A stretch of DNA of 64,000 bases from Microbacterium sp. (GTDB taxonomy: Bacteria; Actinomycetota; Actinomycetes; Actinomycetales; Microbacteriaceae). Under the pieces are notes generated by a model that made no database searches, was not told where the DNA came from, and worked only from the letters and a program-made list of their open reading frames with translations. Positions 1 through 64,000 of this stretch are shown piece by piece. The position numbers and the translations under genes were made by a program. Position 1 is the stretch's first letter; each line of letters opens with the position of its first letter. Location: positions 310,001 to 374,000 of the forward strand of contig NZ_JAFKIP010000006.1 of NCBI RefSeq assembly GCF_017305435.1. Direction: 5' to 3'.

Positions 1-453
1 CTCGCCCCCGCCTCCGCCGGTGGCCGCGACGTCGATGTCGTGCGCCTCGCTCTGCACGAGCCGAGCGCCGTCGCCCGCACGAAGACCGAGGAGCCCGACC
101 AGGACCACGTGCCCGGGGGCGTCACGATCGACATCTCGCGCCGCCGCGTGCACATCGACGGCGAGGGCGCCGCGCTCACCTTCAAGGAGTTCGAGCTGCT
201 GCAGTACCTCGTCCTGCGCGAGGGCCGCACGATCGAGCGCACCGAGCTCGTCTCCTCGCTGTGGAGCCACGCCGACGACGGCGAGGCTCCCGGTGAGCGC
301 ACGATCGACGTGCACGTGCGTCGCCTGCGCGCCAAGCTCGGCCGCTACGAGGACATCGTGCGCACCGTGCGCGGCATCGGCTACCGGTTCGACCGGCACG
401 CGGACGTCGTGATCCGCTTCGGCCACGGCACGCCCTCTCCCGACCGATTCTGA
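1..453 (+). CDS. Winged-helix (OmpR/PhoB C-terminal type) transcriptional regulator, 5' truncated
   Basis: The reading frame is open from the first base, so the N-terminus lies outside the window. About 150 residues are visible. They hold a complete OmpR-type winged helix: the LTFKEFELLQYL helix, the RTELVSSLW turn, the RTIDVHVRRLRAKLG recognition helix and the GIGYRF wing. This domain binds DNA in two-component response regulators. No receiver domain is visible, but it could lie upstream. Stand-alone winged-helix regulators of this kind are common in actinobacteria, so I do not claim a two-component partner. The C-terminal tail after the wing is short. Confidence 0.85.
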   Translation, partial: LAPASAGGRDVDVVRLALHEPSAVARTKTEEPDQDHVPGGVTIDISRRRVHIDGEGAALTFKEFELLQYLVLREGRTIERTELVSSLWSHADDGEAPGERTIDVHVRRLRAKLGRYEDIVRTVRGIGYRFDRHADVVIRFGHGTPSPDRF

Positions 454-514
454 CGACGCGCGAGGACGACGCCGCGGGTGCGTCGGTGTCCGGTGAGTGA
501 CGTACAGTGACGGC

Positions 515-1489
515 ATGACGACGCGGGTGAGGATGCCGAGGCCTGCCGCCGCGCCCGCTCGTGACCCTCGCCCGGCACCCGAACGCCCGATCGAGACGGA
601 GTACCGTCCCCGCACTCCGATCGACGCGCACCGCGCGATCGCGCTGCAGCAACGCGGGACGCACGACCCCGCCCAGACGAGCACCGCGGGCGTCATCTGG
701 CGCGCGAGCCGTACCCCCGCGGGCGTCGCGACCCTCGCGATCCGCGTCGAGCGCGCGCGCGTGCGCGCTGCGGCATGGGGGCCGGGCGCCGAGTGGGCGC
801 TCGATCAGCTACCTCGTCTGTGCGGCGCCGACGACGATCCGATCGGGTTCGACCCGCACCGTCACGCGCTCGTCGCCGAAGTGCACCGGCGCCACGCCGA
901 CCTGCGCCTCGGTCGCACCGACCTCGTCTTCGATGCCCTCGCGAGTGCCGTCTTCGAGCAGAAGGTCACGGGCCTGCAGGCGTTCGGCGCGTGGCGCATG
1001 ATCCTGACCTGGTGCGGCGAGCGCGCGCCCGGCCCGACCCCGCGCCCGATGTTCGCACCGCCCGCCGACTGGCACCTCGTCCCCAGCTGGACCTGGCATC
1101 GCGCGGGGCTCGAGCCGCCGCAGTCGCGCACGATCGTGGCGGCCGCCGCGCGCCGCGCGTCGATCGAACAGGCAGCGGGGGCGGCATCCACGGGCGCCGA
1201 ACGCGACGCCGTCTTCACGAGTCTGCCGGGCGTCGGCGTCTGGACGAGCGCGGAGGCGCGCATCCGCGCCTTCGGCGACCCGGATGCCGTGAGCGTGGGC
1301 GACTACCACCTCGCCCATCAGGTCGGCTACGCGCTCATCGGCACGCGGGTCGACGACGACGGCATGGTCGCGCTCCTCGAACCGTGGCGTGGCCACCGAC
1401 AGCGGGTCCTGCGCCTCCTCGCGCTGAGCGGGGTTCTGGAGCCCCGGCGGGGTCCGCGTCTGGCGCCCGAGGATCACCGCGCTCGCTGA
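515..1489 (+). CDS. DNA-3-methyladenine glycosylase family protein (HhH-GPD, AlkA-like)
   Basis: A 324-residue protein of the helix-hairpin-helix GPD base-excision glycosylase family, which removes alkylated bases from DNA. The hairpin and catalytic region is LPGVGVWTSAEARIRAFGDPDAVSVGDYHL (about residues 235-265, shown here only by its key parts: LPGVGVWT and the aspartate in VGDYH). The first 60 residues are basic and probably disordered. ATG 515 was chosen over the GTG at 497 because a TACAGT hexamer ends six to eight bases before it, the leaderless pattern seen throughout this window. The substrate range cannot be read from sequence. Confidence 0.85.
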   Translation: MTTRVRMPRPAAAPARDPRPAPERPIETEYRPRTPIDAHRAIALQQRGTHDPAQTSTAGVIWRASRTPAGVATLAIRVERARVRAAAWGPGAEWALDQLPRLCGADDDPIGFDPHRHALVAEVHRRHADLRLGRTDLVFDALASAVFEQKVTGLQAFGAWRMILTWCGERAPGPTPRPMFAPPADWHLVPSWTWHRAGLEPPQSRTIVAAAARRASIEQAAGAASTGAERDAVFTSLPGVGVWTSAEARIRAFGDPDAVSVGDYHLAHQVGYALIGTRVDDDGMVALLEPWRGHRQRVLRLLALSGVLEPRRGPRLAPEDHRAR

Positions 1490-1527
1490 CTCTTGTGGGT
1501 GTCGGATGCCCCCGTCACACTGGCGGA

Positions 1528-1974
1528 ATGACACTGCAGCTGAACCCCTACATCAACCTCCGCGGCACCGCCCGGGAGGCGCTCGAGTTCTACCGATCGG
1601 TGCTGGGTGGGGACCTACGGGTCACCACGTTCTCGGATTTCCCCGAGATGGCCCCGCCCGGTGAAGAACACCTCGTCATGCACGGGCAGCTGACGACGCC
1701 CGACGGGCTCGTACTGATGGTCTCGGACGTCCCGTCGACGATGGAGTATGCCGCGCCCGCCGGCTTCTCCGTGTCGGTGAGCGGCGACGAGGCCGAACGT
1801 CTGCAGCGCGTGTGGGATGCCTTGGCCGACGGCGGCACCGTCACCGCGCCGTACACGACGCCGCCATGGGGTGGCACGTTCGGCATGCTCACCGACCGGT
1901 TCGGCGTCGAGTGGATGATCATGTGCGACGACGAGGGCGCGGGCGGAGACGACACCCCTACAGTGGAGTCATGA
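1528..1974 (+). CDS. VOC family protein (PhnB/glyoxalase-like)
   Basis: A 148-residue single-domain vicinal-oxygen-chelate protein. It begins with LNPYINLRGTAREALEFYRSVLGG, which is the usual opening of PhnB-like (3-demethylubiquinone methyltransferase-like) proteins, and ends with WGGTFGMLTDRFGVEWMI. The two beta-alpha-beta-beta-beta units are recognisable. No substrate can be assigned. Its stop codon overlaps the start of the next gene by four bases (ATGA), so the two are probably co-transcribed. Confidence 0.85.
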   Translation: MTLQLNPYINLRGTAREALEFYRSVLGGDLRVTTFSDFPEMAPPGEEHLVMHGQLTTPDGLVLMVSDVPSTMEYAAPAGFSVSVSGDEAERLQRVWDALADGGTVTAPYTTPPWGGTFGMLTDRFGVEWMIMCDDEGAGGDDTPTVES

Positions 1975-2216
1975 CCTTCACCGGCGCCGACGACGGCAGT
2001 GCGAAGACCGGCTGGCCTCGCGGCCGCTGGGGCTGGCTCGCAGGGACCGTCGTGCTCCTCGTGCTCGGCGTCGTGATCGGGCTGATCCTCGGCAGCGTCT
2101 GGCTCGGGCTGACCCTCGCGGTCATCGTCTCGATCGGCTGGCTGATCGCCTACGAGTCCTGGCGCGGGCGCATGCCGCACCGAGGAGACCCCTGGGATGA
2201 CGGCGCGCAGCTCTGA
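1971..2216 (+). CDS. Small membrane protein, two predicted TM helices
   Basis: An 81-residue protein with two hydrophobic segments (about residues 23-43 and 44-62) followed by a charged tail (SWRGRMPHRGDPWDD). I do not recognise a family. The start overlaps the stop of the VOC gene as ATGA. A TACAGT hexamer lies inside the end of the upstream gene, six bases before the ATG, so it may also have its own leaderless transcript. Confidence 0.6.
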   Translation: MTFTGADDGSAKTGWPRGRWGWLAGTVVLLVLGVVIGLILGSVWLGLTLAVIVSIGWLIAYESWRGRMPHRGDPWDDGAQL

Positions 2217-2243
2217 GCCGCACCCGCACCACAATCGCCCGGC

Positions 2244-2999
2244 TCAGTAGTACACGGCGAGGCGCCCGCGAGGGCCGTCGACGACCTCGACCGGGGTATC
2301 GAAGATCTCGCTCAGCACATCGCCGCGCACGATCTCGTCGGGGGTCCCGAACGCGACGACCTGACCGTTCTTCATCGCGACGACCCGGTCGGCGTAATGC
2401 CCCGCGAAGTTGATGTCGTGGAGGACCACGACGATCGTGCGGCCGAGCTCGGTCGCCGCGCGGTGGAGGTGGCGCATCATCTGCACGGCATGCTGGATGT
2501 CGAGGTTGTTGAGCGGCTCGTCGAGCAGGACGTAGTCGGTGTCCTGCGCGAGCACCATCGCGACGTACGCGCGCTGACGCTGTCCGCCCGACAGCTCGTC
2601 GAGGTAGCGCCCTTCGAGCCCTTCGAGCCCGAGGAAGTCGATCGAGCGGTCGATGATCTCCTCATCACCCTCCGTCAGGCGCCCCCGGGAGTACGGGTAG
2701 CGACCGAATCCGACGAGCTGGCGCACCGTGAGTCGAGTCACGAAGTGGTTCTCCTGCCGGAGGATCGCGACGACCTTCGCGAGATCGCGCGAGCGGGTGG
2801 ATGCCACGTCGTGCCCCGCGATCGAGATCGTCCCGGCATCCGCTTCGAGCAGCCGCCCGATCATCGTGAGGAGCGTCGACTTGCCGGCCCCGTTCGGCCC
2901 GATGAGGGCGGTGATGCCGCCCGCGGGCAGATCGAGGTCGATGGGACCGATCGAGACGTCGGTGCTGTAGCGCTTCTCGACGGCGGTGAGCGAGATCAC
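2244..2999 (-). CDS. Siderophore ABC transporter ATP-binding protein
   Basis: A 251-residue ABC ATPase of the FecE/FepC/YclP type. Visible motifs are Walker A GPNGAGKST near residue 35, signature LSGGQRQRAYVAMVLAQD, Walker B DYVLLDEPLNNLD and the H-loop VVVLHDINFA. It would power import of an iron chelate by the two permeases encoded just upstream. The GTG start overlaps the TGA of the permease gene as GTGA; longer in-frame extensions lack family similarity. It is the last gene of the four-gene operon 6021-2244. Iron-dependent control is inferred from the box at 6090-6108. Confidence 0.93.
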   Translation of the reverse strand: MISLTAVEKRYSTDVSIGPIDLDLPAGGITALIGPNGAGKSTLLTMIGRLLEADAGTISIAGHDVASTRSRDLAKVVAILRQENHFVTRLTVRQLVGFGRYPYSRGRLTEGDEEIIDRSIDFLGLEGLEGRYLDELSGGQRQRAYVAMVLAQDTDYVLLDEPLNNLDIQHAVQMMRHLHRAATELGRTIVVVLHDINFAGHYADRVVAMKNGQVVAFGTPDEIVRGDVLSEIFDTPVEVVDGPRGRLAVYY

Positions 3000-4054
3000 A
3001 GGCGCCCCTTTCGCAGCAGGTGGACGAGGAAGAACGTGCCGCCGACGATCTCGACGATGATGCCGACCGACCCCGCGGCGTAGAAGACGTGCTTCATGAC
3101 GACGTAGGCACCGCCGAGCACGACGAACCCGACGAGCCACGCCATCGCGAACATGCGGCGATGGGAATACGTGTCAGAGAGCTGGTAGGTCAGCATCGCG
3201 ACGAGGAACCCGAAGAACGTCATCGGTCCGATGAGCGAGGTCGACACGGCCATGAGCACCGACACGCACAGGAGGGCCAGGATCGGATCGCGGCGCCCCG
3301 GCGAGCCGAGGCTCACGGCGACCGGGCGCCCGAGACCGAGCAGATCGAGGCGCCCGGCGCCCCACCACAGCGCCGTGACGGCGAGCGCGGCCAGAGGGAT
3401 CGCGATGGGGAGGTACGTGGCATCCGCGTTGGCGACGGAGCCGATGAGCCGCGCGGTGAGCAGGTCGAACTCGGTCGGGGTGAGAAGGCGCTGCAGGAAC
3501 GTCGAGAACGCCGCGAGGGCGCCGCCCAGGATGATCCCGACGAGCAGCATGATCTGCACGTTGGCGTAGCGCCCCGACAGCAGCCAGCCGTAGAGGGCGC
3601 CGGAGAACACGAGCATCACGAGGATCTGCGCGAGGTAGGCGCCGACCCCCTGCACGGCGAGCGCGCCGGCGACGCCGAAGAAGAAGATCGCGGCGGTCGA
3701 GATCGCGGTGTAGAGCGATTCGAACCCCATGAGCGACGGGGTCACGATGCGGTTGGCGGTGACGGTCTGGAACGCGATCGTCGCGATGCCCTGACAGAAC
3801 GCGACGACGACGATCACGATGAGACTCGTCACGCGCAGCTGCGCGATGCGCCAGAACCCGTCGGTGCCGAAGGGCAGGGGATTCTCCCACGCGAGGATGC
3901 CGAGGGCGATCGCCGCGGCGAGAACGCCCAGCGCGACCATGGTGACGCTGTAGCGGCGCTCGCGAGCGCGGGAGGCGAAGGCGCCGGTGCGGCGGGGACG
4001 CGCAGCGACGGCCGCTGCAGCCGGTCGGGCGAGAAAGGGGGTGGTCTCAGGCAC
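2996..4054 (-). CDS. FecCD-type iron-chelate ABC transporter permease (second)
   Basis: A 352-residue multi-spanning membrane protein of the BtuC/FecCD family. The hydrophobic helices begin near residue 35, and the family segment SLGSPGRRD plus ISLIGPMTFFGFLV-like helix (TSLIGPMTFFGFLVA) is present. It forms the transmembrane channel with the other permease of this operon. Its start lies eight bases inside the end of the upstream permease gene and its end overlaps the ATPase gene, typical of translational coupling. The order fits the Bacillus YclNOPQ petrobactin importer layout; the ligand is not known here. Confidence 0.92.
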   Translation of the reverse strand: MPETTPFLARPAAAAVAARPRRTGAFASRARERRYSVTMVALGVLAAAIALGILAWENPLPFGTDGFWRIAQLRVTSLIVIVVVAFCQGIATIAFQTVTANRIVTPSLMGFESLYTAISTAAIFFFGVAGALAVQGVGAYLAQILVMLVFSGALYGWLLSGRYANVQIMLLVGIILGGALAAFSTFLQRLLTPTEFDLLTARLIGSVANADATYLPIAIPLAALAVTALWWGAGRLDLLGLGRPVAVSLGSPGRRDPILALLCVSVLMAVSTSLIGPMTFFGFLVAMLTYQLSDTYSHRRMFAMAWLVGFVVLGGAYVVMKHVFYAAGSVGIIVEIVGGTFFLVHLLRKGRL

Positions 4055-5018
4055 GGCGACGCTGCCTCAGGAGCAGGAGGATGAACACGACCGACCCGAC
4101 CATCGCGAGGATGAGCGACACCGGCACCTCGAAGGGCATGTTGATGACGCGCGCGACAATGTCGCACGCTGTGATGAGCGCGATGCCGCCCAGGGCCACC
4201 CAGGGCAGGTTCGAGCGCAGGTCGTCGCCGCGGACGAGCGAGACGACGTTCGGCACGATGAGGCCGAGGAACGGGAGGTTTCCGACGACGACGGTGACGA
4301 CACCGGCGGCGAGGGCGATGAGCCCCGTGCCGATGAGGATGACGCGGTCGTAGTCGACTCCGACCCCCGTGGCGACGTCCTTGCCGAGGCCCGCGATCGT
4401 GAAGCGGTCGGCCGCGACGAAGATCACGGCGACGACGAGCAGCACGATCCACAGCGGCTCGTACTGGCCGCGCAGCACCGAGGTGAACGACCCCGTGAAC
4501 CAGATCGCCATGCTCTGCAGCATGTTGGTCGACAGGGCGATGAAGGTCGAGACGGCGCCGACGACTGCGCCGAGCATCATGCCGACGATCGGCACGATGA
4601 TCGACGACGTGAGCATCACTCGGCGCAGGAACAGGAAGAAGAGCATCGTGCCGAAGAAGGCCGCGAGGACCGCGCCGACCATGCGCGCCATGAGGGGAGC
4701 CTCGGGGAAGAGGAGCATGACGAGGAGGAGCCCGAGCCCCGCCCACTCCGTCGTACCCGTCGTGGTGGGTTCGACGAACCGATTCTGCGTCAGCATCTGC
4801 ATGACGAGCCCGCACATCGCCATCGCCGCTCCGGCGAGGACGAGCCCCACCGTGCGGGGGACGCGGGTGATGAGGAACATCTCGCCCCCGTCATCCGCTC
4901 CCCACACGTCATAGACGCCGACGAACAGCGACGTCACGACGAGCGCCGTGACGACGGCGAGCCCGCCCAGCAGCGGCCAGGTGAAGAGCCGCTGCCGGGC
5001 GCGCTGCGCCGTCTGCAC
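4047..5018 (-). CDS. FecCD-type iron-chelate ABC transporter permease (first)
   Basis: A 323-residue FecCD/BtuC-family permease with about nine hydrophobic helices. Family motifs include ITRVPRTVGLVLAGAAMAMCG after the first helix and GNLPFLGLIVPNVVSLVRGDD in the second half, which is the region that contacts the ATPase. It pairs with the second permease to make the channel of the importer. It starts seven bases after the binding-protein gene. Confidence 0.93.
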   Translation of the reverse strand: MQTAQRARQRLFTWPLLGGLAVVTALVVTSLFVGVYDVWGADDGGEMFLITRVPRTVGLVLAGAAMAMCGLVMQMLTQNRFVEPTTTGTTEWAGLGLLLVMLLFPEAPLMARMVGAVLAAFFGTMLFFLFLRRVMLTSSIIVPIVGMMLGAVVGAVSTFIALSTNMLQSMAIWFTGSFTSVLRGQYEPLWIVLLVVAVIFVAADRFTIAGLGKDVATGVGVDYDRVILIGTGLIALAAGVVTVVVGNLPFLGLIVPNVVSLVRGDDLRSNLPWVALGGIALITACDIVARVINMPFEVPVSLILAMVGSVVFILLLLRQRRRA

Positions 5019-5025
5019 GGGCTGC

Positions 5026-6021
5026 TCAGCTCTCGAGCGCGTCAGCCAGCGCGTTGAAGAACGTCGTGTACGTGACGATGCCCTCGTTGAGATAGGTGCC
5101 GGCGGGCATGTACACGACCCGGCTGTTCTTCACGGCGGGCACGTTCTGCAGCGCCTCGGACGAGGAGATGAGGTCGTTCGCCGGCTTGTACGCCTCGTGG
5201 GTGTTCTCGCTGACCCCGGCATCCCGGTCCATCACGAGGATCCACTCGGGGTTCGACGCGGCGATCGCCTCGACCGAGATGTCGTCGCCCTGGTGGTCGG
5301 TGGAGCCGTCGGAGGCGAGTGCCGGCGTGAGTCCGAGGATGTCGAACACCGGGCCGAGCGTGCGGCCGGTCGTCGGGGCGGCGTAGTTGATCTCCCCGCC
5401 CGAGGTGATGACCGCCATGACCGACGCCTGGCCGTCGTACGCCTTCTTCACGCGCTCGATCGACTTCTCGAAGTCGGCCACGAGCTTCGCGGCCTCGTCC
5501 TTCTTGGCGAAGATCTCGCCGAGGACCGTGACCTGACGCTTGAGCTCCGCGTCGAAGGGCTCGCCCTCGCGCGGGTCGAGCTCGACGATCGTGGCATCCG
5601 GGACGAGGGTCTGGAAGTCGCCGTAGTACGACGCGAAGCGCTGACCGTTGACGATGAGGTCGGGGTTCGCGGCAACGACGGCCTCGAGGTTCGGCTCGCC
5701 GTGGTTGCCGAGGTTGATCGTCGACGAGCCGTCCTCCTTGTAGGACAGACCGGCCGGGAAGATGTCGAGCGGAGCGGCGACGACGTCGATGCCCCAGCTG
5801 TCGAGCACCGAGATCGTGCGGTTGTCGGTCGCGACGACCCGCTGCGGCGGGAGGGCGACGGTCTGTTCGCCGTGGTTGTCGGTGACGGTGACCGAGGTGG
5901 CGGCGGCATCAGCGGTCGTCTCGGCGGGCGCGGCGGAGCCGGCGCAGCCGGTGAGTCCGAGCGCGGCCGCGAGCGTGGCCGAGGCGAGCGTGAGCGTGCG
6001 GGTACGACGTGTGATGGGCAT
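5026..6021 (-). CDS. Iron-siderophore ABC transporter substrate-binding lipoprotein
   Basis: A 331-residue extracellular binding protein. It has a lipoprotein signal peptide ending LGLTGCAG, so Cys 26 or so would be lipidated, followed by a short linker and two periplasmic-binding lobes of the FhuD/TroA type. The opening VTVTDNHGEQTVALPPQRVVATDNRTI is typical of YclQ/CeuA/FatB siderophore receptors. A GGAGAGA ribosome-binding site lies upstream of the ATG. It is first in the operon and about 70 bases from the iron box, so it should be the most strongly iron-regulated gene of the set. The siderophore is not known. Confidence 0.92.
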   Translation of the reverse strand: MPITRRTRTLTLASATLAAALGLTGCAGSAAPAETTADAAATSVTVTDNHGEQTVALPPQRVVATDNRTISVLDSWGIDVVAAPLDIFPAGLSYKEDGSSTINLGNHGEPNLEAVVAANPDLIVNGQRFASYYGDFQTLVPDATIVELDPREGEPFDAELKRQVTVLGEIFAKKDEAAKLVADFEKSIERVKKAYDGQASVMAVITSGGEINYAAPTTGRTLGPVFDILGLTPALASDGSTDHQGDDISVEAIAASNPEWILVMDRDAGVSENTHEAYKPANDLISSSEALQNVPAVKNSRVVYMPAGTYLNEGIVTYTTFFNALADALES

Positions 6022-6089
6022 GCGTGACGTATCTCTCCGGTTGTGTGCAGGGATGCCGGGGGTGCGGCGCGATGTGCAGCCGCTCCAAG

Positions 6090-6108
6090 CAAGGTGAGGC
6101 TATCCTAA
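6090..6108. promoter_or_regulatory. Iron box (DmdR/IdeR-type operator) between divergent siderophore genes
   Basis: The 19 bases CAAGGTGAGGCTATCCTAA match the actinobacterial IdeR/DmdR/DtxR consensus TTAGGTTAGGCTAACCTAA at 15 of 19 positions. The site covers the TATCCT hexamer (6101-6106) that looks like the -10 of the siderophore-interacting protein gene, and faces the start of the importer operon on the other side. The match is read directly; binding is inferred. Confidence 0.85.
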
Positions 6109-6113
6109 GTAAT

Positions 6114-6938
6114 GTGACCTCGTCGACTTCCCCTACCTCCTTTCAGCTGGATCGCCGCGGACAGGAGCTGCGCTTCCGCTCCGTCCGTCTCGCCGCACGC
6201 GAGTGGGTGACCTCCGAGTACGTGCGCGTGCGCCTCGAAGGCGAGGAGCTGCGCGGCTTCGACTCTCCCGGGTCGGACGATCACATCCGGATCTTCTTCC
6301 CCGCAGGTGAGACCTCGTCGGTCGAGGAGCTGCGCGCCGCCCCCAGCCGCGAGTACACACCGCTCGCCTGGGGAGGCGGTGACGGCGCCGCAGGATGGCT
6401 CGATCTCGAGTTCGCCATCCACGGCGGTGCCGGCGATGCCGGCGATGACGTGGGCGAGGGTGTCGCGGCGCCGTGGGCCGCGACGGCCGAGATCGGCGCG
6501 CCCGCCGGCGTGGGCGGGCCGCGCGGGTCGCTCATCCTCTCGGGGCGGCCGGACGCTTGGTTCCTCGCGGGTGATGAGACCGCCGTCCCCGCGATGCGTC
6601 GCTTCGCCCGCCTGATGGATGCCGCCGCCGTCGGACGCATCCTCGTGGAGGTGCCCGATCCCGACCGTGAGCTGCCCATCGAGGCCCCCACGGGTGTCGT
6701 CGTCGAGCAGGTGCACCGCGGCATCCGTCGCCCGGGGACCGCGCTCGCGGCACGCCTCGACGAGCTCGGTGGGGCCGACCGCCCGACCGGCGACGTGTTC
6801 GCGTTCGTCGCGGCGGAACAGGCCATCGTGAAGACCGGCCGCGCCCTGCTGCTCGAGCGCTGGGGCCTCGATGCCGATCGCATCGTCGTCAAGGGCTACT
6901 GGAAGAGCGGCGAGAGCGAGTACCACGCGCCGCACTGA
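6114..6938 (+). CDS. Siderophore-interacting protein (SIP, ViuB-like ferric-siderophore reductase)
   Basis: A 274-residue protein of the SIP family, flavin or F420/NAD(P)H-dependent enzymes that release iron from imported ferric siderophores in the cytoplasm. Visible features are the FAD-binding barrel (DDHIRIFFP near residue 55, REYTPLAW near 80), the central GPRGSLILSGRPDAWFLAGDETAVPAM segment (key part ILSGRPDAWFLAGDETA) and the C-terminal VVKGYWKSGESEYH. GTG 6114 was chosen because TATCCT ends seven bases before it. It is divergent from the importer and shares the iron box with it. Confidence 0.92.
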   Translation: MTSSTSPTSFQLDRRGQELRFRSVRLAAREWVTSEYVRVRLEGEELRGFDSPGSDDHIRIFFPAGETSSVEELRAAPSREYTPLAWGGGDGAAGWLDLEFAIHGGAGDAGDDVGEGVAAPWAATAEIGAPAGVGGPRGSLILSGRPDAWFLAGDETAVPAMRRFARLMDAAAVGRILVEVPDPDRELPIEAPTGVVVEQVHRGIRRPGTALAARLDELGGADRPTGDVFAFVAAEQAIVKTGRALLLERWGLDADRIVVKGYWKSGESEYHAPH

Positions 6939-6970
6939 CCTGCGGCGGCGGCATCCGCTCGGGCGCCATG

Positions 6971-7012
6971 AAGCTGCGCGCGCGCCACATCTTTCTGGCG
7001 CCCGCGCAGCTT
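6971..7012. terminator. Hairpin after the SIP gene
   Basis: Nested inverted repeat: AAGCTGCGC pairs with GCGCAGCTT and inside it GCGCCA pairs with TGGCGC across a loop of about nine bases. It lies 32 bases after the SIP stop and faces the convergent small gene at 7254-7063, so it could end transcripts from both sides. There is no clear T tract. The arms also resemble the palindromes near 50.6 and 51.8 kb. Confidence 0.5.
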
Positions 7013-7062
7013 TCTGGCGCGCGAGCCGGTTCGCGGCGCAGCCCGGGCGCACCGCCCGCTGA

Positions 7063-7254
7063 TCAGGCCGGAGCGTCCTCGTCCTCTTCGGGATTGAAGT
7101 GGGATGCCTCGTCGCTGTGGCCCGCCGCGACACCGTCCGGGTCGGGCGGGATCGTCCCGTCCTCGCCGAGGCCGCCCGGCTTGGTCGTCACGTCGTCGTC
7201 GGCCGGTTCGCCGGTGCCGTGCGTGCCGTTCTGGGTGCTGTTGTCGTCGCTCAT
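7063..7254 (-). CDS. Small acidic hydrophilic protein
   Basis: A 63-residue, strongly acidic protein rich in D, E, G, T and P, with no hydrophobic segment and probably disordered. TAGGCT lies six bases before the ATG, the local leaderless signal, which supports it as a real gene. I do not recognise a function. Composition is like small stress-related or unstructured proteins of Microbacteriaceae, but that is only an impression. Confidence 0.6.
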   Translation of the reverse strand: MSDDNSTQNGTHGTGEPADDDVTTKPGGLGEDGTIPPDPDGVAAGHSDEASHFNPEEDEDAPA

Positions 7255-7329
7255 GCCGCGAGCCTAGGCACGCGTGCGCCGCGCGTCAGGGGGCTTGACC
7301 CACCCGGACGCCCGTGCTCAGCGGGGATG

Positions 7330-8160
7330 TCACATCTCTTCGTGGGTGTCCGGGTCGCCGTCCCACAGCCGCCCGCGTTCGAGGGCGGAGATCGCCTGCA
7401 CCTCGGCATCCGTCAGGGTGAACCCGAACACGTCGGCGTTCTCGATCTGACGCTCGGGCGTCGCCGACTTCGGGATCGGCGTCGAGCCGAGCTGCGTGTG
7501 CCAGCGCAGCACCGCCTGCGTCGGCGTGACGCCGTGGGCGGATGCGACGTCCGCGACCGCCTGCTCGGTGAGGAGCTCGCTGCGGCGGGCGAGCGGGCTC
7601 CAGCTCTCGGTGCGGATGCCGTGCGCCGCGTGGAACGCGCGCAGCTTCGCCTGCGGGAAGTACGGGTGCATCTCGACCTGGTTGACGGCCGGCGTGACAC
7701 CCGTCTCGTCGATGAGGCGCGTGAGCATCGCCTCGGTGAAGTTCGAGACGCCGACGGAGCCGACGAGGCCCTTCTCGCGCAGGTCGATCATCGCGCGGAA
7801 GGTCTCCACGTACCGGTCGACGCTCGGGTTCGGCCAGTGGATGAGGTACAGGTCGATGCGGTCGAGGCCGAGCCGGTCGAGCGACGCATGCGCCGAGTGG
7901 ATCGTCTCCTCGTAGCCGTGCTCGCGGCCGGGCACCTTCGTCGTGACGATGAGCTCGTCGCGGATGCCGCTGCGCCGCACCGCCTCGCCGACCTCGCCCT
8001 CGTTCCCGTAGTTGACGGCCGAGTCGAGCAGCCGGTAGCCGTTCTCGATCGCCGCCCCGATCGCGGCGATGCCGTCGTCACCGGTCAGCTTGTACGTCCC
8101 GAAGCCGAGCTGGGGGAAGGCGGTGCCGTCGTTCAGGGAGACCGTGGGAATCGTGACCAT
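7330..8160 (-). CDS. Aldo/keto reductase
   Basis: A 276-residue NADPH-dependent aldo/keto reductase of the 2,5-diketo-D-gluconate reductase subgroup. The barrel opens with VSLNDGTAFPQLGFGTYKL. The catalytic Asp and Tyr are in GYRLLDSAVNYGNE (near residues 45-52), the Lys in VTTKVPG and the His in YLIHWPNP. The cofactor-binding end PIPKSATPERQIENADVFGF is present. TACCGT lies seven bases before the ATG, so the transcript is probably leaderless. The physiological substrate is unknown. Confidence 0.93.
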   Translation of the reverse strand: MVTIPTVSLNDGTAFPQLGFGTYKLTGDDGIAAIGAAIENGYRLLDSAVNYGNEGEVGEAVRRSGIRDELIVTTKVPGREHGYEETIHSAHASLDRLGLDRIDLYLIHWPNPSVDRYVETFRAMIDLREKGLVGSVGVSNFTEAMLTRLIDETGVTPAVNQVEMHPYFPQAKLRAFHAAHGIRTESWSPLARRSELLTEQAVADVASAHGVTPTQAVLRWHTQLGSTPIPKSATPERQIENADVFGFTLTDAEVQAISALERGRLWDGDPDTHEEM

Positions 8161-8212
8161 GGACTCTACGGTACGCCGTCGTCGGGGCGGGGTCGCCGTG
8201 CGGCGCCAGTGC

Positions 8213-9034
8213 TCACCGATCGGACGCGGCGAGCAGCTCTGCGATGACCGTCACGACGCCGGCGTCGGCGTTGGACGGCGCGCGGTGGCGGGCGACCGCG
8301 GCGACATCGGGGTGCGCATCCGCCATCGCGTATGACCAGTCGGCCGCCTGGAGCAGTTCGACGTCGTTGAGGTAGTCGCCGAAGGCGGCCGTCTGCGCCG
8401 GGGTGACGCCCAGCGCCCGCTGGAGGTCCCGCAGGGCGACGCCTTTGTTCACGGTCGAGTTCATGACGTCAACCCAGTGCCGGCCGGACACGACGACCTG
8501 GTGCGTCGCGCGCAGGTCGTCGAGCGCGCGAGCGGTGTGCGTCTCTCCCCCGTCGAAGTCGTAGATCGCGAGCTTCAGCACCTGATCCGTGACGGCGAGG
8601 AGGTCGGGCACGATCTCGAGCTTCGCGTAGTACTTCTCCACCTCGGCGACGAACTCGGGGGTCGTGTCCTCGACGTAGGCGGAGAGCTTGCCGCACACGA
8701 CCAGCCCCGCGCGCAGCGCGCCGCCGGCGACGAGGCCCCGGATGCGCGTGACGAGGGATGCCGCGACGGCGCCGTCCACGGCATCCGACGACACCTCGTC
8801 GTCACCGCGGACCACGAACGCACCGTTCTCGGCGATGTAGTCGAGCTCTCCGGGAACGCGGGCGAACATCTGCTGCAGCGTCGCGAGCTGCCTCCCGCTC
8901 GCGGGGGCGAAGGCGATGCCGCGCGCGGCCATCTCGCCCAGCAGCGGCCAGATCCCTTCGGGGATCGACCCGTCCGGCAGCAGGAGGGTGCCGTCCATGT
9001 CGACGGCGATCAGGCGGATGTCGCGAGGAGTCAC
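8213..9034 (-). CDS. HAD-superfamily hydrolase, Cof/YidA type
   Basis: A 273-residue phosphatase of the HAD superfamily, type IIB cap. Motif I is DMDGTLL (residues 12-18), motif II lies in APASGRQ, the C2 cap follows (IAENGAFVV), and motifs III/IV are NKGVALRDLQ and AAFGDYLNDVELL. Enzymes of this group dephosphorylate sugar phosphates or flavin intermediates; the substrate cannot be told. A GGATGGAGGG stretch precedes the GTG start. Confidence 0.9.
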   Translation of the reverse strand: MTPRDIRLIAVDMDGTLLLPDGSIPEGIWPLLGEMAARGIAFAPASGRQLATLQQMFARVPGELDYIAENGAFVVRGDDEVSSDAVDGAVAASLVTRIRGLVAGGALRAGLVVCGKLSAYVEDTTPEFVAEVEKYYAKLEIVPDLLAVTDQVLKLAIYDFDGGETHTARALDDLRATHQVVVSGRHWVDVMNSTVNKGVALRDLQRALGVTPAQTAAFGDYLNDVELLQAADWSYAMADAHPDVAAVARHRAPSNADAGVVTVIAELLAASDR

Positions 9035-9046
9035 CCCTCCATCCTT

Positions 9047-9541
9047 TCAGCGCTTCTCACGGCGTCTCGCGTACGCCGCCGCGTCGCGGCTGGAGAGCGC
9101 GAGAAGGATCAGGACGTCGAGTCCGAGCGGAACGAGCCCGACGTCGATCGTGATCTCCTGCCCCTGATCCCACCAGCCCGCGAACGCCGCGCAGATGGAC
9201 AGGGTCGTCACGCTCATCACGACCACCCGCGCCCAGTTGCGGCCGGTCCAGATGAGACGCAGCAGCACGGTGTCGACGGCGAGGACGATGACGGCGGTCA
9301 CGACCACGACGACGACCGCTGCGCTGCGCTCGTCGTCCGTGAGCGTGTCGATGTCCGCGACCGCCTCGGGCGCGAACGCCGCCGCGATGAGGACGACGGT
9401 GCCGGAGAAGATGCGCAGCGCCAGGAGGAGCACGGCTGCCATGACCGCCGCGGGGCGCGGCATCGTCGGGTCGTAGCCCGTGGGGCGGAGGAGCCGCGTC
9501 GCCGGTTCGAACGCCGGGCGTCGCTCGTGCGGATCGCTCAT
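9047..9541 (-). CDS. Membrane protein, four predicted TM helices
   Basis: A 164-residue protein with a hydrophilic 30-residue N-terminus and about four hydrophobic helices (near residues 33-55, 68-90, 98-118 and 128-148). Its start overlaps the stop of the LssY_C gene by four bases (ATGA), with a good GGAGG ribosome-binding site inside that gene, so the pair is an operon. I do not recognise a family. Confidence 0.7.
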   Translation of the reverse strand: MSDPHERRPAFEPATRLLRPTGYDPTMPRPAAVMAAVLLLALRIFSGTVVLIAAAFAPEAVADIDTLTDDERSAAVVVVVVTAVIVLAVDTVLLRLIWTGRNWARVVVMSVTTLSICAAFAGWWDQGQEITIDVGLVPLGLDVLILLALSSRDAAAYARRREKR

Positions 9542-10413
9542 AAGGCACCTCCGTCCGCCTGGGCGGCATCCGCGGTGGGCACGGCGTGCCCGGCATCCAC
9601 GGCGCGGAGGTCGAGGATCGGCAGATCGCCGTCGGTGCGGATCGAGTCGCCGCCGCCGTTGCGTGCGTGGTACCCGGTGGAGAAGTCCTTCAGGACCTCC
9701 ACCGTGATCGCGGATTCCGCGCCCGACACCGTCCGCACGACGTGGTCGCGCTCGATGTCGGTGTCGGCGTCGATGCGGTGCGTGATCTGCAGCGTGAACA
9801 GCGAGAGACCGACCGACGTGTCGAAGGTCGCCGCGGCGAGCCAGTCGACCCGGCGGCCGCCGGGGAGCAGCCACCCGTCGGGGCAGCGCCAGAAGCGCAC
9901 GTGGTGGCGTTGGGCGGGGTTGCCGTCGACCTCCTGCTGGTAGGCGAGATCCTGCTGCCGCCCGAAGAGGAACAGCGGACTCACGGGTGCCTCGTCGTAG
10001 CTGCGACGGGTGAGGGTCGACGTCACGATCCGCCACGACGAGCGGAGCGTGACGGGGTCGGCGCGCCGCCACCCGGAGCGCTCCATCGCGGCGATGAGCT
10101 GCTCCGCGTCGCCCATGAGCGCGAGGTTCACCGGGTCGCCCAGGAGCCCGTCGCTCGTCCGGGCCCGCCCGATGAAGTAGTCGGGCACGTAGATCGTCGT
10201 CAGGATGCGGTGCAGCCGCGGCAGCACGAGGTAGGCCAGCAGCACCCAGAAGGCGATGCCCGCGGCGATGCCCCACCACCCCAGATGGAACGTCTCGGTG
10301 AGGTTGAGGTAGGCGAGCCAGATGGAGGCGAGACCGGCGAACGCGAAGAAGAACCAGTCCAGCGCCGTGCCGAGCGACCACGCACGGCGGCGGGGCGTCT
10401 CCGGAGCGGTCAT
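9538..10413 (-). CDS. Membrane protein with LssY-like C-terminal domain
   Basis: A 291-residue protein. Two hydrophobic helices (about residues 15-35 and 42-62) precede a soluble domain that reads like the LssY C-terminal domain: LLGDPVNLALMGDAEQL, SPLFLFGRQQDLAYQQE and RHHVRFWRCPDGWLLPGG. In other bacteria this domain follows PAP2 phosphatases such as LssY, but no phosphatase domain is present here. ATG 10413 is preferred because TAGCGT ends six bases before it. The role is unknown. Confidence 0.75.
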   Translation of the reverse strand: MTAPETPRRRAWSLGTALDWFFFAFAGLASIWLAYLNLTETFHLGWWGIAAGIAFWVLLAYLVLPRLHRILTTIYVPDYFIGRARTSDGLLGDPVNLALMGDAEQLIAAMERSGWRRADPVTLRSSWRIVTSTLTRRSYDEAPVSPLFLFGRQQDLAYQQEVDGNPAQRHHVRFWRCPDGWLLPGGRRVDWLAAATFDTSVGLSLFTLQITHRIDADTDIERDHVVRTVSGAESAITVEVLKDFSTGYHARNGGGDSIRTDGDLPILDLRAVDAGHAVPTADAAQADGGAL

Positions 10414-10491
10414 GCCCACACGCTACCGGGGGTCGACCCGAAGCGGGGGCACGGGATGGCTCCACTGTGCCCCGCGCGCTAGCGTGGGGGC

Positions 10492-12180
<1,689 letters not shown>

Positions 12181-12224
12181 GGCCGGCCGCGGCGCGCCGC
12201 CCCGCCCCGCCCCGCGGCGACGTT

Positions 12225-12297
12225 CCGCGAGAGAACACCCGGGCGCCGAGAGAACGGGTGACACCCGCCCTCTCGGCGACGCGTTGTTCTCTCGCGG
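12225..12297. repeat. Nested intergenic palindrome between convergent genes
   Basis: Three nested inverted repeats: CCGCGAGAGAACA (12225-12237) pairs perfectly with 12285-12297, CGCCGAGAG pairs with CTCTCGGCG inside it, and CGGGTG-A-CACCCG sits at the centre. It could form a long RNA hairpin that stops transcription from both sides, or be a dispersed REP-like element. No T tract follows. Confidence 0.7.
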
Positions 12298-12311
12298 TGG
12301 TGGGTGCGGCG

Positions 12312-13412
12312 TCAGGCGGGGAGGGATGCCGGCTCGCGGTCGTCCTCGTGGGCGGCGAGCTCATCCGACTCCGCCCCGCCCGCCGTGCGGAAGTGGCCGA
12401 GCACCGACAGGAGCAGACCGCCGACCGTCCACGCGCCGAGGACGAGCCATGAGAACGAGGCGTCCGCCTGCGGGAAGTACGAGACGTCGCGCAGCAGGTT
12501 CGCCGCGGCGCCCGGCGGGAACCACTGCCCGATCTGACCCCAGACCCCCGGCAGGAACTCGCGCGGCATCGCGGCGCCCGAGATCGGGTTGGCGAAGAGC
12601 ATCATGACGATCGGTCCGACCGCGATGCCCGCGCGACCGAGGAGCGCGACGGCCCCCGTGATCGGCGCCGCGATCGCGGCGAGCGCCAGCGCGATGACGG
12701 CCGCCTCCGCCCAGAAGTCGCCCTCGAGCACGCCGAACCATCCCGCGAGGATGCCGGTGAGCACGAGTCCGCCGACGGCCGAGTAGACCACGACGGCGAG
12801 CACGCGCCGCAGCGCCCCGATCACGGCGATCGAGATCGCGATGCCGCCGATCATGCCGCCCATGACGAGCGGGAACATGGCCGCAGTGAGGCCGGTGCCG
12901 CGCGGGTCGCTCGCCGCAAGCGGAACGACGTCGGTGACCGTGACCGCGATGTGCGCCGGCGCGGGTGCTCCGGCGGCGGATGCCGCGGCTGCCGCCTGTG
13001 CGTTCACCTGCGCCTCGAGCGCGCTCCCGATACCCGTCAGCAGCTGACTGACGGCGAGGTTCGCCGCCGACGAGGTGAGGACCTCGGGTGCGGTGCCGGG
13101 CGTCCCGGACAGGATGATCGCCCCGTAGACCTCGCGCTTCTCGATCGCGGCGACCGCGGCATCCCGATCGTCGACCTCGTCGAACGCCAGGACGTCGGGC
13201 TGCTTCTCGTCGAGGGCGGCCGTGACCGCCGTGACGGCCTGCTCGGGACCGGCGATCGCGACGGGCAGGTTGTGCGGTTCGGCCGTGACGCTCGGCCACG
13301 CGAAGGCGAGCACGACGACGGCGACGAGCGCGGCGAGCGCGATCGACACGCCGAGGACCCGGCCGATCGGGGTGTGCGGCGTGTGCGGCGCGGTGGCGGT
13401 GGGTGCGGACAT
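12312..13412 (-). CDS. YhgE/Pip-like or ABC-2-type membrane permease
   Basis: A 366-residue membrane protein: one N-terminal helix (residues 20-42), an external region of about 130 residues, then five or six helices from about residue 175 to 335. This architecture is that of YhgE/Pip and ABC-2-type transporter permeases. No ATPase is encoded beside it. A GGAG site lies five bases before the ATG. It is divergent from the TetR gene and shares the 13433-13464 palindrome, so it is the likely target of that repressor; an export or membrane-stress role is an inference. Confidence 0.7.
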   Translation of the reverse strand: MSAPTATAPHTPHTPIGRVLGVSIALAALVAVVVLAFAWPSVTAEPHNLPVAIAGPEQAVTAVTAALDEKQPDVLAFDEVDDRDAAVAAIEKREVYGAIILSGTPGTAPEVLTSSAANLAVSQLLTGIGSALEAQVNAQAAAAASAAGAPAPAHIAVTVTDVVPLAASDPRGTGLTAAMFPLVMGGMIGGIAISIAVIGALRRVLAVVVYSAVGGLVLTGILAGWFGVLEGDFWAEAAVIALALAAIAAPITGAVALLGRAGIAVGPIVMMLFANPISGAAMPREFLPGVWGQIGQWFPPGAAANLLRDVSYFPQADASFSWLVLGAWTVGGLLLSVLGHFRTAGGAESDELAAHEDDREPASLPA

Positions 13413-13432
13413 CTGAACTCCAGCGGAAAGAA

Positions 13433-13464
13433 AGTATAAAAAACGAATGCTCGTTCTTTATACT
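13433..13464. promoter_or_regulatory. TetR-family operator
   Basis: AGTATAAAAAACGA (13433-13446) and TCGTTCTTTATACT (13451-13464) form an inverted repeat with 13 of 14 bases paired around ATGC. It lies between the divergent membrane protein and TetR genes and is strikingly AT-rich for this genome. TATACT in the right arm could be the -10 of the regulator gene, which would give autorepression. Confidence 0.85.
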
Positions 13465-13498
13465 CGTCTCGGACTAGGCTGTCAACGCGAGGAGGATC

Positions 13499-14092
13499 AT
13501 GCCGAAGGTCACCGACGAGTACCGCAATGCCCGCCGCGGCGAGATCATCGAGGTCGCGATCTCGCAGTTCGCCGAGCACGGCTACGCGCGCACCTCGATC
13601 GCCGATCTCGTCACCGCCTCCGGGCTCTCCGCCGGAGCCATCTACGGCAACTTTCCCGGCGGCAAGCAGGAGCTCTTCGTGGCAGCTGCGTCGCGCATTC
13701 TGAAGTCGCGCCGCGACGAGCTCGCAGCAGGAGCCGGCGCGGACCGCCCACTCAGCCCCGGCGAGGTCATGGCGACGCTCATCCGCGGAATCCGCGCCGA
13801 GAACGTGGGGTCGGTCCTCCCTCAGCTGTGGGGGGAGGCCTCGATCGACGCCGAGATCCGCACCCTCGTCTCGGCCGTGTTCCGCGATCTGCGTCAGACC
13901 GTCGCCGATCGGCTCACCGAGTGGGCGGCGGCACATCCCGACCGGACGGGCGCCGATCCGTCGGCGTGGGGTGCGCGCATGGCCCCCGTCGTCCTGTCCG
14001 CCGCTCCGGGATTCGTCCTGCAGCGCGCGATGCTCGACGACTTCGACGAGGTCGCGTACATCGACGCGCTTCCGGACATCTTCGTGCACTGA
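13499..14092 (+). CDS. TetR/AcrR family transcriptional repressor
   Basis: A 197-residue regulator. The N-terminal helix-turn-helix is clear: EIIEVAISQFAEHGYARTSIADLV, SGLSAGAIYGNFPGGKQELFVA (key part GLSAGAIYGNF, residues about 44-54). The C-terminal half is a ligand-binding domain of the TetR_C_6-like kind, too variable to predict a ligand. A strong GGAGG ribosome-binding site precedes the ATG. It very probably controls itself and the divergent permease through the palindrome at 13433-13464. Confidence 0.93.
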   Translation: MPKVTDEYRNARRGEIIEVAISQFAEHGYARTSIADLVTASGLSAGAIYGNFPGGKQELFVAAASRILKSRRDELAAGAGADRPLSPGEVMATLIRGIRAENVGSVLPQLWGEASIDAEIRTLVSAVFRDLRQTVADRLTEWAAAHPDRTGADPSAWGARMAPVVLSAAPGFVLQRAMLDDFDEVAYIDALPDIFVH

Positions 14093-14127
14093 CGCGCGGG
14101 CGAGGCCGCGGACGGCGCCACGTTCAG

Positions 14128-14676
14128 CTAGACGGTCGTACGCGTGTGCAGTCGTGCCCCGTCGGGGCTGAAGATCGAGACGACCTCGGCAGGTCGGGGC
14201 CCGACGGCGCTGATCGAATGCGGTGTGCGGGTGTCGAACTCGGCGGCTTCACCCGGGACCAGCACCAGCTCGCTGTCGTCGAGCACGAGGCGCACCCGAC
14301 CACTGAGCACATAGAACCATTCGAATCCTTCGTGCACGCGCGGCTCGGGCGGCGCGACGCGCGGTGGGAAGGTGACTTTGAAGGTCTGCACCGGCGAGTC
14401 CTCACGGGTGAGGGGAGCGACGATGTGGCCGTCGCGATTCGTCGCAGGTCTGCGCACGCGCGGGTCGGCGGGTTCGGCGACGAGATCGTCGAGGCGGATG
14501 CCGAGCAGCCGCGTCAGCGGCACGAGCAGCTCGAGACTGGCCTGGCGTTTCCCCGACTCCAAACGCGACAGAGTGCTGACGGAGGCGCCCGCCTGCCCGG
14601 CGAGCTCCTCGAGAGTCCAGCCTTTGTCCTGACGGGCGGCCCGCAGCCGTTCTCCCACGCGATCCGTTGCCGACAT
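14128..14676 (-). CDS. XRE-family regulator with C-terminal cupin
   Basis: A 182-residue two-domain regulator. Residues 5-62 are an XRE helix-turn-helix (RLRAARQDKGWTLEELAG, ASVSTLSRLESGKRQASLE). Residues about 100-170 are a cupin (EPRVHEGFEWFYVLSGRVRLVLDD, VPGEAAEFDTRTPHSI). Such proteins sense small molecules or redox state through the cupin. ATG 14676 is used; the upstream in-frame extension has no similarity. It is divergent from the oxidoreductase-methyltransferase fusion and probably regulates it. Confidence 0.9.
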   Translation of the reverse strand: MSATDRVGERLRAARQDKGWTLEELAGQAGASVSTLSRLESGKRQASLELLVPLTRLLGIRLDDLVAEPADPRVRRPATNRDGHIVAPLTREDSPVQTFKVTFPPRVAPPEPRVHEGFEWFYVLSGRVRLVLDDSELVLVPGEAAEFDTRTPHSISAVGPRPAEVVSIFSPDGARLHTRTTV

Positions 14677-14692
14677 GATTCCATCTTGCCAT

Positions 14693-14712
14693 TTGCGCAA
14701 AACAACTTGCAA
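14693..14712. promoter_or_regulatory. Possible XRE operator half-sites
   Basis: Two small palindromes, TTGCGCAA (14693-14700) and TTGCAA (14707-14712), with a further TTGC at 14686, lie in the 66 bases between the divergent XRE-cupin and fusion genes. Repeated TTGC-type half-sites are typical of XRE operators. Assignment is by position and symmetry only. Confidence 0.45.
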
Positions 14713-14742
14713 TACTGTGCTTTGACGGCGGATGCTGTGGGC

Positions 14743-16299
14743 ATGGATTCACCGAAGTGGGATGCCGTCATCGTGGGCGGCGGGGTGGCAGGGCTGAGTG
14801 CCGCGCAGATGCTCGGGAGGGCTCGCCGACGCACGCTCGTCATCGACGCCGCGCAGCCGCGGAATCGTTTCTCCGCACACATGCACGGCGTGCTCGGCCA
14901 CGACGGCATCGATCCTGGAGAGCTCCTCGAGAAGGGACGCACCGAGGCCCGCCGCTACGGCGTGACGATCGAGAACGGAGCTGTGACGAGCATCGTCGAT
15001 CTGGGTTCTCAGCTGCGGATCACGCGCGCCGACGGCACGATCGACACGACCCGCGCCGTCGTCCTCGCTGCCGGCGTGATCGACGAGCTGCCCGACGTGC
15101 CCGGACTCGCACAGCGGTGGGGTCGCGATGTCCTGCACTGCCCGTACTGCCACGGATTCGAAGTCGTGGATTCGCGCCTCGGCGTTCTCGCGACCTCACC
15201 CGCGAGCCTGCACCAGATCGAACTCGCGCGGCAGTGGAGCGATGATGTGACGGCGTTCACGGCTGCGGCCGAGCCTCTCGAGGAGGACGTGCGCGCGCGG
15301 CTGGTGGCCCGAGGCATTCGGATCGTGGATGCCCTCGTCGAGCGCCTCGAGGTCGTCGACGACGCGCTGGCCGCTGTCGTCACCGCCGACGGGCGTCGCC
15401 ACGAGATCGACGCGCTGTTCACGGCCCCCCTCCCCCGCCTCTCCCTCGGATTCGCCGAGGCGCTCGGGCTCGCCCGGAGCGATTCACCCGGATCGCCGCT
15501 CGCGGTCGACGGGTCAGGAGCAACCAGCCACCCCCGGGTGTGGGCCGCGGGCAACCTCACCGCGCCCCACGGCAACGTGCCGATGGCGATGGGCTCGGGC
15601 TCGATGGCCGGAGCCGGCGCCAACGCGAGACTCGTCGCCGACGACACTGCCCGCGCTGTGGCTGACCGGAGCGCCGAGCGGAACGCACGATGGGAGCAGC
15701 GCTACGCCGACATCGACCGCGTCTGGTCGGGACGTGTGAACAAGACCACTGCGGCCGTCGTCACCGAACTCACGGCGGGGCACGTCGGCGGATCGGTCCT
15801 CGAGATCGGCTGCGGCGAAGGCGCGGATGCCGTGTGGATGGCCGAGCGCGGATGGACTGTGACGGCGGTCGACGTGTCGCGCACCGCCGTCGACCGCGCC
15901 CGCGCGGCCGCACGAGAGCGCGGGATTCAGATCGACTTCGCGTCCGTGGATGCCGCTGGCGACCTCCCGACCGGGCCGTTCGACCTGGTCGTCTCGAGCT
16001 TCCTGCACTCGTGGGAGCCCGACTTTCCGAGGATCGCGATCCTGCGCGACGCGCTGACCCGCGTCGCGCCGGGCGGCCGGATGCTGGCGGTCTCGCACGC
16101 CGCGCTGCCGCCCTGGAAACAGGATGCACCCGAACACCTCCCGCTCCTGCGCACGCCGACGGAGGAGCTCGCGCTGCTGGGTCTCGACGCGGACGACTGG
16201 GTGATCGAACTCGCCGAGCTGCGCGCCCGTGACCTCCACGGTCCGGACGGAACGCCCGCCGTCATCGACGACGGTGTGCTGCTCGTGCGCCGCCGGTAG
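14743..16299 (+). CDS. Bifunctional FAD oxidoreductase / class I SAM methyltransferase fusion
   Basis: A 518-residue fusion. Residues 1-300 form a thioredoxin-reductase-like flavoprotein: VIVGGGVAGLSAAQML at the N-terminus, a redox pair Cys133-Pro-Tyr-Cys136 and WAAGNLTAPHGNVPMAMGSG at the end. Residues about 315-518 are a class I methyltransferase with motif I VLEIGCGEGADAVWMAERG (near 350-370), VTAVDVS and a post-motif FDLVVSSFLHSW. Cupin-XRE regulators next to such flavoproteins are a recurrent pair; the substrate is unknown. The join contains RNARWEQRYADIDRVWSGRVN, a usual methyltransferase N-terminus, so both domains look intact. Confidence 0.88.
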   Translation: MDSPKWDAVIVGGGVAGLSAAQMLGRARRRTLVIDAAQPRNRFSAHMHGVLGHDGIDPGELLEKGRTEARRYGVTIENGAVTSIVDLGSQLRITRADGTIDTTRAVVLAAGVIDELPDVPGLAQRWGRDVLHCPYCHGFEVVDSRLGVLATSPASLHQIELARQWSDDVTAFTAAAEPLEEDVRARLVARGIRIVDALVERLEVVDDALAAVVTADGRRHEIDALFTAPLPRLSLGFAEALGLARSDSPGSPLAVDGSGATSHPRVWAAGNLTAPHGNVPMAMGSGSMAGAGANARLVADDTARAVADRSAERNARWEQRYADIDRVWSGRVNKTTAAVVTELTAGHVGGSVLEIGCGEGADAVWMAERGWTVTAVDVSRTAVDRARAAARERGIQIDFASVDAAGDLPTGPFDLVVSSFLHSWEPDFPRIAILRDALTRVAPGGRMLAVSHAALPPWKQDAPEHLPLLRTPTEELALLGLDADDWVIELAELRARDLHGPDGTPAVIDDGVLLVRRR

Positions 16300-16310
16300 G
16301 GGGCAACGCG

Positions 16311-16943
16311 CTAACCGCGCGACGCTGCCGCCGCGGCCGCGCGGGCGAGCCAGGCGGGCGGCGTGCCGTACCGCTGCGAAGGGATCAACTCGCCCGCCGC
16401 GCAGTGCGCGACGAGCGCGGTGAGGCGATCGGCTCGCGTCTGCGCGCGCTTCGCGCCGTGCAGCCAGTTGGCGCAGAGGCGGCGGTACCCCGGCGTCGCG
16501 ACGCTCCAGAAGGCGTGCGCGGCGGGGACTGCGGCCAGTGCGGCCAACTCCGCCTCGTCGAGCTCTTCACGCGTCTCGTACGAGTACACGGCGGTGCGCT
16601 CGGGCGTTCGCCGCTCGTAGGCGGCGATCCCCGCGGGGTGCATGAGCCCCGCGGCCGTGAGCCGCTCGACGTGCGCGATGTTGATGGCGCTCCAGTTCGA
16701 CGAGGGCTTGCGCGGACTGAAGCGCTGGGTGCGGACATCTCCGATGCGACGGGTCGCCGAGTCGATCCACCCGAAGCACAGCGCCTCGACCACGGCGTCC
16801 TCCCACGTCAGGCCCTGCGCGGGGTGCGCCTTGGGGCGACGCTCGACCCAGATCTCCGGGGCGGAGGCGTGGTGGGCTTCGAGCCACGCGCGGAAGGCCG
16901 CGGCATCCTCGAAGAACACCACGTCGGGCTCGACCTCGCTCAC
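16311..16943 (-). CDS. YdeI/OmpD-associated family protein
   Basis: A 210-residue protein of the YdeI family. Family features are VFFEDAAAFRAWLEAHH at the N-terminus, PEIWVERRPK, EDAVVEALCFGWIDSATRRIG in the centre and RFSPRKPSSNWSAINIAHVERL. Relatives are annotated as bacteriocin-protection or stress proteins, but the biochemistry is not established. GTG 16943 was chosen because TAGCGT ends seven bases before it. It is convergent with the fusion gene, eleven bases away. Confidence 0.85.
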   Translation of the reverse strand: MSEVEPDVVFFEDAAAFRAWLEAHHASAPEIWVERRPKAHPAQGLTWEDAVVEALCFGWIDSATRRIGDVRTQRFSPRKPSSNWSAINIAHVERLTAAGLMHPAGIAAYERRTPERTAVYSYETREELDEAELAALAAVPAAHAFWSVATPGYRRLCANWLHGAKRAQTRADRLTALVAHCAAGELIPSQRYGTPPAWLARAAAAAASRG

Positions 16944-17056
16944 GTGCGTGACGCTACCAGGGGGATCCGACATCGCTCGGGATCCATCGCGAGGCGGACC
17001 CGGATTACATCCGACGGTCGACGACATGCCCGCACACGAAGCCGGAGACTGGGCAC

Positions 17057-17752
17057 ATGACCACCCCCGTACTGTCCGCTCATGGCCTCGTCAAACGCTA
17101 CGGCAACCTCGTCGCCCTCGGAGGCGTCGACCTCGAGATCGCCGCGGGCGAGGCAGTCGCGATCATGGGCGCGTCCGGCTCGGGCAAGACGACGCTGCTG
17201 CACTGCCTCGCCGCGATCATCGCGCCCGACGCCGGCTCGGTGCGGATCGCCCCACCCGCCGCGCCGCCGATCGAGCTCGTCGGCATGAGCGAGAACGAGC
17301 GGTCGGCCGCGCGCCGGTCGCTGCTCGGCTTCGTCTTCCAAGAGCACCTGCTGCTGCCCGAGCTCACGGCGGTCGAGAACACCGCGCTGCCGCTGCTCGT
17401 ACAGGGCGTGCCGCGGGCGGATGCCGAAGCGCACGCCGCCGCGTGGCTGCGCGCACTGGGCCTCGCCGGAATGGAGGAGCGCCGGATCGGGCAGCTCTCG
17501 GGCGGCCAGGCCCAACGGGTCGCGATCGCCCGCGCCCAGGTCACCGGCGCCCCGCTCGTCTTCGCCGACGAGCCGACCGGCGCGCTCGATTCGCACACGT
17601 CGGCCGACGTGATGACGGCCCTGCTCGACGCGACCGTCGGGCAGGGGCGGAGTCTCGTCGTGGTCACGCACGACCCGGGCGTCGCGTCGCGATGCGGTCG
17701 CGTGCTCCGGATGCGCGACGGACGACTGAGCGCAGAGGTGACGAGCCGATGA
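17057..17752 (+). CDS. ABC transporter ATP-binding protein (MacB/LolD type)
   Basis: A 231-residue ABC ATPase. Walker A is GASGSGKTT (near residue 38), the signature is LSGGQAQRVAIARAQ, Walker B is LVFADEPTGALD and the H-loop is VVVTHDPGVA. The EPTGALD form marks the MacB/LolD group that works with FtsX-type permeases. It overlaps the permease gene by four bases, so the pair should form one exporter or mechanotransmission complex. Confidence 0.93.
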   Translation: MTTPVLSAHGLVKRYGNLVALGGVDLEIAAGEAVAIMGASGSGKTTLLHCLAAIIAPDAGSVRIAPPAAPPIELVGMSENERSAARRSLLGFVFQEHLLLPELTAVENTALPLLVQGVPRADAEAHAAAWLRALGLAGMEERRIGQLSGGQAQRVAIARAQVTGAPLVFADEPTGALDSHTSADVMTALLDATVGQGRSLVVVTHDPGVASRCGRVLRMRDGRLSAEVTSR

Positions 17753-19167
17753 CCGCGCCCGCCTTCTCCGCGCCTGCCGCGGCGCCGCGCGCCACCGCGG
17801 CCAGCGCCGCACGGGTCGTGACGCTCACGCGCCTGCTCGCCCGGCCGTCACGGCAGGGCCGGGCCGCCCTCGTGCTCCCCGTCGTCGCGTTCGCCGTGAC
17901 CACGGCGTTGCTGCTGATCGTCGCAGGCGGGGTGCGGATGTTCCTCACCGACCCGCGCGCAGCCACGAATGCGGAGATGTACGCCCCGCTGAGCATCTTC
18001 GCCCTGGTGCTCCTCGCGGTGCCGATCGCGACGCTCGGCGCCGCCGCTGCGCGGCTGTCCGCCCGGCGGCGCAACGACCGGCTCGCGACGCTCCGCCTCC
18101 TCGGAGCGACGAGCGGTGAGGTCGGCGTGATGACCGTGCTCGAAGCTGCGGCGACAGCGGCCATCGGGGCCCTGTGCGGAGTCGTCCTGTTCATCGCACT
18201 GCTGCCCGCCGTCGGACTGCTGCCGTTCTTCGGCGGCTCAGTCGGTGCGGCGGCGCTGTGGACGGGCCCGGCGATCGCGGCGTCCGCCGTCGGCGCCGTC
18301 GTCGTCCTGGCCACTGCAAGCGCCGCCGTCAGCCTCAGGCGGGTGCGGTTGACTCCGCTCGGGGTGCGCCGACGCACCGATCCGCCTCCGCGCCGCACCG
18401 CCCTGCTCGTGGGATGCGGCATTCTCATCGTCGTGGTGGCCCTCGCGGCGAGCCAGTTCGGAGCGATCGGGAACGCCCTCGGCAGCGTCCTCGGCCCGAT
18501 CGCGATCATCGGCTTCCTCTTCGGGCTGTTCGCGGTCTCGCTCCTCCTCGTGAACGCGATGGGCGCCCCGCTCGTCGCGGCGCGCGGCCGTGCGATGGCG
18601 AGGTCCGCATCGTCGGCGTCACGACTCATCGCGGGGCGCGAGCTCGCCGCCCATGCCGCGGTGGCCTGGCGGCGCGTCTCCGGCATCGCGATGATCTCCT
18701 TCATCGCCGTCGTCGGCGGGGCGGGCGCGAGCCTCGCGACGATCCTCGGCGACGACGCGGGCGCCGGCGCGGCCGCGGACGCGACGCTGTTCGCCGATAT
18801 GCGCACCGGCGTCCTCGTGACCCTCGGCGCCGGGTTCGTGCTGCTGGCGTGCTCGGTGGGCCTCACGCAGGCGGCATCCGTCCTGGAGGACCGCGAGCTC
18901 ATCATCGGGCTCGACCGTCTCGGCATGCCCGCCGATCAGCTGCAGAAGGCGCGGTCGCTCACGGTCATGGTCCCGCTGCGGTGGGCAGCGCTCGGTGGCG
19001 CCGCGGTCGGCGGCGTGCTGGCGTTCCCGTTCGTCGGTGCGGCGGTGCTCTTCGCGCCGGTGTCGCTCGTCATCATCGCGGGGACGTTCGCGGTCGGCAT
19101 CCTCATCGTGTGGCTGTCGGTGCGGGCGACCACCCCGATCGTCGCCGCGATCCGCCGCTCCGCCTAG
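17749..19167 (+). CDS. FtsX-like ABC transporter permease
   Basis: A 472-residue membrane protein with roughly eight to ten hydrophobic helices arranged as two FtsX-like halves: the first after a large loop at residues 60-180 and the second near residues 350-470. The RRRNDRLATLRLLGATSGEV segment is the typical FtsX cytoplasmic helix (key part LATLRLLGATSGEV). It starts inside the ATPase gene stop (ATGA). The cargo is unknown; relatives export peptides, antibiotics or lipoproteins. Confidence 0.9.
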   Translation: MTAPAFSAPAAAPRATAASAARVVTLTRLLARPSRQGRAALVLPVVAFAVTTALLLIVAGGVRMFLTDPRAATNAEMYAPLSIFALVLLAVPIATLGAAAARLSARRRNDRLATLRLLGATSGEVGVMTVLEAAATAAIGALCGVVLFIALLPAVGLLPFFGGSVGAAALWTGPAIAASAVGAVVVLATASAAVSLRRVRLTPLGVRRRTDPPPRRTALLVGCGILIVVVALAASQFGAIGNALGSVLGPIAIIGFLFGLFAVSLLLVNAMGAPLVAARGRAMARSASSASRLIAGRELAAHAAVAWRRVSGIAMISFIAVVGGAGASLATILGDDAGAGAAADATLFADMRTGVLVTLGAGFVLLACSVGLTQAASVLEDRELIIGLDRLGMPADQLQKARSLTVMVPLRWAALGGAAVGGVLAFPFVGAAVLFAPVSLVIIAGTFAVGILIVWLSVRATTPIVAAIRRSA

Positions 19168-19191
19168 CGTCGCGCCACCTGCGGTGCGGCG

Positions 19192-19935
19192 TCAGCGCAG
19201 CGCGGGGCGGTTCCAGGAACCGGGTTCGGCGAACTCGCCGTAGCGCACATCGACCCCGGACGCGCCGACGGATGCCGTGCACACGAGCAACGACAGCGTC
19301 GGGTAGCCGAAGGGGCGATTGTCGCGCACGATGGCGCGGTCGTCGACGGGTCCGAGCGCGCTCGTGCGCTCGAGGGTGTCGAGCCACCGCTCCCGCCAGC
19401 CGTCGTCGCTCGCGGCCGGCTCGTCGAACGCGCCCCGCCACGCGGCGATGCGCGCCGTGGCGGGATCGTCGACGTCGTCATGCGCGATCATGTGGATGCC
19501 CGGGTCGAGATCCACGCGCCGGAGCGACCCGCCGTCCCACATCGTGACGGCGGCGCCGCCGGCGGTCACCTCGACGAGGTTGAACCCGTGCGTGTGCGGC
19601 GGCGTCGCGGGCGTGCGTCCGTCCACGGCATCCAGCACGATGCGCCCGCGCGATTCCAGCGGCACGGCGTCCTCGACGACGACGTCAGCGCGGTTCAGGA
19701 TCACCGCGAGCCGTCCTGCGTCTGGATCGGCTGCGAGCCACGCGCCCCCGGCCCGCCGGTCGCGCACCCCGACGACGTTCGGCCGATCGGGCCACCACGC
19801 GCCGAGCGGGTCCCAGGCGCGCGATGGGTCCTCGTCGCGCACGGCGAGCAGGCGCACGGGCGGTGCGGGCGTGCCGGGCTCTCCGGCCGCGCCTCCCGGG
19901 GCCGGCTCGGGAACGTGGACGATGACGGTGCACAC
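19192..19935 (-). CDS. NRDE/TANGO2 family protein
   Basis: A 247-residue protein of the NRDE (TANGO2) family. The conserved N-terminal Cys follows the GTG start (VCTVIVHVPEP), then VRLLAVRDEDPSRAWDPLGAWWP, where the family NRDE motif reads VRDE, and GVRDRRAGGAWLAADP. TANGO2-type proteins have been linked to haem and lipid handling in eukaryotes; the bacterial role is open. GTG 19935 puts the conserved Cys at position 2, which decides the start. It is divergent from coaBC. Confidence 0.85.
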   Translation of the reverse strand: MCTVIVHVPEPAPGGAAGEPGTPAPPVRLLAVRDEDPSRAWDPLGAWWPDRPNVVGVRDRRAGGAWLAADPDAGRLAVILNRADVVVEDAVPLESRGRIVLDAVDGRTPATPPHTHGFNLVEVTAGGAAVTMWDGGSLRRVDLDPGIHMIAHDDVDDPATARIAAWRGAFDEPAASDDGWRERWLDTLERTSALGPVDDRAIVRDNRPFGYPTLSLLVCTASVGASGVDVRYGEFAEPGSWNRPALR

Positions 19936-19980
19936 AGTGCTCGTGACCTCTCCGCCGACCCCGCGTGGCAGGATCGGACC

Positions 19981-21216
19981 ATGTTCGTTGTCGTGGGCGT
20001 GACGGGCGGCATCGCCGCGTACAAGACGGTGCACCTCGTGCGCGCACTCGTCACCAACGGGCACGAGGTGCACGTTGTTCCCACCGAGAACGCGTTGCGC
20101 TTCGTCGGCGCGACCACGTGGGAGGCCGTCTCGCGCCATCCTGTCACGACGAGCGTGCACGACGACGTCTCCGAGGTGCGGCACGTCGCGCTCGGCACGT
20201 CAGCCGACCTCGTCATCATCGCCCCCGCGACGGCGAACACGCTCGCGAAGATGGCCGCCGGCATCGCCGACGACCTCCTGGGCGTGACGCTTCTCGCGAC
20301 GGCCGCGCCCGTCGTCGTCGCACCCGCGATGCACACCGCGATGTGGGAGCACGCGGCGACGCAGGCGAACATCGCGGCCCTCCGAGCGCGCGGCGTGCAC
20401 GTCGTCGGTCCCGTCGACGGCCCGCTCACGGGCGGCGACGCCGGACCCGGCCGCATGACCGAGCCCGACGAGATCCTCTCGGCGGCGCTTCGCATTTCAG
20501 ACGTCGCGGTGCGGGGAATCGTGGATGCCACGGCATCCGGCGATCTCTCCGGGCTCACGGTCGCGGTCTCGACCGGTGGAACGCGCGAGCCCATCGATCC
20601 CGTGCGGTACCTCGGCAACCGGTCGAGCGGGCGTCAGGGCACCGCCCTCGCCCTCGCCGCCGCCGATCGCGGGGCGGAGGTCACGCTCGTCGCCGCACAC
20701 GTCGATGACGGCGTGCTCGACGCGGCGCTACGGCATCCACGCATCACGGTCGCGCGCGTCTCGACCGCCGCCGAGCTGCAGGAAGGGATGACGGATGCCG
20801 CGGCGCGCGCTGACGTCGTCGTGATGGTTGCAGCCGTCGCGGACTACCGCGTCTCCGCCGTCGCTCCGACGAAGCTGCGCAAGGAGGACGGGGTGCCGTC
20901 GCTCGACCTCGTCCCCAACCCCGACATCCTCGCCGGGCTCGTCGCCTCCCGGCGCCCTGGGCAGATCGTCGTCGGCTTCGCCGCTGAGACCGCCTCCACG
21001 GATGCGGAGCTCGTCGAACGCGGCCGACGGAAGGCGGCGCGTAAGGGCGCCGACCTCCTCGTCGTCAACCGCGTCGACTGGGATCGCGGGTTCGAGGGCG
21101 TGGACAACGACATCCTCATCATGGATGCCGACGGCGAGATCCTCGCCGAAGCATCCGGTTCCAAGCGCACCGTCGCCGACGCCGTCTGGGACGCCGTGAT
21201 CGCGCGGCGCCCCTGA
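19981..21216 (+). CDS. coaBC: Bifunctional phosphopantothenoylcysteine decarboxylase / phosphopantothenate-cysteine ligase
   Basis: A 411-residue bifunctional enzyme of coenzyme A synthesis. The CoaC flavoprotein half (residues 1-180) has GVTGGIAAYKTVHLVRAL, the VRHVALG histidine and PAMHTAMWEHAATQANI. The CoaB half (about 185-411) has VAVSTGGTREPIDPVRYLGNRSSGRQG (key NRSSGRQG), a central MVAAVADYR and a C-terminal synthase region with LVVNRVD. The ATG lies directly after the intergenic gap of 45 bases; CAGGAT six bases upstream may be its -10. Confidence 0.95.
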   Translation: MFVVVGVTGGIAAYKTVHLVRALVTNGHEVHVVPTENALRFVGATTWEAVSRHPVTTSVHDDVSEVRHVALGTSADLVIIAPATANTLAKMAAGIADDLLGVTLLATAAPVVVAPAMHTAMWEHAATQANIAALRARGVHVVGPVDGPLTGGDAGPGRMTEPDEILSAALRISDVAVRGIVDATASGDLSGLTVAVSTGGTREPIDPVRYLGNRSSGRQGTALALAAADRGAEVTLVAAHVDDGVLDAALRHPRITVARVSTAAELQEGMTDAAARADVVVMVAAVADYRVSAVAPTKLRKEDGVPSLDLVPNPDILAGLVASRRPGQIVVGFAAETASTDAELVERGRRKAARKGADLLVVNRVDWDRGFEGVDNDILIMDADGEILAEASGSKRTVADAVWDAVIARRP

Positions 21217-21235
21217 CCCCGGTCCCGCCGCCCGG

Positions 21236-23380
21236 TCAGGCCTTCTTCTGCACGTCGAGGAGCGGGTCGCCGTGCGACACGGGTCCGAGCTTCACGGGGT
21301 CGACCGTGTCGAAGGCATCCGCGTTCAACACGATCACCGGGGTGACGAGCGGGTAGCCGGCCTTCTCGATCACGGCGCGGTCGAACGTGACGAGCGGCGT
21401 CCCCTCCTCGATGCGGTCGCCGTTCTTGACCTTGACGTCGAAACCTTCGCCCTTGAGGTTCACCGTGTCGATGCCGACGTGGATGAGCACCTCGATGCCG
21501 TTGTCCAGCTGCAGGCCGAACGCGTGGCCGGTCGGCTGCGCCGCCGCGACGACGCCCGCACCGGGCGCGTAGACCGTGTCGCCGGTCGGCTCGATGGCGA
21601 CACCCGGGCCCATGACTCCGCCCGCGAAGACGGGGTCGGGCACCTGGTCGAGGGCGACGGCGGTGCCGTCGATCGGAGCGGCCAGCTGGAGGAGCGCCCC
21701 GACCTCGGTCGTCTCGCCTTCCGCCTTGGTCGCGAGCGCGGTCGCCGCTCCCGCCGCACCCGCGGCGACGCCGCCCGAGAGCAACTCGCCTCCGCCGGCG
21801 ACGTTCGACACGGATGCCGCCTCGTCGGCGTCCCGGATGGCCGTGCCCGCGCCCGCGGTCGCTGCGGCGACGGCGACCGTACCGGCCTGATCGGGGTTCT
21901 TGTAGCCCGACACGATCACGAGGATCATCGCGACGGCGAACGCACCCAGCACGGCGATCAGGTACAGCCCGATCGGATCGAAGGCCGGGATCGTGAGCAG
22001 CGACGTGAAGACGAACGCCTGCGTGGTGATGCCGTTCTTCAGGCCCAGGATGAGAGAGCCGATGCCGATGATGAGGCCGCCGGTGAGGCATCCGACCAGC
22101 ATCCGTGGATAGATGCGCTTGTACCGGAGATGGATGCCGTAGAGCGAGGGCTCCGAGATGCCGCCGAGCAGACCCGCGGCCAGCGCACCCGTCGCGGTCT
22201 GGCGCATGTCCTTGTCCTTCTCGCGCCAGGCGAGGAAGAGGACACCGGCCGTCGCTCCGAAGCACGCGAAGTTCCACGCGCCCATGGGGCCCTGGATGAA
22301 GTCGTAGCCGAGCGTCTGGATATTCAGCAGCATGATCGCGTTGATCGGCCAGTGCAGGCCCAGCGGCACCATGAACGGGTACGCGAGAGGGATGACGATC
22401 GCGAAGATGAACGGTGAGAACGTGTTGATCGCCGCCAGCAGGCTCGCGAGGCCGGCACCGACGTAGACGCCGATCGGGCCGATGAGGAAGGCCGTCAGCG
22501 GGATCATGATGAGCATCGCGAGGAACGGCACGAAGATCAGCTGCAGGTTCGCCGGGATGATCTTCTTGAGGCCCTTGTAGAGCGGGCCGAGGACGGCCGC
22601 CATGAGGAGCGGCGGGAACACCTGAGACGAATAGTCGGCGATCGGCATGGGCAGGCCCCAGATCTGGACGATTGCGACCTGCGCCTGCTCGAACCCGAAC
22701 AGGGGCGTCTTGTCCACCCCGGCGGCGAGCCCCGAGAAGCCGGGCAGCATCAGCACCGCCATGATCGCGAAGCCGACCCAGGGGTCGGCACCGATCTTCG
22801 CAGACGCGTTGTAGGCGACCATGAGCGGCAGGAAGACGAACACGCACTGCCACATCAGGTTGACGAACGCCCACGACGGCTCGAGGGTGACACCCGGCGA
22901 GTTCCACGCGGGGATGACCCCGAGGGTCGCCATGAGCGCCATGAACGTGATGAACAGGGATGCCCCGAGAAGCGCACCGAGGATCGGCCGGAACGAATCG
23001 GACAGGAACTCGAACAGGGTGTCGAGCCACGCATTGGTGCCACGGGGGCCCTTCGCGCGTTCGCGCGCCTTGACGTCGGCGTCGCTGTCACCGCCTCCGC
23101 CGGCCGCAGCACCGTCGCCCGCGCCGACGCCGGCCATCACCGGCAGCGCCATGATGTCGTTGTAGACGTTCTGCACGCCCCCGCCGATCACGACCTGGAA
23201 GCGGTCGCCGGCCTGCGGAACGGCTCCCATGACGCCGGGGATCTTCTCCGCGGCATCCTTGTTCGCCTTGGTTCCGTCGTGAAGTTGGAAACGCAGGCGC
23301 GTCGCGCAGTGCGTCAGGCTGGCGACGTTGCCCGGACCCCCGACCGCGTCGATGATCTCTGCTGCGGAATTGGATGCCAT
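21236..23380 (-). CDS. PTS beta-glucoside-type EIIBCA permease
   Basis: A 714-residue sugar phosphotransferase permease in the order B-C-A. EIIB (residues 1-80) has the phosphorylated Cys25 in LTHCATRLRF. EIIC (about 120-500) has some ten helices and the GISEPSLYGIHLRYKR loop. EIIA (about 560-714) has PTGHAFGLQLDNGIEVLIHVGIDTV with the active His634. The B-C-A order and the EIIC loop match the BglF (beta-glucoside/sucrose/trehalose) group rather than PtsG. The sugar is not certain. No antiterminator gene or glycosidase lies beside it. TATAGA near 23455 may be its -10. Confidence 0.92.
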   Translation of the reverse strand: MASNSAAEIIDAVGGPGNVASLTHCATRLRFQLHDGTKANKDAAEKIPGVMGAVPQAGDRFQVVIGGGVQNVYNDIMALPVMAGVGAGDGAAAGGGGDSDADVKARERAKGPRGTNAWLDTLFEFLSDSFRPILGALLGASLFITFMALMATLGVIPAWNSPGVTLEPSWAFVNLMWQCVFVFLPLMVAYNASAKIGADPWVGFAIMAVLMLPGFSGLAAGVDKTPLFGFEQAQVAIVQIWGLPMPIADYSSQVFPPLLMAAVLGPLYKGLKKIIPANLQLIFVPFLAMLIMIPLTAFLIGPIGVYVGAGLASLLAAINTFSPFIFAIVIPLAYPFMVPLGLHWPINAIMLLNIQTLGYDFIQGPMGAWNFACFGATAGVLFLAWREKDKDMRQTATGALAAGLLGGISEPSLYGIHLRYKRIYPRMLVGCLTGGLIIGIGSLILGLKNGITTQAFVFTSLLTIPAFDPIGLYLIAVLGAFAVAMILVIVSGYKNPDQAGTVAVAAATAGAGTAIRDADEAASVSNVAGGGELLSGGVAAGAAGAATALATKAEGETTEVGALLQLAAPIDGTAVALDQVPDPVFAGGVMGPGVAIEPTGDTVYAPGAGVVAAAQPTGHAFGLQLDNGIEVLIHVGIDTVNLKGEGFDVKVKNGDRIEEGTPLVTFDRAVIEKAGYPLVTPVIVLNADAFDTVDPVKLGPVSHGDPLLDVQKKA

Positions 23381-23672
23381 GTTCTTTCGCTCCCCGAAAT
23401 AGCGTGTGAAATCGCCGTATGTGACACCTGAGTTCTGGCCTCTGATCGCGACTCTATACCGGGCGCTGGCGGGCCGGTAGGGGCCTTCGACCGTGCGAAA
23501 TATCGCTCGCGGCCGAGGCCATCGCGCACCTTCGCTCCCAGCTTTCACTCAGGAAGCGTGCCGGTTCTGCCCAGAAAGCGTTGCCAACCTGTGACCTTCG
23601 CGCCCACCCGAGGACGCAGACCGCGATCGATGCCCCGACATCGTGCGGTTCAGATCCACCGGAAGTACCTCT
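23381..23672. other. Intergenic region between divergent PTS and transglycosylase-like genes
   Basis: About 290 bases without a gene. On the minus strand TATAGA (around 23450-23457) is a good -10 for the PTS gene, followed by a leader of roughly 65 bases. I looked for a ribonucleic antiterminator hairpin of the BglF/LicT type and did not see one. The plus side has only a weak GGAAG before the ATG at 23673. Confidence 0.4.
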
Positions 23673-24596
23673 ATGCCCCGTTTCTCTCTCCGCTCCGCTA
23701 CGCCCGTCCTCGTCTGCGCGGGCCTCGTCGCCGGCATGATCGCCACGACCGGAGCGGCGCTCCCGCACGCGGCATCCGCGTCGGAGTCGACCGCCACGGC
23801 ACGTTCCGAGGCCGTCTCGGCGCCGCTGGCCCAGATCACCTCGCAGGGCCAGGCAGCGCTCCTCGACGCCCGCGCCGCGATCGACGAGGCGCGCCAGGTG
23901 ACCGTCGACATCCGCACGTCGGGCCTCGACGTCGGCACGACATCGACCGTCGTGAACACCGCGCCGCTCGGAATGGTGATCGACAAGCTCGAGGACCTCG
24001 ACGTGACGCCCGCGCTGCTGATCCCCTCGCTCACCGCTGAGGCGGCGACCGCGACCCAGTCGGTGCGCGAGCAGGCCGCGATGCTGCGCGGACGCCTCGA
24101 CGCCGCCGTCGCGAAGAAGGCGGAGGAAGAAGCCGCGGCGAAGGCCGCTGCCGAAGCCGCCGCGGCCGCTCAGGCCGCCGCGGAAGCCGCCGCCGCGCAG
24201 GCCGCCGCCGAAGCCGCTGCTGCCGCCGAGGCCGCCGCGTCCTCGTCGTCGACCGGAGGCTCCTCCGTGCCGTCCGTCGACGTGAACGTCGATCCCGCGT
24301 CCGCTCAGGGCATCGGCCGCTCCATGGCCGCCGCCAACTACGGCTGGGGCGACGACCAGTTCGCGTGCCTCCTGTCGCTGTGGAACCGCGAGTCGGGCTG
24401 GCGCGTCAACGCCGCCAACTCGAGCGGCGCCTACGGTATCCCCCAGGCTCTGCCCGGCAGCAAGATGGCCTCGGCCGGCGCCGACTGGCAGACGAACCCC
24501 GCGACGCAGATCGCCTGGGGTCTCGGCTACATCGCGGGTCGCTACGGCTCGCCGTGCGGCGCGTGGGACCACTCGGAGTCCAGCGGCTGGTATTGA
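23673..24596 (+). CDS. Secreted lytic transglycosylase-like protein with Ala/Glu-rich linker
   Basis: A 307-residue exported protein. A Sec signal peptide covers about residues 1-38 (ending AALPHAASAS). The middle is helical, with an Ala/Glu repeat at about residues 150-195 likely to form a coiled coil. The C-terminal 85 residues are a lysozyme-like domain (FACLLSLWNRESGWRVNAAN, SSGAYGIPQALPGSKMAS, IAWGLGYIAGRYGSPC), with the catalytic Glu in NRESGW. Such proteins cleave or remodel peptidoglycan and resemble resuscitation-promoting transglycosylases. ATG 23673 gives the best signal peptide; GGAAG lies upstream. Confidence 0.85.
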   Translation: MPRFSLRSATPVLVCAGLVAGMIATTGAALPHAASASESTATARSEAVSAPLAQITSQGQAALLDARAAIDEARQVTVDIRTSGLDVGTTSTVVNTAPLGMVIDKLEDLDVTPALLIPSLTAEAATATQSVREQAAMLRGRLDAAVAKKAEEEAAAKAAAEAAAAAQAAAEAAAAQAAAEAAAAAEAAASSSSTGGSSVPSVDVNVDPASAQGIGRSMAAANYGWGDDQFACLLSLWNRESGWRVNAANSSGAYGIPQALPGSKMASAGADWQTNPATQIAWGLGYIAGRYGSPCGAWDHSESSGWY

Positions 24597-24618
24597 TCCG
24601 CCGTCCCCGCGGGGACGA

Positions 24619-24672
24619 TGACGAACGGCTCCGATCCGTCGCATGGCAGCGACCGATCGGAGCCGTTCGTCA
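24619..24672. terminator. Bidirectional terminator hairpin
   Basis: TGACGAACGGCTCCGATC (24619-24636) pairs perfectly over 18 bases with 24655-24672 around an 18-base loop. It lies between the convergent transglycosylase-like gene and the L36 gene, so it can end both transcripts. Confidence 0.85.
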
Positions 24673-24674
24673 CG

Positions 24675-24797
24675 TCAGCCCTGGCGCCCCTTGAATCGCG
24701 GGTTCTGCTTGTTGATGACGAAGACCCGGCCGCGCCGACGAACGACCTGCGCCCCGGGCTGCGCTTTGAGCGACTTCAGCGAAGCGCGCACTTTCAT
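24675..24797 (-). CDS. rpmJ: Ribosomal protein bL36, zinc-independent (C-minus) paralogue
   Basis: A 40-residue protein read as [15 protein letters not shown] then [23 protein letters not shown] (given in parts). It is bL36 without the four zinc-binding residues of the C-plus form: there is no Cys at all. Such paralogues replace the zinc-containing L36 when zinc is scarce and are usually repressed by Zur. It has a CAAGGAG ribosome-binding site and a candidate Zur box fourteen bases upstream of its start, and faces a CobW-family gene, as in other zinc-starvation loci. Confidence 0.95.
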
Positions 24798-24810
24798 GAT
24801 GACTCCTTGT

Positions 24811-24825
24811 TGATAATTCTTCTCA
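24811..24825. promoter_or_regulatory. Candidate Zur box
   Basis: TGATAATTCTTCTCA fits the 7-1-7 actinobacterial Zur palindrome (TGATAAT-N-ATTATCA or TGAAAAT-N-ATTTTCA) with five of seven bases paired between the arms. It lies between the divergent zinc-free L36 and CobW-like genes and overlaps the -35 region expected for TAGGGT (24835-24840). Context supports it more than the match alone. Confidence 0.65.
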
Positions 24826-24871
24826 GTAACAGGTTAGGGTGGAGAGGTCTCGTCGTCAAAGCGAAAGCGGA

Positions 24872-25909
24872 ATGACCGTGTCCTCCTCTCCCCTCGTCGT
24901 CGTCGGCATCTGCTCGCCGGAACGCCGGCGCTACGCTCACGCTCTGGGCGCAGCGACCGGAAGGCCCGTCGTCCGCGTCTCTTCGTCCCCGTCCACCCGG
25001 GTGCCGCTCGCCCGCTCGCGCGACGAGAGCGAGCGGGTCATCCTCGATGTGGATGCCACCGTCGACGCTCTGCACCTGGAGCCGTGTCTTCGCTCCCCCG
25101 CCGCCGAGATCATCTGCGTCGTCGATGCGGTCGACCTCCTCGACGACCTCTTCGACGATGCTCCCCTCGCCGAACCCACCGCAGCGGACGACGATCGGGG
25201 GGATGTCGGCGCTCGCGCCCGTCGCGCAGTGTCGCAGCTCGAGTCGGCATCCCACGTATGCATCGTCAACTGGGAGCGAATGGACACCGCGAGCCTCTCC
25301 GTCCTCATGTCACTCGTGGCGCATCTCGGACCGACCGCACGGGCTCGGCTCTCCCGAGGGGCGGCGGACGACCTGCGCGCGCTCCGGGCGGGCGGCGGCC
25401 CGGCCATCGTCGACAACGTGCTCGAACGAGCGGGCTGGGTTCGGATGCTGAATGACGAGCACGATCCGTACCTCACGGACCCGCGCGTCACGACGGAGCG
25501 TTACGAGCGCCTGCTGCCCTTCCACCCGGAGCGACTCGTGACCGCTCTCGACATGCTCGACGCGGGACGCGCCGGTCGCGTCGTCCGTTCGGCGGGGTTC
25601 TGCCGAGTCGCGTCGCGGGCGCAGACCCTCGCGCGATGGGATCAGGTCGGGTCGGCGATCTGGATCGACCCCCTCGACTCCACGATGGAGAGCAGTCTCA
25701 CCGCGCAGGAACTCGTCTTCACGGGCATCGATCTGATGCCCGGAGCGGTCTCTCGCGTGCTCGACGACGCCCTCCTGACGGCGACAGAGCTCGCCGCCGG
25801 CCCGGAGGTGTGGGCATCGTGGGCCGATCCGCTGCCCACGTGGTTCCCCGCACCCACCGCGATCCTCGAGCGCGACACCTCCACCCCAGACGAGCTCGAT
25901 CGGGACTAG
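24872..25909 (+). CDS. CobW/COG0523-family protein lacking the GTPase P-loop
   Basis: A 345-residue protein. The C-terminal third is a clear CobW C-terminal domain (LLPFHPERLVTALDML, RVVRSAGFCRVASRAQTLARWDQVG). The N-terminal half keeps the general GTPase layout, with IICVVDAVDLLDDL and HVCIVNWERMD, but where a Walker A GxxxxGK(S/T) should be it reads VGICSPERRRYAH. It is therefore unlikely to hydrolyse GTP in the usual way. CobW proteins act as metal (zinc) chaperones. ATG 24872 is chosen; a GTG at 24839 is possible but sits on the likely promoter. Confidence 0.85.
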   Translation: MTVSSSPLVVVGICSPERRRYAHALGAATGRPVVRVSSSPSTRVPLARSRDESERVILDVDATVDALHLEPCLRSPAAEIICVVDAVDLLDDLFDDAPLAEPTAADDDRGDVGARARRAVSQLESASHVCIVNWERMDTASLSVLMSLVAHLGPTARARLSRGAADDLRALRAGGGPAIVDNVLERAGWVRMLNDEHDPYLTDPRVTTERYERLLPFHPERLVTALDMLDAGRAGRVVRSAGFCRVASRAQTLARWDQVGSAIWIDPLDSTMESSLTAQELVFTGIDLMPGAVSRVLDDALLTATELAAGPEVWASWADPLPTWFPAPTAILERDTSTPDELDRD

Positions 25910-25994
25910 AGCGGCAACGACGTCACGTCAACCCCCTGTGCACGGCACGTCGGGCTTCGTAGGTTCGAGGCATCCGTCAGAGAAAGGGGACCCC

Positions 25995-26165
25995 ATGGGA
26001 CTCGACGACAAGATCAAGAACGCCGCGGAAGACCTCGGCGGCAAGGTCAAGGAGGGTGTCGGCAAGGTCACCCACAACGACAAGCTCGAAGCCGAGGGCA
26101 AGGCCGACCAGGCGAAGGCCCACGTCAAGAAGGCGGGCGAAGACGTGAAGGATGCCTTCAAGTAA
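25995..26165 (+). CDS. CsbD family stress protein
   Basis: A 56-residue, highly charged helical protein: MGLDDKIKNAAEDLGGKVKE at the start and ADQAKAHVKKAGEDVKDAFK at the end, the usual CsbD layout. CsbD proteins are abundant general-stress proteins of unknown mechanism, controlled by alternative sigma factors in several bacteria. A strong AAAGGGGA precedes the ATG and a perfect terminator follows at 26182. Confidence 0.9.
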   Translation: MGLDDKIKNAAEDLGGKVKEGVGKVTHNDKLEAEGKADQAKAHVKKAGEDVKDAFK

Positions 26166-26181
26166 GCCACCCGCTTCCCTC

Positions 26182-26218
26182 GCGAATGCCCCCGTTTCCT
26201 CAGGACGGGGGCATTCGC
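26182..26218 (+). terminator. Rho-independent-like terminator after csbD-type gene
   Basis: GCGAATGCCCCCGT (26182-26195) pairs perfectly over 14 bases with 26205-26218 around a nine-base loop. It lies 17 bases after the CsbD-family stop. There is no T tract after it. Confidence 0.8.
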
Positions 26219-26246
26219 ATGTCCGGGTGGCGACAGCAAACCTATG

Positions 26247-26251
26247 GATGC
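26247..26251. repeat. Left target-site duplication GATGC
   Basis: The five bases GATGC directly precede the TGTCG terminus at 26252 and are repeated directly after the other terminus at 37345-37349. A five-base duplication is the known product of Tn5053/Tn7-type transposition. Confidence 0.93.
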
Positions 26252-26352
26252 TGTCGGATCTCACGAGAGTTGTTCGGTCGCGGCTGTCCGACCAGGGCTT
26301 TTCTCGACCGAACTATCGCACCGGCAATCCGATCGGTCTCACGACAGATGTC
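26252..26352 (+). repeat. Left end of the transposon with transposase-binding-type repeats
   Basis: The terminal repeat is at 26252-26279. A second copy of the unit is at 26337-26352, TCTCACGACAGATGTC, matching the right-end unit TCTCACTCCAGTTGTC at 13 of 16 positions. A weaker copy (9 of 16) starts at 26302. The rest of 26353-26528 shows no gene, promoter or repeat that I can support. Confidence 0.8.
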
Positions 26353-26528
26353 TCGAATCCAAATCGAACGGACTACATGGGGATGGGCCCCCATCGCCCC
26401 GGGCGATCCGTTGCCAGCAAGAATGAATCGCGATCACTTGATCGATGCCCTGCGCCGCTCGTAGCCCTATCCCGTCGCCCGAGCGGTTGACCTGGATCAC
26501 TCCGCGCACATTCTCTCCAGGAAGCTCG

Positions 26529-26951
26529 TCAGCGACGCGTGTCACCACCGTGTTCGCTCCACGTGCATGTAACTGACTCGCGTGCGCCGCTGGTCGCGCT
26601 CAGATTCACCGCACAGTCAGCGTCTGAGAGCGAGCCCCACCGTCCATCGGGGAGCGGGATCCCCGACACCTGCTCGTTATCCGTTTGTGCGGGCGCTGCC
26701 GGGTCGAACCCTCCCTCGCCGTACGCGTGCCCGGTGAACCCGGCCACGACTCCGATGACGACCACCGCGACCGGCCAGCCCCAGCGCCGTGAGGCACGCG
26801 TTCGCGGCACGTCTTCAATCTGGTCGATTCCGCGCCCGTCTTGCGGGAAGGTCTGGAGTCCTCGCAGCTGATACAACTCGACTTGCGTCAGCGGTTCCTG
26901 ATCGGGGCCGTATGCGCGTTGCAGAAGGTTCGCGAGCTCGTCCGTCACCAC
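26529..26951 (-). CDS. Cargo: hypothetical single-pass membrane protein
   Basis: A 140-residue protein with a soluble N-terminal 55 residues, one transmembrane helix (about 58-76, WPVAVVVIGVVAGFTGHAY) and an exported C-terminal part with two Cys (CAVNLS and VTCTWS) that may pair. No family is recognised. TAGAGT (minus strand, 26964-26959) ends seven bases before the GTG start, so the transcript is probably leaderless. It is divergent from the EEP-family gene and is the leftmost gene of the transposon. Confidence 0.6.
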   Translation of the reverse strand: MVTDELANLLQRAYGPDQEPLTQVELYQLRGLQTFPQDGRGIDQIEDVPRTRASRRWGWPVAVVVIGVVAGFTGHAYGEGGFDPAAPAQTDNEQVSGIPLPDGRWGSLSDADCAVNLSATSGARESVTCTWSEHGGDTRR

Positions 26952-26990
26952 GGGTTTGACTCTAGCTTCAGGAACGGTTGACTGAGGTTG

Positions 26991-27995
26991 ATGCCGACTC
27001 GACGTTCCCGCAGAATCCCGCTCTTCGCGACGCTACTCGCGGGTGCGCCTGTCGGGGTACTTATCGCGTGGCCGCAAGCATTCGGCGCAGAATTGACTCC
27101 GATCATCGCTCAGCTTCTTGCGTTCCGCGGACTGGTCGCAATCGTCCTCCTTGTTCTCGCCGGCGGCGCCGCAGTTGTCGCCGTGCTCCGGCGGCGCTGG
27201 GGTGTTGCCGCCGGAGTCGCCATCATCCTCGGTGCTACATCCCTCACAAGCGGCGCCATTCTCTCCTCGCGCGGTGCCGGTGAGGCCGTGCCTGACGGTG
27301 ATCTTGTGGTTGTTTCGTGGAACACTCTCGGCGGTGCGGTATCGCCTGAGAGCATCGCGGAGCTCATTGTCGAGACCGATGCCGACATCGTCACGCTGCC
27401 GGAGACGGACGCCGTTGCCGCGGCAGAGACTGCGCGGATCGTTTCGCTGTCGGGCCGTGAAATGTGGGCCGATACCGCGTACGGCGAAGCGGGTGACTCG
27501 TGGATCCCGACGTCCGTGCTCATCGCAGCCGATCTCGGCGAGTACCGCGTTGACGAGGCAGCCGGTTCGACGCCCGGGTTGCCGAGTGGGGTCTGGCGCC
27601 CCGTCAATGGGATCAGGCCGACGATTGTCGCCGCACACCCGCTGCCGCCGTTGTTGGAAGACATGGCTGGCTGGCGGGCGGGGTTGGAGTGGGTCGCCAC
27701 CCAATGCGGCGAGCCCGACGTGATCGTGGCCGGGGACTTGAACGCGACGATCGATCACCTGTCGGCATTCGGTCGCGGAGAGTCGCTGATGGGGGATTGC
27801 CGAGACGCGGCGAGCGAGTCGGGTTCTGCGGCAGCAGGCAGTTGGCCGACGTCACTGCCGGTGTGGCTCGCGTCGCCGATCGACCATGTACTGGTCGGGT
27901 CTGCGTGGGCTGTGCACGAGGTCACCGTGGACAGCTCGTTCGATGACAGAGGCAGCGACCACCGGCCCATCATCGCCCACCTGAGGCGGAACTGA
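26991..27995 (+). CDS. Cargo: membrane-anchored endonuclease/exonuclease/phosphatase family protein
   Basis: A 334-residue protein. Three hydrophobic helices cover about residues 8-100. The outer domain is of the EEP (DNase I-like) fold: LVVVSWNTLGG (metal-binding Asn), ADIVTLPETDAV (metal-binding Glu), VIVAGDLNATIDH (catalytic Asp and Asn) and DDRGSDHRPIIAHL (Asp-His pair). The catalytic residues are intact. Family members hydrolyse nucleic acids, inositol phosphates or sphingolipids. Placement outside the membrane suggests an extracellular substrate. Base composition is less GC-rich than the host backbone. Confidence 0.85.
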   Translation: MPTRRSRRIPLFATLLAGAPVGVLIAWPQAFGAELTPIIAQLLAFRGLVAIVLLVLAGGAAVVAVLRRRWGVAAGVAIILGATSLTSGAILSSRGAGEAVPDGDLVVVSWNTLGGAVSPESIAELIVETDADIVTLPETDAVAAAETARIVSLSGREMWADTAYGEAGDSWIPTSVLIAADLGEYRVDEAAGSTPGLPSGVWRPVNGIRPTIVAAHPLPPLLEDMAGWRAGLEWVATQCGEPDVIVAGDLNATIDHLSAFGRGESLMGDCRDAASESGSAAAGSWPTSLPVWLASPIDHVLVGSAWAVHEVTVDSSFDDRGSDHRPIIAHLRRN

Positions 27996-28051
27996 GCCAA
28001 CTCATGCGCGACGGCCTTGTCTAGGCTGGTCCTCGGGAATGGAGTGATCCG

Positions 28052-28645
28052 ATGAAGCGGATGATGACGATGTTCGTCGGGGCGATCGTGATCGCCGGAA
28101 CGCTTGTCCTGTCCGGGTGCGGCGCGTCGTTCCCGGACGCTCCGGATTCTGCCGACGCGTCGTTCCCGGACGCTCCGGATTCTGTCGGCGAGGAGTACCC
28201 CACCAGCGGTGTCCCTGTCAGCGTGGCGTGGCCGTCAGATTGGTTGGAGGGATTCTTCGGGGAGGCGAACTCTCCTCCTGGCCCTCTTGTCGGGCTGCGG
28301 CTGGAGTATGTCGACGACCAGTGGGTCTGGCGGGTACGGAGTCTCGATCCCGGTCGTGACGAGTGGGGCGAGTCCGTCACCGAACCCGACCGAGGCCAGG
28401 AGGCGCTCTACGATGCCAGCACCCTCGCCGTGAAGCAGAAACGCCACGTGACGCTCACGGAGGCCGAACTGGCTGACCTCGGGGTCAGTGCGTACGCCGC
28501 CGCCCAACTGTCCGGCGAGGTCTACCCCAGTCCGCGCCTCATCGAGTTGGCGCTGATCATGCAGGACGGGCGGCCGGCGTGGCGGATAACGACCTACGAC
28601 ACCGAGACCGGTCTGCAGTCAGAAGTGACAGTGGACGCGAACTGA
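28052..28645 (+). CDS. Cargo: lipoprotein with internal 33-bp tandem duplication
   Basis: A 197-residue lipoprotein. The signal peptide ends LVLSGCGA, lipidated at about Cys 23. Just after it the 11-residue unit ASFPDAPDS plus two residues occurs twice, encoded by 28124-28156 and 28157-28189 with two differences. The mature part has a repeated pattern (LVGLRLEYVDDQWVWRVRS and LIMQDGRPAWRITTYDTETG) like PepSY or other small beta folds. TAGGCT at about 28021-28026 and GGAGTGA before the ATG suggest its promoter and ribosome-binding site. Confidence 0.7.
   Translation: MKRMMTMFVGAIVIAGTLVLSGCGASFPDAPDSADASFPDAPDSVGEEYPTSGVPVSVAWPSDWLEGFFGEANSPPGPLVGLRLEYVDDQWVWRVRSLDPGRDEWGESVTEPDRGQEALYDASTLAVKQKRHVTLTEAELADLGVSAYAAAQLSGEVYPSPRLIELALIMQDGRPAWRITTYDTETGLQSEVTVDAN
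28124..28189 (+). repeat. 33-bp tandem direct repeat within a lipoprotein gene
   Basis: Two adjacent 33-base units, 28124-28156 and 28157-28189, differ at two bases and keep the reading frame, giving two copies of an ASFPDAPDS unit in the linker after the lipobox. Confidence 0.93.
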
Positions 28646-28653
28646 CCGCCCCG

Positions 28654-29208
28654 TCACCGCTGAGGCGGGATCACGAAGCCCTCGGGTAGAGCATTATTGT
28701 GAACGATGCCGTTCTGGTCGCCCACGCTGAAGATGGTGTGCGCGTCGAGGTTGAGGGTGTCACCGGAGTACAGTGTGTCGCCATCACGGCGGACGTAATT
28801 CACCCAGTAGAGCCACTGCTCCCCGACGCAGAATCGCGCGCCGATTGTTGAGATGACATCATTGTCGGCCACCTTGTAGGCGACCGGAACGCCATTTACA
28901 TCGAGAACGGGTTGTCCCGTCGCGTGCGGCATGGAACCCCGATCAAAGGGAACCGCTAACGTCACTCCGCCGAGCTGTTCCACCTCGGTGTCGTCGGCGA
29001 TGGGATAGGCGGGCGTGGCCGCCTCACAGGGACCAGGATCGCTCACCGGTTCAGCTTCTGGCGTGACCGTCGCAGTCGGCGTCGGCACTGATGAAACAGG
29101 TGGGCTACTGCGCGTCGGCTGAGCGTCCGGGAGCGCCGGCGCTGCGGTGCACCCTGCGAGCAGGACAGCGAGACCTACGGTGACGCCGAGCAATCCTCTC
29201 CTGTTCAC
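28654..29208 (-). CDS. Cargo: lipoprotein with LysM-like C-terminal domain
   Basis: A 184-residue lipoprotein: signal peptide ending VLLAGCTA, a Pro/Thr/Ser-rich linker of about 40 residues, and a C-terminal part in which VAYKVADNDVISTIGARFCVG, YWVNYVRR and YSGDTLNLDAHT follow the order of a LysM domain (peptidoglycan-binding). GTG 29208 is chosen because TTGAGT ends six bases before it; a TTG at 29220 would add four residues. It is convergent with the upstream lipoprotein gene, eight bases away. Confidence 0.7.
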   Translation of the reverse strand: MNRRGLLGVTVGLAVLLAGCTAAPALPDAQPTRSSPPVSSVPTPTATVTPEAEPVSDPGPCEAATPAYPIADDTEVEQLGGVTLAVPFDRGSMPHATGQPVLDVNGVPVAYKVADNDVISTIGARFCVGEQWLYWVNYVRRDGDTLYSGDTLNLDAHTIFSVGDQNGIVHNNALPEGFVIPPQR

Positions 29209-29322
29209 CGTCGAACTCAATCTGGGGCACCCGCTGTCAGAAGTCGAGCTGCCGCGGACGCGCGACCCTCGGAGCTTTGCGCGTCCGGTGCGTGAGTCCC
29301 GGTCGCTGATCGTGCCCTGACG

Positions 29323-29922
29323 TCATCCCTGACCCGGTGCACCGTACCCCCCGCCGTCCGGCAACACGGGGCACGATGCCTCGGCGGTCTGCGCTGCGAC
29401 CTCGGCGCGCACCGCGACGCCGTCTGTCGTCTTCTCCACGGTGTAAACGACTCCCTCCTGCGCGCCCTCTGCCGGAATGTACCCCACGATGGCCGATTGA
29501 ATGGCGGGATCATCGGGGACCGCCCCCACTGAAGTCGAGATGAGATCGGCGGTCGGATTATCCCTAAGCCAGTTCGCGGTCGCGCTCACGGTTGCGTCAG
29601 GGATCGACCAGAACCCCTCCAACTTCGCTACGGGACCACAGGGCCACCCCGTATACGAGCTGAACGTTGCGACACTCGCGTCGGCGGGAATCGCGCCCGG
29701 CGGGAGTGCTGCGGCATCGAGCCATGCGTGCGCTTGTGCCTGCGCCTCCGGGTCTGTGCTCCCCGGCGTAGCGATCGCCGACGAGTCGCTCGCCTCGGAG
29801 GACTGCGCAGGCAGTGGCTCACCCGCAGGATCGGCGCCGCCTGCCACCATCGCGGGCGTCGCGCACCCGGTCAGAGCGAGCGCGAGCACGGAACTGAGTA
29901 TGAAAGCCGAGCGGTGCCGCAT
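29323..29922 (-). CDS. Cargo: hypothetical lipoprotein
   Basis: A 199-residue lipoprotein whose signal peptide ends LALTGCATP. A low-complexity linker rich in S, A, P and T follows, then a folded part of about 130 residues (VATFSSYTGWPCGPVAKLEGFW, GYIPAEGAQEGVVYTVEKTTDG). No family is recognised. ATG 29922 is set by TACGGT six bases upstream. The cell-surface location is inferred from the lipobox. Confidence 0.65.
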   Translation of the reverse strand: MRHRSAFILSSVLALALTGCATPAMVAGGADPAGEPLPAQSSEASDSSAIATPGSTDPEAQAQAHAWLDAAALPPGAIPADASVATFSSYTGWPCGPVAKLEGFWSIPDATVSATANWLRDNPTADLISTSVGAVPDDPAIQSAIVGYIPAEGAQEGVVYTVEKTTDGVAVRAEVAAQTAEASCPVLPDGGGYGAPGQG

Positions 29923-30032
29923 GCATCCACCGTAGTCGGCGGATGCCGTCGCGATCACTTGTCACTTATGCGCGCGACGGACGTGGACGATGGTGCGGCG
30001 GAGCCCCAGGTTGCTCCTCTTAGGCTTGCCAC

Positions 30033-31118
30033 GTGTCTACTGCACCCGTGTCGACCGAGAGCGATGATGAATCGCCCACTCCTTCACGGAGCTGGCGTCG
30101 GATTGCCCTGCTTCTCGCTGGCGCCATCCTGTTCTGCTCGACAACCGTTCTTGTGACACTGCTCATTGTCTCCACAGCATCGGACGGTGCGACCTCCGTG
30201 TTGATCGGCACGGTTGACTCGGAGTTGCTCTCTGGTCTCGCGCTCATCGCGGCCCTGGCAGCCCTGGCGACGGGACTGTGCGTCATCCCCGTGCCCAGGC
30301 TTTGGCTCATCCTGATGATCCCGGCGCGCGCGGTAGCCATCGCGGCCACCGCACTGGCAGGGATCGTGTGTTTCCTCACCTCGTCCTCGACGGTTGTTCC
30401 GCTCGTCGCCAACGGCTGCGAAACCGGGTATGTGGTCAAAGAGAAGTCGTTCCTTCTTGCGGGTTGGGGCACGATCTATCGACAGGATGGCGTACTTGTC
30501 ACGGCCGTCGAGCGAACCCTCAGCGATGATGGCTACCACCCCTTCGCGGACGGCGCCTATACGGTGGCGGAGGACGGCGCGTCACTCCGGGTCTGGCGGA
30601 ACTTCAGCTTTGACTACTCGGCTGCGCCGGTGACGACCGACCGCGACCCGGACTTCACCCTTCCGAAGCTCACCGACCGTACGCTCGCATGTGGTGTCAG
30701 CACCGGAGCACGAACACCGATTCCCTCAGCGCCCGCCGCGCCCACATACGGCGCGGACGAGGCCCGAGCAGGGCTCGAGAATATGGTCGCGGCGTCGCTG
30801 GACGCAGCCGTCGGGCCGGTGCACGATTCCGCTGGACAGCTCCTCGACGCCGACGAGATGTCACCGGCATCGACCGCGTGCGGTGAGAACGGCACACGAA
30901 TCGGACTCGGGCTCACGTTCGAGACCGCGGACAATGGCGCCACGCTCGCGCGAATCCTCAAGGTTTGGGATGCCGCAGGATACGCCGCGGATCGGGCAAT
31001 GCAGGAAGACATCCGCTACAGCGACGCGCTGCCGGTGGAGAAGATGAGTATCCGCGACTCGACGAGTATCGACGGACTGATCCACATGCAGGTCACGTCG
31101 CAGTGCAGCGCGCGCTGA
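30033..31118 (+). CDS. Cargo: hypothetical membrane protein with large exported domain
   Basis: A 361-residue protein. Three hydrophobic helices lie at about residues 24-46, 62-82 and 90-115. The exported remainder has two Cys pairs (VANGCETGYV, LACGVST, STACGENGT, TSQCSAR) and no recognised family. TAGGCT ends six bases before the GTG start at 30033. It is the last cargo gene, convergent with the tniQ genes. Confidence 0.6.
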   Translation: MSTAPVSTESDDESPTPSRSWRRIALLLAGAILFCSTTVLVTLLIVSTASDGATSVLIGTVDSELLSGLALIAALAALATGLCVIPVPRLWLILMIPARAVAIAATALAGIVCFLTSSSTVVPLVANGCETGYVVKEKSFLLAGWGTIYRQDGVLVTAVERTLSDDGYHPFADGAYTVAEDGASLRVWRNFSFDYSAAPVTTDRDPDFTLPKLTDRTLACGVSTGARTPIPSAPAAPTYGADEARAGLENMVAASLDAAVGPVHDSAGQLLDADEMSPASTACGENGTRIGLGLTFETADNGATLARILKVWDAAGYAADRAMQEDIRYSDALPVEKMSIRDSTSIDGLIHMQVTSQCSAR

Positions 31119-31283
31119 TCCGCCCTGCCTGCCGCAATCTCTCGAATACGTCGGCCGTGTATAACACCGCGCGCGGCCCGAGCACCCGATTCCCGAATCG
31201 TTCTGACGCGTCCCCGGCAAGCCTTCGCGCGAGTGGTCGACGGCGCCGTGGAACTCTGTGCGAGTACTCACGAGGACCGCAGG
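31119..31283. other. Cargo-tniQ junction, no gene seen
   Basis: A 165-base gap between the convergent cargo gene and the second tniQ. I see no hairpin, promoter or repeat of the transposon-end type here. Confidence 0.4.
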
Positions 31284-32342
31284 TTAGGACATAGCCAACT
31301 CGTCGGAACGGGGTGGCCAGTTGCGGATGACCCGGCTGCGCGGTGCGGCTTGACCTGTCTTCCCCGCGATGTGGGGAAGAATCCTTGGGTTGGCGTGGCG
31401 GAGGAGGCAGGCGCGCTGCCGGTGCGCTGCAGCAATGAGGGCGCGGTTGAGTGGGCACCGCTGATACTTGACCTGCTTCGAACTGCGCAGTCCGTACATG
31501 TACAACATCGCCCGGTGGGCCTGCCCGACGACGCTGACGGTGAAGGTGCGCAATGCGTCGTTGGGTTCGTCACCGATCGCCTTCGCGACGGCAGGTAGCA
31601 GGCGATCGGCCTGAGCGAGCGCGGAAGTCGTCACGTCCAGGATCGGAGTGATCGTGCGCGGCGATGTGAGCACGCAGGTCAAACGAATGATCTCGGGGTA
31701 CGCGCACAGCAGCACGTTTTCGTAGGTGTCGAGGTGCGGGATGCCGAAACTCGCCATGCGGTCGCCGATCGGGGACGAATCATCTGAGCCTTCGTGCCAG
31801 GCTTCGACGAAAGCTGCGGCGAGGTTTACTTCGCCGGTGTGGAGGGCGACGCCGCGCTTCCAGAGTTGTGATCGCAGCAGCAGTTCCGCACTCTCGTAGC
31901 CGGGCATGCCTGCTATGTCGGCGTGCAACGCGCGGTACGCCCAATGGTGATGCGCGAGGCAGAGCGCACCGCCGCGGGCGATCGTCGTGGTGGCCAGCCC
32001 GCCGGAGCATTCCGGGCATGCAATACGGGGTTCGGCGAACCGGGCACACCTGGCGCATTTCTCAGGACGCCAGCTGCGGTGGCCGCATCTGACCCACATG
32101 CCATCTTTCTCGAAGTTGGGGCGTAGCGCGTCGCGCGGCAGATCTGCGAGATGCTCGATGAGATCGACGACACGCTGATCCGCCGCGGGCCACCAGTTGC
32201 GACCGAGGTGCTCCAAGACGATTCGACGGATATCGCGTTCCTCGCACTGGTGAGCTTGGGCGAGCCGCTTCGTGAACCCTTCGACGGTCTCACCCTCGAT
32301 GAGTTCGAGTCGAATCGGTAGCGTGCGGAACGGAAGGCTCAC
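31284..32342 (-). CDS. tniQ: TniQ family target-selection protein, distal copy
   Basis: A 352-residue TniQ/TnsD-family protein. The N-terminus LPIRLELIEGETVEGFTKRLAQAHQ matches the TniQ opening. Cys/His clusters follow: CGHRSWRPEKCARC and CPECSGG, then CLAHHHWAY. TniQ proteins recognise the insertion target and recruit the transposase with the ATPase. It overlaps the first tniQ by four bases. It differs throughout from its neighbour, so this is not a recent duplication. Confidence 0.88.
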   Translation of the reverse strand: MSLPFRTLPIRLELIEGETVEGFTKRLAQAHQCEERDIRRIVLEHLGRNWWPAADQRVVDLIEHLADLPRDALRPNFEKDGMWVRCGHRSWRPEKCARCARFAEPRIACPECSGGLATTTIARGGALCLAHHHWAYRALHADIAGMPGYESAELLLRSQLWKRGVALHTGEVNLAAAFVEAWHEGSDDSSPIGDRMASFGIPHLDTYENVLLCAYPEIIRLTCVLTSPRTITPILDVTTSALAQADRLLPAVAKAIGDEPNDALRTFTVSVVGQAHRAMLYMYGLRSSKQVKYQRCPLNRALIAAAHRQRACLLRHANPRILPHIAGKTGQAAPRSRVIRNWPPRSDELAMS

Positions 32343-33289
32343 ACGCGGTCATGCCTCGATGAGCCGCGCGGTCGACGCGTGGGAGGCTTGCGGGCGTCGG
32401 TGTGGCGCAGGAGTGTGGCTCGGACCCGCGGGGCGAACGCCAGAATTCTCCTACCGAGTTCATCGAGGCCCGCGGACCGGCCGTACCGAAGCCGCACGGG
32501 TCGGTCGAGGCCGATGACCGCTTCGCGGCCTTCGATGTGAAAAGACGCGCGGACAGCGGCGACGTCGTGCGACGTGCCCGCGGTCACCGCGTTCACCGCT
32601 GCTTCGACGAGCGCGGCGACCTGGATGGGGCCGACGTTCGTGTTCGTGAGGAACCGCTCCGCCCACGGCTCTGTTGTCAGCGCGACGAGACGCACCGCTT
32701 CGGGATAGTGGCGCGCAAGCGCCGTTCGATGAGATACGCCCTCTTGTTCGAGATCGGTGGCGCGAAGAAGGGTCGTGGCGAGTTCCAGTTCGCCGGTGTC
32801 GGGGCCGATGCCGCGTTCCCAGAGCGTGCCTGTGAGGCATCGTTCGGCGCGAAAGAAGTCGGCGTTTCGCGCGAGGTCGCGGTCCGCTCCCGCGTAGTGC
32901 CACCTGCGGTGTCGCGCACACACCGCTCCGATCCGGGTGCGCACCTCGACGGGTTCACCGCCGGTGCATCGCCTGCATTTCGTGACGGCAGACGGCAGGG
33001 GCGCGCACATCGGGCAGTTGTTGTGTCGCCAGTCGGCGTGAATGCAGCGGACGAACAGGCGGTCAGAGCGGCTACCGTCGAAGTACCCGGGAGGGAGGTC
33101 GGCGAGTTGTTCGACCAGTCGCGGCACGAGTTCTGGTGTCGTGCGCAGAGGCAGCCGCGGGCGCTCGTGACGGAGGGTCGTCCACAGTTCCCCGGCCGGC
33201 ACGGCGTTGCGGGTGGTAAGTCTGCGGTAGACGCTGCTGACGGTTTCTCCCGTGAAGGGTTCGATGAGCACGGGGAGCTTCCTCATCAT
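32339..33289 (-). CDS. tniQ: TniQ family target-selection protein, proximal copy
   Basis: A 316-residue TniQ-family protein. It opens LPVLIEPFTGETVSSVYRRL and has zinc-type clusters CIHADWRHNNCPMC and KCRRCTGG, then CARHRRWHY. The second half is helical and variable. It overlaps tniB and the other tniQ by four bases each, so all five transposition genes are translationally linked. Having two different TniQ proteins suggests two kinds of target, as in some Tn7-like elements; that is inference. Confidence 0.88.
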   Translation of the reverse strand: MMRKLPVLIEPFTGETVSSVYRRLTTRNAVPAGELWTTLRHERPRLPLRTTPELVPRLVEQLADLPPGYFDGSRSDRLFVRCIHADWRHNNCPMCAPLPSAVTKCRRCTGGEPVEVRTRIGAVCARHRRWHYAGADRDLARNADFFRAERCLTGTLWERGIGPDTGELELATTLLRATDLEQEGVSHRTALARHYPEAVRLVALTTEPWAERFLTNTNVGPIQVAALVEAAVNAVTAGTSHDVAAVRASFHIEGREAVIGLDRPVRLRYGRSAGLDELGRRILAFAPRVRATLLRHTDARKPPTRRPRGSSRHDRV

Positions 33290-34386
33290 TTCGCTCGCGC
33301 GGGACGGCCTCGTTTGGGCCGTGGTGATGGCCGGTTCTCTTCTTCCTCGATCCAGCCTTCCGACTCACGGATTTTCGCCAGCGACGCGAGCACGTCGTCG
33401 AGGTCGAGGCGTTCAGTGTGCTGTTCGATGGCGCGGCGCGCTCCGCGGCGGACGGCTCGGGCGACGCGGCCGATGGAGCCGCGGGATAGGTCGCGGAGTT
33501 CAGCAGCGACGGTGAGGATCTCCGCGTCAGGTTGCGAGATCAAGCACAGTGAGTCTTCGAGGTCGACGAGGATGCGCCCCCACACCGCGGCGTCAGCGGT
33601 CTCGCCAGTCCCGTAGGTGTCGAACTTGACCAGCTCGAATCGGGCCATGATCTGTTCGCCGCGCGAGCCCCAGAACAGGCCGTTGCGGGCGACATCGACA
33701 CCGGCGTAGACCATCGTGCCGGGACACCTCTCGGACAGTTCTTTGAGCGCGTCGGCGACTTGCTCGTTGCCGCGGTAGTGCAGGTCCAGCCGGTGGATGT
33801 CGTCGATGATCACGAGTTCGGTGCGGCATTCGCGCATCACATGGCTCACGCGGCTGAGGAGGACTTCGTAGTTCGCGTTGCGGGAGTACGGGATGGCGTA
33901 GAAGTCGGCGAGCTTGGTGATCATGGTCTTCGCCGTCGCGTGCGTCGGCACGGGCACGTATGCGACGGGGGTCAAGTTGCGTTGCGAGGCCGTGGCGCGC
34001 TGGCGTCGGGCTCGCTCGAACGCCCTGCCGAACTCCTGGACCGCGGTGGTCTTCCCGAGACCTGGCCTGCCAGAGATGATCACGCCGGACTTGCTGGCGT
34101 CTGGGGAGCGGTTGTCGGTTATCGCGTGGCGGATGGCGACCGCGACCCGTCGGAGTGATGGGGTCGCCACCCGGGCGCCGAGGGTCATGTACCGTTCGCG
34201 GGCGATGTTGAACAGCGCTCGCTCCGAGGAGTCCATCGCGTCGTACTCGGCGAGCGTGAGCGGGAGTGTCCGTTGGGCGACGAACTCGACAAACTCGCGC
34301 CACCCTTCCTTTGTGGCGTAGTCGAAGTCGGTCGATGGGGCGTCGAAGTCGAAGTCCCCCAGCAGATCATCGAACATCGCGCTCAC
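33286..34386 (-). CDS. tniB: TniB-like AAA+ ATPase of the transposon
   Basis: A 366-residue AAA+ ATPase. Walker A GRPGLGKT covers residues 106-113 and Walker B LVIIDDIHRL residues 191-200. A C-terminal lid region (LSRGSIGRVARAVRRGARRAI) and a basic tail follow. TniB/TnsC proteins form filaments on target DNA and link the target selector to the transposase. It overlaps tniA and the first tniQ by four bases. Confidence 0.92.
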   Translation of the reverse strand: MSAMFDDLLGDFDFDAPSTDFDYATKEGWREFVEFVAQRTLPLTLAEYDAMDSSERALFNIARERYMTLGARVATPSLRRVAVAIRHAITDNRSPDASKSGVIISGRPGLGKTTAVQEFGRAFERARRQRATASQRNLTPVAYVPVPTHATAKTMITKLADFYAIPYSRNANYEVLLSRVSHVMRECRTELVIIDDIHRLDLHYRGNEQVADALKELSERCPGTMVYAGVDVARNGLFWGSRGEQIMARFELVKFDTYGTGETADAAVWGRILVDLEDSLCLISQPDAEILTVAAELRDLSRGSIGRVARAVRRGARRAIEQHTERLDLDDVLASLAKIRESEGWIEEEENRPSPRPKRGRPARAK

Positions 34387-36401
34387 GCCTCATCCGGCGA
34401 CCGGGTCATCCCGAACGGTGCGGCGACCGGCCATGCTGGCTTCGCCGCGACAACATGGAGTTCTTTGTCGCCGAGGTCCCCAGTTGCCGAATGCTCGGCG
34501 CCCGGCGGTGCTGTGGGTGCGATGTGTGGGAGTTGGTTGGTGATCGCCAGCGGGTCCGTCCGTGCGCTTACAGCACGCTTCTTCTGACGCGCCGTCGGCA
34601 GCGCGTTGCCCTTGTACATGAACCGGCGCATCACCTCGTTGAGGTCGTCGGTGCTCGGCTCGTTGTCGCCGCGGGCTGCGGCTTGCGCGCGGGCGACTCG
34701 CCAGACCTCGTCGGCCATCGGGGCGCCGCTGTACGGGGAGCGCCAGTCGAGCGGGAGGAACTGGTCGCCGAGTTCCAGCCACACCGTCATCGGGTTGTAG
34801 GGGTCGACGTGGAATGGCCACTTGCCTTGTTGCCGGTGGTGCGGTGACCGCTTTTTCCGCAGCGGGCCGAGCTCGGTGGAGTCGTAGACGCGCAGGTCGA
34901 TGTCGACACCGTAGTGGTTGATCACACGCCATTCGGTCGGGAGCAGTGCGATGTACTTCTCGGCGGTGAGCGGGACTTGCAGCTCCGGAGCGACTTCGCG
35001 GTACGCGGCGACCATCTGGTTCGGGGCCAGCATGAGCCGAGGGTTGCGGGGGTCGCGCAGCGCCTTGTGGGGTCGGTTCTGCCAGGTCACCGCGACCCAG
35101 TCCTCGAACAGCTCCTGCAGCTGCTCGAGGGTGAGCAGCTGGCTCGTCGCGATCACCTCGTCTCCACGCATGTCGGGGCTCTGCCCGAGGAACGCGATCG
35201 CGTACTGGGTGAACTGGTCCTTCACGGTGCGGAACATCCGCTCGATTTTCGCCTTCTGCGTCGGCGTGTACTCCGCGTTGACCGTCAGCGAGATCCCCAG
35301 CGTCCGACAGGCATCCGAGAAGTGCCGCGACACGTACGACGCGCCACGGTCGGTCGTGATCGACTCCGGGAAGATGTACGGTTGCGCGTCGCGCATTACC
35401 TCGAACCGCTCCACCATGAGCCCGTCCGTGCCGGTCCACGCCTCCGAGACCTGACGCCGGTTCGCGCGAACTCCGTCGGGACGGGCCGAGTACGGCACCA
35501 GAGCACGGGCGAGGACCACCACGAGGTCGATGCTGCGAGAACCGACGGTGACAATGCCCGCGAGCACCGAGCGTGATGCCTCACACAGCAACAGGGTGAG
35601 ATCGGGGCGGATCGGTTCGCCATCGCATTCGACGAGGATCTCCATCGGGGTCGTGTCGATCAGCACCTGCTCACCGGGTCGCACGCCGGTACGTAATCCG
35701 TGCATGTGATCCGGCTGATTGGCTGTGGTGCGACGTGCGCGGGCGCTGCCCAACGTGTGCTTGCCGGCATCGAGTTCATTCAGCAGCCGGTACATCGTCG
35801 CCCGGCTCGGCATCGGCACGACACCCTCGCCGAAGCGGTCGTCCAGCTCCCTGCGGACGAGCCAGATCAATCGCGTCCCGGTGCCGGTCGACTTCCGCTC
35901 CTGCCCAGCCTGGACGGTCAGAATCGCGTCGATCAGGCGCTCGTCGTAGGAGCGCCCGGGCATGTCGGCGAGGCCGTGGCGACGTCGATCGAGAAGACCG
36001 CTGACCCCGAACTCTTCGAGGGCGCGTTGCTGACGCGAGACCTTGACCGGGCCGTAGCCGGTTCCGAGACGACGGTTGACGTCGTCGATAACTTGCTGCC
36101 GCGCCGCGGGCTTGGTCACGCCTGCCGCCACGAGCTTGTCGAACCGGGCGAGTTCCTCCAGCCACACGTCGACGATCTTGCGATCGCGCGCGTCGAGATC
36201 CTGCAGGCTGCGCAGGTCCAGCAGTGACCGCAGGGATGCGGGAGCGGCAGGTTCCGCTTGGTGCCGCAGGTCCGCGGCGAGCACCTCCACGTCGTCTCCA
36301 TCCCCGTCGACGGCGCGCAGGGTCAGGTAGGTGGGCCGGATCGCAACGACCTGGTGACTTCCGCCCTGCCACCGGATGATGTCGCCAGGATGAACGCTCA
36401 T
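34383..36401 (-). CDS. tniA: TniA/TnsB-type DDE transposase
   Basis: A 672-residue Mu-type transposase. The N-terminal part contains helix-turn-helix regions. The integrase core has Asp249 in VLIDTTPME, Asp351 in TTDRGASYV and Glu387 in KAKIERMF. The 35 residues between the last two give the classic DD(35)E spacing. A beta-barrel region with PYNPMTVWLELGDQFLPL follows and the C-terminus would contact TniB. All catalytic residues are intact and no frameshift was seen, so the enzyme should be active. Confidence 0.95.
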   Translation of the reverse strand: MSVHPGDIIRWQGGSHQVVAIRPTYLTLRAVDGDGDDVEVLAADLRHQAEPAAPASLRSLLDLRSLQDLDARDRKIVDVWLEELARFDKLVAAGVTKPAARQQVIDDVNRRLGTGYGPVKVSRQQRALEEFGVSGLLDRRRHGLADMPGRSYDERLIDAILTVQAGQERKSTGTGTRLIWLVRRELDDRFGEGVVPMPSRATMYRLLNELDAGKHTLGSARARRTTANQPDHMHGLRTGVRPGEQVLIDTTPMEILVECDGEPIRPDLTLLLCEASRSVLAGIVTVGSRSIDLVVVLARALVPYSARPDGVRANRRQVSEAWTGTDGLMVERFEVMRDAQPYIFPESITTDRGASYVSRHFSDACRTLGISLTVNAEYTPTQKAKIERMFRTVKDQFTQYAIAFLGQSPDMRGDEVIATSQLLTLEQLQELFEDWVAVTWQNRPHKALRDPRNPRLMLAPNQMVAAYREVAPELQVPLTAEKYIALLPTEWRVINHYGVDIDLRVYDSTELGPLRKKRSPHHRQQGKWPFHVDPYNPMTVWLELGDQFLPLDWRSPYSGAPMADEVWRVARAQAAARGDNEPSTDDLNEVMRRFMYKGNALPTARQKKRAVSARTDPLAITNQLPHIAPTAPPGAEHSATGDLGDKELHVVAAKPAWPVAAPFGMTRSPDEA

Positions 36402-37141
36402 GACCCGCCCTCCAGATCGACAACGGTCGCCATCGACAAGGGACGGTGTAGATCCGCCTGCGCCACCCCGCTCCACACGAGTGCATACGCGGCGCCGACA
36501 CCTGAGCGAGCAACGCCACCGAGGGCCGCCGCGAGCGAGCCCAGACTCATCCGACCGGTGAGCCCGAGCGCGGCGATGTCGACGCCCTCCAGCCACGCAG
36601 GCTCGCGGTACCGAAGCAGGAAGCGCAGATTCGCCTGGGTGGCGCCGGGAAGCTGATCGAAGACGAGATAGGACCACCCCAGTGCGGCAGCAAGGCGACG
36701 AGTGAGTTCGAACTTCATGCTGTCCTCGGGCTTGATCAGTTCGACCGGCCTCACGTCGACGAGCAGCGCACTCCCATCGGAGCGGCGCACGAAATAGTCG
36801 GGCGCGTGGGAGCGCTTCGGTGACCGCCAGCGGATCCACATCGGCTGGCTCGCCACCCCGACGACATCCCCCGTCCGGTCCAGCGAGGTCAGGAACGAGC
36901 GCTCCCAGAACGACTCGAACGGAATGTGCCGGCCCGTCGAGGCCATCCACAGCTTGCCCTCGAAGTTGCGCTTGCCCGGCCACGACGGGAACTCGCGAAC
37001 CGGATCCGCATCCTCGAACATCACGCGCGCCGCGTCGACGGGGTCTGCGTGCTGGAGGAGGCCGTGTCTGGAAAACTCGATCGTGGCCGCGAGTGCGTTC
37101 GTCCCGTCGATCGCGGCGAGCCAGTCTTGGGTCAAGGTCAC
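36398..37141 (-). CDS. TnsA-like heteromeric transposase endonuclease subunit
   Basis: A 247-residue restriction-fold nuclease. Candidate catalytic residues are Glu76/Glu80 (FESFWERSF), Asp115 (HAPDYFVRR) and Asp129 with Arg131 (ALLVDVRP), where classic TnsA has a Lys. TnsA cuts the 5' ends of the element so that it moves by cut-and-paste rather than replication. The GTG start at 37141 has GGGAGAG upstream. It is the first gene of the operon and lies 200 bases from the right end. Confidence 0.88.
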   Translation of the reverse strand: MTLTQDWLAAIDGTNALAATIEFSRHGLLQHADPVDAARVMFEDADPVREFPSWPGKRNFEGKLWMASTGRHIPFESFWERSFLTSLDRTGDVVGVASQPMWIRWRSPKRSHAPDYFVRRSDGSALLVDVRPVELIKPEDSMKFELTRRLAAALGWSYLVFDQLPGATQANLRFLLRYREPAWLEGVDIAALGLTGRMSLGSLAAALGGVARSGVGAAYALVWSGVAQADLHRPLSMATVVDLEGGS

Positions 37142-37260
37142 GGAGAACTCTCCCTTCCGGAGAATCCCGCACCCGATCAGAGCGCTCCGGTGGAACCTCC
37201 CGGCTTGAACCGCAAGCTACTCCCGCCTCGGAGCAGCGCTACGCGGCGCGCCGCTCTCCC

Positions 37261-37344
37261 GACAACTGGAGTGAGAATCCGACAACTGGAGTGAGACGAC
37301 TGGACAGGTCCGTGAGAATCGGACAACTGGAGTGAGACACGACA
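37261..37344 (-). repeat. Right end of the transposon with repeated binding-site units
   Basis: GACAACTGGAGTGAGA occurs three times exactly, at 37261-37276, 37281-37296 and 37322-37337, with a degenerate copy near 37303-37317. The element ends at 37344 with CGACA. The terminal 28 bases match the left end at 20 of 28 positions in inverted orientation. Confidence 0.93.
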
Positions 37345-37349
37345 GATGC
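37345..37349. repeat. Right target-site duplication GATGC
   Basis: GATGC follows the CGACA terminus directly and is identical to 26247-26251. Confidence 0.93.
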
Positions 37350-37381
37350 GCCAAGAATCACAAAAAGATAACGGCGAAGCC

Positions 37382-37409
37382 TTGTGGACCGTTACCTGGC
37401 CGTTATAGA
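37382..37409 (+). promoter_or_regulatory. Candidate host promoter next to the transposon
   Basis: TTGTGG (37382-37387) and TTATAG/TATAGA (37404-37409) are 16 bases apart, a fair sigma-70-type promoter. An inverted repeat ATAACGGC / GCCGTTAT covers the same stretch and could be an operator. The start of transcription would be near 37416. Confidence 0.5.
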
Positions 37410-37415
37410 GTGCTC

Positions 37416-37524
37416 GCACGGTAGTTGTTTTGCTGTGGCAGCTACCGACATGTGATTGCAGGACACTCTTGGTGCAAGGGACAAGGGCCGGTCGGAAGCC
37501 TCTCCGACCGGCCCTCACCTTTTT
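37416..37524 (+). ncRNA. Possible small RNA of about 110 nt
   Basis: A promoter-like pair upstream, a small hairpin CGGTAG / CTACCG near 37419-37450, no convincing reading frame and a strong terminator at 37485-37524 together look like a short non-coding transcript. I do not recognise a known RNA family. Expression is not shown by sequence. Confidence 0.35.
37485..37524 (+). terminator. Intrinsic terminator with T tract
   Basis: GGGCCGGTCGGA (37485-37496) pairs perfectly over 12 bases with 37503-37514 around a six-base loop, and TTTTT follows at 37520-37524. A T tract is unusual in this genome, which makes the call firm. Confidence 0.88.
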
Positions 37525-37537
37525 CTGGATCTCGATA

Positions 37538-37607
37538 CACCGCGGCGGAGCCGCGGCACTCGATCACCCATGAGCACACCGCGGCGGAGCCACGGCACTC
37601 GATCACC
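37538..37607. repeat. Two 31-bp direct repeats with internal palindrome
   Basis: The unit beginning CACCGCGGCGGAGCC and ending CACTCGATCACC occurs at 37538-37568 and 37577-37607 with one mismatch, separated by eight bases. Each unit contains CCGCGGC-GGA-GCCGCGG or a near copy. The first is preceded by CTCGATA, the pattern of common actinobacterial intergenic REP-like repeats. Confidence 0.8.
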
Positions 37608-37630
37608 GTTGAACGTGATGGACTGGTCTC

Positions 37631-37957
37631 ATGACCGACCTCGCGATCTCGCTCACCCTCGACGGCACGCCCGATCTGCCGAGTGCGGCGCTGCAGGCGC
37701 TCTACCGCATCACCGGCCGCTCCACGGTCGAGCTGCGGCACGCGATCCGCGACCGTGCACCGCTCTACACCGCGGCTCTGTTCGGCGCGGAGCACATCAC
37801 GGCGGCGCCGCGGCTCGAGAAGACGATCGCGTTCCTCGACGACCACGGCATCCCGTTCGGGCTCACCGAAACCGCAGGCGGGACGGACGCCCCCATCGAC
37901 CGCGCGACGCTGCGCGCGATCCTCGAGCCGGGCGACGGCTCGGGCGACGCGCGCTGA
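37631..37957 (+). CDS. Hypothetical protein, 108 aa
   Basis: A soluble 108-residue protein with no signal or membrane segment. The visible segments are ISLTLDGTPDLPSAALQAL, YRITGRSTVELRHAIRDRAP and RLEKTIAFLDDHGIPFGLTE, an alternating helix and strand pattern somewhat like the C-terminal fold of ribosomal L7/L12, but I cannot claim homology. It ends two bases before the convergent DUF2207 gene. Codon use is normal for this genome. Confidence 0.6.
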   Translation: MTDLAISLTLDGTPDLPSAALQALYRITGRSTVELRHAIRDRAPLYTAALFGAEHITAAPRLEKTIAFLDDHGIPFGLTETAGGTDAPIDRATLRAILEPGDGSGDAR

Positions 37958-37959
37958 GA

Positions 37960-39834
37960 TCAGACGCCTCCGCCGCCCCCACCGCCTCCGCCGCCACCGG
38001 CAGATCCCCCGCCCGACGACCCTCCGGACGTCGACGACGAGCTGGATGCCGCGGCCGACAGACCGCCGATGCCCGACGAGAAGGACGCGGCGTCGAACGC
38101 ACCCGTGCCGTAGTACCAGTACGGCCCTGTCGCGCCGACCGCGGTGTAGAGGATGGCGAGCTGACTCGACCACTCCTTCTCCTGCCCGAACACAACGGCG
38201 TACGGCAGGAGCTTCTCGTACAGGGCGAGCTTCTGGCGCGGGTCGTTCACGTCGATCGCGACCCGCTCGGCGCCGGACGGCGATTGCAGCATGCGGATCC
38301 GGTCGGCCTCGGCCCACGCGATGAACTCCTCGAGCCCCTTGAGGTGATCGCGCGTCTCGGCCCCCGCCGCGGACAGCGGGCGCTTGGACACGAGCCCGAC
38401 CACGGCGACCACGAGGAGGCCCGCTGCGACGATCGCCACCATCGGCACGAATCCGCCGATGTCCGCGGAGATCATCACGATGCCCGACACGATCACGGCG
38501 GCGCCGGCGAAGACGGCGACGATGATCGGCCACGCCCGGGAGCCCGCGCGCACCGTCTTCCGCAGGCCGCGGGCCGTGAGTTCGGCGTCAGCCTGCGACA
38601 GGAGCTTCTGCACGCGCGACGCGAGCCGCGAGTCCTGCTTCCCGAACTCGTAGCGCTCCCCCGGCATCCCCGTCGGGAACAGCGCCTGCAAGAGCACATG
38701 GCCGTCGGCGTCGGCACGCGAAGGGTCGACGAGTTCGGCGGCGAGCTTCGTCTTGCCCGTCCAGGTGCGATCGACCTCGACGATGCGGATCGACCCGGCG
38801 ACGGCCTGCTCGAGCACTTCCGCGGGCACCGCCTTGTCTCGTCTGCCGAGGAGGACCGCGCTCTCCAACGCGTCGACGTTCGCCGGCGGATCGTACTCGG
38901 CGATGATCGTGGGGCGCCCCGGCTCGTCGGCGAGGGGGCGCCGGCGCGCACGGATCGCGAACGCCCCCGCGCCGAGGAGGCCGACCCCGGCGACGCCCTG
39001 GATCCAGCCGAACGGCGAATGGAAGTAGCCGTCGTCGAAGAGCGCGAACGTCCCGGGCGCGAAACCCACCGACATCGTGAGCGTCTGGTGCGGCGCGAGC
39101 GCGCCAGCGGATGCCGTGATGACGGCGCCCCCGTCGGGGCTCGCCTGCGAGGTGATCGAGGCGCAGGCATCCGACGCGTCCTTCGCGCCCTGGTAGCAGG
39201 CCATCGTGCCCGTGAGCGCGGATGCGAGGTCGGCGTCCAGGTGGAGCCGCGCGGTGACGGCGCCGAACGGCTGCGCCCAGTCGACGCCGTTGACGTTCCA
39301 ATAGAACTCGAGGCCCGTGTCGGGGAAGTCCCACGTGACGTTCTCGAGGGTGTAGGTGAGGACGTAGGTCTGGCGCCCGTGCACGTAGGAATCGGCGCGC
39401 GAGACGATCGAGAGCGCCCCGTCCACGTCGTCCGTCTCGCTCTCGCGGGGCGCACCGTTCTCGTCCGTCACCGAGACGAGCCGCGGGTGGAGCGGCTGAT
39501 CGTTGTACGTCTCGGGGACGAGCCGGCGGATGCCGCGGTTCTGGTCGCTCTCGGGGAACACGGCCACGATCGTCTCCACGACCTCCAGCCGACTCGTGCC
39601 GTCATCGGCGCGGGTGAGCGTGTAGTCGGCGGCGAAGGAGTCGAACGTGAAGTCGTCGACATCGCCGAGCACCGCCGTCAGGGAGGAGAAACCGGATGCC
39701 GCGGACGCTGCCGTCGGCGCGGCGATCACGGTCGCGAACGCGATCATGAGCACTGCTACCAGCGCCCTCACGACGGCGGAGATCAGTGTCGCGAGCGCGC
39801 CGGCGGCGGACGCCGGCGGGCGGGATCGGCTCAT
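37960..39834 (-). CDS. DUF2207 family membrane protein with glycine-rich tail
   Basis: A 624-residue protein of the DUF2207 family: signal peptide (to about residue 47), a large external beta-rich domain with DDGTSRLEVVETIVAVFPES and NQNRGIRRLVPETY-like segments, one helix near residue 285, a cytoplasmic middle part, two adjoining helices near 430-480 and a C-terminal run of Gly and Ser. That tail is a hallmark of the family. The function is unknown. TAGGGT ends six bases before the ATG. Confidence 0.88.
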   Translation of the reverse strand: MSRSRPPASAAGALATLISAVVRALVAVLMIAFATVIAAPTAASAASGFSSLTAVLGDVDDFTFDSFAADYTLTRADDGTSRLEVVETIVAVFPESDQNRGIRRLVPETYNDQPLHPRLVSVTDENGAPRESETDDVDGALSIVSRADSYVHGRQTYVLTYTLENVTWDFPDTGLEFYWNVNGVDWAQPFGAVTARLHLDADLASALTGTMACYQGAKDASDACASITSQASPDGGAVITASAGALAPHQTLTMSVGFAPGTFALFDDGYFHSPFGWIQGVAGVGLLGAGAFAIRARRRPLADEPGRPTIIAEYDPPANVDALESAVLLGRRDKAVPAEVLEQAVAGSIRIVEVDRTWTGKTKLAAELVDPSRADADGHVLLQALFPTGMPGERYEFGKQDSRLASRVQKLLSQADAELTARGLRKTVRAGSRAWPIIVAVFAGAAVIVSGIVMISADIGGFVPMVAIVAAGLLVVAVVGLVSKRPLSAAGAETRDHLKGLEEFIAWAEADRIRMLQSPSGAERVAIDVNDPRQKLALYEKLLPYAVVFGQEKEWSSQLAILYTAVGATGPYWYYGTGAFDAASFSSGIGGLSAAASSSSSTSGGSSGGGSAGGGGGGGGGGGV

Positions 39835-39883
39835 GCCCCCACCCTAGGACGGGCCGTCGGCGCGGCGCACTACAGTGGACGCC

Positions 39884-40312
39884 ATGACCGATCGCCGCCT
39901 CGCCGTCGCCGCGTGGGAGAGCCTGTTCCGCGCGCAGCACGAGGTGTTCCGCGAGATCAGCACCGACTTCTCCGAGACGGACCTCACGCAGGCGGAGTAC
40001 GACGTGCTCCTGACGGTCACGCGCGGCGAATCAGCGACCGCCCGACTGCGCGACGTCACGGCGAACATGCTCATCAGCCAGCCGAGCGTCTCGCGCCTCG
40101 TCGATCGCATGGTCGCACGCGGGCTCCTCTCCAAGTGCCCTGACCCGCACGACGGGCGCGGCGCGCTTCTGCGCGCGACCGACGACGGCGTCGCCGCGTT
40201 CCGGCGCGTCGCGTCCGCGCACGGTCGATCGATCGCCGAACGGATGTCGGTGCTCGACGACGACGAGCTGACCCAGCTGCAGTCCCTCGCGACGAAGCTC
40301 CGGGGCGTCTGA
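39884..40312 (+). CDS. MarR family transcriptional regulator
   Basis: A 142-residue winged-helix regulator with the usual MarR order: a dimerisation helix (AVAAWESLFRAQHEVFREI), DLTQAEYDVLLTV, the recognition region ANMLISQPSVSRLVDRMVARGLL and the wing KCPDPHDGRGALLRATDDG. TACAGT ends seven bases before the ATG at 39884. It is divergent from the DUF2207 gene; the target is not known. Confidence 0.92.
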   Translation: MTDRRLAVAAWESLFRAQHEVFREISTDFSETDLTQAEYDVLLTVTRGESATARLRDVTANMLISQPSVSRLVDRMVARGLLSKCPDPHDGRGALLRATDDGVAAFRRVASAHGRSIAERMSVLDDDELTQLQSLATKLRGV

Positions 40313-40409
40313 CCGCCCGCCTCACGGCGTCCGCCGGCGCAGCGTGGGCGACAAGGATCGCCCCCCAGCCACAGGTCAACGCGATGCGCGTCATCGGGGC
40401 GGTCGCCGG

Positions 40410-43400
40410 TCAGTCGGAGGGGGATCGGCGCCGTCGCAGCAGGAGGAGCCACCAGACGATCGCGGCCAGGACGGCAACGGGGATCAGCCACAGCAGCAAC
40501 GCGGGCGCGGGCGCGGGCGGTGGATCGTCGGACGCATGACGCGGTGACGCGGCATCCGGCGTGTCCGCGGACGTGAGCGGGGTCGCGTAAGGCGACGGTG
40601 ATGGGACTGCGGCGCTGGGCGCGAGCGCAGATCCCCCGCCGGGGCCGGATTCGGACCCCGTCACGCCGCGAGCGCGCGGTCCCGAGTCCGCGTCGCCCTC
40701 ACCCGAGCCCGCCTCCACCGACGCGGTCGGCGCGGGGTCGGTTGAGGACGGCGAAGTCTGCTCCGCCACGGCGTGCACCGTGACGGTCGCCGATGCCGTG
40801 CCCGTCGATCCGGCCTGGGCGGCGATGTACTGGAACGTCCCCTCCCCGGCGGTCGCGGCGGTCACGTGCAGCGCCCCCGCCTCATCCAGGAACGCCGCGC
40901 CGCCCGTGTAGCCGGTGACCGCGACCAGTCGCAGCGCGCTGTCACCTGTCGCCGCGTCGTTGTCGAGCAGGGCGGCGGCGGAGAGCACCGACTCCGTACC
41001 CACGATCACCTCGAGCCGGTCGTCGACGACCGTCGGGCGGCGGGGCGCGTCGATTCGTAGCTCGATCGTCGTCCACGACTCCGCCCCCGCCACCCGCACC
41101 CGGATGCGCGCTGGGCCGGTGGCCTGGGCGGTCGCGGCATCCGCGCTCACCCGCAGGGTGCCCGCCGAGACGATCAGCCCCGTCACGGAGTCGATCGGCT
41201 CCAGGACCGCGACCGCGCCCCCGCCCGCGGGCTGATCCACGACGGGATCGACCTCGAAACGCGCGGGCACGTCGTGGGCCGTGTGCAGCGCGATCACCCG
41301 TGTCTCGCCCGGCGTGAGAGTGACCGTGCTCGGCGCGATGGCGCCGGCATCCGGAACCGTCGCGTCGCTCCCCGATCCGGGGGCCGCGTCCGTCGTCGCG
41401 ACGACGGACGGTTCGGATGCCGCGGGCGGTTCGCTCGGAACCGGCGCCTCGGCGGGGTCGACGACGAGCGCGGGAAGGTCGACGGACCCGCCGCCTCCGT
41501 CGCCACCGCCGGGGAGACCGCCGCCGTTCCAGGCGAAGTCGGTGTAGCAGGTGGACGTGCCCGGCACGTAGTCCGGGATCGTGGTGGCGATGGTCGTCGC
41601 ACCGAAGTACAGACCGCAGTCCGCGTCGCCGTAGACGCCGCCCCCCGGAATGCTCTTCGCCGCGCGGTGGCCCGACCATCCGGACGGAACCGCGAGAGTG
41701 CCGACCTCCGTCGTCACGGCGGGGGTGAGCGGGTCGTCATCGCGCTCAGGCGGCGTCAACGTCGACAGGTCGGCCCGCAGCTGGCGGTTCTCCTCGGTGA
41801 CGAGCAGTTCGTGGTCGCTCGTCCAGCTCACTCCGAGGATCGGGGTGCGGTCGATCATCGTCACGAAGCGCAGGGAGTCGACCAGATGCGTCGAGCCGGA
41901 GGCGCCGGGGAACGTCGGACTCTGCCACCTCACGGGCGCGACCACGACGCCGTAACCCCCGCCGATCCGTTCGACACGCGCGACATAGCGGCCGTCGGGC
42001 GAGAGTTCGGGGCATCCGACCGCTTCCATGTTCCCGGCACCCTGGATATCGCCGGGGCTCGGCTCGTCATAGGCGAAGAGGCCGTGGTAGGCCTGCATGG
42101 GAACGTCGGGTGAGCCCTTCAGCGCCAGCGCGTCACCGAACTTCTGGCCGGAGACCCCGAAGACGGTGAAGTTCTCCAACCAGAGGAAGTCACCGTAGCG
42201 GTTCGACGAGCTGAGCGACAGGCAGGGTCGAGGTGTCGTGGCCCGGTCGTAACCGATGTCGTCGGCGTTGCCGCCGTTGCTGAACTCGGAGCGCAGTCCG
42301 CTCCCGTCGGGCAGCACCGACTGTAGCAGCCCGCCCTTCTCGAGGAAGTAGATCCGCCCGTCGGGCGCCCACACGGGCGAGGTGTACAGCGCCGGGCGCT
42401 TCCAGGCCTGAGGCGTGCTCTGGTTCGGCGCCACGTCGATCATCGTCGGCGCGTCGAAGAAGGTTCGAGCGGAACCGTCGGGCGACATCGTGCCGACGCG
42501 GTCCCAGGTCGGGAACGTGCCCAGATTGCTGGGGTCGGTCGGATGCTCCACGTCGCGGTCGCCCGCCACGAACGCCACCCACGGCTGTGGATCGAGATCG
42601 CCGAGCGGCCGACCCCAGTTCACGTCGTGCACGCACGAAGAGGCACCAGCGACGTCCTCGGCCCCGAGCACCGTGGCCCCGAGATACCAGCCGCATCCGG
42701 AATCGCCGTAGACGCGACCGTCGAGGGTGGGCTTGGCGGCCCGCTGCCGCGCCGTGCTCGACGGGAGGGAGAGGGTACCCTGCGGCGTCGCCGTCGCGGG
42801 GGTGACGGGAAGGAGGTGCCCGTCGGGGGCCCGCCGATCGGGCTGCAGAGTGCCGAGGTCGAGGGTCGAGGTCGTCGCGCTGTCCCAACCCGGCGTGCCC
42901 GCCGCGACGAGCAGGGAGTTCTCGCCCGCCCAGCTCACCGAGAGCTGGCGCACATCCGCTCCCGCCGCTCCGTCGGCCCGCCACAGGGTCTCGTCCCACG
43001 CCGACACGACGCGCGGACCGAAGGAGATGGGCCACTCCGAGACCGCGGTGCCGTCCTCGTACCAGCCGTCCTTCGCCGGCGCCACCACGACCGCCAGCGC
43101 GGATCCCGGAGTCTGCCCACCCTGGTCGTCGACCCGAAGGCCGTGATAGTCGGCGACCGCCGCCACGAGCGTGCCGTCGGGCGAGAGCGCGGGGCACTGC
43201 GTCACCGTGGCGTCGACCCGGTTGTACCCGTTGAAGGGCAGACTCGTCTCCCATCCGGACGTCGCGTCCGGCCGCCCGATCCGCGACCAGCCCGACCCCG
43301 ACCGCTCGTACACGCCGCCGTCGAAGAGGAACCGCCCGCCGTCCGCGCTCATCGACAGGCAGGCCGTCGGCTGCCCGACCTGAGCCTGGCAGTCGTCGAG

Positions 43401-46400
43401 GCCGGGGCTGAGCTCGCGTCGCGGGTCGGAGCCGTCGGCGGCGACCGAGTTCACCACGTGACAGGGCACGCCGGCCGACTGCTCCCACGCGACGTAGTAA
43501 ATGCGCTCGGCATCCGGACCCCAGACGGGCGAGGCGTAGTGGGCGGGTGTATGCGCACCCGCGTCGGCCACGGAGGGCAGCGGCAGCCAGATCACTCCCG
43601 AGCCGTCCGGCCTCATCGTGCCGATCCGACTCGCGGTGGCCCACGGGTCGTCGGAGTCGAGCGCATCGCTGACGAACACGAGCCGGTCCTGCCCGGCCGC
43701 CGCGGCGATGGCGAAGGCGCCGGAGTCGGCGGAGCGCAGGTGCACCCCGTCGGAGGCGACCGCGCGGATGCGCAGGCCCGAGCCCGCCAGATCGCGCGGC
43801 ACGGCGAGATCGGCCGACGATCCCGTCAGGCCGCTCGCGAGCGGACGCCAGCTGTCGCCTCCGTCGTCGGAGACGAGGAGGTCGACCGTCGGCGCGGGCA
43901 CCTCGTCGCTCGAGTCGGGGTCGGTGACCGTCCAAGCGACGTGGATCGGCTCCGACCGCGCGATGGAGGTGTCCGCGGCAGGCTCGGTGACGCTGATGCT
44001 CGGCGCGGACCCGAGGGCGCGCTCGGTGACGGGATGACCGTCCAGCAGGATGCGGAACGCCGCCGTTCCGGCGGGGGCGACGACCTTCTGCGCGAACACC
44101 TTCGTCACCACCGCGCTGCGCGACCCTTCGGAATCGGTGAGCCCGATCTTCACGGGAGCGCCCGTCGGCGATCCGTCCTCTGCGACGGGGACCACGGTGA
44201 CCCGGCTCGTGTCGGAGCCCGAGGGCGGAGGGCTCGGGATGTCGCCGTCGTCGAGGAACGGGTCGAGGCGGATCGAGTCGCCCTCGATGGGCATCGAGCC
44301 GCGGATCCAGTAGGCGGTGCCGCCGGGGCTCGGCCGGGTCGGGGCGCTGCCGAGGTTGAGAGAGCCGGTCAGCGCATCCCAGGTGCTGCCGCCGACCCAC
44401 TCGCGCGAGACGCCGTCCCAGCTCGCTGCCATGAAGTCGGTGCCGTCGATGATCCGGTTGCGACTCACCCAGGCGCCGGTGACGGGCGTCGGATCGGTGT
44501 GCTCCATGCCGAGGTTGTGGCCGAGCTCGTGGGCGAGCGTCGCCTCGGGGGCGTCGAGGTCGAGGAGCACCGAGCGTCCCGTGACCCCGGCCCGCCCGAC
44601 GGAGGTGTCGCCGAGCTGCGCGCCGAGCCACCCGTTCGGCACCACGGCGACCACCGAGTCGAGACCGGATTCGCGGGCGAGCAGGTCCAGGTCGCCGAGA
44701 GCACCGGCGACACCGGCCTCCCCGGTCTGGGTCGGCAGCACCTCGGGCAGGCAGGAGAGCTCGGCGGTGACCCCGCCGTCCTGCACGGGCAGCAGCTGCT
44801 GCGCCCAGGCGACCCAGGTGTTCGCGCGTGAAGCGATGTCGGTGCACGAGACCGTCGAAGCGCCGAGATCGAGGGGAAGGAGGGCGATCCGCAGCGGGCG
44901 CGTGGTCATCGTCTCGATGAAGTCGTGCGGCGAGCTCGAGAGCTCGTTGTTCGCACTGTCTTCTTCGGAGGCATCCGGCGGGTCGGCGACCGTCACCGTG
45001 GCGATGAGCACGGAGCCCTCGGGGGCCTCGAGCACGTCGTTCAGGGGCAGCAGCACCCGCGTGGACCCCGACCGCACCGTCACGGTCTCGGTGGTCGGCT
45101 GAAGGACCGTCGTGTCGACGCCGTCGGTGCGGGCGATCACCGAAGTCGTCACCTGTGCGGAGGTGGTGCCCTCGACCGAGGACCACAGGTCCGCCAGCAC
45201 CGAGGTCTTCCTGCCCGTGACGAGCCGACTCGCATCGGCGGCGGCCTGCACGATGCGTACGCTGCGCACGCCGTAGTCCGGCCGCGAGCCGATTCGCCCC
45301 GCGTAGCCGACGGTGGAGGTCGTCGTCGCGCCGGTCACGCCCACCCAGACCGCCGCCGCGGAGGAGCCGTCTGAGGCGGCTGCCCCGAAGCCGTACCCGG
45401 TCTGCAGCTGCCGCACCGCCCCGACCGTGGGCGCCCCGCCGGTGGAGGTCACGGCGATGGAGCGCAGCTCCGGGGTGGCGGCGTAGACGTCGGTAGCGAG
45501 CACGACGAAGTCGCCGACGGATGCCGCGCCGGTGGGGGCCGCGGCGGTCACCGGCGTCGTCGGGGTCGCGGTCAACGCGGCGAGGCGGGCGTGGATCGCG
45601 TCGCCGTAGACCTGCTGGCCCGCGCGGTCGGGATGGAAGGTGCCGTTCTGGTCGTGCTGATCCTGCACCGAGGCGCCGAGACGCACGATCCAGGGGTCGC
45701 GCGCGCAGTAACCGTGGGTCGTGAACTGGCTCGCGATGCCGCCGATGTAGTCCCAGCCGTGACGCACCGTCGCGGCGCGCACAGCGTCGTTGAGGCCCGC
45801 GACGAGGTGCCCCCGGGCCCACGTCGCCTCGTCGTCGGTGATGAGACCGCCGACGGCCCCGCCCGTGATGAGGGCCAGCATCGAGGGGTCGATGTCGCCG
45901 ACGCAGCGCAGATCGGGCACTCCGTAGACGTCGCCGGTCGGATCGAAGTACTCGGTGAGGTGCACGCGATCCGGCGCCACACCCGCCGCGGCAAGTGCCT
46001 CGGCGAGATGGTCGTAGCGCGCGGGGAGCTGAGACATCCTCGCGTCGTGGGTCGCGGCCACCGAGTTCGTGCTGCAGTCCGAGCCGATCACGCCCCCCAC
46101 GACGGGCAGGAGGCACGAGGTGAGGGTGGCGGAGAACCGGACGTCATTGGCCCCGATCGAGACCAGCACCGCGTCGGCGGTGCGCCCGCCGAGCGCCTGC
46201 ACCATCTGCGACACCTGCGAGGGTCGCAGACTGGATCCGGTCGGGGCGACGCCCGCGTACTCATCGGTGACCCCGCCGGTGGAGGGGTCGTCGCCCACAT
46301 GCGCGCCCGTCGGATCGTCGTCGGTGTCGCTGATCGCGGCCCCCGAGCACGCGAGTTGCACGAAGGTGACCGCACTGTGCGGGTCGTCGTCCTCGAGCTG

Positions 46401-47885
46401 CCGGGCGGCGAGCGCCGGGCCGGCGTACGAGGACCGGTGGCACGAGGCATCCGACCATGCCGACGACGGCGCCGCGCCGGGATGCACGGGCGAGCCCTCG
46501 CCGGAGGCGACGGAATCCCCCAAAGACACGACGACGATGTCCTTGGGCGCGATCGTGCGCGCCGTGACGGCGCGACCGCCTGCGTCGTCGCGCAGCTCGA
46601 GCCGGATCGTGGGGGTCTCGCCCGAGCGCACCTCGATCTCGGGCCCGGCGCAGTGGTCGAGGTCGGCGACCGCGGTGCCGTCGACCGACCACACGTAGTG
46701 GGTGATCTCGGTGCCGCTGCCCGCGGTCACCGATGCGCATCCGTCGAGGGTCACCGTCAGCGTGTCGGCATCGGCGATCGCCGAGCCGGTCGTGAGAGCC
46801 GGATCCGGGAGGCCGTCCCCGTCTCTGTCGACGTAGTGCGGCGCAACGGTCCAGTCGAATCGCGGTGTGAGTCGAGCCGCGCCCGTCGCCGCCGCGATGG
46901 AGGCGATGCACCCGGCGCCGCTCGCGAAGGTGGTCGCCGCGATGGGCGCGCCGAAGTGCGGCCATCCGCTCGACTCCGAGACGGAGACGGTGCCAGCGAT
47001 GCACTCTGCGACCGCGAGAGTGCCACGGCCCGCAGCGAGGGTGCCGCCGGAGCCCTCGAGGGGCACGTGCACGCGCGTGGGCGCGCTGCCCGGCTCGATG
47101 CCGAGCACCGAGGGGCCGTCCGCGCCGTCGACGAGCGCATAGGCGCGGCCGTCCCCCGCGGCGACATCGGTGAGACGGGCGTCGTCGACCGTCGAGAAGT
47201 CGCCGAGCTGATCGCCCTGCGCCACCGCCACGTGCGTGCTGCGGAAGTCGGTGTAGGCGGCGCTGACCACGCCGCCACCCGCGGCGACCTTTGCGCGAGC
47301 GACGCCGTCCAGGTCGAGGGAGGCGAAGAAGCTCGCTCCGCCATCCGTCGTGCCGCGGATGCCGCCGTGCCCGCCCCACATCGCCCACACCCGGTCCCCG
47401 TCGACAGCGACATCCACGTCGGTTGCCCAGGTGCCGAGCCGCCGGGCGCCGGTCCAACTCGCGCCGCCGTCGTCGGAAGTGGTCAGGTACGGCGCCTCGC
47501 CCTCGACGCCGTTCGCGTCGGTCCAGCCGCCGACGAACGCGACGGCGAGGTGATCGCCGTCGGCCGCGATCGTCGGCCGCGTCGCCCCGATCCCACCGCT
47601 GAGGATCGCGGCCCTCGCCCAGGTGTTCCCGCCGTCGGTCGAGCGGAGGTAGAGGATGCGCGTGCCGAGCGAAGAGTCGCGCACCACCGCGTGGAAGACC
47701 CCGCCGCCGCCCGCGGCGACGTCCGGGTAAGCGACGCCAGGACCCAGATTCTGCGCTCCTGCCATCACCGGGATCGGATCCGCTGCGCCTGCAGGAGCGG
47801 CCACCACGACGGCTCCGATCGCCTGCACGGCTACGAGGAGCGCGACGACGAGTCCGTGCGCGCGAGAGGACCTGCTGCGAATCAC
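40410..47885 (-). CDS. Giant surface protein: BNR-like region, SGNH hydrolase, metzincin protease and TolB-like propellers
   Basis: A 2,491-residue exported protein. A signal peptide ends near residue 35 (VVVAAPAGAA). Residues about 40-330 carry BNR/sialidase-like repeats (STDGGNTW, TSDDGGASW). A calcium-type loop DRDGDGLPD is near 352. An SGNH/GDSL esterase follows: Ser458 in GDSVASGEG, ACSGAAISD, SIGANDVRFS and the block-V HPD near 751. A metzincin-like protease has the zinc motif HELGHNLGMEH at 1119-1129. Two TolB-like propeller blocks cover roughly 1420-2090, with repeated GVYGDxxCGxYxGAT endings. A Pro/Ser/Asp-rich region and one helix near 2463-2483, then a basic tail, anchor the C-terminus. 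No LPxTG was seen. Starts at GTG. Confidence 0.88.
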   Translation of the reverse strand: MIRSRSSRAHGLVVALLVAVQAIGAVVVAAPAGAADPIPVMAGAQNLGPGVAYPDVAAGGGGVFHAVVRDSSLGTRILYLRSTDGGNTWARAAILSGGIGATRPTIAADGDHLAVAFVGGWTDANGVEGEAPYLTTSDDGGASWTGARRLGTWATDVDVAVDGDRVWAMWGGHGGIRGTTDGGASFFASLDLDGVARAKVAAGGGVVSAAYTDFRSTHVAVAQGDQLGDFSTVDDARLTDVAAGDGRAYALVDGADGPSVLGIEPGSAPTRVHVPLEGSGGTLAAGRGTLAVAECIAGTVSVSESSGWPHFGAPIAATTFASGAGCIASIAAATGAARLTPRFDWTVAPHYVDRDGDGLPDPALTTGSAIADADTLTVTLDGCASVTAGSGTEITHYVWSVDGTAVADLDHCAGPEIEVRSGETPTIRLELRDDAGGRAVTARTIAPKDIVVVSLGDSVASGEGSPVHPGAAPSSAWSDASCHRSSYAGPALAARQLEDDDPHSAVTFVQLACSGAAISDTDDDPTGAHVGDDPSTGGVTDEYAGVAPTGSSLRPSQVSQMVQALGGRTADAVLVSIGANDVRFSATLTSCLLPVVGGVIGSDCSTNSVAATHDARMSQLPARYDHLAEALAAAGVAPDRVHLTEYFDPTGDVYGVPDLRCVGDIDPSMLALITGGAVGGLITDDEATWARGHLVAGLNDAVRAATVRHGWDYIGGIASQFTTHGYCARDPWIVRLGASVQDQHDQNGTFHPDRAGQQVYGDAIHARLAALTATPTTPVTAAAPTGAASVGDFVVLATDVYAATPELRSIAVTSTGGAPTVGAVRQLQTGYGFGAAASDGSSAAAVWVGVTGATTTSTVGYAGRIGSRPDYGVRSVRIVQAAADASRLVTGRKTSVLADLWSSVEGTTSAQVTTSVIARTDGVDTTVLQPTTETVTVRSGSTRVLLPLNDVLEAPEGSVLIATVTVADPPDASEEDSANNELSSSPHDFIETMTTRPLRIALLPLDLGASTVSCTDIASRANTWVAWAQQLLPVQDGGVTAELSCLPEVLPTQTGEAGVAGALGDLDLLARESGLDSVVAVVPNGWLGAQLGDTSVGRAGVTGRSVLLDLDAPEATLAHELGHNLGMEHTDPTPVTGAWVSRNRIIDGTDFMAASWDGVSREWVGGSTWDALTGSLNLGSAPTRPSPGGTAYWIRGSMPIEGDSIRLDPFLDDGDIPSPPPSGSDTSRVTVVPVAEDGSPTGAPVKIGLTDSEGSRSAVVTKVFAQKVVAPAGTAAFRILLDGHPVTERALGSAPSISVTEPAADTSIARSEPIHVAWTVTDPDSSDEVPAPTVDLLVSDDGGDSWRPLASGLTGSSADLAVPRDLAGSGLRIRAVASDGVHLRSADSGAFAIAAAAGQDRLVFVSDALDSDDPWATASRIGTMRPDGSGVIWLPLPSVADAGAHTPAHYASPVWGPDAERIYYVAWEQSAGVPCHVVNSVAADGSDPRRELSPGLDDCQAQVGQPTACLSMSADGGRFLFDGGVYERSGSGWSRIGRPDATSGWETSLPFNGYNRVDATVTQCPALSPDGTLVAAVADYHGLRVDDQGGQTPGSALAVVVAPAKDGWYEDGTAVSEWPISFGPRVVSAWDETLWRADGAAGADVRQLSVSWAGENSLLVAAGTPGWDSATTSTLDLGTLQPDRRAPDGHLLPVTPATATPQGTLSLPSSTARQRAAKPTLDGRVYGDSGCGWYLGATVLGAEDVAGASSCVHDVNWGRPLGDLDPQPWVAFVAGDRDVEHPTDPSNLGTFPTWDRVGTMSPDGSARTFFDAPTMIDVAPNQSTPQAWKRPALYTSPVWAPDGRIYFLEKGGLLQSVLPDGSGLRSEFSNGGNADDIGYDRATTPRPCLSLSSSNRYGDFLWLENFTVFGVSGQKFGDALALKGSPDVPMQAYHGLFAYDEPSPGDIQGAGNMEAVGCPELSPDGRYVARVERIGGGYGVVVAPVRWQSPTFPGASGSTHLVDSLRFVTMIDRTPILGVSWTSDHELLVTEENRQLRADLSTLTPPERDDDPLTPAVTTEVGTLAVPSGWSGHRAAKSIPGGGVYGDADCGLYFGATTIATTIPDYVPGTSTCYTDFAWNGGGLPGGGDGGGGSVDLPALVVDPAEAPVPSEPPAASEPSVVATTDAAPGSGSDATVPDAGAIAPSTVTLTPGETRVIALHTAHDVPARFEVDPVVDQPAGGGAVAVLEPIDSVTGLIVSAGTLRVSADAATAQATGPARIRVRVAGAESWTTIELRIDAPRRPTVVDDRLEVIVGTESVLSAAALLDNDAATGDSALRLVAVTGYTGGAAFLDEAGALHVTAATAGEGTFQYIAAQAGSTGTASATVTVHAVAEQTSPSSTDPAPTASVEAGSGEGDADSGPRARGVTGSESGPGGGSALAPSAAVPSPSPYATPLTSADTPDAASPRHASDDPPPAPAPALLLWLIPVAVLAAIVWWLLLLRRRRSPSD

Positions 47886-48072
47886 GACTCGTCCTGGTCT
47901 CTGTCAGCGTGCGGGGTCGGATGCTCCCGCATGCCCTTCTCAGGTCGGCGAAGCGACGGGCATCACACCAGAAGCTACTGACGCCGACGCGCGCTGTCAG
48001 TGTCACAGCGGTGCCGACCTTGCGATCGGCTCTCGATCGATCGCCGAGTGGATGTCGGGTACTCGACGGCGC
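47886..48072. other. Intergenic region upstream of the giant gene
   Basis: A 187-base gap. I see no reading frame, terminator or convincing promoter. An AGGA lies about ten bases before the GTG start of the giant gene. Confidence 0.3.
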
Positions 48073-48366
48073 TCACCCGGATGCGGGCTTCGACGCCTTG
48101 CCCTCGAGCCACTGTGTGTCCGATGCGTCGCTGTGCGTCGTGCCGGTGCCGACGTGCTTCGCGTCGATCTTCGGGCCCTTCGTGATGACGTGCACGAGCG
48201 CCATCGCGTGACCGCGCCCGAGGCCGTAGTCCTCCGCGAGCCACGTGACGATCTCGCCGGCCTTGGTGCCCGGGCCGTAGCCGCGCGTCGTGGCCTCGTC
48301 GATGAACTGTCGCGGGGTGCGACCGGTCTTCTCCTCGATGTTGTCGAGGTACGCCTGGAACGACAT
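48073..48366 (-). CDS. DUF4287 domain-containing protein
   Basis: A 97-residue protein that begins MSFQAYLDNIEEKTGRTPRQF and continues KAGEIVTWLAEDYGLGRGHAMALVHVI, the standard DUF4287 sequence pattern. This small helical domain is widespread in actinobacteria and has no established function. TAGGCT ends seven bases before the ATG. Confidence 0.9.
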   Translation of the reverse strand: MSFQAYLDNIEEKTGRTPRQFIDEATTRGYGPGTKAGEIVTWLAEDYGLGRGHAMALVHVITKGPKIDAKHVGTGTTHSDASDTQWLEGKASKPASG

Positions 48367-48396
48367 GCGGTTCAGCCTAGGGCCGCCGCGCGCGGG

Positions 48397-49434
48397 TCAC
48401 CAGCGGTTGTGCACGTCTTCCGCGAACCCGACGGCGCCGTCGAACGCGATGAGCTCGGAGCCGGTGTCGAACGTGCCCGACCACTCGCCGAAGCACTGGT
48501 CCGTGCGACTCGAGAGCACGCGCAGGTCGGTCGCCGACCGCTTGTCGTGGAAGGGCGCGAACGTGGCATCCAACCCTCCGCCGACGATCCGCCACGGCTC
48601 GAGCGGCGCCGCCAGGTCATACGACCACGTGACGGGCGCTGAGATCTTGTGCAGGCGCCCGCCGACGACGACGCCGTTCTCCGTCGACCCCGTGCCGTCC
48701 GTCCAACGGCCGCCGACCTGGATGCCGATGCTCCGCCGGTCCGCGAGCAGCCCCGAGCCGGCGCCCCAGTTCCAGGCGACGTCGTAGGGCCAGCGCCCGC
48801 GGCCGTGGTCGAGCACGGCCCACGAGCCTTCGGGGACGTCGACCTCCGCGCCGTCGACGGTGATGGTGCCGGATGCCGGGAGGGCGACATCCTTCACGGT
48901 GTACTGGAACAGCCGGTGCGACCAGGGCACGACGACCGCGAGGAGGTCGTGACCTGCGGGTCTCGTCACGGAGATGTCGAACCCGGCCCCGGGGATCTGC
49001 GCCTGCAGCCGCCAGCGCTGGGCATCGTCGCTCGGGGTGACGGTGATGCTGAGGTCCTTTGCCCGAGCCGTCGCGACGCCGCCGCCGAGGCTGCCCGGCA
49101 GATGCATACCGCGGGCGGGGATCACCGTCGCGTTCGCACCCCGGCTCCGCCCCGAGGCGCGATCGAAGATCCACACCTCGTGCACGGCCGCGTAGTCGAG
49201 TGACGAGATCGTCAGCGCGACGATGTGCGTCGGTGTGATGACGTTCCAGTACTCCCAGCGCTTGTTTCGGCCGAACGCGACCGGCACGGGGGCGAGCGCG
49301 CGCCTCGCCGTGCGGCGTGCGGCAACCCCCGCGGTGTCGACGAGAGGAGTGCGGGCGAATCCGATCGCGGCCGGGTTGAGGTGGCCGTCCGGCAGGGTCA
49401 GCGAGACCGGTTCGAGGAGTTCGCGCTCGGTCAT
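48397..49434 (-). CDS. DUF2804 domain-containing protein
   Basis: A 345-residue protein of the DUF2804 family. Recognisable segments are FGRNKRWEYWNVITPTHIVALTI near residue 55, WAVLDHGRGRWPYDVAWNWGAGSG in the centre (key part DHGRGRWPYDVAWNWG) and the C-terminal FGEWSGTFDTGSEL. The domain is related to lipocalin-like AttH folds; activity is unknown. It overlaps the MarR gene by four bases and is co-transcribed with it. Confidence 0.85.
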   Translation of the reverse strand: MTERELLEPVSLTLPDGHLNPAAIGFARTPLVDTAGVAARRTARRALAPVPVAFGRNKRWEYWNVITPTHIVALTISSLDYAAVHEVWIFDRASGRSRGANATVIPARGMHLPGSLGGGVATARAKDLSITVTPSDDAQRWRLQAQIPGAGFDISVTRPAGHDLLAVVVPWSHRLFQYTVKDVALPASGTITVDGAEVDVPEGSWAVLDHGRGRWPYDVAWNWGAGSGLLADRRSIGIQVGGRWTDGTGSTENGVVVGGRLHKISAPVTWSYDLAAPLEPWRIVGGGLDATFAPFHDKRSATDLRVLSSRTDQCFGEWSGTFDTGSELIAFDGAVGFAEDVHNRW

Positions 49435-49937
49435 GCGGGGTCCTCGTTCCGCGGGCGCGGCCGACTCGCCGCCATGCGTCCGTCGGGATCCAGGCGTCGG
49501 AGGACGGCCGTCGTGATGCTCCGCAGCTGCGATGCCTGCTCGTCGCTCAGCGCGTCGAGGACGAGCTCGCGCACGGCCTGCACGTGCCCGGGGGTCGCCT
49601 GGAGCACGACCCGCCGCCCCTCGGGCGTGATGACGACGTCGACGCCGCGACCGTCGGCGGCGTGCGGCTCTCGCACCACGAGCCCGCGCTTCTCGAGACG
49701 GCTGACGACGTGCGAGAGGCGGGGCATGGTCGCGTTGGTCATGGATGCGAGCTCCTTCATCTGTACGCGGTGATCCGGCGCGTTCGTGAGCATCGCGAGG
49801 GAGAAGTAGTCGAAGTGGGTGAGATCGGAGTCCCGCAGCAGCTGACTGTCGAGCTCCTTCGGCAGCAGCTCGAGCAGGGCGGCGAACGGGATCCAGGTGG
49901 CCAGTTCGTCGTTGGAGAAGAAGCGCGGGGAGCCCAT
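49431..49937 (-). CDS. MarR family transcriptional regulator
   Basis: A 168-residue winged-helix regulator: LTHFDYFSLAMLTNAPDHRVQM, then LASMTNATMPRLSHVVSRLEKRGLVVREPHAADGRGVDV (key recognition part ATMPRLSHVVSRLE). TAGAAT ends six bases before the ATG. Two matching sites lie between it and the divergent NADP-binding reductase gene, one of them beside its own promoter, so autoregulation and control of the reductase are likely. Confidence 0.92.
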   Translation of the reverse strand: MGSPRFFSNDELATWIPFAALLELLPKELDSQLLRDSDLTHFDYFSLAMLTNAPDHRVQMKELASMTNATMPRLSHVVSRLEKRGLVVREPHAADGRGVDVVITPEGRRVVLQATPGHVQAVRELVLDALSDEQASQLRSITTAVLRRLDPDGRMAASRPRPRNEDPA

Positions 49938-49952
49938 CCGAACATTCTAGGA

Positions 49953-49999
49953 ATAGTTGATGCGACAACGAGGTTGACCAGGATAGTTGCCTCTACAAC
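49953..49999. promoter_or_regulatory. Paired MarR operators
   Basis: ATAGTTGATGCGACAAC (49953-49969) and ATAGTTGCCTCTACAAC (49983-49999) share the dyad GTTG-N6-CAAC and the same ATA before it. Their spacing is 30 bases, about three helical turns. They lie between the divergent MarR and reductase genes. Confidence 0.8.
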
Positions 50000-50034
50000 A
50001 GTCGAGGCATCCACGATTCTCGGAAGGAACCCTC

Positions 50035-50610
50035 ATGACCTCCATCACCGTCTTCGGCACCGGCACCATGGGCCAGGCGATCGCGGGCGTCTTCGCCCGC
50101 GGCGGCGCCGACATCCAGCAGCTCGGCAGCGGCGACGCGGGTGCCGCGATCGCCGGCGACATCGTCGTGCTCGCGGTGCCGTACGCCGCGCTCGCGGACA
50201 TCGCCGCGACGCACGGTGCGGGGCTCGCCGGAAAGACCGTCGTCGACATCACGAACCCCGTCGACTTCTCGACGTTCGACGGCCTCGTCGTCCCCGCAGG
50301 CAGCTCCGCGGCGGCACAGCTGCAGGAGCTGCTCCCCGCAGCGCACGTCGTGAAGGCCTTCAACACGAACTTCGGCGCGACACTGGCATCCGGCACCGTC
50401 GGCGGCCAGCCGACCACCGTCCTCGTCGCGGGCGACGACGCGCAGGCCAAGGCGGGCCTCATCGCGGCGGTCGAGGCCGGCGGGCTGCGCGCGCTGGATG
50501 CCGGGTCGCTCTCACGTGCGCACGAGCTCGAGGCCGTCGCCTTCCTGCAGATGACCCTCGCCGCGCGCGAGAAGATCACCTGGACCGGCGGCTTCGCGCT
50601 GGAGAACTGA
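50035..50610 (+). CDS. NADP-binding oxidoreductase (F420-dependent NADP reductase-like)
   Basis: A 191-residue Rossmann protein. It starts ITVFGTGTMGQAIAGVF, the dinucleotide-binding loop, and contains DIVVLAVPYAALADI, KTVVDITNPVDFSTFDG and HVVKAFNTNFGATLA, which are typical of the NPD/F420:NADP reductase-like family. It probably moves hydride between NADPH and a second cofactor or substrate. Whether F420 is used cannot be told. It is divergent from the MarR regulator that likely controls it. Confidence 0.88.
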   Translation: MTSITVFGTGTMGQAIAGVFARGGADIQQLGSGDAGAAIAGDIVVLAVPYAALADIAATHGAGLAGKTVVDITNPVDFSTFDGLVVPAGSSAAAQLQELLPAAHVVKAFNTNFGATLASGTVGGQPTTVLVAGDDAQAKAGLIAAVEAGGLRALDAGSLSRAHELEAVAFLQMTLAAREKITWTGGFALEN

Positions 50611-50631
50611 CCGCGCGCTGATTCGTGCCTC

Positions 50632-50686
50632 CAGTTGGCGCGTACGCCGGAAACTGCGACCTGGTTTCCGGCGCACGCGCCAACTG
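50632..50686. repeat. 23-bp-arm palindrome upstream of the nuclease-fold gene
   Basis: Positions 50632-50654 pair with 50664-50686 with one mismatch in 23 bases; the loop is nine bases. The arms begin CAGTTGGCGCGT and end ACGCGCCAACTG. It lies 22 bases after the reductase stop and could terminate that transcript, but a related sequence lies beyond the next gene. Confidence 0.85.
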
Positions 50687-50788
50687 AGTGCATTCATCGA
50701 CTTCTCCACAGGTATGGGTTTCTCGCTGCTTGTGCACAGATGACTCCGCGGACGCGTATCCCGCGGGCTGACGCGACACAGTGGCGGG

Positions 50789-51805
50789 ATGCCGCGACCG
50801 CCCGCTCCCCTGCCTGATGACCTCGGCGCGAGCTTCCGGGTGACTCGAGCGACATCGCTCGGCGCGACGCGCGGGCGCTTGACCGCGCGCGACCTGCACG
50901 CGCCGTTCAGAGGAGTGCGCACACGCGTCGCCAGTCAGGAGAGCTCCCATCTCGCGGGGCTCGACGACCTGGATGTCACGACGCCGCAGCGCCTCGACGA
51001 CGCAGCCCGCCGCGCGCTCCTCTCACGCATCGAGGCGCACGCGCTGGTCCTCCCGACCGGCGGCTTCTACATCGGCGATGCGGCGCTCGCACTGCTGGGG
51101 TTGCCGTTCGTCGACCCGGTCCGCGCTGCCGAGCACGACCTCGAGATGGGCGTCTTCACCCCGCAGCGCGCTTCGCGCCGCACCGGTGTGGACTGTGTCC
51201 AGATACGCGAAGGGCTCGCCCACACCACCCAACGTGGCGGCTTCCCGGTCGCGACGCCTGCATCGGTGTGGGCTCTCCTCGGGCGCCGCATGGAGGTGCG
51301 TGACCTCGTCCGGATCGGCGACGCGATCGTGCGCGTCCCGCGCGACGAACGCGGACGACGACGCCCGGAGCATCAGCTGGCAACCCCCGCACAGCTGACC
51401 GCCGCGATCGAGGCGGGGCGTCGTCTCGGCGCGGCACGGCTCCGTGCGGCCCTTCCGCTCGTCCGCACGGGCAGCATGTCGGTGCTCGAGACGGACTGGC
51501 GGTTGGGGCTCGTCGGGTCGGGGTTGCCCGAGCCCCTGTTGGATGTCGAGGTACGCGATGCTCGCGGGCGATTGCTCGGCATCAGCGACGGAGCCTTCCC
51601 CGAGTTCCGCGTCGCCGTCGAGATCGAGGGAGACCACCATCGCACCACGCGTCGCCAGTGGACCCGCGATCTCGATAAGTATGCGGCGTATGCCGCGATC
51701 GGCTGGGACGTCGTGCGCATCGCTTCGTCGCACATCCGGCCCGCGCGCGGAGCGGACGTTCAACTCGTGCGGAATGCCCTGGTGCGCCGAGGGTGGGTGC
51801 AGTAG
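50789..51805 (+). CDS. Hypothetical protein with C-terminal restriction/Vsr-like nuclease fold (DUF559-type)
   Basis: A 338-residue protein. The C-terminal 100 residues match the PD-(D/E)xK pattern of DUF559/Vsr-like nucleases: [40 protein letters not shown] (key EIEGDHH) and GWDVVRI. The N-terminal part looks like the winged-helix AbiEi-like region that often precedes this domain in actinobacteria. The possible -10 is CACAGT, six bases before the ATG. It is flanked by two related palindromes. The function is unknown; a DNA-processing or defence role is only a suggestion. Confidence 0.75.
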
Positions 51806-51820
51806 GCCGCCTCACCACGG

Positions 51821-51876
51821 TCGCTTGTCACTAATGCTGGGAACTCGACGCCGATTTCCCGCGCGAGCGCCAACCG
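51821..51876. repeat. Degenerate copy of the 50.6-kb palindrome downstream of the nuclease-fold gene
   Basis: The right arm at 51854-51875 matches the right arm at 50664-50685 at 17 of 22 positions, and the left arm region is about 60 percent identical. The orientation is the same. Symmetry between its own arms is largely lost. Confidence 0.6.
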
Positions 51877-51893
51877 AACGCCCGCAGCCCCCC

Positions 51894-53426
51894 TCAGCAC
51901 TCGATGACGTTCACGGCGAGACCGCCCTCGCTCGTCTCCTTGTACTTCGTCGACATGTCGATCCCGGTCTGGCGCATCGTCTCGACGACCATGTCGAGCG
52001 ACACGTAGTGCTCGCCGTCGCCGCGCAGAGCGAGTCGCGCGGCCGTGACGGCGGTGGATGCCGCGATCGCGTTCCGCTCGATGCACGGGATCTGCACGAG
52101 GCCGCCCACGGGGTCGCAGGTGAGGCCGAGGTGGTGCTCCATCGCGATCTCGGCGGCATTCTCGATCTGCCGGTTCGTGCCGCCCATGACCGCGGTGAGT
52201 CCGCCCGCGGCCATCGCGCAGGCCGAACCGACCTCGGCCTGGCATCCACCTTCGGCGCCCGAGATCGACGCGTTCGCCTTGAACAGCGAGCCGAGCGCCG
52301 TCGCGGTGAGGAGGTACCGACGGATGCCGCGGCGGCGGTTCGCCTCGGCCAGGGATGCCTCGTCCTCGCGGCCGGTCGCGCCGGACGCGCCGCCCTCGGC
52401 CGGCGACCCAGCCCCGCGCCCGGCGTCAGCCGGCGCATGCAGACCGAGCAGCGCCGACCCGACGAGCTCGCCATACGGGGTCACCGCCGTCGACGACCCC
52501 AGCCCGGAGTCGGCGAGGAAGCGCCACCAGTACATCGCGACCGCGGGGACGATCCCCGCGGCTCCGTTCGTCGGCGCCGTCACCACCCGCCCGCCGGCGG
52601 CGTTCTCCTCGTTGACGGCGAGCGCGAACGCGCCCAGCCACTCCCCCGGGAGTTCGCGCCCGGTGCCCGCCTCGGCCTCCTCGAGCTGTTCGCGGATGGC
52701 GCTCGCGCGCCGCTTCACGCGCAGGATGCCGGGGAGCACGCCGCCCGTGTGGGCCGGATGCAGCCCCGCATCGACGCACGCCTTCATGGCATCCCAGATG
52801 GCGTCGAGCCCCGCAGCGATCTCCTCCTCCGCGCGCAGCGCCTCTTCGTTGCGGCGCGCGGCCTCGGCGATCGTCAGGCCCCGCTCGTCGCAGAGGGCGA
52901 GGAGCTCGGCGGCCGAGGAGAACTGCAGCGGGAACGGCGTCGACGCGACCTCCGCCGCGGCACCCTCACGGCGGATGAAGCCGCCGCCGATCGAGTAGTA
53001 GGTGTCCTCGGCGAGGACGGCGCCCGCGGCATCCCACGCCTGCAGCGTCATCGCGTTGGGGTGACCGGGCAGACGCGTGCGCGGCTCGAAGGCGATGTCG
53101 GCACGCGCGAACGGCACGGGCGTCGTGCCGGCGACGAGGAGGGGGGCGCCGTCGGGCCAGGCGGTCCACGCGGATCGGACGAGATCGGGGTCGACCGTCT
53201 CGGGGTCGTGACCCTGCAGGCCCGCGACGACCGCGTCGGGCGTGCCGTGACCGATTCCGGTCGCTCCGAGCGAGCCGTAGAGCGCGCAGGTCACGCGCGC
53301 GAGACCCGGGAGCGCGGAGATGCGCGTCGCGAAGTCCCGCCCGGCCCGGAGCGGGCCGACCGTGTGTGAGCTCGAGGGTCCTACACCGATGGAGAACAGC
53401 TCGAACGCCGAGACGTACGCACTCAT
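51894..53426 (-). CDS. sdaA: L-serine ammonia-lyase, single-chain [4Fe-4S] type
   Basis: A 510-residue enzyme that deaminates L-serine to pyruvate and ammonia. The beta domain begins SAFELFSIGVGPSSSHTVGPLRAG. The alpha domain has NASISGAEGGCQAEVGSACAM, GLTCDPVGGLVQIPCIERN, in which the three cluster Cys are present. It is about 50 residues longer than many homologues because of a Gly/Ala/Ser/Glu-rich stretch (about residues 337-370) between SALLGLHAPAD and NRRRGIRRYLL. TACGCT ends six bases before the ATG. Confidence 0.95.
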   Translation of the reverse strand: MSAYVSAFELFSIGVGPSSSHTVGPLRAGRDFATRISALPGLARVTCALYGSLGATGIGHGTPDAVVAGLQGHDPETVDPDLVRSAWTAWPDGAPLLVAGTTPVPFARADIAFEPRTRLPGHPNAMTLQAWDAAGAVLAEDTYYSIGGGFIRREGAAAEVASTPFPLQFSSAAELLALCDERGLTIAEAARRNEEALRAEEEIAAGLDAIWDAMKACVDAGLHPAHTGGVLPGILRVKRRASAIREQLEEAEAGTGRELPGEWLGAFALAVNEENAAGGRVVTAPTNGAAGIVPAVAMYWWRFLADSGLGSSTAVTPYGELVGSALLGLHAPADAGRGAGSPAEGGASGATGREDEASLAEANRRRGIRRYLLTATALGSLFKANASISGAEGGCQAEVGSACAMAAGGLTAVMGGTNRQIENAAEIAMEHHLGLTCDPVGGLVQIPCIERNAIAASTAVTAARLALRGDGEHYVSLDMVVETMRQTGIDMSTKYKETSEGGLAVNVIEC

Positions 53427-53493
53427 CCTTCGAGCGTACGCCGCGCTGACCGGCGATGGCACGCGGACGAGGCCTCGCCGTAGGCTGATCGGC

Positions 53494-53514
53494 ATGGGAA
53501 TCGACGCACTGTGA
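53494..53514 (+). CDS. Six-codon upstream ORF (MGIDAL) overlapping the amylosucrase start
   Basis: ATG at 53494 begins six sense codons and a TGA at 53512-53514. The GTG start of the next gene is at 53511, giving a GTGA overlap. TAGGCT (53481-53486) ends seven bases before this ATG, which is exactly the leaderless spacing used elsewhere here. A ribosome would therefore translate the mini-ORF first and restart on the enzyme. Confidence 0.5.
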   Translation: MGIDAL

Positions 53515-55400
53515 CCGCGCTCACGACACTCGCATCGGACCGCACCGCGGCCCTCGCCGCCGCCGAAGCGGCGGGGCGCGTCGACGACGCGTTCCTGGAC
53601 CGCTTCGACGCGCAGTTCCCCCGCCTGCACGACCTCTTCACGCGGCTCTACGGCGACCGCGCCGACGGGCAGGAGCAGCTCGCCGCGACGGTCGCCGCGG
53701 CATCCACCTCCTGGAACGCTCGGCCGCTGGAGCTCAAGGTGCGCGACGCGCAGCGCGAAGCGGATGCCGGGTGGTTCCAGTCCGAGCGGATGCTCGGCGG
53801 CGTCGCCTACGTGGATCGGTTCGCCGGAAACCTCGCCGGGATCCGCGACCAGATCCCGTACTTCCGCGAGCTCGGGCTCACCTATCTGCACCTCATGCCG
53901 CTGTTCGACGCCCCCGAAGGCGACAACGACGGCGGCTACGCCGTGTCGAGCTATCGGAGGGTGAACCCGAGTCTCGGCACGATGGACGAGCTCAGCGAAC
54001 TCGCCGCGGATCTCCGCACGGCAGGGATCTCACTCGTCGTCGACTTCATCTTCAATCACACGAGCAACGAGCACGAATGGGCGCGGAAGGCCGTCGCCGG
54101 CGACCCGGAGTATGCCGATTTCTACCTGATCTTCCCCGATTGCGAGATGCCCGACGCGTACGAGCGGACGACCCGTGAGATCTTCCCCGACGACCACCGC
54201 GGGTCGTTCGTGCAGCTTCCGGACGGCCGGTGGATCTGGTCGACGTTCTACCACTACCAGTGGGACCTCAACTACGCGAACCCGGCCGTCTTCCGTGCGA
54301 TGGCGGGCGAGATGCTGTTCCTCGCGGGCCGCGGTGTCGAGGTGCTGCGGATGGATGCCGTCGCCTTCATCTGGAAGCGCCTGGGGACGGCGTGCGAGTC
54401 GCTCCCCGAGGCGCACCTCCTGCTGCAGGCGTTCAACGCCGTGCTCGCGATGGCGGCGCCCGGGATGGTGTTCAAGTCGGAGGCGATCGTCCACCCCGAC
54501 GAGGTCGTCACCTACATCTCTCCCGAGGAATGCCAGCTCTCCTACAACCCGCTGCAGATGGCGCTCACGTGGGAGGCGCTCGCGACCCGCGACGGACGAC
54601 TCCTGCAGGACGCCCTCGAGGAGCGCCACGCCCTGCCGGCCGGGACGGCGTGGGTCACCTACGTGCGCAGTCACGACGACATCGGTTGGACCTTCGCCGA
54701 CGAGGATGCCGCGCGCTACGGCATCGACGGCTACGCGCACCGGCAGTTCCTCAACCGCTTCTACACGGGCCGCTTCGAAGGATCGTTTGCGCGCGGCGTC
54801 GCGTTCCAGGAGAACCCGACGACCGGCGATGCCCGCGTCGCGGGTACGACGGCATCGCTCGCCGGCATCGAAGCGGGCGATGCGGGCGGCGAGGACCGGG
54901 TCGTCCTCGCCCACGCGCTGGCGCTGTCGACCGGCGGCATCCCGCTGCTGTATCTCGGCGACGAGGTCGCGCAGCTGAACGACTACTCGTACCGCGACGA
55001 CCCGGCGCGCCGCGGCGACAGCCGCTGGGTGCACCGGGGCAATCGGCCGCGCGACCGCTACGCGGAGCGCGGGGACGAGAGCACCGCGGCCGGGCGGGTC
55101 TTCCGCCGGCTGACGAAGCTCATCTCCGTCCGGCAGCAGGCCCCCGAGTTCGCCGGCAACGACCTCATCGGGTTCCGGACACCGCACCCCTCCGTCGTCG
55201 GGTACCAGCGCCCCGGCCCGGACACCCGCGTGCTGGTGCTCGCGAATGTCGGGGATGCCGAGGTGCAGATCGACCCGCTGACGCTGTCGGGCTTCGCCCG
55301 CGAGGCGTACGATCTCGTGCACGACGCGGACCTCGATCTCGACGAGGGCCTCACGCTTCCTCCGCACGGATTCGTCTGGGTGCGGGTCACGCCGCTCTGA
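53511..55400 (+). CDS. Amylosucrase / sucrose hydrolase family GH13 enzyme
   Basis: A 629-residue glycoside hydrolase of family 13, amylosucrase subgroup. The helical N-terminal domain precedes the (beta/alpha)8 barrel: YLHLMPLFDAPEGDNDGGYAV, LVVDFIFNHTSNEHEWA, nucleophile Asp282 in VEVLRMDAVAFIWK, acid/base Glu324 in FKSEAIVHP and the transition-state Asp in VRSHDDIGW. These enzymes split sucrose, either hydrolysing it or building alpha-glucan; which of the two cannot be decided by eye. Its GTG start is coupled to the six-codon ORF. No signal peptide, so it is cytoplasmic. Confidence 0.92.
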   Translation: MTALTTLASDRTAALAAAEAAGRVDDAFLDRFDAQFPRLHDLFTRLYGDRADGQEQLAATVAAASTSWNARPLELKVRDAQREADAGWFQSERMLGGVAYVDRFAGNLAGIRDQIPYFRELGLTYLHLMPLFDAPEGDNDGGYAVSSYRRVNPSLGTMDELSELAADLRTAGISLVVDFIFNHTSNEHEWARKAVAGDPEYADFYLIFPDCEMPDAYERTTREIFPDDHRGSFVQLPDGRWIWSTFYHYQWDLNYANPAVFRAMAGEMLFLAGRGVEVLRMDAVAFIWKRLGTACESLPEAHLLLQAFNAVLAMAAPGMVFKSEAIVHPDEVVTYISPEECQLSYNPLQMALTWEALATRDGRLLQDALEERHALPAGTAWVTYVRSHDDIGWTFADEDAARYGIDGYAHRQFLNRFYTGRFEGSFARGVAFQENPTTGDARVAGTTASLAGIEAGDAGGEDRVVLAHALALSTGGIPLLYLGDEVAQLNDYSYRDDPARRGDSRWVHRGNRPRDRYAERGDESTAAGRVFRRLTKLISVRQQAPEFAGNDLIGFRTPHPSVVGYQRPGPDTRVLVLANVGDAEVQIDPLTLSGFAREAYDLVHDADLDLDEGLTLPPHGFVWVRVTPL

Positions 55401-55590
55401 GCGGGTCTCCCCGCGCGGGCGGGCGGACGGTCCGTCTGGCGAACGCCTGCGGGGCGGATGATCGTCCGAGGTCGGCGACTCCCCTTGCTCCGGCTCGGTG
55501 CGGCGTATTGAATGGCCGACGACACCCGCACGCCGCGGCCACCGGGAACGCGGTGCGCCTTTCTCGATCTCCAGACAGGAAGTGATCCCC

Positions 55591-57027
55591 GTGGGAACCA
55601 CCGTCTTCGAAAGAAGCGCACCCTCGGCATCCGTCGTCGACCACAGTCTCGAGCAGACTCGAGACGGGGTCTTCTGGATCGACGATCTGCCCGCGGCGCT
55701 CCGGCCCGATCGGCAGGCGCTCCGCGGCACGGTGCGCGCCGACCTCGTCGTCGTCGGCGCGGGCTACACCGGGCTGTGGACGGCGCTCCTCGCAAAGCTC
55801 CGCGACCCGCACCGGCGCGTGGTGATCGTCGAGGCGCAGCGGGTCGGCTGGGCGGCATCCGGCCGCAACGGCGGCTTCTGCGAGGCGAGCCTCACCCACG
55901 GGCGCGAGAACGGCGCGAGCCGGTGGCCGAACGAGATCGACACGCTGGAGCGGCTCGGACGGCAGAACCTCGACGAGATCGAGCAGACCGTGGCGGACCT
56001 CGGGCTCGATGTCCAGTTCGAGCGGACGGGTGAGCTCGCCCCCGCGATCGAGGAGCACCAGCTCGCGTGGCTCGACGAGTGGCGCGCGGAAGCGGCGGAT
56101 GACCCCGACGTCGTCTATCTCGACGAGGAGGCGGTGCGCAGGTCGGTGAACTCGCCGACCTATCTCGCCGCGATCTGGGAGAAGCGCTCGAGCGCGCTGG
56201 TGCACCCCGCGCGGCTGGCGGCGGAGCTCGCGCGGGCCTGCGAGGACCGCGGCGTCGAGATCTTCGAGCGCTCGCACGTCACCTCACTCGATTCGTCGAC
56301 GAACGGCGTGACCGTCATCACCTCCGGCGGGTGGGTGCGTGCGTCGCAGGCGGTGCTCGCGACGAATGTGTTCCCGTCGTTGTTGACGCGCAACAAGCTC
56401 ATGACGGTGCCGGTCTACGACTATGTGCTGATGACGGAGCCGCTCACCGACGAGCAGTGGTCCTCGATCGGATGGGCCGATCGCCAGGGTATCGGCGACA
56501 TGGCGAACCAGTTCCACTACTACCGGCCGACGCAGGACGGGCGGATCCTGTTCGGCGGCTACGACGCGCTCTACCACTATGGGCGCCGCGTCGATCCGCG
56601 GTACGAGCACCGTCCCGATGTGTGGCGGAAGCTCGCCTCGCACTTCTTCACGACGTTCCCGCAGTTGGAGGGCCTGCGCTTCTCGCACGAGTGGGCGGGA
56701 GCGATCGATTCGTCGACGCAGTTCACGGCGTTCTTCGGAACGGCCCGCGGCGGCCGCGTCGCCTACGCCGCCGGCTTCACGGGGCTCGGGGTCGGGTCGA
56801 CGCGGTTCGCGGGCGAGGTGATGCTCGACCTGCTGGCCGGAGACGAGACCGAGCGCACCCGGCTCGAGATGGTCCGCAAGCGTCCGCTGCCCTTCCCGCC
56901 CGAGCCGGCCGCAGCCGTCGGGATCAACCTGACGCGCTGGTCGATGGACCGCGCCGACCACAACGAGGGCAAGCGCAATCTGCTGCTGAAGACCCTCGAT
57001 GCCCTCGGGCTGGGCTTCGACTCGTGA
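55591..57027 (+). CDS. FAD-dependent oxidoreductase, PuuB/DAO type
   Basis: A 478-residue flavoprotein of the D-amino-acid-oxidase superfamily, closest in style to gamma-glutamylputrescine oxidase. The FAD-binding loop is ADLVVVGAGYTGLWTALLAK (about residues 50-70), and GWAASGRNGGFCEASLTHG and the C-terminal AYAAGFTGLGVGSTRFAGEV complete the pattern. Oxidation of an amine with release of ammonia and peroxide is expected. GTG 55591 has AGGAAG eight bases upstream. It is coupled to the cupin gene by a GTGA overlap. Confidence 0.9.
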   Translation: MGTTVFERSAPSASVVDHSLEQTRDGVFWIDDLPAALRPDRQALRGTVRADLVVVGAGYTGLWTALLAKLRDPHRRVVIVEAQRVGWAASGRNGGFCEASLTHGRENGASRWPNEIDTLERLGRQNLDEIEQTVADLGLDVQFERTGELAPAIEEHQLAWLDEWRAEAADDPDVVYLDEEAVRRSVNSPTYLAAIWEKRSSALVHPARLAAELARACEDRGVEIFERSHVTSLDSSTNGVTVITSGGWVRASQAVLATNVFPSLLTRNKLMTVPVYDYVLMTEPLTDEQWSSIGWADRQGIGDMANQFHYYRPTQDGRILFGGYDALYHYGRRVDPRYEHRPDVWRKLASHFFTTFPQLEGLRFSHEWAGAIDSSTQFTAFFGTARGGRVAYAAGFTGLGVGSTRFAGEVMLDLLAGDETERTRLEMVRKRPLPFPPEPAAAVGINLTRWSMDRADHNEGKRNLLLKTLDALGLGFDS

Positions 57028-57365
57028 GCGAGCTCGATCCCGGCGTCGTCGTCTCCGCTCTCACCGCGGGGGTGCCGCTCGAGGCCGTGCCCGCCGCGCA
57101 GGTCGTCGCGGGGTCGCCGTCGACCGGCGCGATCGACCTCGACGAGGACATGGGCATCGGCGTCTGGGAGATGACCGTCGGCGCGATGCGCGACACCGAG
57201 ATCGACGAGGTGTTCGTCGTCATCGCGGGGGATGCCACGGTGGAGTTCGTCTCACCGGCGCTGCCTTCCATCGAGCTCGCGCCCGGTGCCGTCGCGCGGC
57301 TGACCGCCGGCATGCAGACCGTCTGGACCGTGCGCGAGACGCTGCGCAAGATCTACCTCGCCTGA
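57024..57365 (+). CDS. Cupin domain protein (DUF861-like)
   Basis: A 113-residue single cupin: GIGVWEMTVGAMRDTEIDEVFVVIAGDATVEF and the second motif PGAVARLTAGMQTVWTVRETLRKIYLA (key parts DTEIDEVFVVIAG and TVWTVRETLRKIYL). The family includes ureidoglycine aminohydrolase-like and ethanolamine-type cupins and often follows PuuB-like oxidase genes. The GTG start overlaps the oxidase stop. Role: probably accessory to amine oxidation, by context only. Confidence 0.82.
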   Translation: MSELDPGVVVSALTAGVPLEAVPAAQVVAGSPSTGAIDLDEDMGIGVWEMTVGAMRDTEIDEVFVVIAGDATVEFVSPALPSIELAPGAVARLTAGMQTVWTVRETLRKIYLA

Positions 57366-57387
57366 GCGAGGATCTCCAGACGCCCGC

Positions 57388-57798
57388 TCAGCCCTTCGCG
57401 GTGACCTCGACCTCGAACTCGACCTTCTGACCCGTCGAGCCGTTGGTGAGGGTGACGTCGGAGTCTCCGACCGAGAGGGCCGTGAGACCGGGGTTGAAGC
57501 TCGCCGAGGCATCCTTCTTTCCCGCCGTGAACGACACCACCTCCGGGTCGTCGATGTCGGCCGTCCAGTCGGTGAAGGTCTCGTCGTCACCCACCAGGTC
57601 GACGACGCCGCCCACCGGGACCGTGACGGTCGTGCCGTCGATCTTCGTCAGATCCGCGATGACGGGGGCGGCCAGCTGCGCCGAGGCGCTGCCGGTCGCG
57701 GGGGCCGAGCTCGCACCCGCGCAGCCGCCGAGCGCCAGGGCGAGGACGAGAGCGCCGGCCGCCGGCACCGTTCGGACGAGGGTTCTCGTGGACGTCAT
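57388..57798 (-). CDS. Hypothetical lipoprotein
   Basis: A 136-residue exported protein. The signal peptide ends LALALGGCAGA, so the Cys should be lipidated. The mature part is beta-rich (TVTVPVGGVVDLVGDDETFTDW, ALSVGDSDVTLTNGSTGQKVEF) and resembles a bacterial Ig-like fold. No function is recognised. A GGGGA ribosome-binding site precedes the ATG. It is convergent with the cupin gene. Confidence 0.75.
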   Translation of the reverse strand: MTSTRTLVRTVPAAGALVLALALGGCAGASSAPATGSASAQLAAPVIADLTKIDGTTVTVPVGGVVDLVGDDETFTDWTADIDDPEVVSFTAGKKDASASFNPGLTALSVGDSDVTLTNGSTGQKVEFEVEVTAKG

Positions 57799-57866
57799 GG
57801 CATTCCCCTTTCGCGCGGCGCCCGTGCGCCTCTCGTCGGAGGCTACCCCCTGTGAGACTCCGCCCC

Positions 57867-59570
57867 TCACGCCCGCGCGGCGGAGCGCCGCACGAGCAGG
57901 GCGAAGTGCAGTGCCGTCAGCACCTCACCGTCGTCGAGGTCGACGCCGAGCAGGTCCTGGATGAGCGCGATGCGCTGGTAGAACACCGATCGCGACAGGT
58001 GCGACGCGGTCGCGGCGGCCGTGCGGTTGCCCGGGTGCGCGAGCATCGCGCCGAGCACGTCGAGGAGGTCACCACCGCGGTGGAGGTCGTACTCGATCAG
58101 CGGCGTGAGCATCCGCTCGCCGTGCTCGAGCGCGCGGTGGTCGTCGCGCAGGCTCGCGACGAGGCGCGCGAGCGGCCGATCGTCGCTCCGGCGAATCTCC
58201 GCCACGCCGCCGCTCGCCGCGCCGGCCGCGCCCGGCATGCCGCCGCGCACCCGGCGACCGCCGGGCGAGCGCGATAGATCGATGGCCTCGCCGAGCGACG
58301 CGAGACCGCCCTCGAGATCGTTCGCGACCGGTCCGACCGAGACGACGAGGCGCTCGACCACCCCCGGCGGCAGCGCCAGCTCGCGCACGAGCTTCAGGAC
58401 GAGCGCGTCGTCCACGGCGAGGCGCGGAGGCAGCGAGAGCAGCAGGCGGATGCCTCCGCCGCGCCCCTCCCCGCCCGACGACAGCGCCCTGCCCCCGAGC
58501 GCCTGCGCCGCGGCATCCACGCCGCCAGCCATCGCCTCGGCAGCGGCACTTCCGCCGCCGGAGATGACGAGCCCGACGAGGCACGCGCCGTCGACGGGCA
58601 CGCCGGATGCCTCGACGCGCGCGGTCGCGGCGCCGTACGCGCCGAAGCGGCCCGACAGGAGGTCCTCGAGGAGGGCGCGGCGCCCGATGCGGGCCCACTC
58701 CTCCCCCGCGCCGTCGGTGAGCCGCCCGAGCGCGAGCGCGATCGCGCCCTGCTCGAGGACTCCGGCGCGTCCCGCGGAATGCGGCGGACCGGGGAGAGCG
58801 ACGAGGTGCCCCCAGCGAGTGCCGCGCGCCTCGACCGGCACGATGAGCCAGCCGTCCGGATCGTCCGCGCCGGCGCCTGAACCCGAGACCGCGCGGTGCG
58901 CAGCGCGCGAGCGCGCCTCCCAGCCGGTGAGCAGCTCCTGCTCCTGTGCGGGCGGGATGCCGCTGACGACGACCTCGTGCGCGAGATTCTCGAGGACCAC
59001 CGGCGCACCGAGAGTCGCCGCGAGCTGGTGCACGATGAAGTCGGCGGGCGACCCGCGGAGGGCCAGCGCCGTGAACCGCGAGCGCACCTCGTCACGGGCC
59101 TGGAGCGCCGCCGACTGGTCGGCGATGATGCGCCGATGCACGGCCTCGGTCAGCTGGACGAATTTGACCTCGTTGTGCAGGGCCACGAGTGCCAGCTCGT
59201 GTGCGCGCGCCGCGTCGAGGACGACGGCGGGAACGTAGCGGTAGTGCGTGCCGAGCTCGAGGACGAGGCACGCGAGGCCCGCGGCGGCGAGGCGCCCGAT
59301 GAACGCGCTCAACTCGTCGGGATCGGCGGGCCATCCCTGCCCCGTCGACAGCAGCAGTTCGCCGCCGTCGAGGAGACGCGCGACGCCGGCGCTGTCGGAC
59401 ACGTGCACCCATCGCACGCGCTGCTGCAGGGCCGCGTCGTCGGCGAGGATCTCGGGGTGCCCCGCCGCGAAGACGTCGAGGGCGAGCACCTCGCGCACGG
59501 TCGGAAGACTCTCCGGCGGGGCGCTCGGACGGATTGTCCGATCGCTCGGGTCTTCGCGACGCTCAGGCAT
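57867..59570 (-). CDS. PucR family transcriptional regulator
   Basis: A 567-residue activator-type regulator. The N-terminal PucR sensory region starts PTVREVLALDVFAAGHPEILA and contains VRWVHVSDSAGVARLLDGGELLLSTG (key parts WVHVSD and GGELLLSTG). The C-terminal helix-turn-helix is of the CdaR type: LLDVLGAMLAHPGNRTAAATASHLSRSVFYQRIALIQDLLG (key part NRTAAATASHLSRSVFYQRI). It is divergent from the dehydrogenase-aminotransferase operon and most likely activates it in response to an amino compound. Confidence 0.93.
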   Translation of the reverse strand: MPERREDPSDRTIRPSAPPESLPTVREVLALDVFAAGHPEILADDAALQQRVRWVHVSDSAGVARLLDGGELLLSTGQGWPADPDELSAFIGRLAAAGLACLVLELGTHYRYVPAVVLDAARAHELALVALHNEVKFVQLTEAVHRRIIADQSAALQARDEVRSRFTALALRGSPADFIVHQLAATLGAPVVLENLAHEVVVSGIPPAQEQELLTGWEARSRAAHRAVSGSGAGADDPDGWLIVPVEARGTRWGHLVALPGPPHSAGRAGVLEQGAIALALGRLTDGAGEEWARIGRRALLEDLLSGRFGAYGAATARVEASGVPVDGACLVGLVISGGGSAAAEAMAGGVDAAAQALGGRALSSGGEGRGGGIRLLLSLPPRLAVDDALVLKLVRELALPPGVVERLVVSVGPVANDLEGGLASLGEAIDLSRSPGGRRVRGGMPGAAGAASGGVAEIRRSDDRPLARLVASLRDDHRALEHGERMLTPLIEYDLHRGGDLLDVLGAMLAHPGNRTAAATASHLSRSVFYQRIALIQDLLGVDLDDGEVLTALHFALLVRRSAARA

Positions 59571-59591
59571 CCGTGATCACGCTCTCTCGCT

Positions 59592-59643
59592 GTCAGACTG
59601 AATTCTGACCACGATAGACCACGCCGGTCGGACTGTCCGGATC
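59592..59643. promoter_or_regulatory. Candidate PucR-responsive sites
   Basis: In the 112-base divergent gap, GTCAGA (59592-59597) and TCTGAC (59604-59609) form a dyad. CGGACTGTCCGGATC (59629-59643) is another symmetric site, and a near copy, CGGATTGTCCGATC, lies at 59530-59543 inside the start of the regulator gene. Assignment to PucR is by position. Confidence 0.45.
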
Positions 59644-59682
59644 AGCGGACCGCACCGGCTCCCCCACCCCCGAGGGAGAACC

Positions 59683-61200
59683 ATGACCTCCGTCATCGCC
59701 CACTGGATCGACGGCGCCGGGTACGCGCCGGAGGGCGGGCGCACCGCTCCCGTCTACAACCCGGCGACGGGCGCCGTCACGGCCCAGGTCGCTCTCGCCG
59801 ATCAGGCGGAGATCGACGCGGCCATCGCCTCGGCGGTGCGCGGGTTCGAGGCCTGGAGCGCGTTCTCGATCGCGAAGCGGCAGCAGGTCCTCTTCGCGTT
59901 CCGCGAGCTGCTCAACGCGCGCAAGGGCGAGCTCGCGGCGCTCATCACCGCCGAGCACGGCAAAGTGCTCTCGGATGCCATGGGCGAGATCGCCCGCGGG
60001 CAGGAGGTCGTGGAGCTCGCGACCGGATTCCCGCATCTCATCAAGGGGGCGTACTCGGAGAACGCGTCGAGCGGCATCGACGTGTACTCGCTCAAGCAGC
60101 CGCTCGGCGTCGTCGGCATCATCTCGCCGTTCAACTTCCCGGCGATGGTGCCCATGTGGTTCTTCCCCATCGCGCTGGCCGCGGGGAACGCGGTCGTGTT
60201 GAAGCCCTCCGAGAAGGACCCTTCCGCCGCCCTCTGGATGGCGCGGCTGTGGCAGGAGGCGGGCCTCCCCGACGGCGCGTTCACGGTGCTGCAGGGCGAC
60301 AAGCTCGCCGTCGACGGCCTCCTCGAGAGCCCCGACGTGCAGTCGATCTCGTTCGTCGGGTCGACGCCGATCGCACAGTACATCTACGAGACCGCCAGCA
60401 AGCACGGCAAGCGCGTCCAGGCCCTGGGCGGCGCGAAGAACCACATGCTCGTCCTCCCCGACGCCGACCTCGACCTCGTCGCCGACGCTGCGATCAACGC
60501 CGGCTACGGCGCCGCGGGCGAGCGCTGCATGGCGATCTCGGTCGTCCTCGCGGTGGAGACCGTCGCCGACGCCCTCGTCGACAAGATCGGCGAGCGCATC
60601 GCAACCCTCAAGGTCGGCAACGGCGCGGATGCCGTGGAGCCCGACATGGGCCCGCTGATCACCGGCATCCACCGCGACAAGGTCTCCTCGTACGTCGACA
60701 TCGCCGAGGCCGACGGCGCGCGCGTCGTCGTCGACGGGCGCGGCTTCGCGGTCGACGGCGCCGAGGACGGCTTCTTCTTCGGCCCGACGCTCCTCGACCA
60801 CGTGCCCACCACGAGCCGCGCCTACACCGAGGAGATCTTCGGGCCCGTCCTCTCGGTCGTCCGCGTGAGCTCCTACGACGAGGGCGTCGCGCTGATCAAC
60901 TCGGGCCAGTTCGGCAACGGCACCGCGATCTTCACGAACGACGGCGGCGCGGCGCGGCGCTTCCAGAACGAGGTGCAGGTCGGGATGATCGGTATCAACG
61001 TGCCGATCCCGGTACCGGTCGCGTACCACTCGTTCGGCGGGTGGAAGCAGTCGCTCTTCGGGGATGCCAAGGCATACGGCGTGCACGGATTCGACTTCTT
61101 CACGCGGGAGAAGGCGATCACGGCCCGCTGGATCGACCCGGCTGCCCGCGCCGACGGGGCATCCGCCGGCATCAACCTCGGCTTCCCGCAGAACCACTGA
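59683..61200 (+). CDS. mmsA: CoA-acylating methylmalonate/malonate-semialdehyde dehydrogenase
   Basis: A 505-residue aldehyde dehydrogenase of the MmsA/IolA type, which turns malonate or methylmalonate semialdehyde into acetyl- or propionyl-CoA. Markers are GIISPFNFPAMVPMWFFPIALAAGN (key part SPFNFPAMVPMWFFP), FVGSTPIAQYIYETAS, the catalytic Cys282 in GERCMAIS and the C-terminal KQSLFGDAKAYGVHGFDFFT. GGGAGAA precedes the ATG. With the transaminase next to it this fits degradation of beta-alanine: transamination gives malonate semialdehyde, its likely substrate. Confidence 0.94.
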   Translation: MTSVIAHWIDGAGYAPEGGRTAPVYNPATGAVTAQVALADQAEIDAAIASAVRGFEAWSAFSIAKRQQVLFAFRELLNARKGELAALITAEHGKVLSDAMGEIARGQEVVELATGFPHLIKGAYSENASSGIDVYSLKQPLGVVGIISPFNFPAMVPMWFFPIALAAGNAVVLKPSEKDPSAALWMARLWQEAGLPDGAFTVLQGDKLAVDGLLESPDVQSISFVGSTPIAQYIYETASKHGKRVQALGGAKNHMLVLPDADLDLVADAAINAGYGAAGERCMAISVVLAVETVADALVDKIGERIATLKVGNGADAVEPDMGPLITGIHRDKVSSYVDIAEADGARVVVDGRGFAVDGAEDGFFFGPTLLDHVPTTSRAYTEEIFGPVLSVVRVSSYDEGVALINSGQFGNGTAIFTNDGGAARRFQNEVQVGMIGINVPIPVPVAYHSFGGWKQSLFGDAKAYGVHGFDFFTREKAITARWIDPAARADGASAGINLGFPQNH

Positions 61201-61211
61201 TCGGACCCGCC

Positions 61212-62573
61212 ATGACCGACATCCAGCCCGACCTCGAGGCCAACGCGCGCGTGCGCGCGGACGACCGCGGCCACGTCTTCCACTCCTGGAGCGCCCAGGC
61301 CCTCATCGACCCACACCCCGTCGCGGGTGGCGAAGGGGCGAGCTTCTGGGACTACGAGGGGAACACGTTCCTCGACTTCTCCAGCCAGCTCGTGAACCTC
61401 AACCTCGGTCACCAGCACCCCGACCTCGTCGCCGCGATCCAGCAGCAGGCGGGAAAGCTCGCCACGATCCAGCCGTCGATGGCGAACGACGTGCGCGGAG
61501 ACCTCGCCCGCCGCATCTCCGAGGTCGCACCGGACGGCTTCTCCAAGGTGTTCTTCACGAACGGCGGGGCGGATGCCAACGAGAACGCCGTCCGCATGGC
61601 GCGCCTCGTCACGGGCAAGCGCAAGGTGCTGTCGGCCTACCGCAGCTACCACGGCAACACGTCGACGGCGATCACGCTGACCGGCGACCCGCGGCGCTGG
61701 CCGAACGAGCCCGCCGACGGGTCGGTCGCGCACTTCTTCGGGCCGTACGCGTACCGGTCGCCGTTCCACTCGGCATCCCCCGAGGAGGAGACGGCGCGCG
61801 CGCTCGAGCACCTCGAACAGACGATCATCCTGGAGGGGGCGTCGACGATCGGGGCGATCATCCTGGAGACGATCGTCGGCACGAACGGCGTGCTCGTGCC
61901 ACCCCCCGGGTACCTCGCGGGCGTCCGGGCGCTGTGCGACACCTACGGCATCCTCTACATCGCCGACGAGGTGATGGTGGGTTTCGGTCGCGTCGGAGAG
62001 TGGTTCGCCTTCCAGGCGTTCGATGTCGTGCCCGACCTCATCACCTTCGCGAAGGGGATCAACTCGGGGTACGTCCCGCTCGGCGGCGTCGTGATCTCCG
62101 ACGCCATCGCGAGCCGCTTCGACACCGTCGCCTTCCCGGGCGGGCTCACGTACTCGGGGCATCCCCTCGCGTGCGCCGCGGGGGTCGCGACGTTCGAGGT
62201 GTTCGAGCGCGACGGCATCCTGCCGCGCGTGCGCGATCTGGGCTCGCGCGTCGTGGAGCCCCGCCTGCGCGCCATGGCCGAGAAGCACCCGTCGATCGGC
62301 GAGGTGCGCGGGCAGGGCCTGTTCTGGGCGATCGAGCTCGTGCGCGACCGCGAGACGCGCGAGCCGCTCGTGCCCTTCAACGCCTCCGGTGCCGACGCGG
62401 CGCCGATGGCGGCGATCGCGGCGGCGTGCAAGAAGGCGGGCCTGTGGCCCTTCACGCACTTCAACCGCGTGCACGTCGCGCCGCCGCTCGTCATCTCGGA
62501 GGACGACCTCGTCCGGGGGCTCGACATCATCGATCGCGCCCTGGACGTCGCCGACGAGCACGTGACCGCCTGA
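61212..62573 (+). CDS. Class III aminotransferase (omega-amino acid / beta-alanine type)
   Basis: A 453-residue PLP enzyme of fold type I, class III. Motifs are FLDFSSQLVNLNLGHQHPD, FFTNGGADANENAVRMAR, YRSYHGNTSTA, YIADEVMVGFGR with the cofactor-binding Asp, and the PLP lysine Lys281 in LITFAKGINSGYVPLGG. It starts eleven bases after the mmsA stop, so the two are an operon. The partner dehydrogenase suggests that beta-alanine or a related omega-amino acid is the donor. Confidence 0.93.
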   Translation: MTDIQPDLEANARVRADDRGHVFHSWSAQALIDPHPVAGGEGASFWDYEGNTFLDFSSQLVNLNLGHQHPDLVAAIQQQAGKLATIQPSMANDVRGDLARRISEVAPDGFSKVFFTNGGADANENAVRMARLVTGKRKVLSAYRSYHGNTSTAITLTGDPRRWPNEPADGSVAHFFGPYAYRSPFHSASPEEETARALEHLEQTIILEGASTIGAIILETIVGTNGVLVPPPGYLAGVRALCDTYGILYIADEVMVGFGRVGEWFAFQAFDVVPDLITFAKGINSGYVPLGGVVISDAIASRFDTVAFPGGLTYSGHPLACAAGVATFEVFERDGILPRVRDLGSRVVEPRLRAMAEKHPSIGEVRGQGLFWAIELVRDRETREPLVPFNASGADAAPMAAIAAACKKAGLWPFTHFNRVHVAPPLVISEDDLVRGLDIIDRALDVADEHVTA

Positions 62574-62604
62574 CGCTCACCTGAAGAGTGGCGGGGTCCC
62601 TCGC

Positions 62605-62633
62605 TTGACGGTGTCGGCGGCCCCTGCTTGCAT
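62605..62633 (+). promoter_or_regulatory. Promoter of the alpha/beta hydrolase gene
   Basis: TTGACG (62605-62610) and TTGCAT (62628-62633) are separated by 17 bases, and the ATG follows the second box by six bases. This is a sigma-70-type promoter placed for a leaderless transcript. Confidence 0.6.
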
Positions 62634-62639
62634 CGAGCC

Positions 62640-63440
62640 ATGGAACACGTGATCTCGGCCGACGGCACTCGCATCGCCCTCCACCGCGCGGGCGCGGGGC
62701 CGTCCGTCGTGATCGTGAACGGCGCCTTCTCGACGGCGCGGGATGCCGGGGAGCTCGCCACCGCCCTCGCCGACGCGGGGTTCACGGCGATCACCTACGA
62801 CCGCCGTGCGCGGGGCGACAGCGACGATGCGCGCGCCGCCCGCACCGCCGTCGACCCGCTGCGCGAAGTCGACGATCTCGCCGCGGTCATCGCGGCGGCG
62901 GGCGGGGATGCCGCGGTGCTCGGCCACTCGTCGGGGGCAGTCCTGGCGCTCGTGGCCGCGGCCCGCGGCATCCCCGTGCGTCGGCTCTTCCTCTCCGAGC
63001 CGCCCTTCCACTTCGGCGTGGACGACGCGGACCCGAGTCTCCCCGAGCGCCTGCAGGCGCTCGTGGATGCCGAGCGCACGGGCGACGCCGTCGTCCTGTT
63101 CCAGCGGGAGGGCGTCGGGCTGCCCGACGCGATGGTCGAACAGATCCGCCAGAGCCCGCTTTTCGACGCTTTGCGCGCGCTCGCGCAGTCGACGGTCTAC
63201 GACGCGGCTCTGACGCGCGACGTCTCGACGCCCACGCCGGACATGCTCGCCGTCGCGGCGCCTGTCACGATCCTCTGCGGAGAGCAGACCTTTCCAATGC
63301 TCTCCGTCGCGGCGGAGAAGCTCGCGGCCGCGATGCCCGGTGCGGAGCTTCTCATCACGCCGGAATCGTTGATGCATCGCCTCGACGTGGCGACGGCGAC
63401 GCGGGTGGTGGCCGAGCGCCTGGGCGCTTCCGAAGCCTGA
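62640..63440 (+). CDS. Alpha/beta hydrolase
   Basis: A 266-residue serine hydrolase. The strand-loop VVIVNGAFSTARDAGE takes the place of the oxyanion HG, AITYDRRARGDSDD follows, the nucleophile elbow is GHSSGAV (about residue 98), and the C-terminal His is in SLMHRLDVATA. Similar proteins are non-specific esterases or halide-independent hydrolases. A promoter lies directly upstream, so it need not be part of the aminotransferase operon. Confidence 0.88.
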   Translation: MEHVISADGTRIALHRAGAGPSVVIVNGAFSTARDAGELATALADAGFTAITYDRRARGDSDDARAARTAVDPLREVDDLAAVIAAAGGDAAVLGHSSGAVLALVAAARGIPVRRLFLSEPPFHFGVDDADPSLPERLQALVDAERTGDAVVLFQREGVGLPDAMVEQIRQSPLFDALRALAQSTVYDAALTRDVSTPTPDMLAVAAPVTILCGEQTFPMLSVAAEKLAAAMPGAELLITPESLMHRLDVATATRVVAERLGASEA

Positions 63441-63457
63441 ATCCGGCAGGAGCTCGT

Positions 63458-63937
63458 CTAGAGCAGACCCCGTCCGTCGCGCAGATCGAAGATCAGCTGG
63501 GTCTCGGTGGCCCGCACGACCGGATGCACAGTGATGTGCTCCAGCACGATGTCGCGCAGCGCCGCCGTGTCGGCCGCGGCGACGTGCACGAGGAAGTCGT
63601 CGGCGCCCGCGACATGGAACACCTGCAGCACCCGGGGAGTGTCGGCGAGGGCGTCGGCGAGCGCGTGGACGCGGTCAGGCGTGTGGTTGGTCAGACGCAC
63701 GCGGATCATCGCCTGCAGCGGGTAGCCGAGGGCATCGGGCTCGATGCGCACCCGTGTGTCGCGGATCACCCCGCGGGTCTTCAGCGCCCGCACCCGGTGG
63801 GCGCACGTCGACTCGGCGATCTCGAGCCGCTGCGCGAGCGCTTTGTTGGTGACGTCGCCGTGCTGCGTGAGGATGCGCAGGATCGCGATGTCGAGTTCGT
63901 CGAGTCCCGCCGCATCGGCCGCTTGCATTCTGGCCAA
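63458..63937 (-). CDS. Lrp/AsnC family transcriptional regulator
   Basis: A 159-residue regulator: N-terminal helix-turn-helix LDELDIAILRILTQHGDVTNKALAQRLEIAESTCAHRVRALKTRGVI (key part LAQRLEIAESTCAHRVRAL) and a C-terminal RAM domain with VFHVAGADDFLVHVAAAD. Lrp/AsnC proteins respond to amino acids. TTG 63937 has GGGGA five bases upstream; ATG 63928 and GTG 63967 are alternatives. The divergent target lies beyond the window end, and TAGAGC near 63985 may be a promoter of this gene. Confidence 0.92.
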   Translation of the reverse strand: MARMQAADAAGLDELDIAILRILTQHGDVTNKALAQRLEIAESTCAHRVRALKTRGVIRDTRVRIEPDALGYPLQAMIRVRLTNHTPDRVHALADALADTPRVLQVFHVAGADDFLVHVAAADTAALRDIVLEHITVHPVVRATETQLIFDLRDGRGLL

Positions 63938-64000
63938 GGAGATCCCCTTCCGTACGTCGTGTGCCACCGAAAATCCGCGATGATTGCTCTAGTGTTGCGT

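What the first reader, a model, noticed from the sequence alone, without database searches (positions are those of the whole stretch)
26247..37349. Intact Tn5053/Tn7-like transposon with exact ends and a perfect GATGC target duplication
Both termini can be read directly: TGTCG at 26252 and CGACA at 37344, with 20 of 28 terminal bases shared in inverted orientation, repeated binding-type units inside each end, and the same five bases (GATGC) flanking both. A five-base duplication is known for TniA/TnsB-type transposition. All five transposition genes are open, and the DD(35)E triad (Asp249, Asp351, Glu387) is intact, so the element may be recent and active.
Basis: partly seen in the sequence, partly recalled or inferred. 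Interest (0 to 1): 0.85.

Follow-up and report, generated by a model that had tools for sequence, protein, structure and literature searches.

The report
Tn7-like transposon homing to sRNA gene
The window holds an intact Tn7-type jumping element whose exact ends are confirmed by near-identical and related copies in other bacteria, and this element and its close relatives mostly land at one fixed spot, just upstream of the promoter of a small RNA gene that is conserved across the bacterial family and has no entry in the RNA-family library searched.

Summary
Observation confirmed. Element 26252-37344 (11,093 bp), 20/28 terminal identity, GATGC duplication. An almost identical copy (3 mismatches in 11,083 bp) in another genome carries a different duplication, CCCAG: the ends are real and the element moved recently.

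It is Tn7-like, not Tn5053: TnsA, TnsB (D249/D351/E387 invariant in 15 sequences), TnsC, two short TniQ proteins; no resolvase found.

Of 31 related TnsB loci found in 295 congeneric genomes, 27 lie at the same conserved motif, tnsA side facing it; 0 of 13 fetched loci of a neighbouring lineage do. The motif belongs to a roughly 105-nt small RNA: 288/295 genus genomes, 241/299 family genomes, strong covariation, no Rfam family above threshold. Insertion lies 40-59 bp upstream of a direct repeat over the RNA's promoter. Exceptions include plasmid-like sites, also beside a promoter with a predicted hairpin behind it.

Best reading: a new attachment site and a new sRNA family for an uncharacterised actinobacterial Tn7-like group. 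That TniQ selects the site is inferred.

The parts
26252..37344 (.). whole transposon, 11,093 bp, TGT...ACA ends
   Evidence: (same ends, other duplication in G211)
26247..26251 (+). left target duplication GATGC
37345..37349 (+). right target duplication GATGC
26252..26351 (+). left end with two TCTCACGANAGNTGT units (probable TnsB sites)
   Evidence: function inferred
37251..37344 (-). right (tnsA-side) end with three CNGACAACTGGAGTGAGA units (probable TnsB sites)
   Evidence: function inferred
36398..37141 (-). tnsA, 247 aa
   Evidence: NCBIfam NF033179 184 bits; E76, E80, D115, D129 invariant in 14 sequences, own included
34383..36401 (-). tnsB (DDE transposase), 672 aa
   Evidence: DDE residues invariant; CAST TnsB or TnsAB chains in PDB E 5.6e-18 to 6.9e-23
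33286..34386 (-). tnsC/tniB AAA+ ATPase, 366 aa
   Evidence: Pfam TniB 64.4 bits, cut-off 22.4
32339..33289 (-). tniQ-a, 316 aa
   Evidence: Pfam TniQ only 11.6 bits; aligns with TniQ-b, Cys/His positions invariant in 21 sequences; model's best Foldseek hits are TniQ but weak
31284..32342 (-). tniQ-b, 352 aa
   Evidence: Pfam TniQ 19.9 bits, E 0.0013, below cut-off 27
30033..31118 (+). cargo ORF, 361 aa, no family
29323..29958 (-). cargo ORF, 211 aa, no family
28654..29220 (-). cargo ORF, 188 aa, lipoprotein-like N-terminus
   Evidence: by eye
28052..28645 (+). cargo ORF, 197 aa, weak PepSY match (below cut-off)
26988..27995 (+). cargo: endonuclease/exonuclease/phosphatase-family protein, 335 aa
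   Evidence: Pfam PF03372 61.4 bits
26529..26951 (-). cargo ORF, 140 aa, no Pfam family
37382..37409 (+). promoter-like TTGTGG-N16-TATAGA of the sRNA, overlapping direct repeat CCGTTACC (37389) and CCGTTATA (37400), 11 bp apart
   Evidence: promoter read by eye (the strict scan found none)
37415..37520 (+). small RNA gene = attachment site (model hit 37401-37520); P1 stem 37419-37427/37439-37447, nearly invariant core from 37450, terminator 37484-37515
   Evidence: start of transcript not mapped

Best explanation
This is a complete, recently mobile Tn7-like cut-and-paste transposon of an actinobacterial lineage that homes to one chromosomal attachment site: the region just upstream of the promoter of a small RNA gene conserved through most of Microbacteriaceae. 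Shown: exact ends, duplications, gene set, predominant and oriented insertion (tnsA end facing the RNA) at a nearly fixed distance, stacking of several elements at the site, and an RNA gene left intact. Inferred: one or both TniQ proteins bind conserved DNA at the promoter (the CGTTAYC-N4-CCGTTATA direct repeat, whose first unit starts 40-59 bp from the insertion) or in the RNA gene; TnsC bridges to TnsA/TnsB, which cut the element out and join it about 50 bp away, making a 5-bp duplication. Inferred further: the same lineage uses plasmid sites to spread between cells, a two-pathway life like that of Tn7.
For: Site use: of 31 TnsB loci with at least 300 bits in 295 genus genomes (which scored at most four candidates per genome), 27 lie at the sRNA in the same orientation (G052 and G164 judged from contigs that end inside the sRNA or its promoter; three are stacked in G211); 0 of 13 fetched lower-scoring loci do. 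A generous chance rate is about 8e-4 per locus. Sites span TnsB identities from 100% down to about 33%, and other genera: Agromyces subbeticus and G570. Ends and duplications. Near-empty site: G080 against G293, GCCGC at the junction. Genomes held one per species share a 99.97% identical element while flanking genes are about 74-88% identical. RNA: 288/295 and 241/299 genomes; 15 of 25 pairs with changes on both sides, 88 such cells against 25.0 in shuffles. Spacing: in line with the about 50 bp reported for CASTs (PMC8649781, passage).
Against: No binding or transposition was measured. Both TniQ proteins are short (316 and 352 aa) without the long C-terminal part of TnsD, and match Pfam TniQ below its cut-off; Foldseek hits to TniQ have E 0.25-0.45. 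Four of 31 loci lie elsewhere: G278 (TSD TCCCT, at a tRNA-3'-like fragment), G180 (decayed), G274:C2 and G275:C95 (plasmid-like). Outside the genus, of the three strongest family-level TnsB hits (G423, G570, G474) only G570 shows the sRNA within the 1.5 kb of flank held. Elements with only a TniQ-a-like gene (G127, G260) and with only a TniQ-b-like gene (G005 and others) both sit at the sRNA, so neither TniQ clade alone explains the choice.
Confidence: 0.85

Rival explanations
1. The sRNA upstream region is a general genomic hot spot (tolerated insertions of anything), and the association reflects selection against insertions elsewhere rather than target recognition by this lineage.
For: The csbD-to-sRNA interval is variable and holds other genes in several genomes.
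Against: In the 33 rows with the sRNA core in view, the insertion lies 98-118 bp from the core, with the tnsA end facing the RNA; 13 loci of a related TnsA/B/C lineage in the same genus never use the site.
Confidence: 0.05
2. Targeting is RNA-guided: the element carries a copy or mimic of the sRNA used as guide, as CRISPR-associated transposons do with attachment-site spacers.
For: The target is an RNA gene; CASTs are known to use guides against ffs, tRNA genes and others (PMC11406308, passages).
Against: No stretch of 11 or more bases is shared between the window element and the sRNA region on either strand; the longest match (10) is at chance level (98 of 100 shuffles reach it). No Cas gene among the family hits, apart from TnsC matching a CAST-type TnsC model. 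Only the window's element was tested.
Confidence: 0.03
3. TniQ (or TnsC) recognises a protein at the promoter, such as RNA polymerase or an MtrA-type regulator on the direct repeat, rather than naked DNA.
For: The conserved DNA at 40-59 bp from the insertion is a direct repeat of 8-bp units with a 3-bp linker, as described for MtrA sites in Corynebacterium (PMC3353115, passage), and plasmid-like sites also lie 39-47 bp from a TTGACA in four of five cases; a review notes that another target complex uses acyl carrier protein (PMC11406308, passage).
Against: Promoters are everywhere, yet this one is used in 27 of 31 loci; no direct evidence for any protein bridge.
Confidence: 0.12
4. A plain Tn5053-family element with loose insertion near resolution sites.
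For: TniB- and TniQ-type genes and 5-bp duplication.
Against: Has TnsA, no resolvase found; RNA-gene site.
Confidence: 0.02

Closest known systems
Actinobacteria-dominated clade (clade 2) of Tn7-like transposons of Benler et al. 2021 (PMC8649781; passages seen)
   Same: Actinobacterial TnsB with TnsC and TniQ/TnsD; TnsB-site arrays at the ends; the paper states that none of the clade had been experimentally characterised.
   Different: I did not place this TnsB in their tree. In the passages I saw, no attachment site is named for the clade; their ncRNA annotation used Rfam (14.5), and Rfam 15 has no family that this sRNA reaches.
Tn7 (glmS) and Tn7-like elements with RNA-gene attachment sites: SRP-RNA/ffs (PMC6360697, passages) and tRNA genes (PMC11406308, PMC10293859, passages)
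   Same: Conserved gene as landmark, tnsA-side end as the right end, 5-bp duplication, plasmids as a second target.
   Different: The SRP-RNA and tRNA insertions in those passages lie downstream of the gene; here the insertion is upstream of the promoter of an sRNA without Rfam family; TniQ proteins here are short.
Tn5053 / Tn402
   Same: TniB- and TniQ-type proteins, DDE transposase, 5-bp duplication (recalled).
   Different: Tn5053 has TniR resolvase and no TnsA (recalled); here the reverse.
MtrA (OmpR-type) sites of Corynebacterium (PMC3353115, passage)
   Same: 8-bp direct repeats with a 3-bp linker near -10: the reverse complement of the window site reads ATAACGGC-CAG-GTAACGGT.
   Different: Only the first five bases of each unit fit the consensus given there; no regulator binding tested.

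Membership tests
Tn7-like transposons | TnsA + DDE TnsB + AAA+ TnsC | tested here: met
Tn7-like transposons | TGT...ACA ends with internal TnsB-type repeats and 5-bp duplication | tested here: met
Tn7-like transposons | TniQ/TnsD target selector | tested here: inconclusive
   two TniQ-type genes with invariant Cys/His positions, but Pfam TniQ below cut-off and weak fold matches; function untested
Tn7-like transposons | fixed, oriented insertion at a conserved attachment site | tested here: met
   27 of 31 loci
Tn7-like transposons | transposition activity | not testable with these tools
   only indirect: 3 mismatches in 11,083 bp between copies with two different duplications
Tn5053/Tn402 family | serine resolvase TniR | tested here: not met
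   no resolvase family among the ORFs tested
Tn5053/Tn402 family | no TnsA | tested here: not met
   TnsA present
CRISPR-associated transposon | cas genes or guide RNA | tested here: not met
   no separate search for CRISPR arrays
Benler clade 2 (Actinobacteria) | position in the TnsB tree | not tested
   their tree was not available to me
Any Rfam family (for the sRNA) | gathering score reached | tested here: not met
   best 27.6 bits against 45

The most novel reading that the evidence does not exclude
A Tn7-like clade has specialised on promoters of small RNA genes: a family-wide chromosomal sRNA for vertical safety and a plasmid-borne sRNA-like gene for spread, both recognised about 50 bp from the insertion by short TniQ proteins that read the promoter repeat (or what is bound to it) instead of a gene body. 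This would be a mode of attachment-site recognition not described in the passages of Tn7-like work that I saw.
Probability: 0.2. Interest if true: 0.8.

Novelty: new variant of a known kind. Interest (0 to 1): 0.62.

Why it matters
It gives a Tn7-like group from actinobacteria, whose dominant clade was described as experimentally uncharacterised in 2021 (PMC8649781, passage), a defined attachment site, several element types with their ends, and a near-identical pair of copies with different target duplications: what is needed to rebuild transposition and test how short TniQ proteins choose a target. It also uncovers a conserved sRNA family of Microbacteriaceae (241 of 299 genomes) that has no Rfam family and whose 30-nt core hardly varies. 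Site-specific large-cargo insertion beside a nearly universal gene could serve as a chromosomal landing system for the genus.

Tried and rejected
Exact empty join csbD|37350: searched with the left flank over 295 genomes; of the places I then inspected none has csbD directly next to the sRNA, so the boundaries rest on copies with other duplications and on G080 against G293.

RNA guide or mimic inside the window's element: none. Defence cargo: none by PADLOC. Rfam hits for the sRNA: only weak terminator-like matches. Rfam on seven alternative-site loci: nothing. ARAGORN on the joined G278 flanks found no tRNA, although the flank reads like the 3' half of one; I therefore only call it tRNA-3'-like. 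The first RNAalifold structure, used in model R1, misplaces the 5' stem; the structure, drawn from the window copy and tested on alignment A7, fits better. The PDB profile hits of TniQ to TAL effectors look like artefacts (no stretch passes on its own). Plasmid collection: 182 records with distant TnsB relatives, all under 60% identity. Only 13 of the lower-scoring TnsB loci were fetched as the control. Family level: apart from G570 and a TnsB fragment in G346, the loci scanned (1.5 kb of flank) show no sRNA. In the named set (37 loci, overlapping), 22 show the sRNA directly; L190, L192, L210, L212 and L220 are at it by stacking or contig edge; L195, L201, L203, L217, L221 and L222 are elsewhere, L200 is unresolved, and L224-L226 are weak or partial matches without the sRNA.
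Full report
WHAT IS THERE. The element runs from 26252 to 37344, 11,093 bp, begins TGTCGGATCTCACGAGAGTTG and ends AACTGGAGTGAGACACGACA; 20 of 28 terminal bases agree and GATGC flanks both sides. The right end holds three 27-nt repeat copies and the left end two 15-nt copies with a related core. Genes on the minus strand, overlapping as an operon: tnsA, tnsB, tnsC, tniQ-a, tniQ-b. TnsA belongs to NCBIfam NF033179; TnsB has D249, D351 and E387 invariant in 15 sequences and matches the TnsB chains of CRISPR-associated transposons in the PDB. Six cargo ORFs follow; one is an endonuclease/exonuclease/phosphatase-family protein, the others have no family above threshold, and none has a PADLOC match. 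Each end is found once in its genome.

THE ENDS ARE PROVEN. TnsB is 100% identical in genomes G211 and G275 of the same genus. The G211 copy differs at 3 of the 11,083 bases compared, starts at the same base, is flanked by CCCAG instead of GATGC, and carries a second transposon of 12,186 bp (duplication GAGTG) inserted 10-15 bp inside its right end (lengths add up to 23,284). A relative in G137 is 10,916 bp with duplication CGGCG; others are 14,311 bp with GTCGG (G004) and 10,333 bp with TCCCT (G278). G275 is imperfect (GATGA/ATGAG). For several other copies my script found no matching left end within the stretch held. Genes around the insertion in G211 and G275 are only about 74-88% identical to the window, so a 99.97% identical element points to recent horizontal movement.

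A SITE, NOT A RANDOM SPOT. The sequence right of the element (37363-37518) is conserved next to the tnsA end in other genomes. A 26-mer of it was then found in 20 of the first 31 TnsB loci fetched. Over the 295 genomes (at most four candidates scored per genome) I took all 31 listed TnsB loci with at least 300 bits: 27 lie at this sequence with the tnsA end facing it (G275:C153, G000, G211 x3, G238, G137, G032, G171, G259, G127, G185, G002, G115, G252, G260, G004, G065, G005, G052, G108, G172, G253, G293, G156, G164, G134; G052 and G164 judged from contigs that end inside the site; two of the three in G211 lie behind the outermost one). Four do not: G278, G180, G274:C2, G275:C95. Of the lower-scoring TnsB lineage I fetched 13 loci; none is at the site. 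The chance per locus is below 1e-3 even when generous. Beyond the genus, Agromyces subbeticus and G570 show the same; G423, G474 and Leucobacter sp. 7(1) do not within the flank held. Remnant right ends without a TnsB at that place sit at the site in G039, G126 and G079 (L059, L068, L103; by eye). G080 shows a near-empty site for the G293 element, with GCCGC where G293 has it at the junction.

THE SITE IS A SMALL RNA GENE. It has a promoter-like TTG-N-TATA element, a 5' hairpin, a nearly invariant core ATGTGATTGCAGGACACTCTTGGTGCAAGGG and a terminator. In 36 distinct sequences from Microbacteriaceae, 15 of 25 pairs change on both sides, with 88 such cells against 25.0 (sd 3.8) in shuffles and at most 19 in slid versions (the structure was drawn from the window copy; the five pairs of helix 2 never vary and say nothing). 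The window copy folds at -54.4 kcal/mol, z -5.05. The model built here finds it in 288 of 295 genus genomes, 241 of 299 family genomes and 72 of 85 genera; in the order, 18 of 149 match, of which the 10 of the same family are strong and the 8 others weak (E 7e-6 to 1e-3), most covering the terminator hairpin only. Some second 'matches' per genome are the terminator hairpin read in antisense, so copy numbers are overestimates. No Rfam family reaches threshold. My paper searches, seen as listings, showed no report of this RNA or of such an element in Microbacterium, in a library of open-licence PMC papers only.

WHAT MAY BE READ. Measured from the insertion point, the sRNA promoter holds a direct repeat CGTTAYC-N4-CCGTTATA (11-bp period; some copies depart from this consensus) whose units start at 40-59 and 51-70 bp (35 sRNA rows). 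The window's end type keeps 102-104 bp to the core; other end types spread over 7 to 13 bp (98-118 overall). Reverse-complemented, the repeat reads as 8-bp units with a 3-bp linker, the arrangement given for MtrA sites in Corynebacterium (PMC3353115, passage); MtrA sites near -10 are said there to repress. CASTs are reported to insert about 50 bp from their target (PMC8649781, passage). So the promoter repeat is the best candidate for recognition, with the RNA core (98-118 bp away) as rival. The window's element carries no copy of the RNA above chance, so a guide is unlikely.

SECOND KIND OF SITE. Five loci (L125 = G274:C2, L201, L217, L221 = G275:C95, L222) are inserted upstream of another promoter, with TTGACA 39, 45, 45 and 47 bp from the insertion in four of them; downstream comes a predicted hairpin, strong in L125, L201, L221 and L222 (0-5 of 200 mononucleotide shuffles fold as well) and weak in L217 (31 of 200). 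Neighbouring reading frames in four of them look like plasmid genes (ParA-like, small DNA-binding proteins, secretion-type peptidase; by eye). L216, at the sRNA, and L217, at a plasmid-like site, both match the query at 36% over residues 1-571. This suggests a two-pathway life, but five sites are few and 'plasmid' is inferred.

TNIQ. The TniQ tree splits into two clades. Dual-TniQ elements carry one of each; single-TniQ elements at the sRNA mostly carry the second type, yet G127 and G260 have only the first type detected. In G278 tniQ-a is interrupted near its end by a 1.6-kb insertion that encodes a transposase-like protein (by eye), and the element is not at the sRNA; suggestive, but the order of events is unknown, and G238, in which no tniQ-a was found and tnsC and tniQ-b are partial, is at the sRNA. 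The predicted TniQ-a model (mean pLDDT 81.7) has ShCAST TniQ structures as its three best matches, though with E 0.25-0.45.

VERDICT. RNA genes as Tn7-like attachment sites are known (SRP-RNA, tRNA; PMC6360697, PMC11406308, PMC10293859, passages), with insertion downstream of the gene in the passages I saw; insertion upstream of the promoter of an sRNA without Rfam family, by an element with short TniQ proteins, is a new variant.

Noticed in passing
window 37415-37520: A small RNA found in most Microbacteriaceae, without an Rfam family, with a 5' hairpin that covaries, a nearly invariant 30-nt core and a CCUCUCC terminator loop; function unknown.
   Followed up: partly
L125, L201, L217, L221, L222: Plasmid-like alternative sites: a promoter followed by a hairpin whose paired bases differ between the five loci (by eye) and no obvious ORF right behind it, possibly a plasmid small RNA.
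   Followed up: partly
G211:C33 (L033/L034), L192 with L211, L220/L142: In three assemblies a second element type is inserted into the right terminus of a window-type element or its remnant at the same site; G211 has a stack of three transposons.
   Followed up: partly
window 37543-37564 and 37582-37603: Two nearly identical 22-bp repeats just behind the sRNA terminator, none elsewhere in the window with up to 2 mismatches.
   Followed up: no
window 40410-51880: A 2,491-aa ORF and its surroundings lie between the MarR gene and a stretch (51.9-53.4 kb) that is close to MarR and the sRNA in G211 and lies in the same fetched stretches of G171 and G278, so this segment looks variable.
   Followed up: no
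G000:C7:601230-602729: A second, distant TnsB (31% identity) with its own TnsA and TnsC in the same genome, of the lineage that does not use the sRNA site.
   Followed up: no
window 37389-37407: The sRNA promoter carries a direct repeat of the MtrA-site layout overlapping -35/-10.
   Followed up: partly
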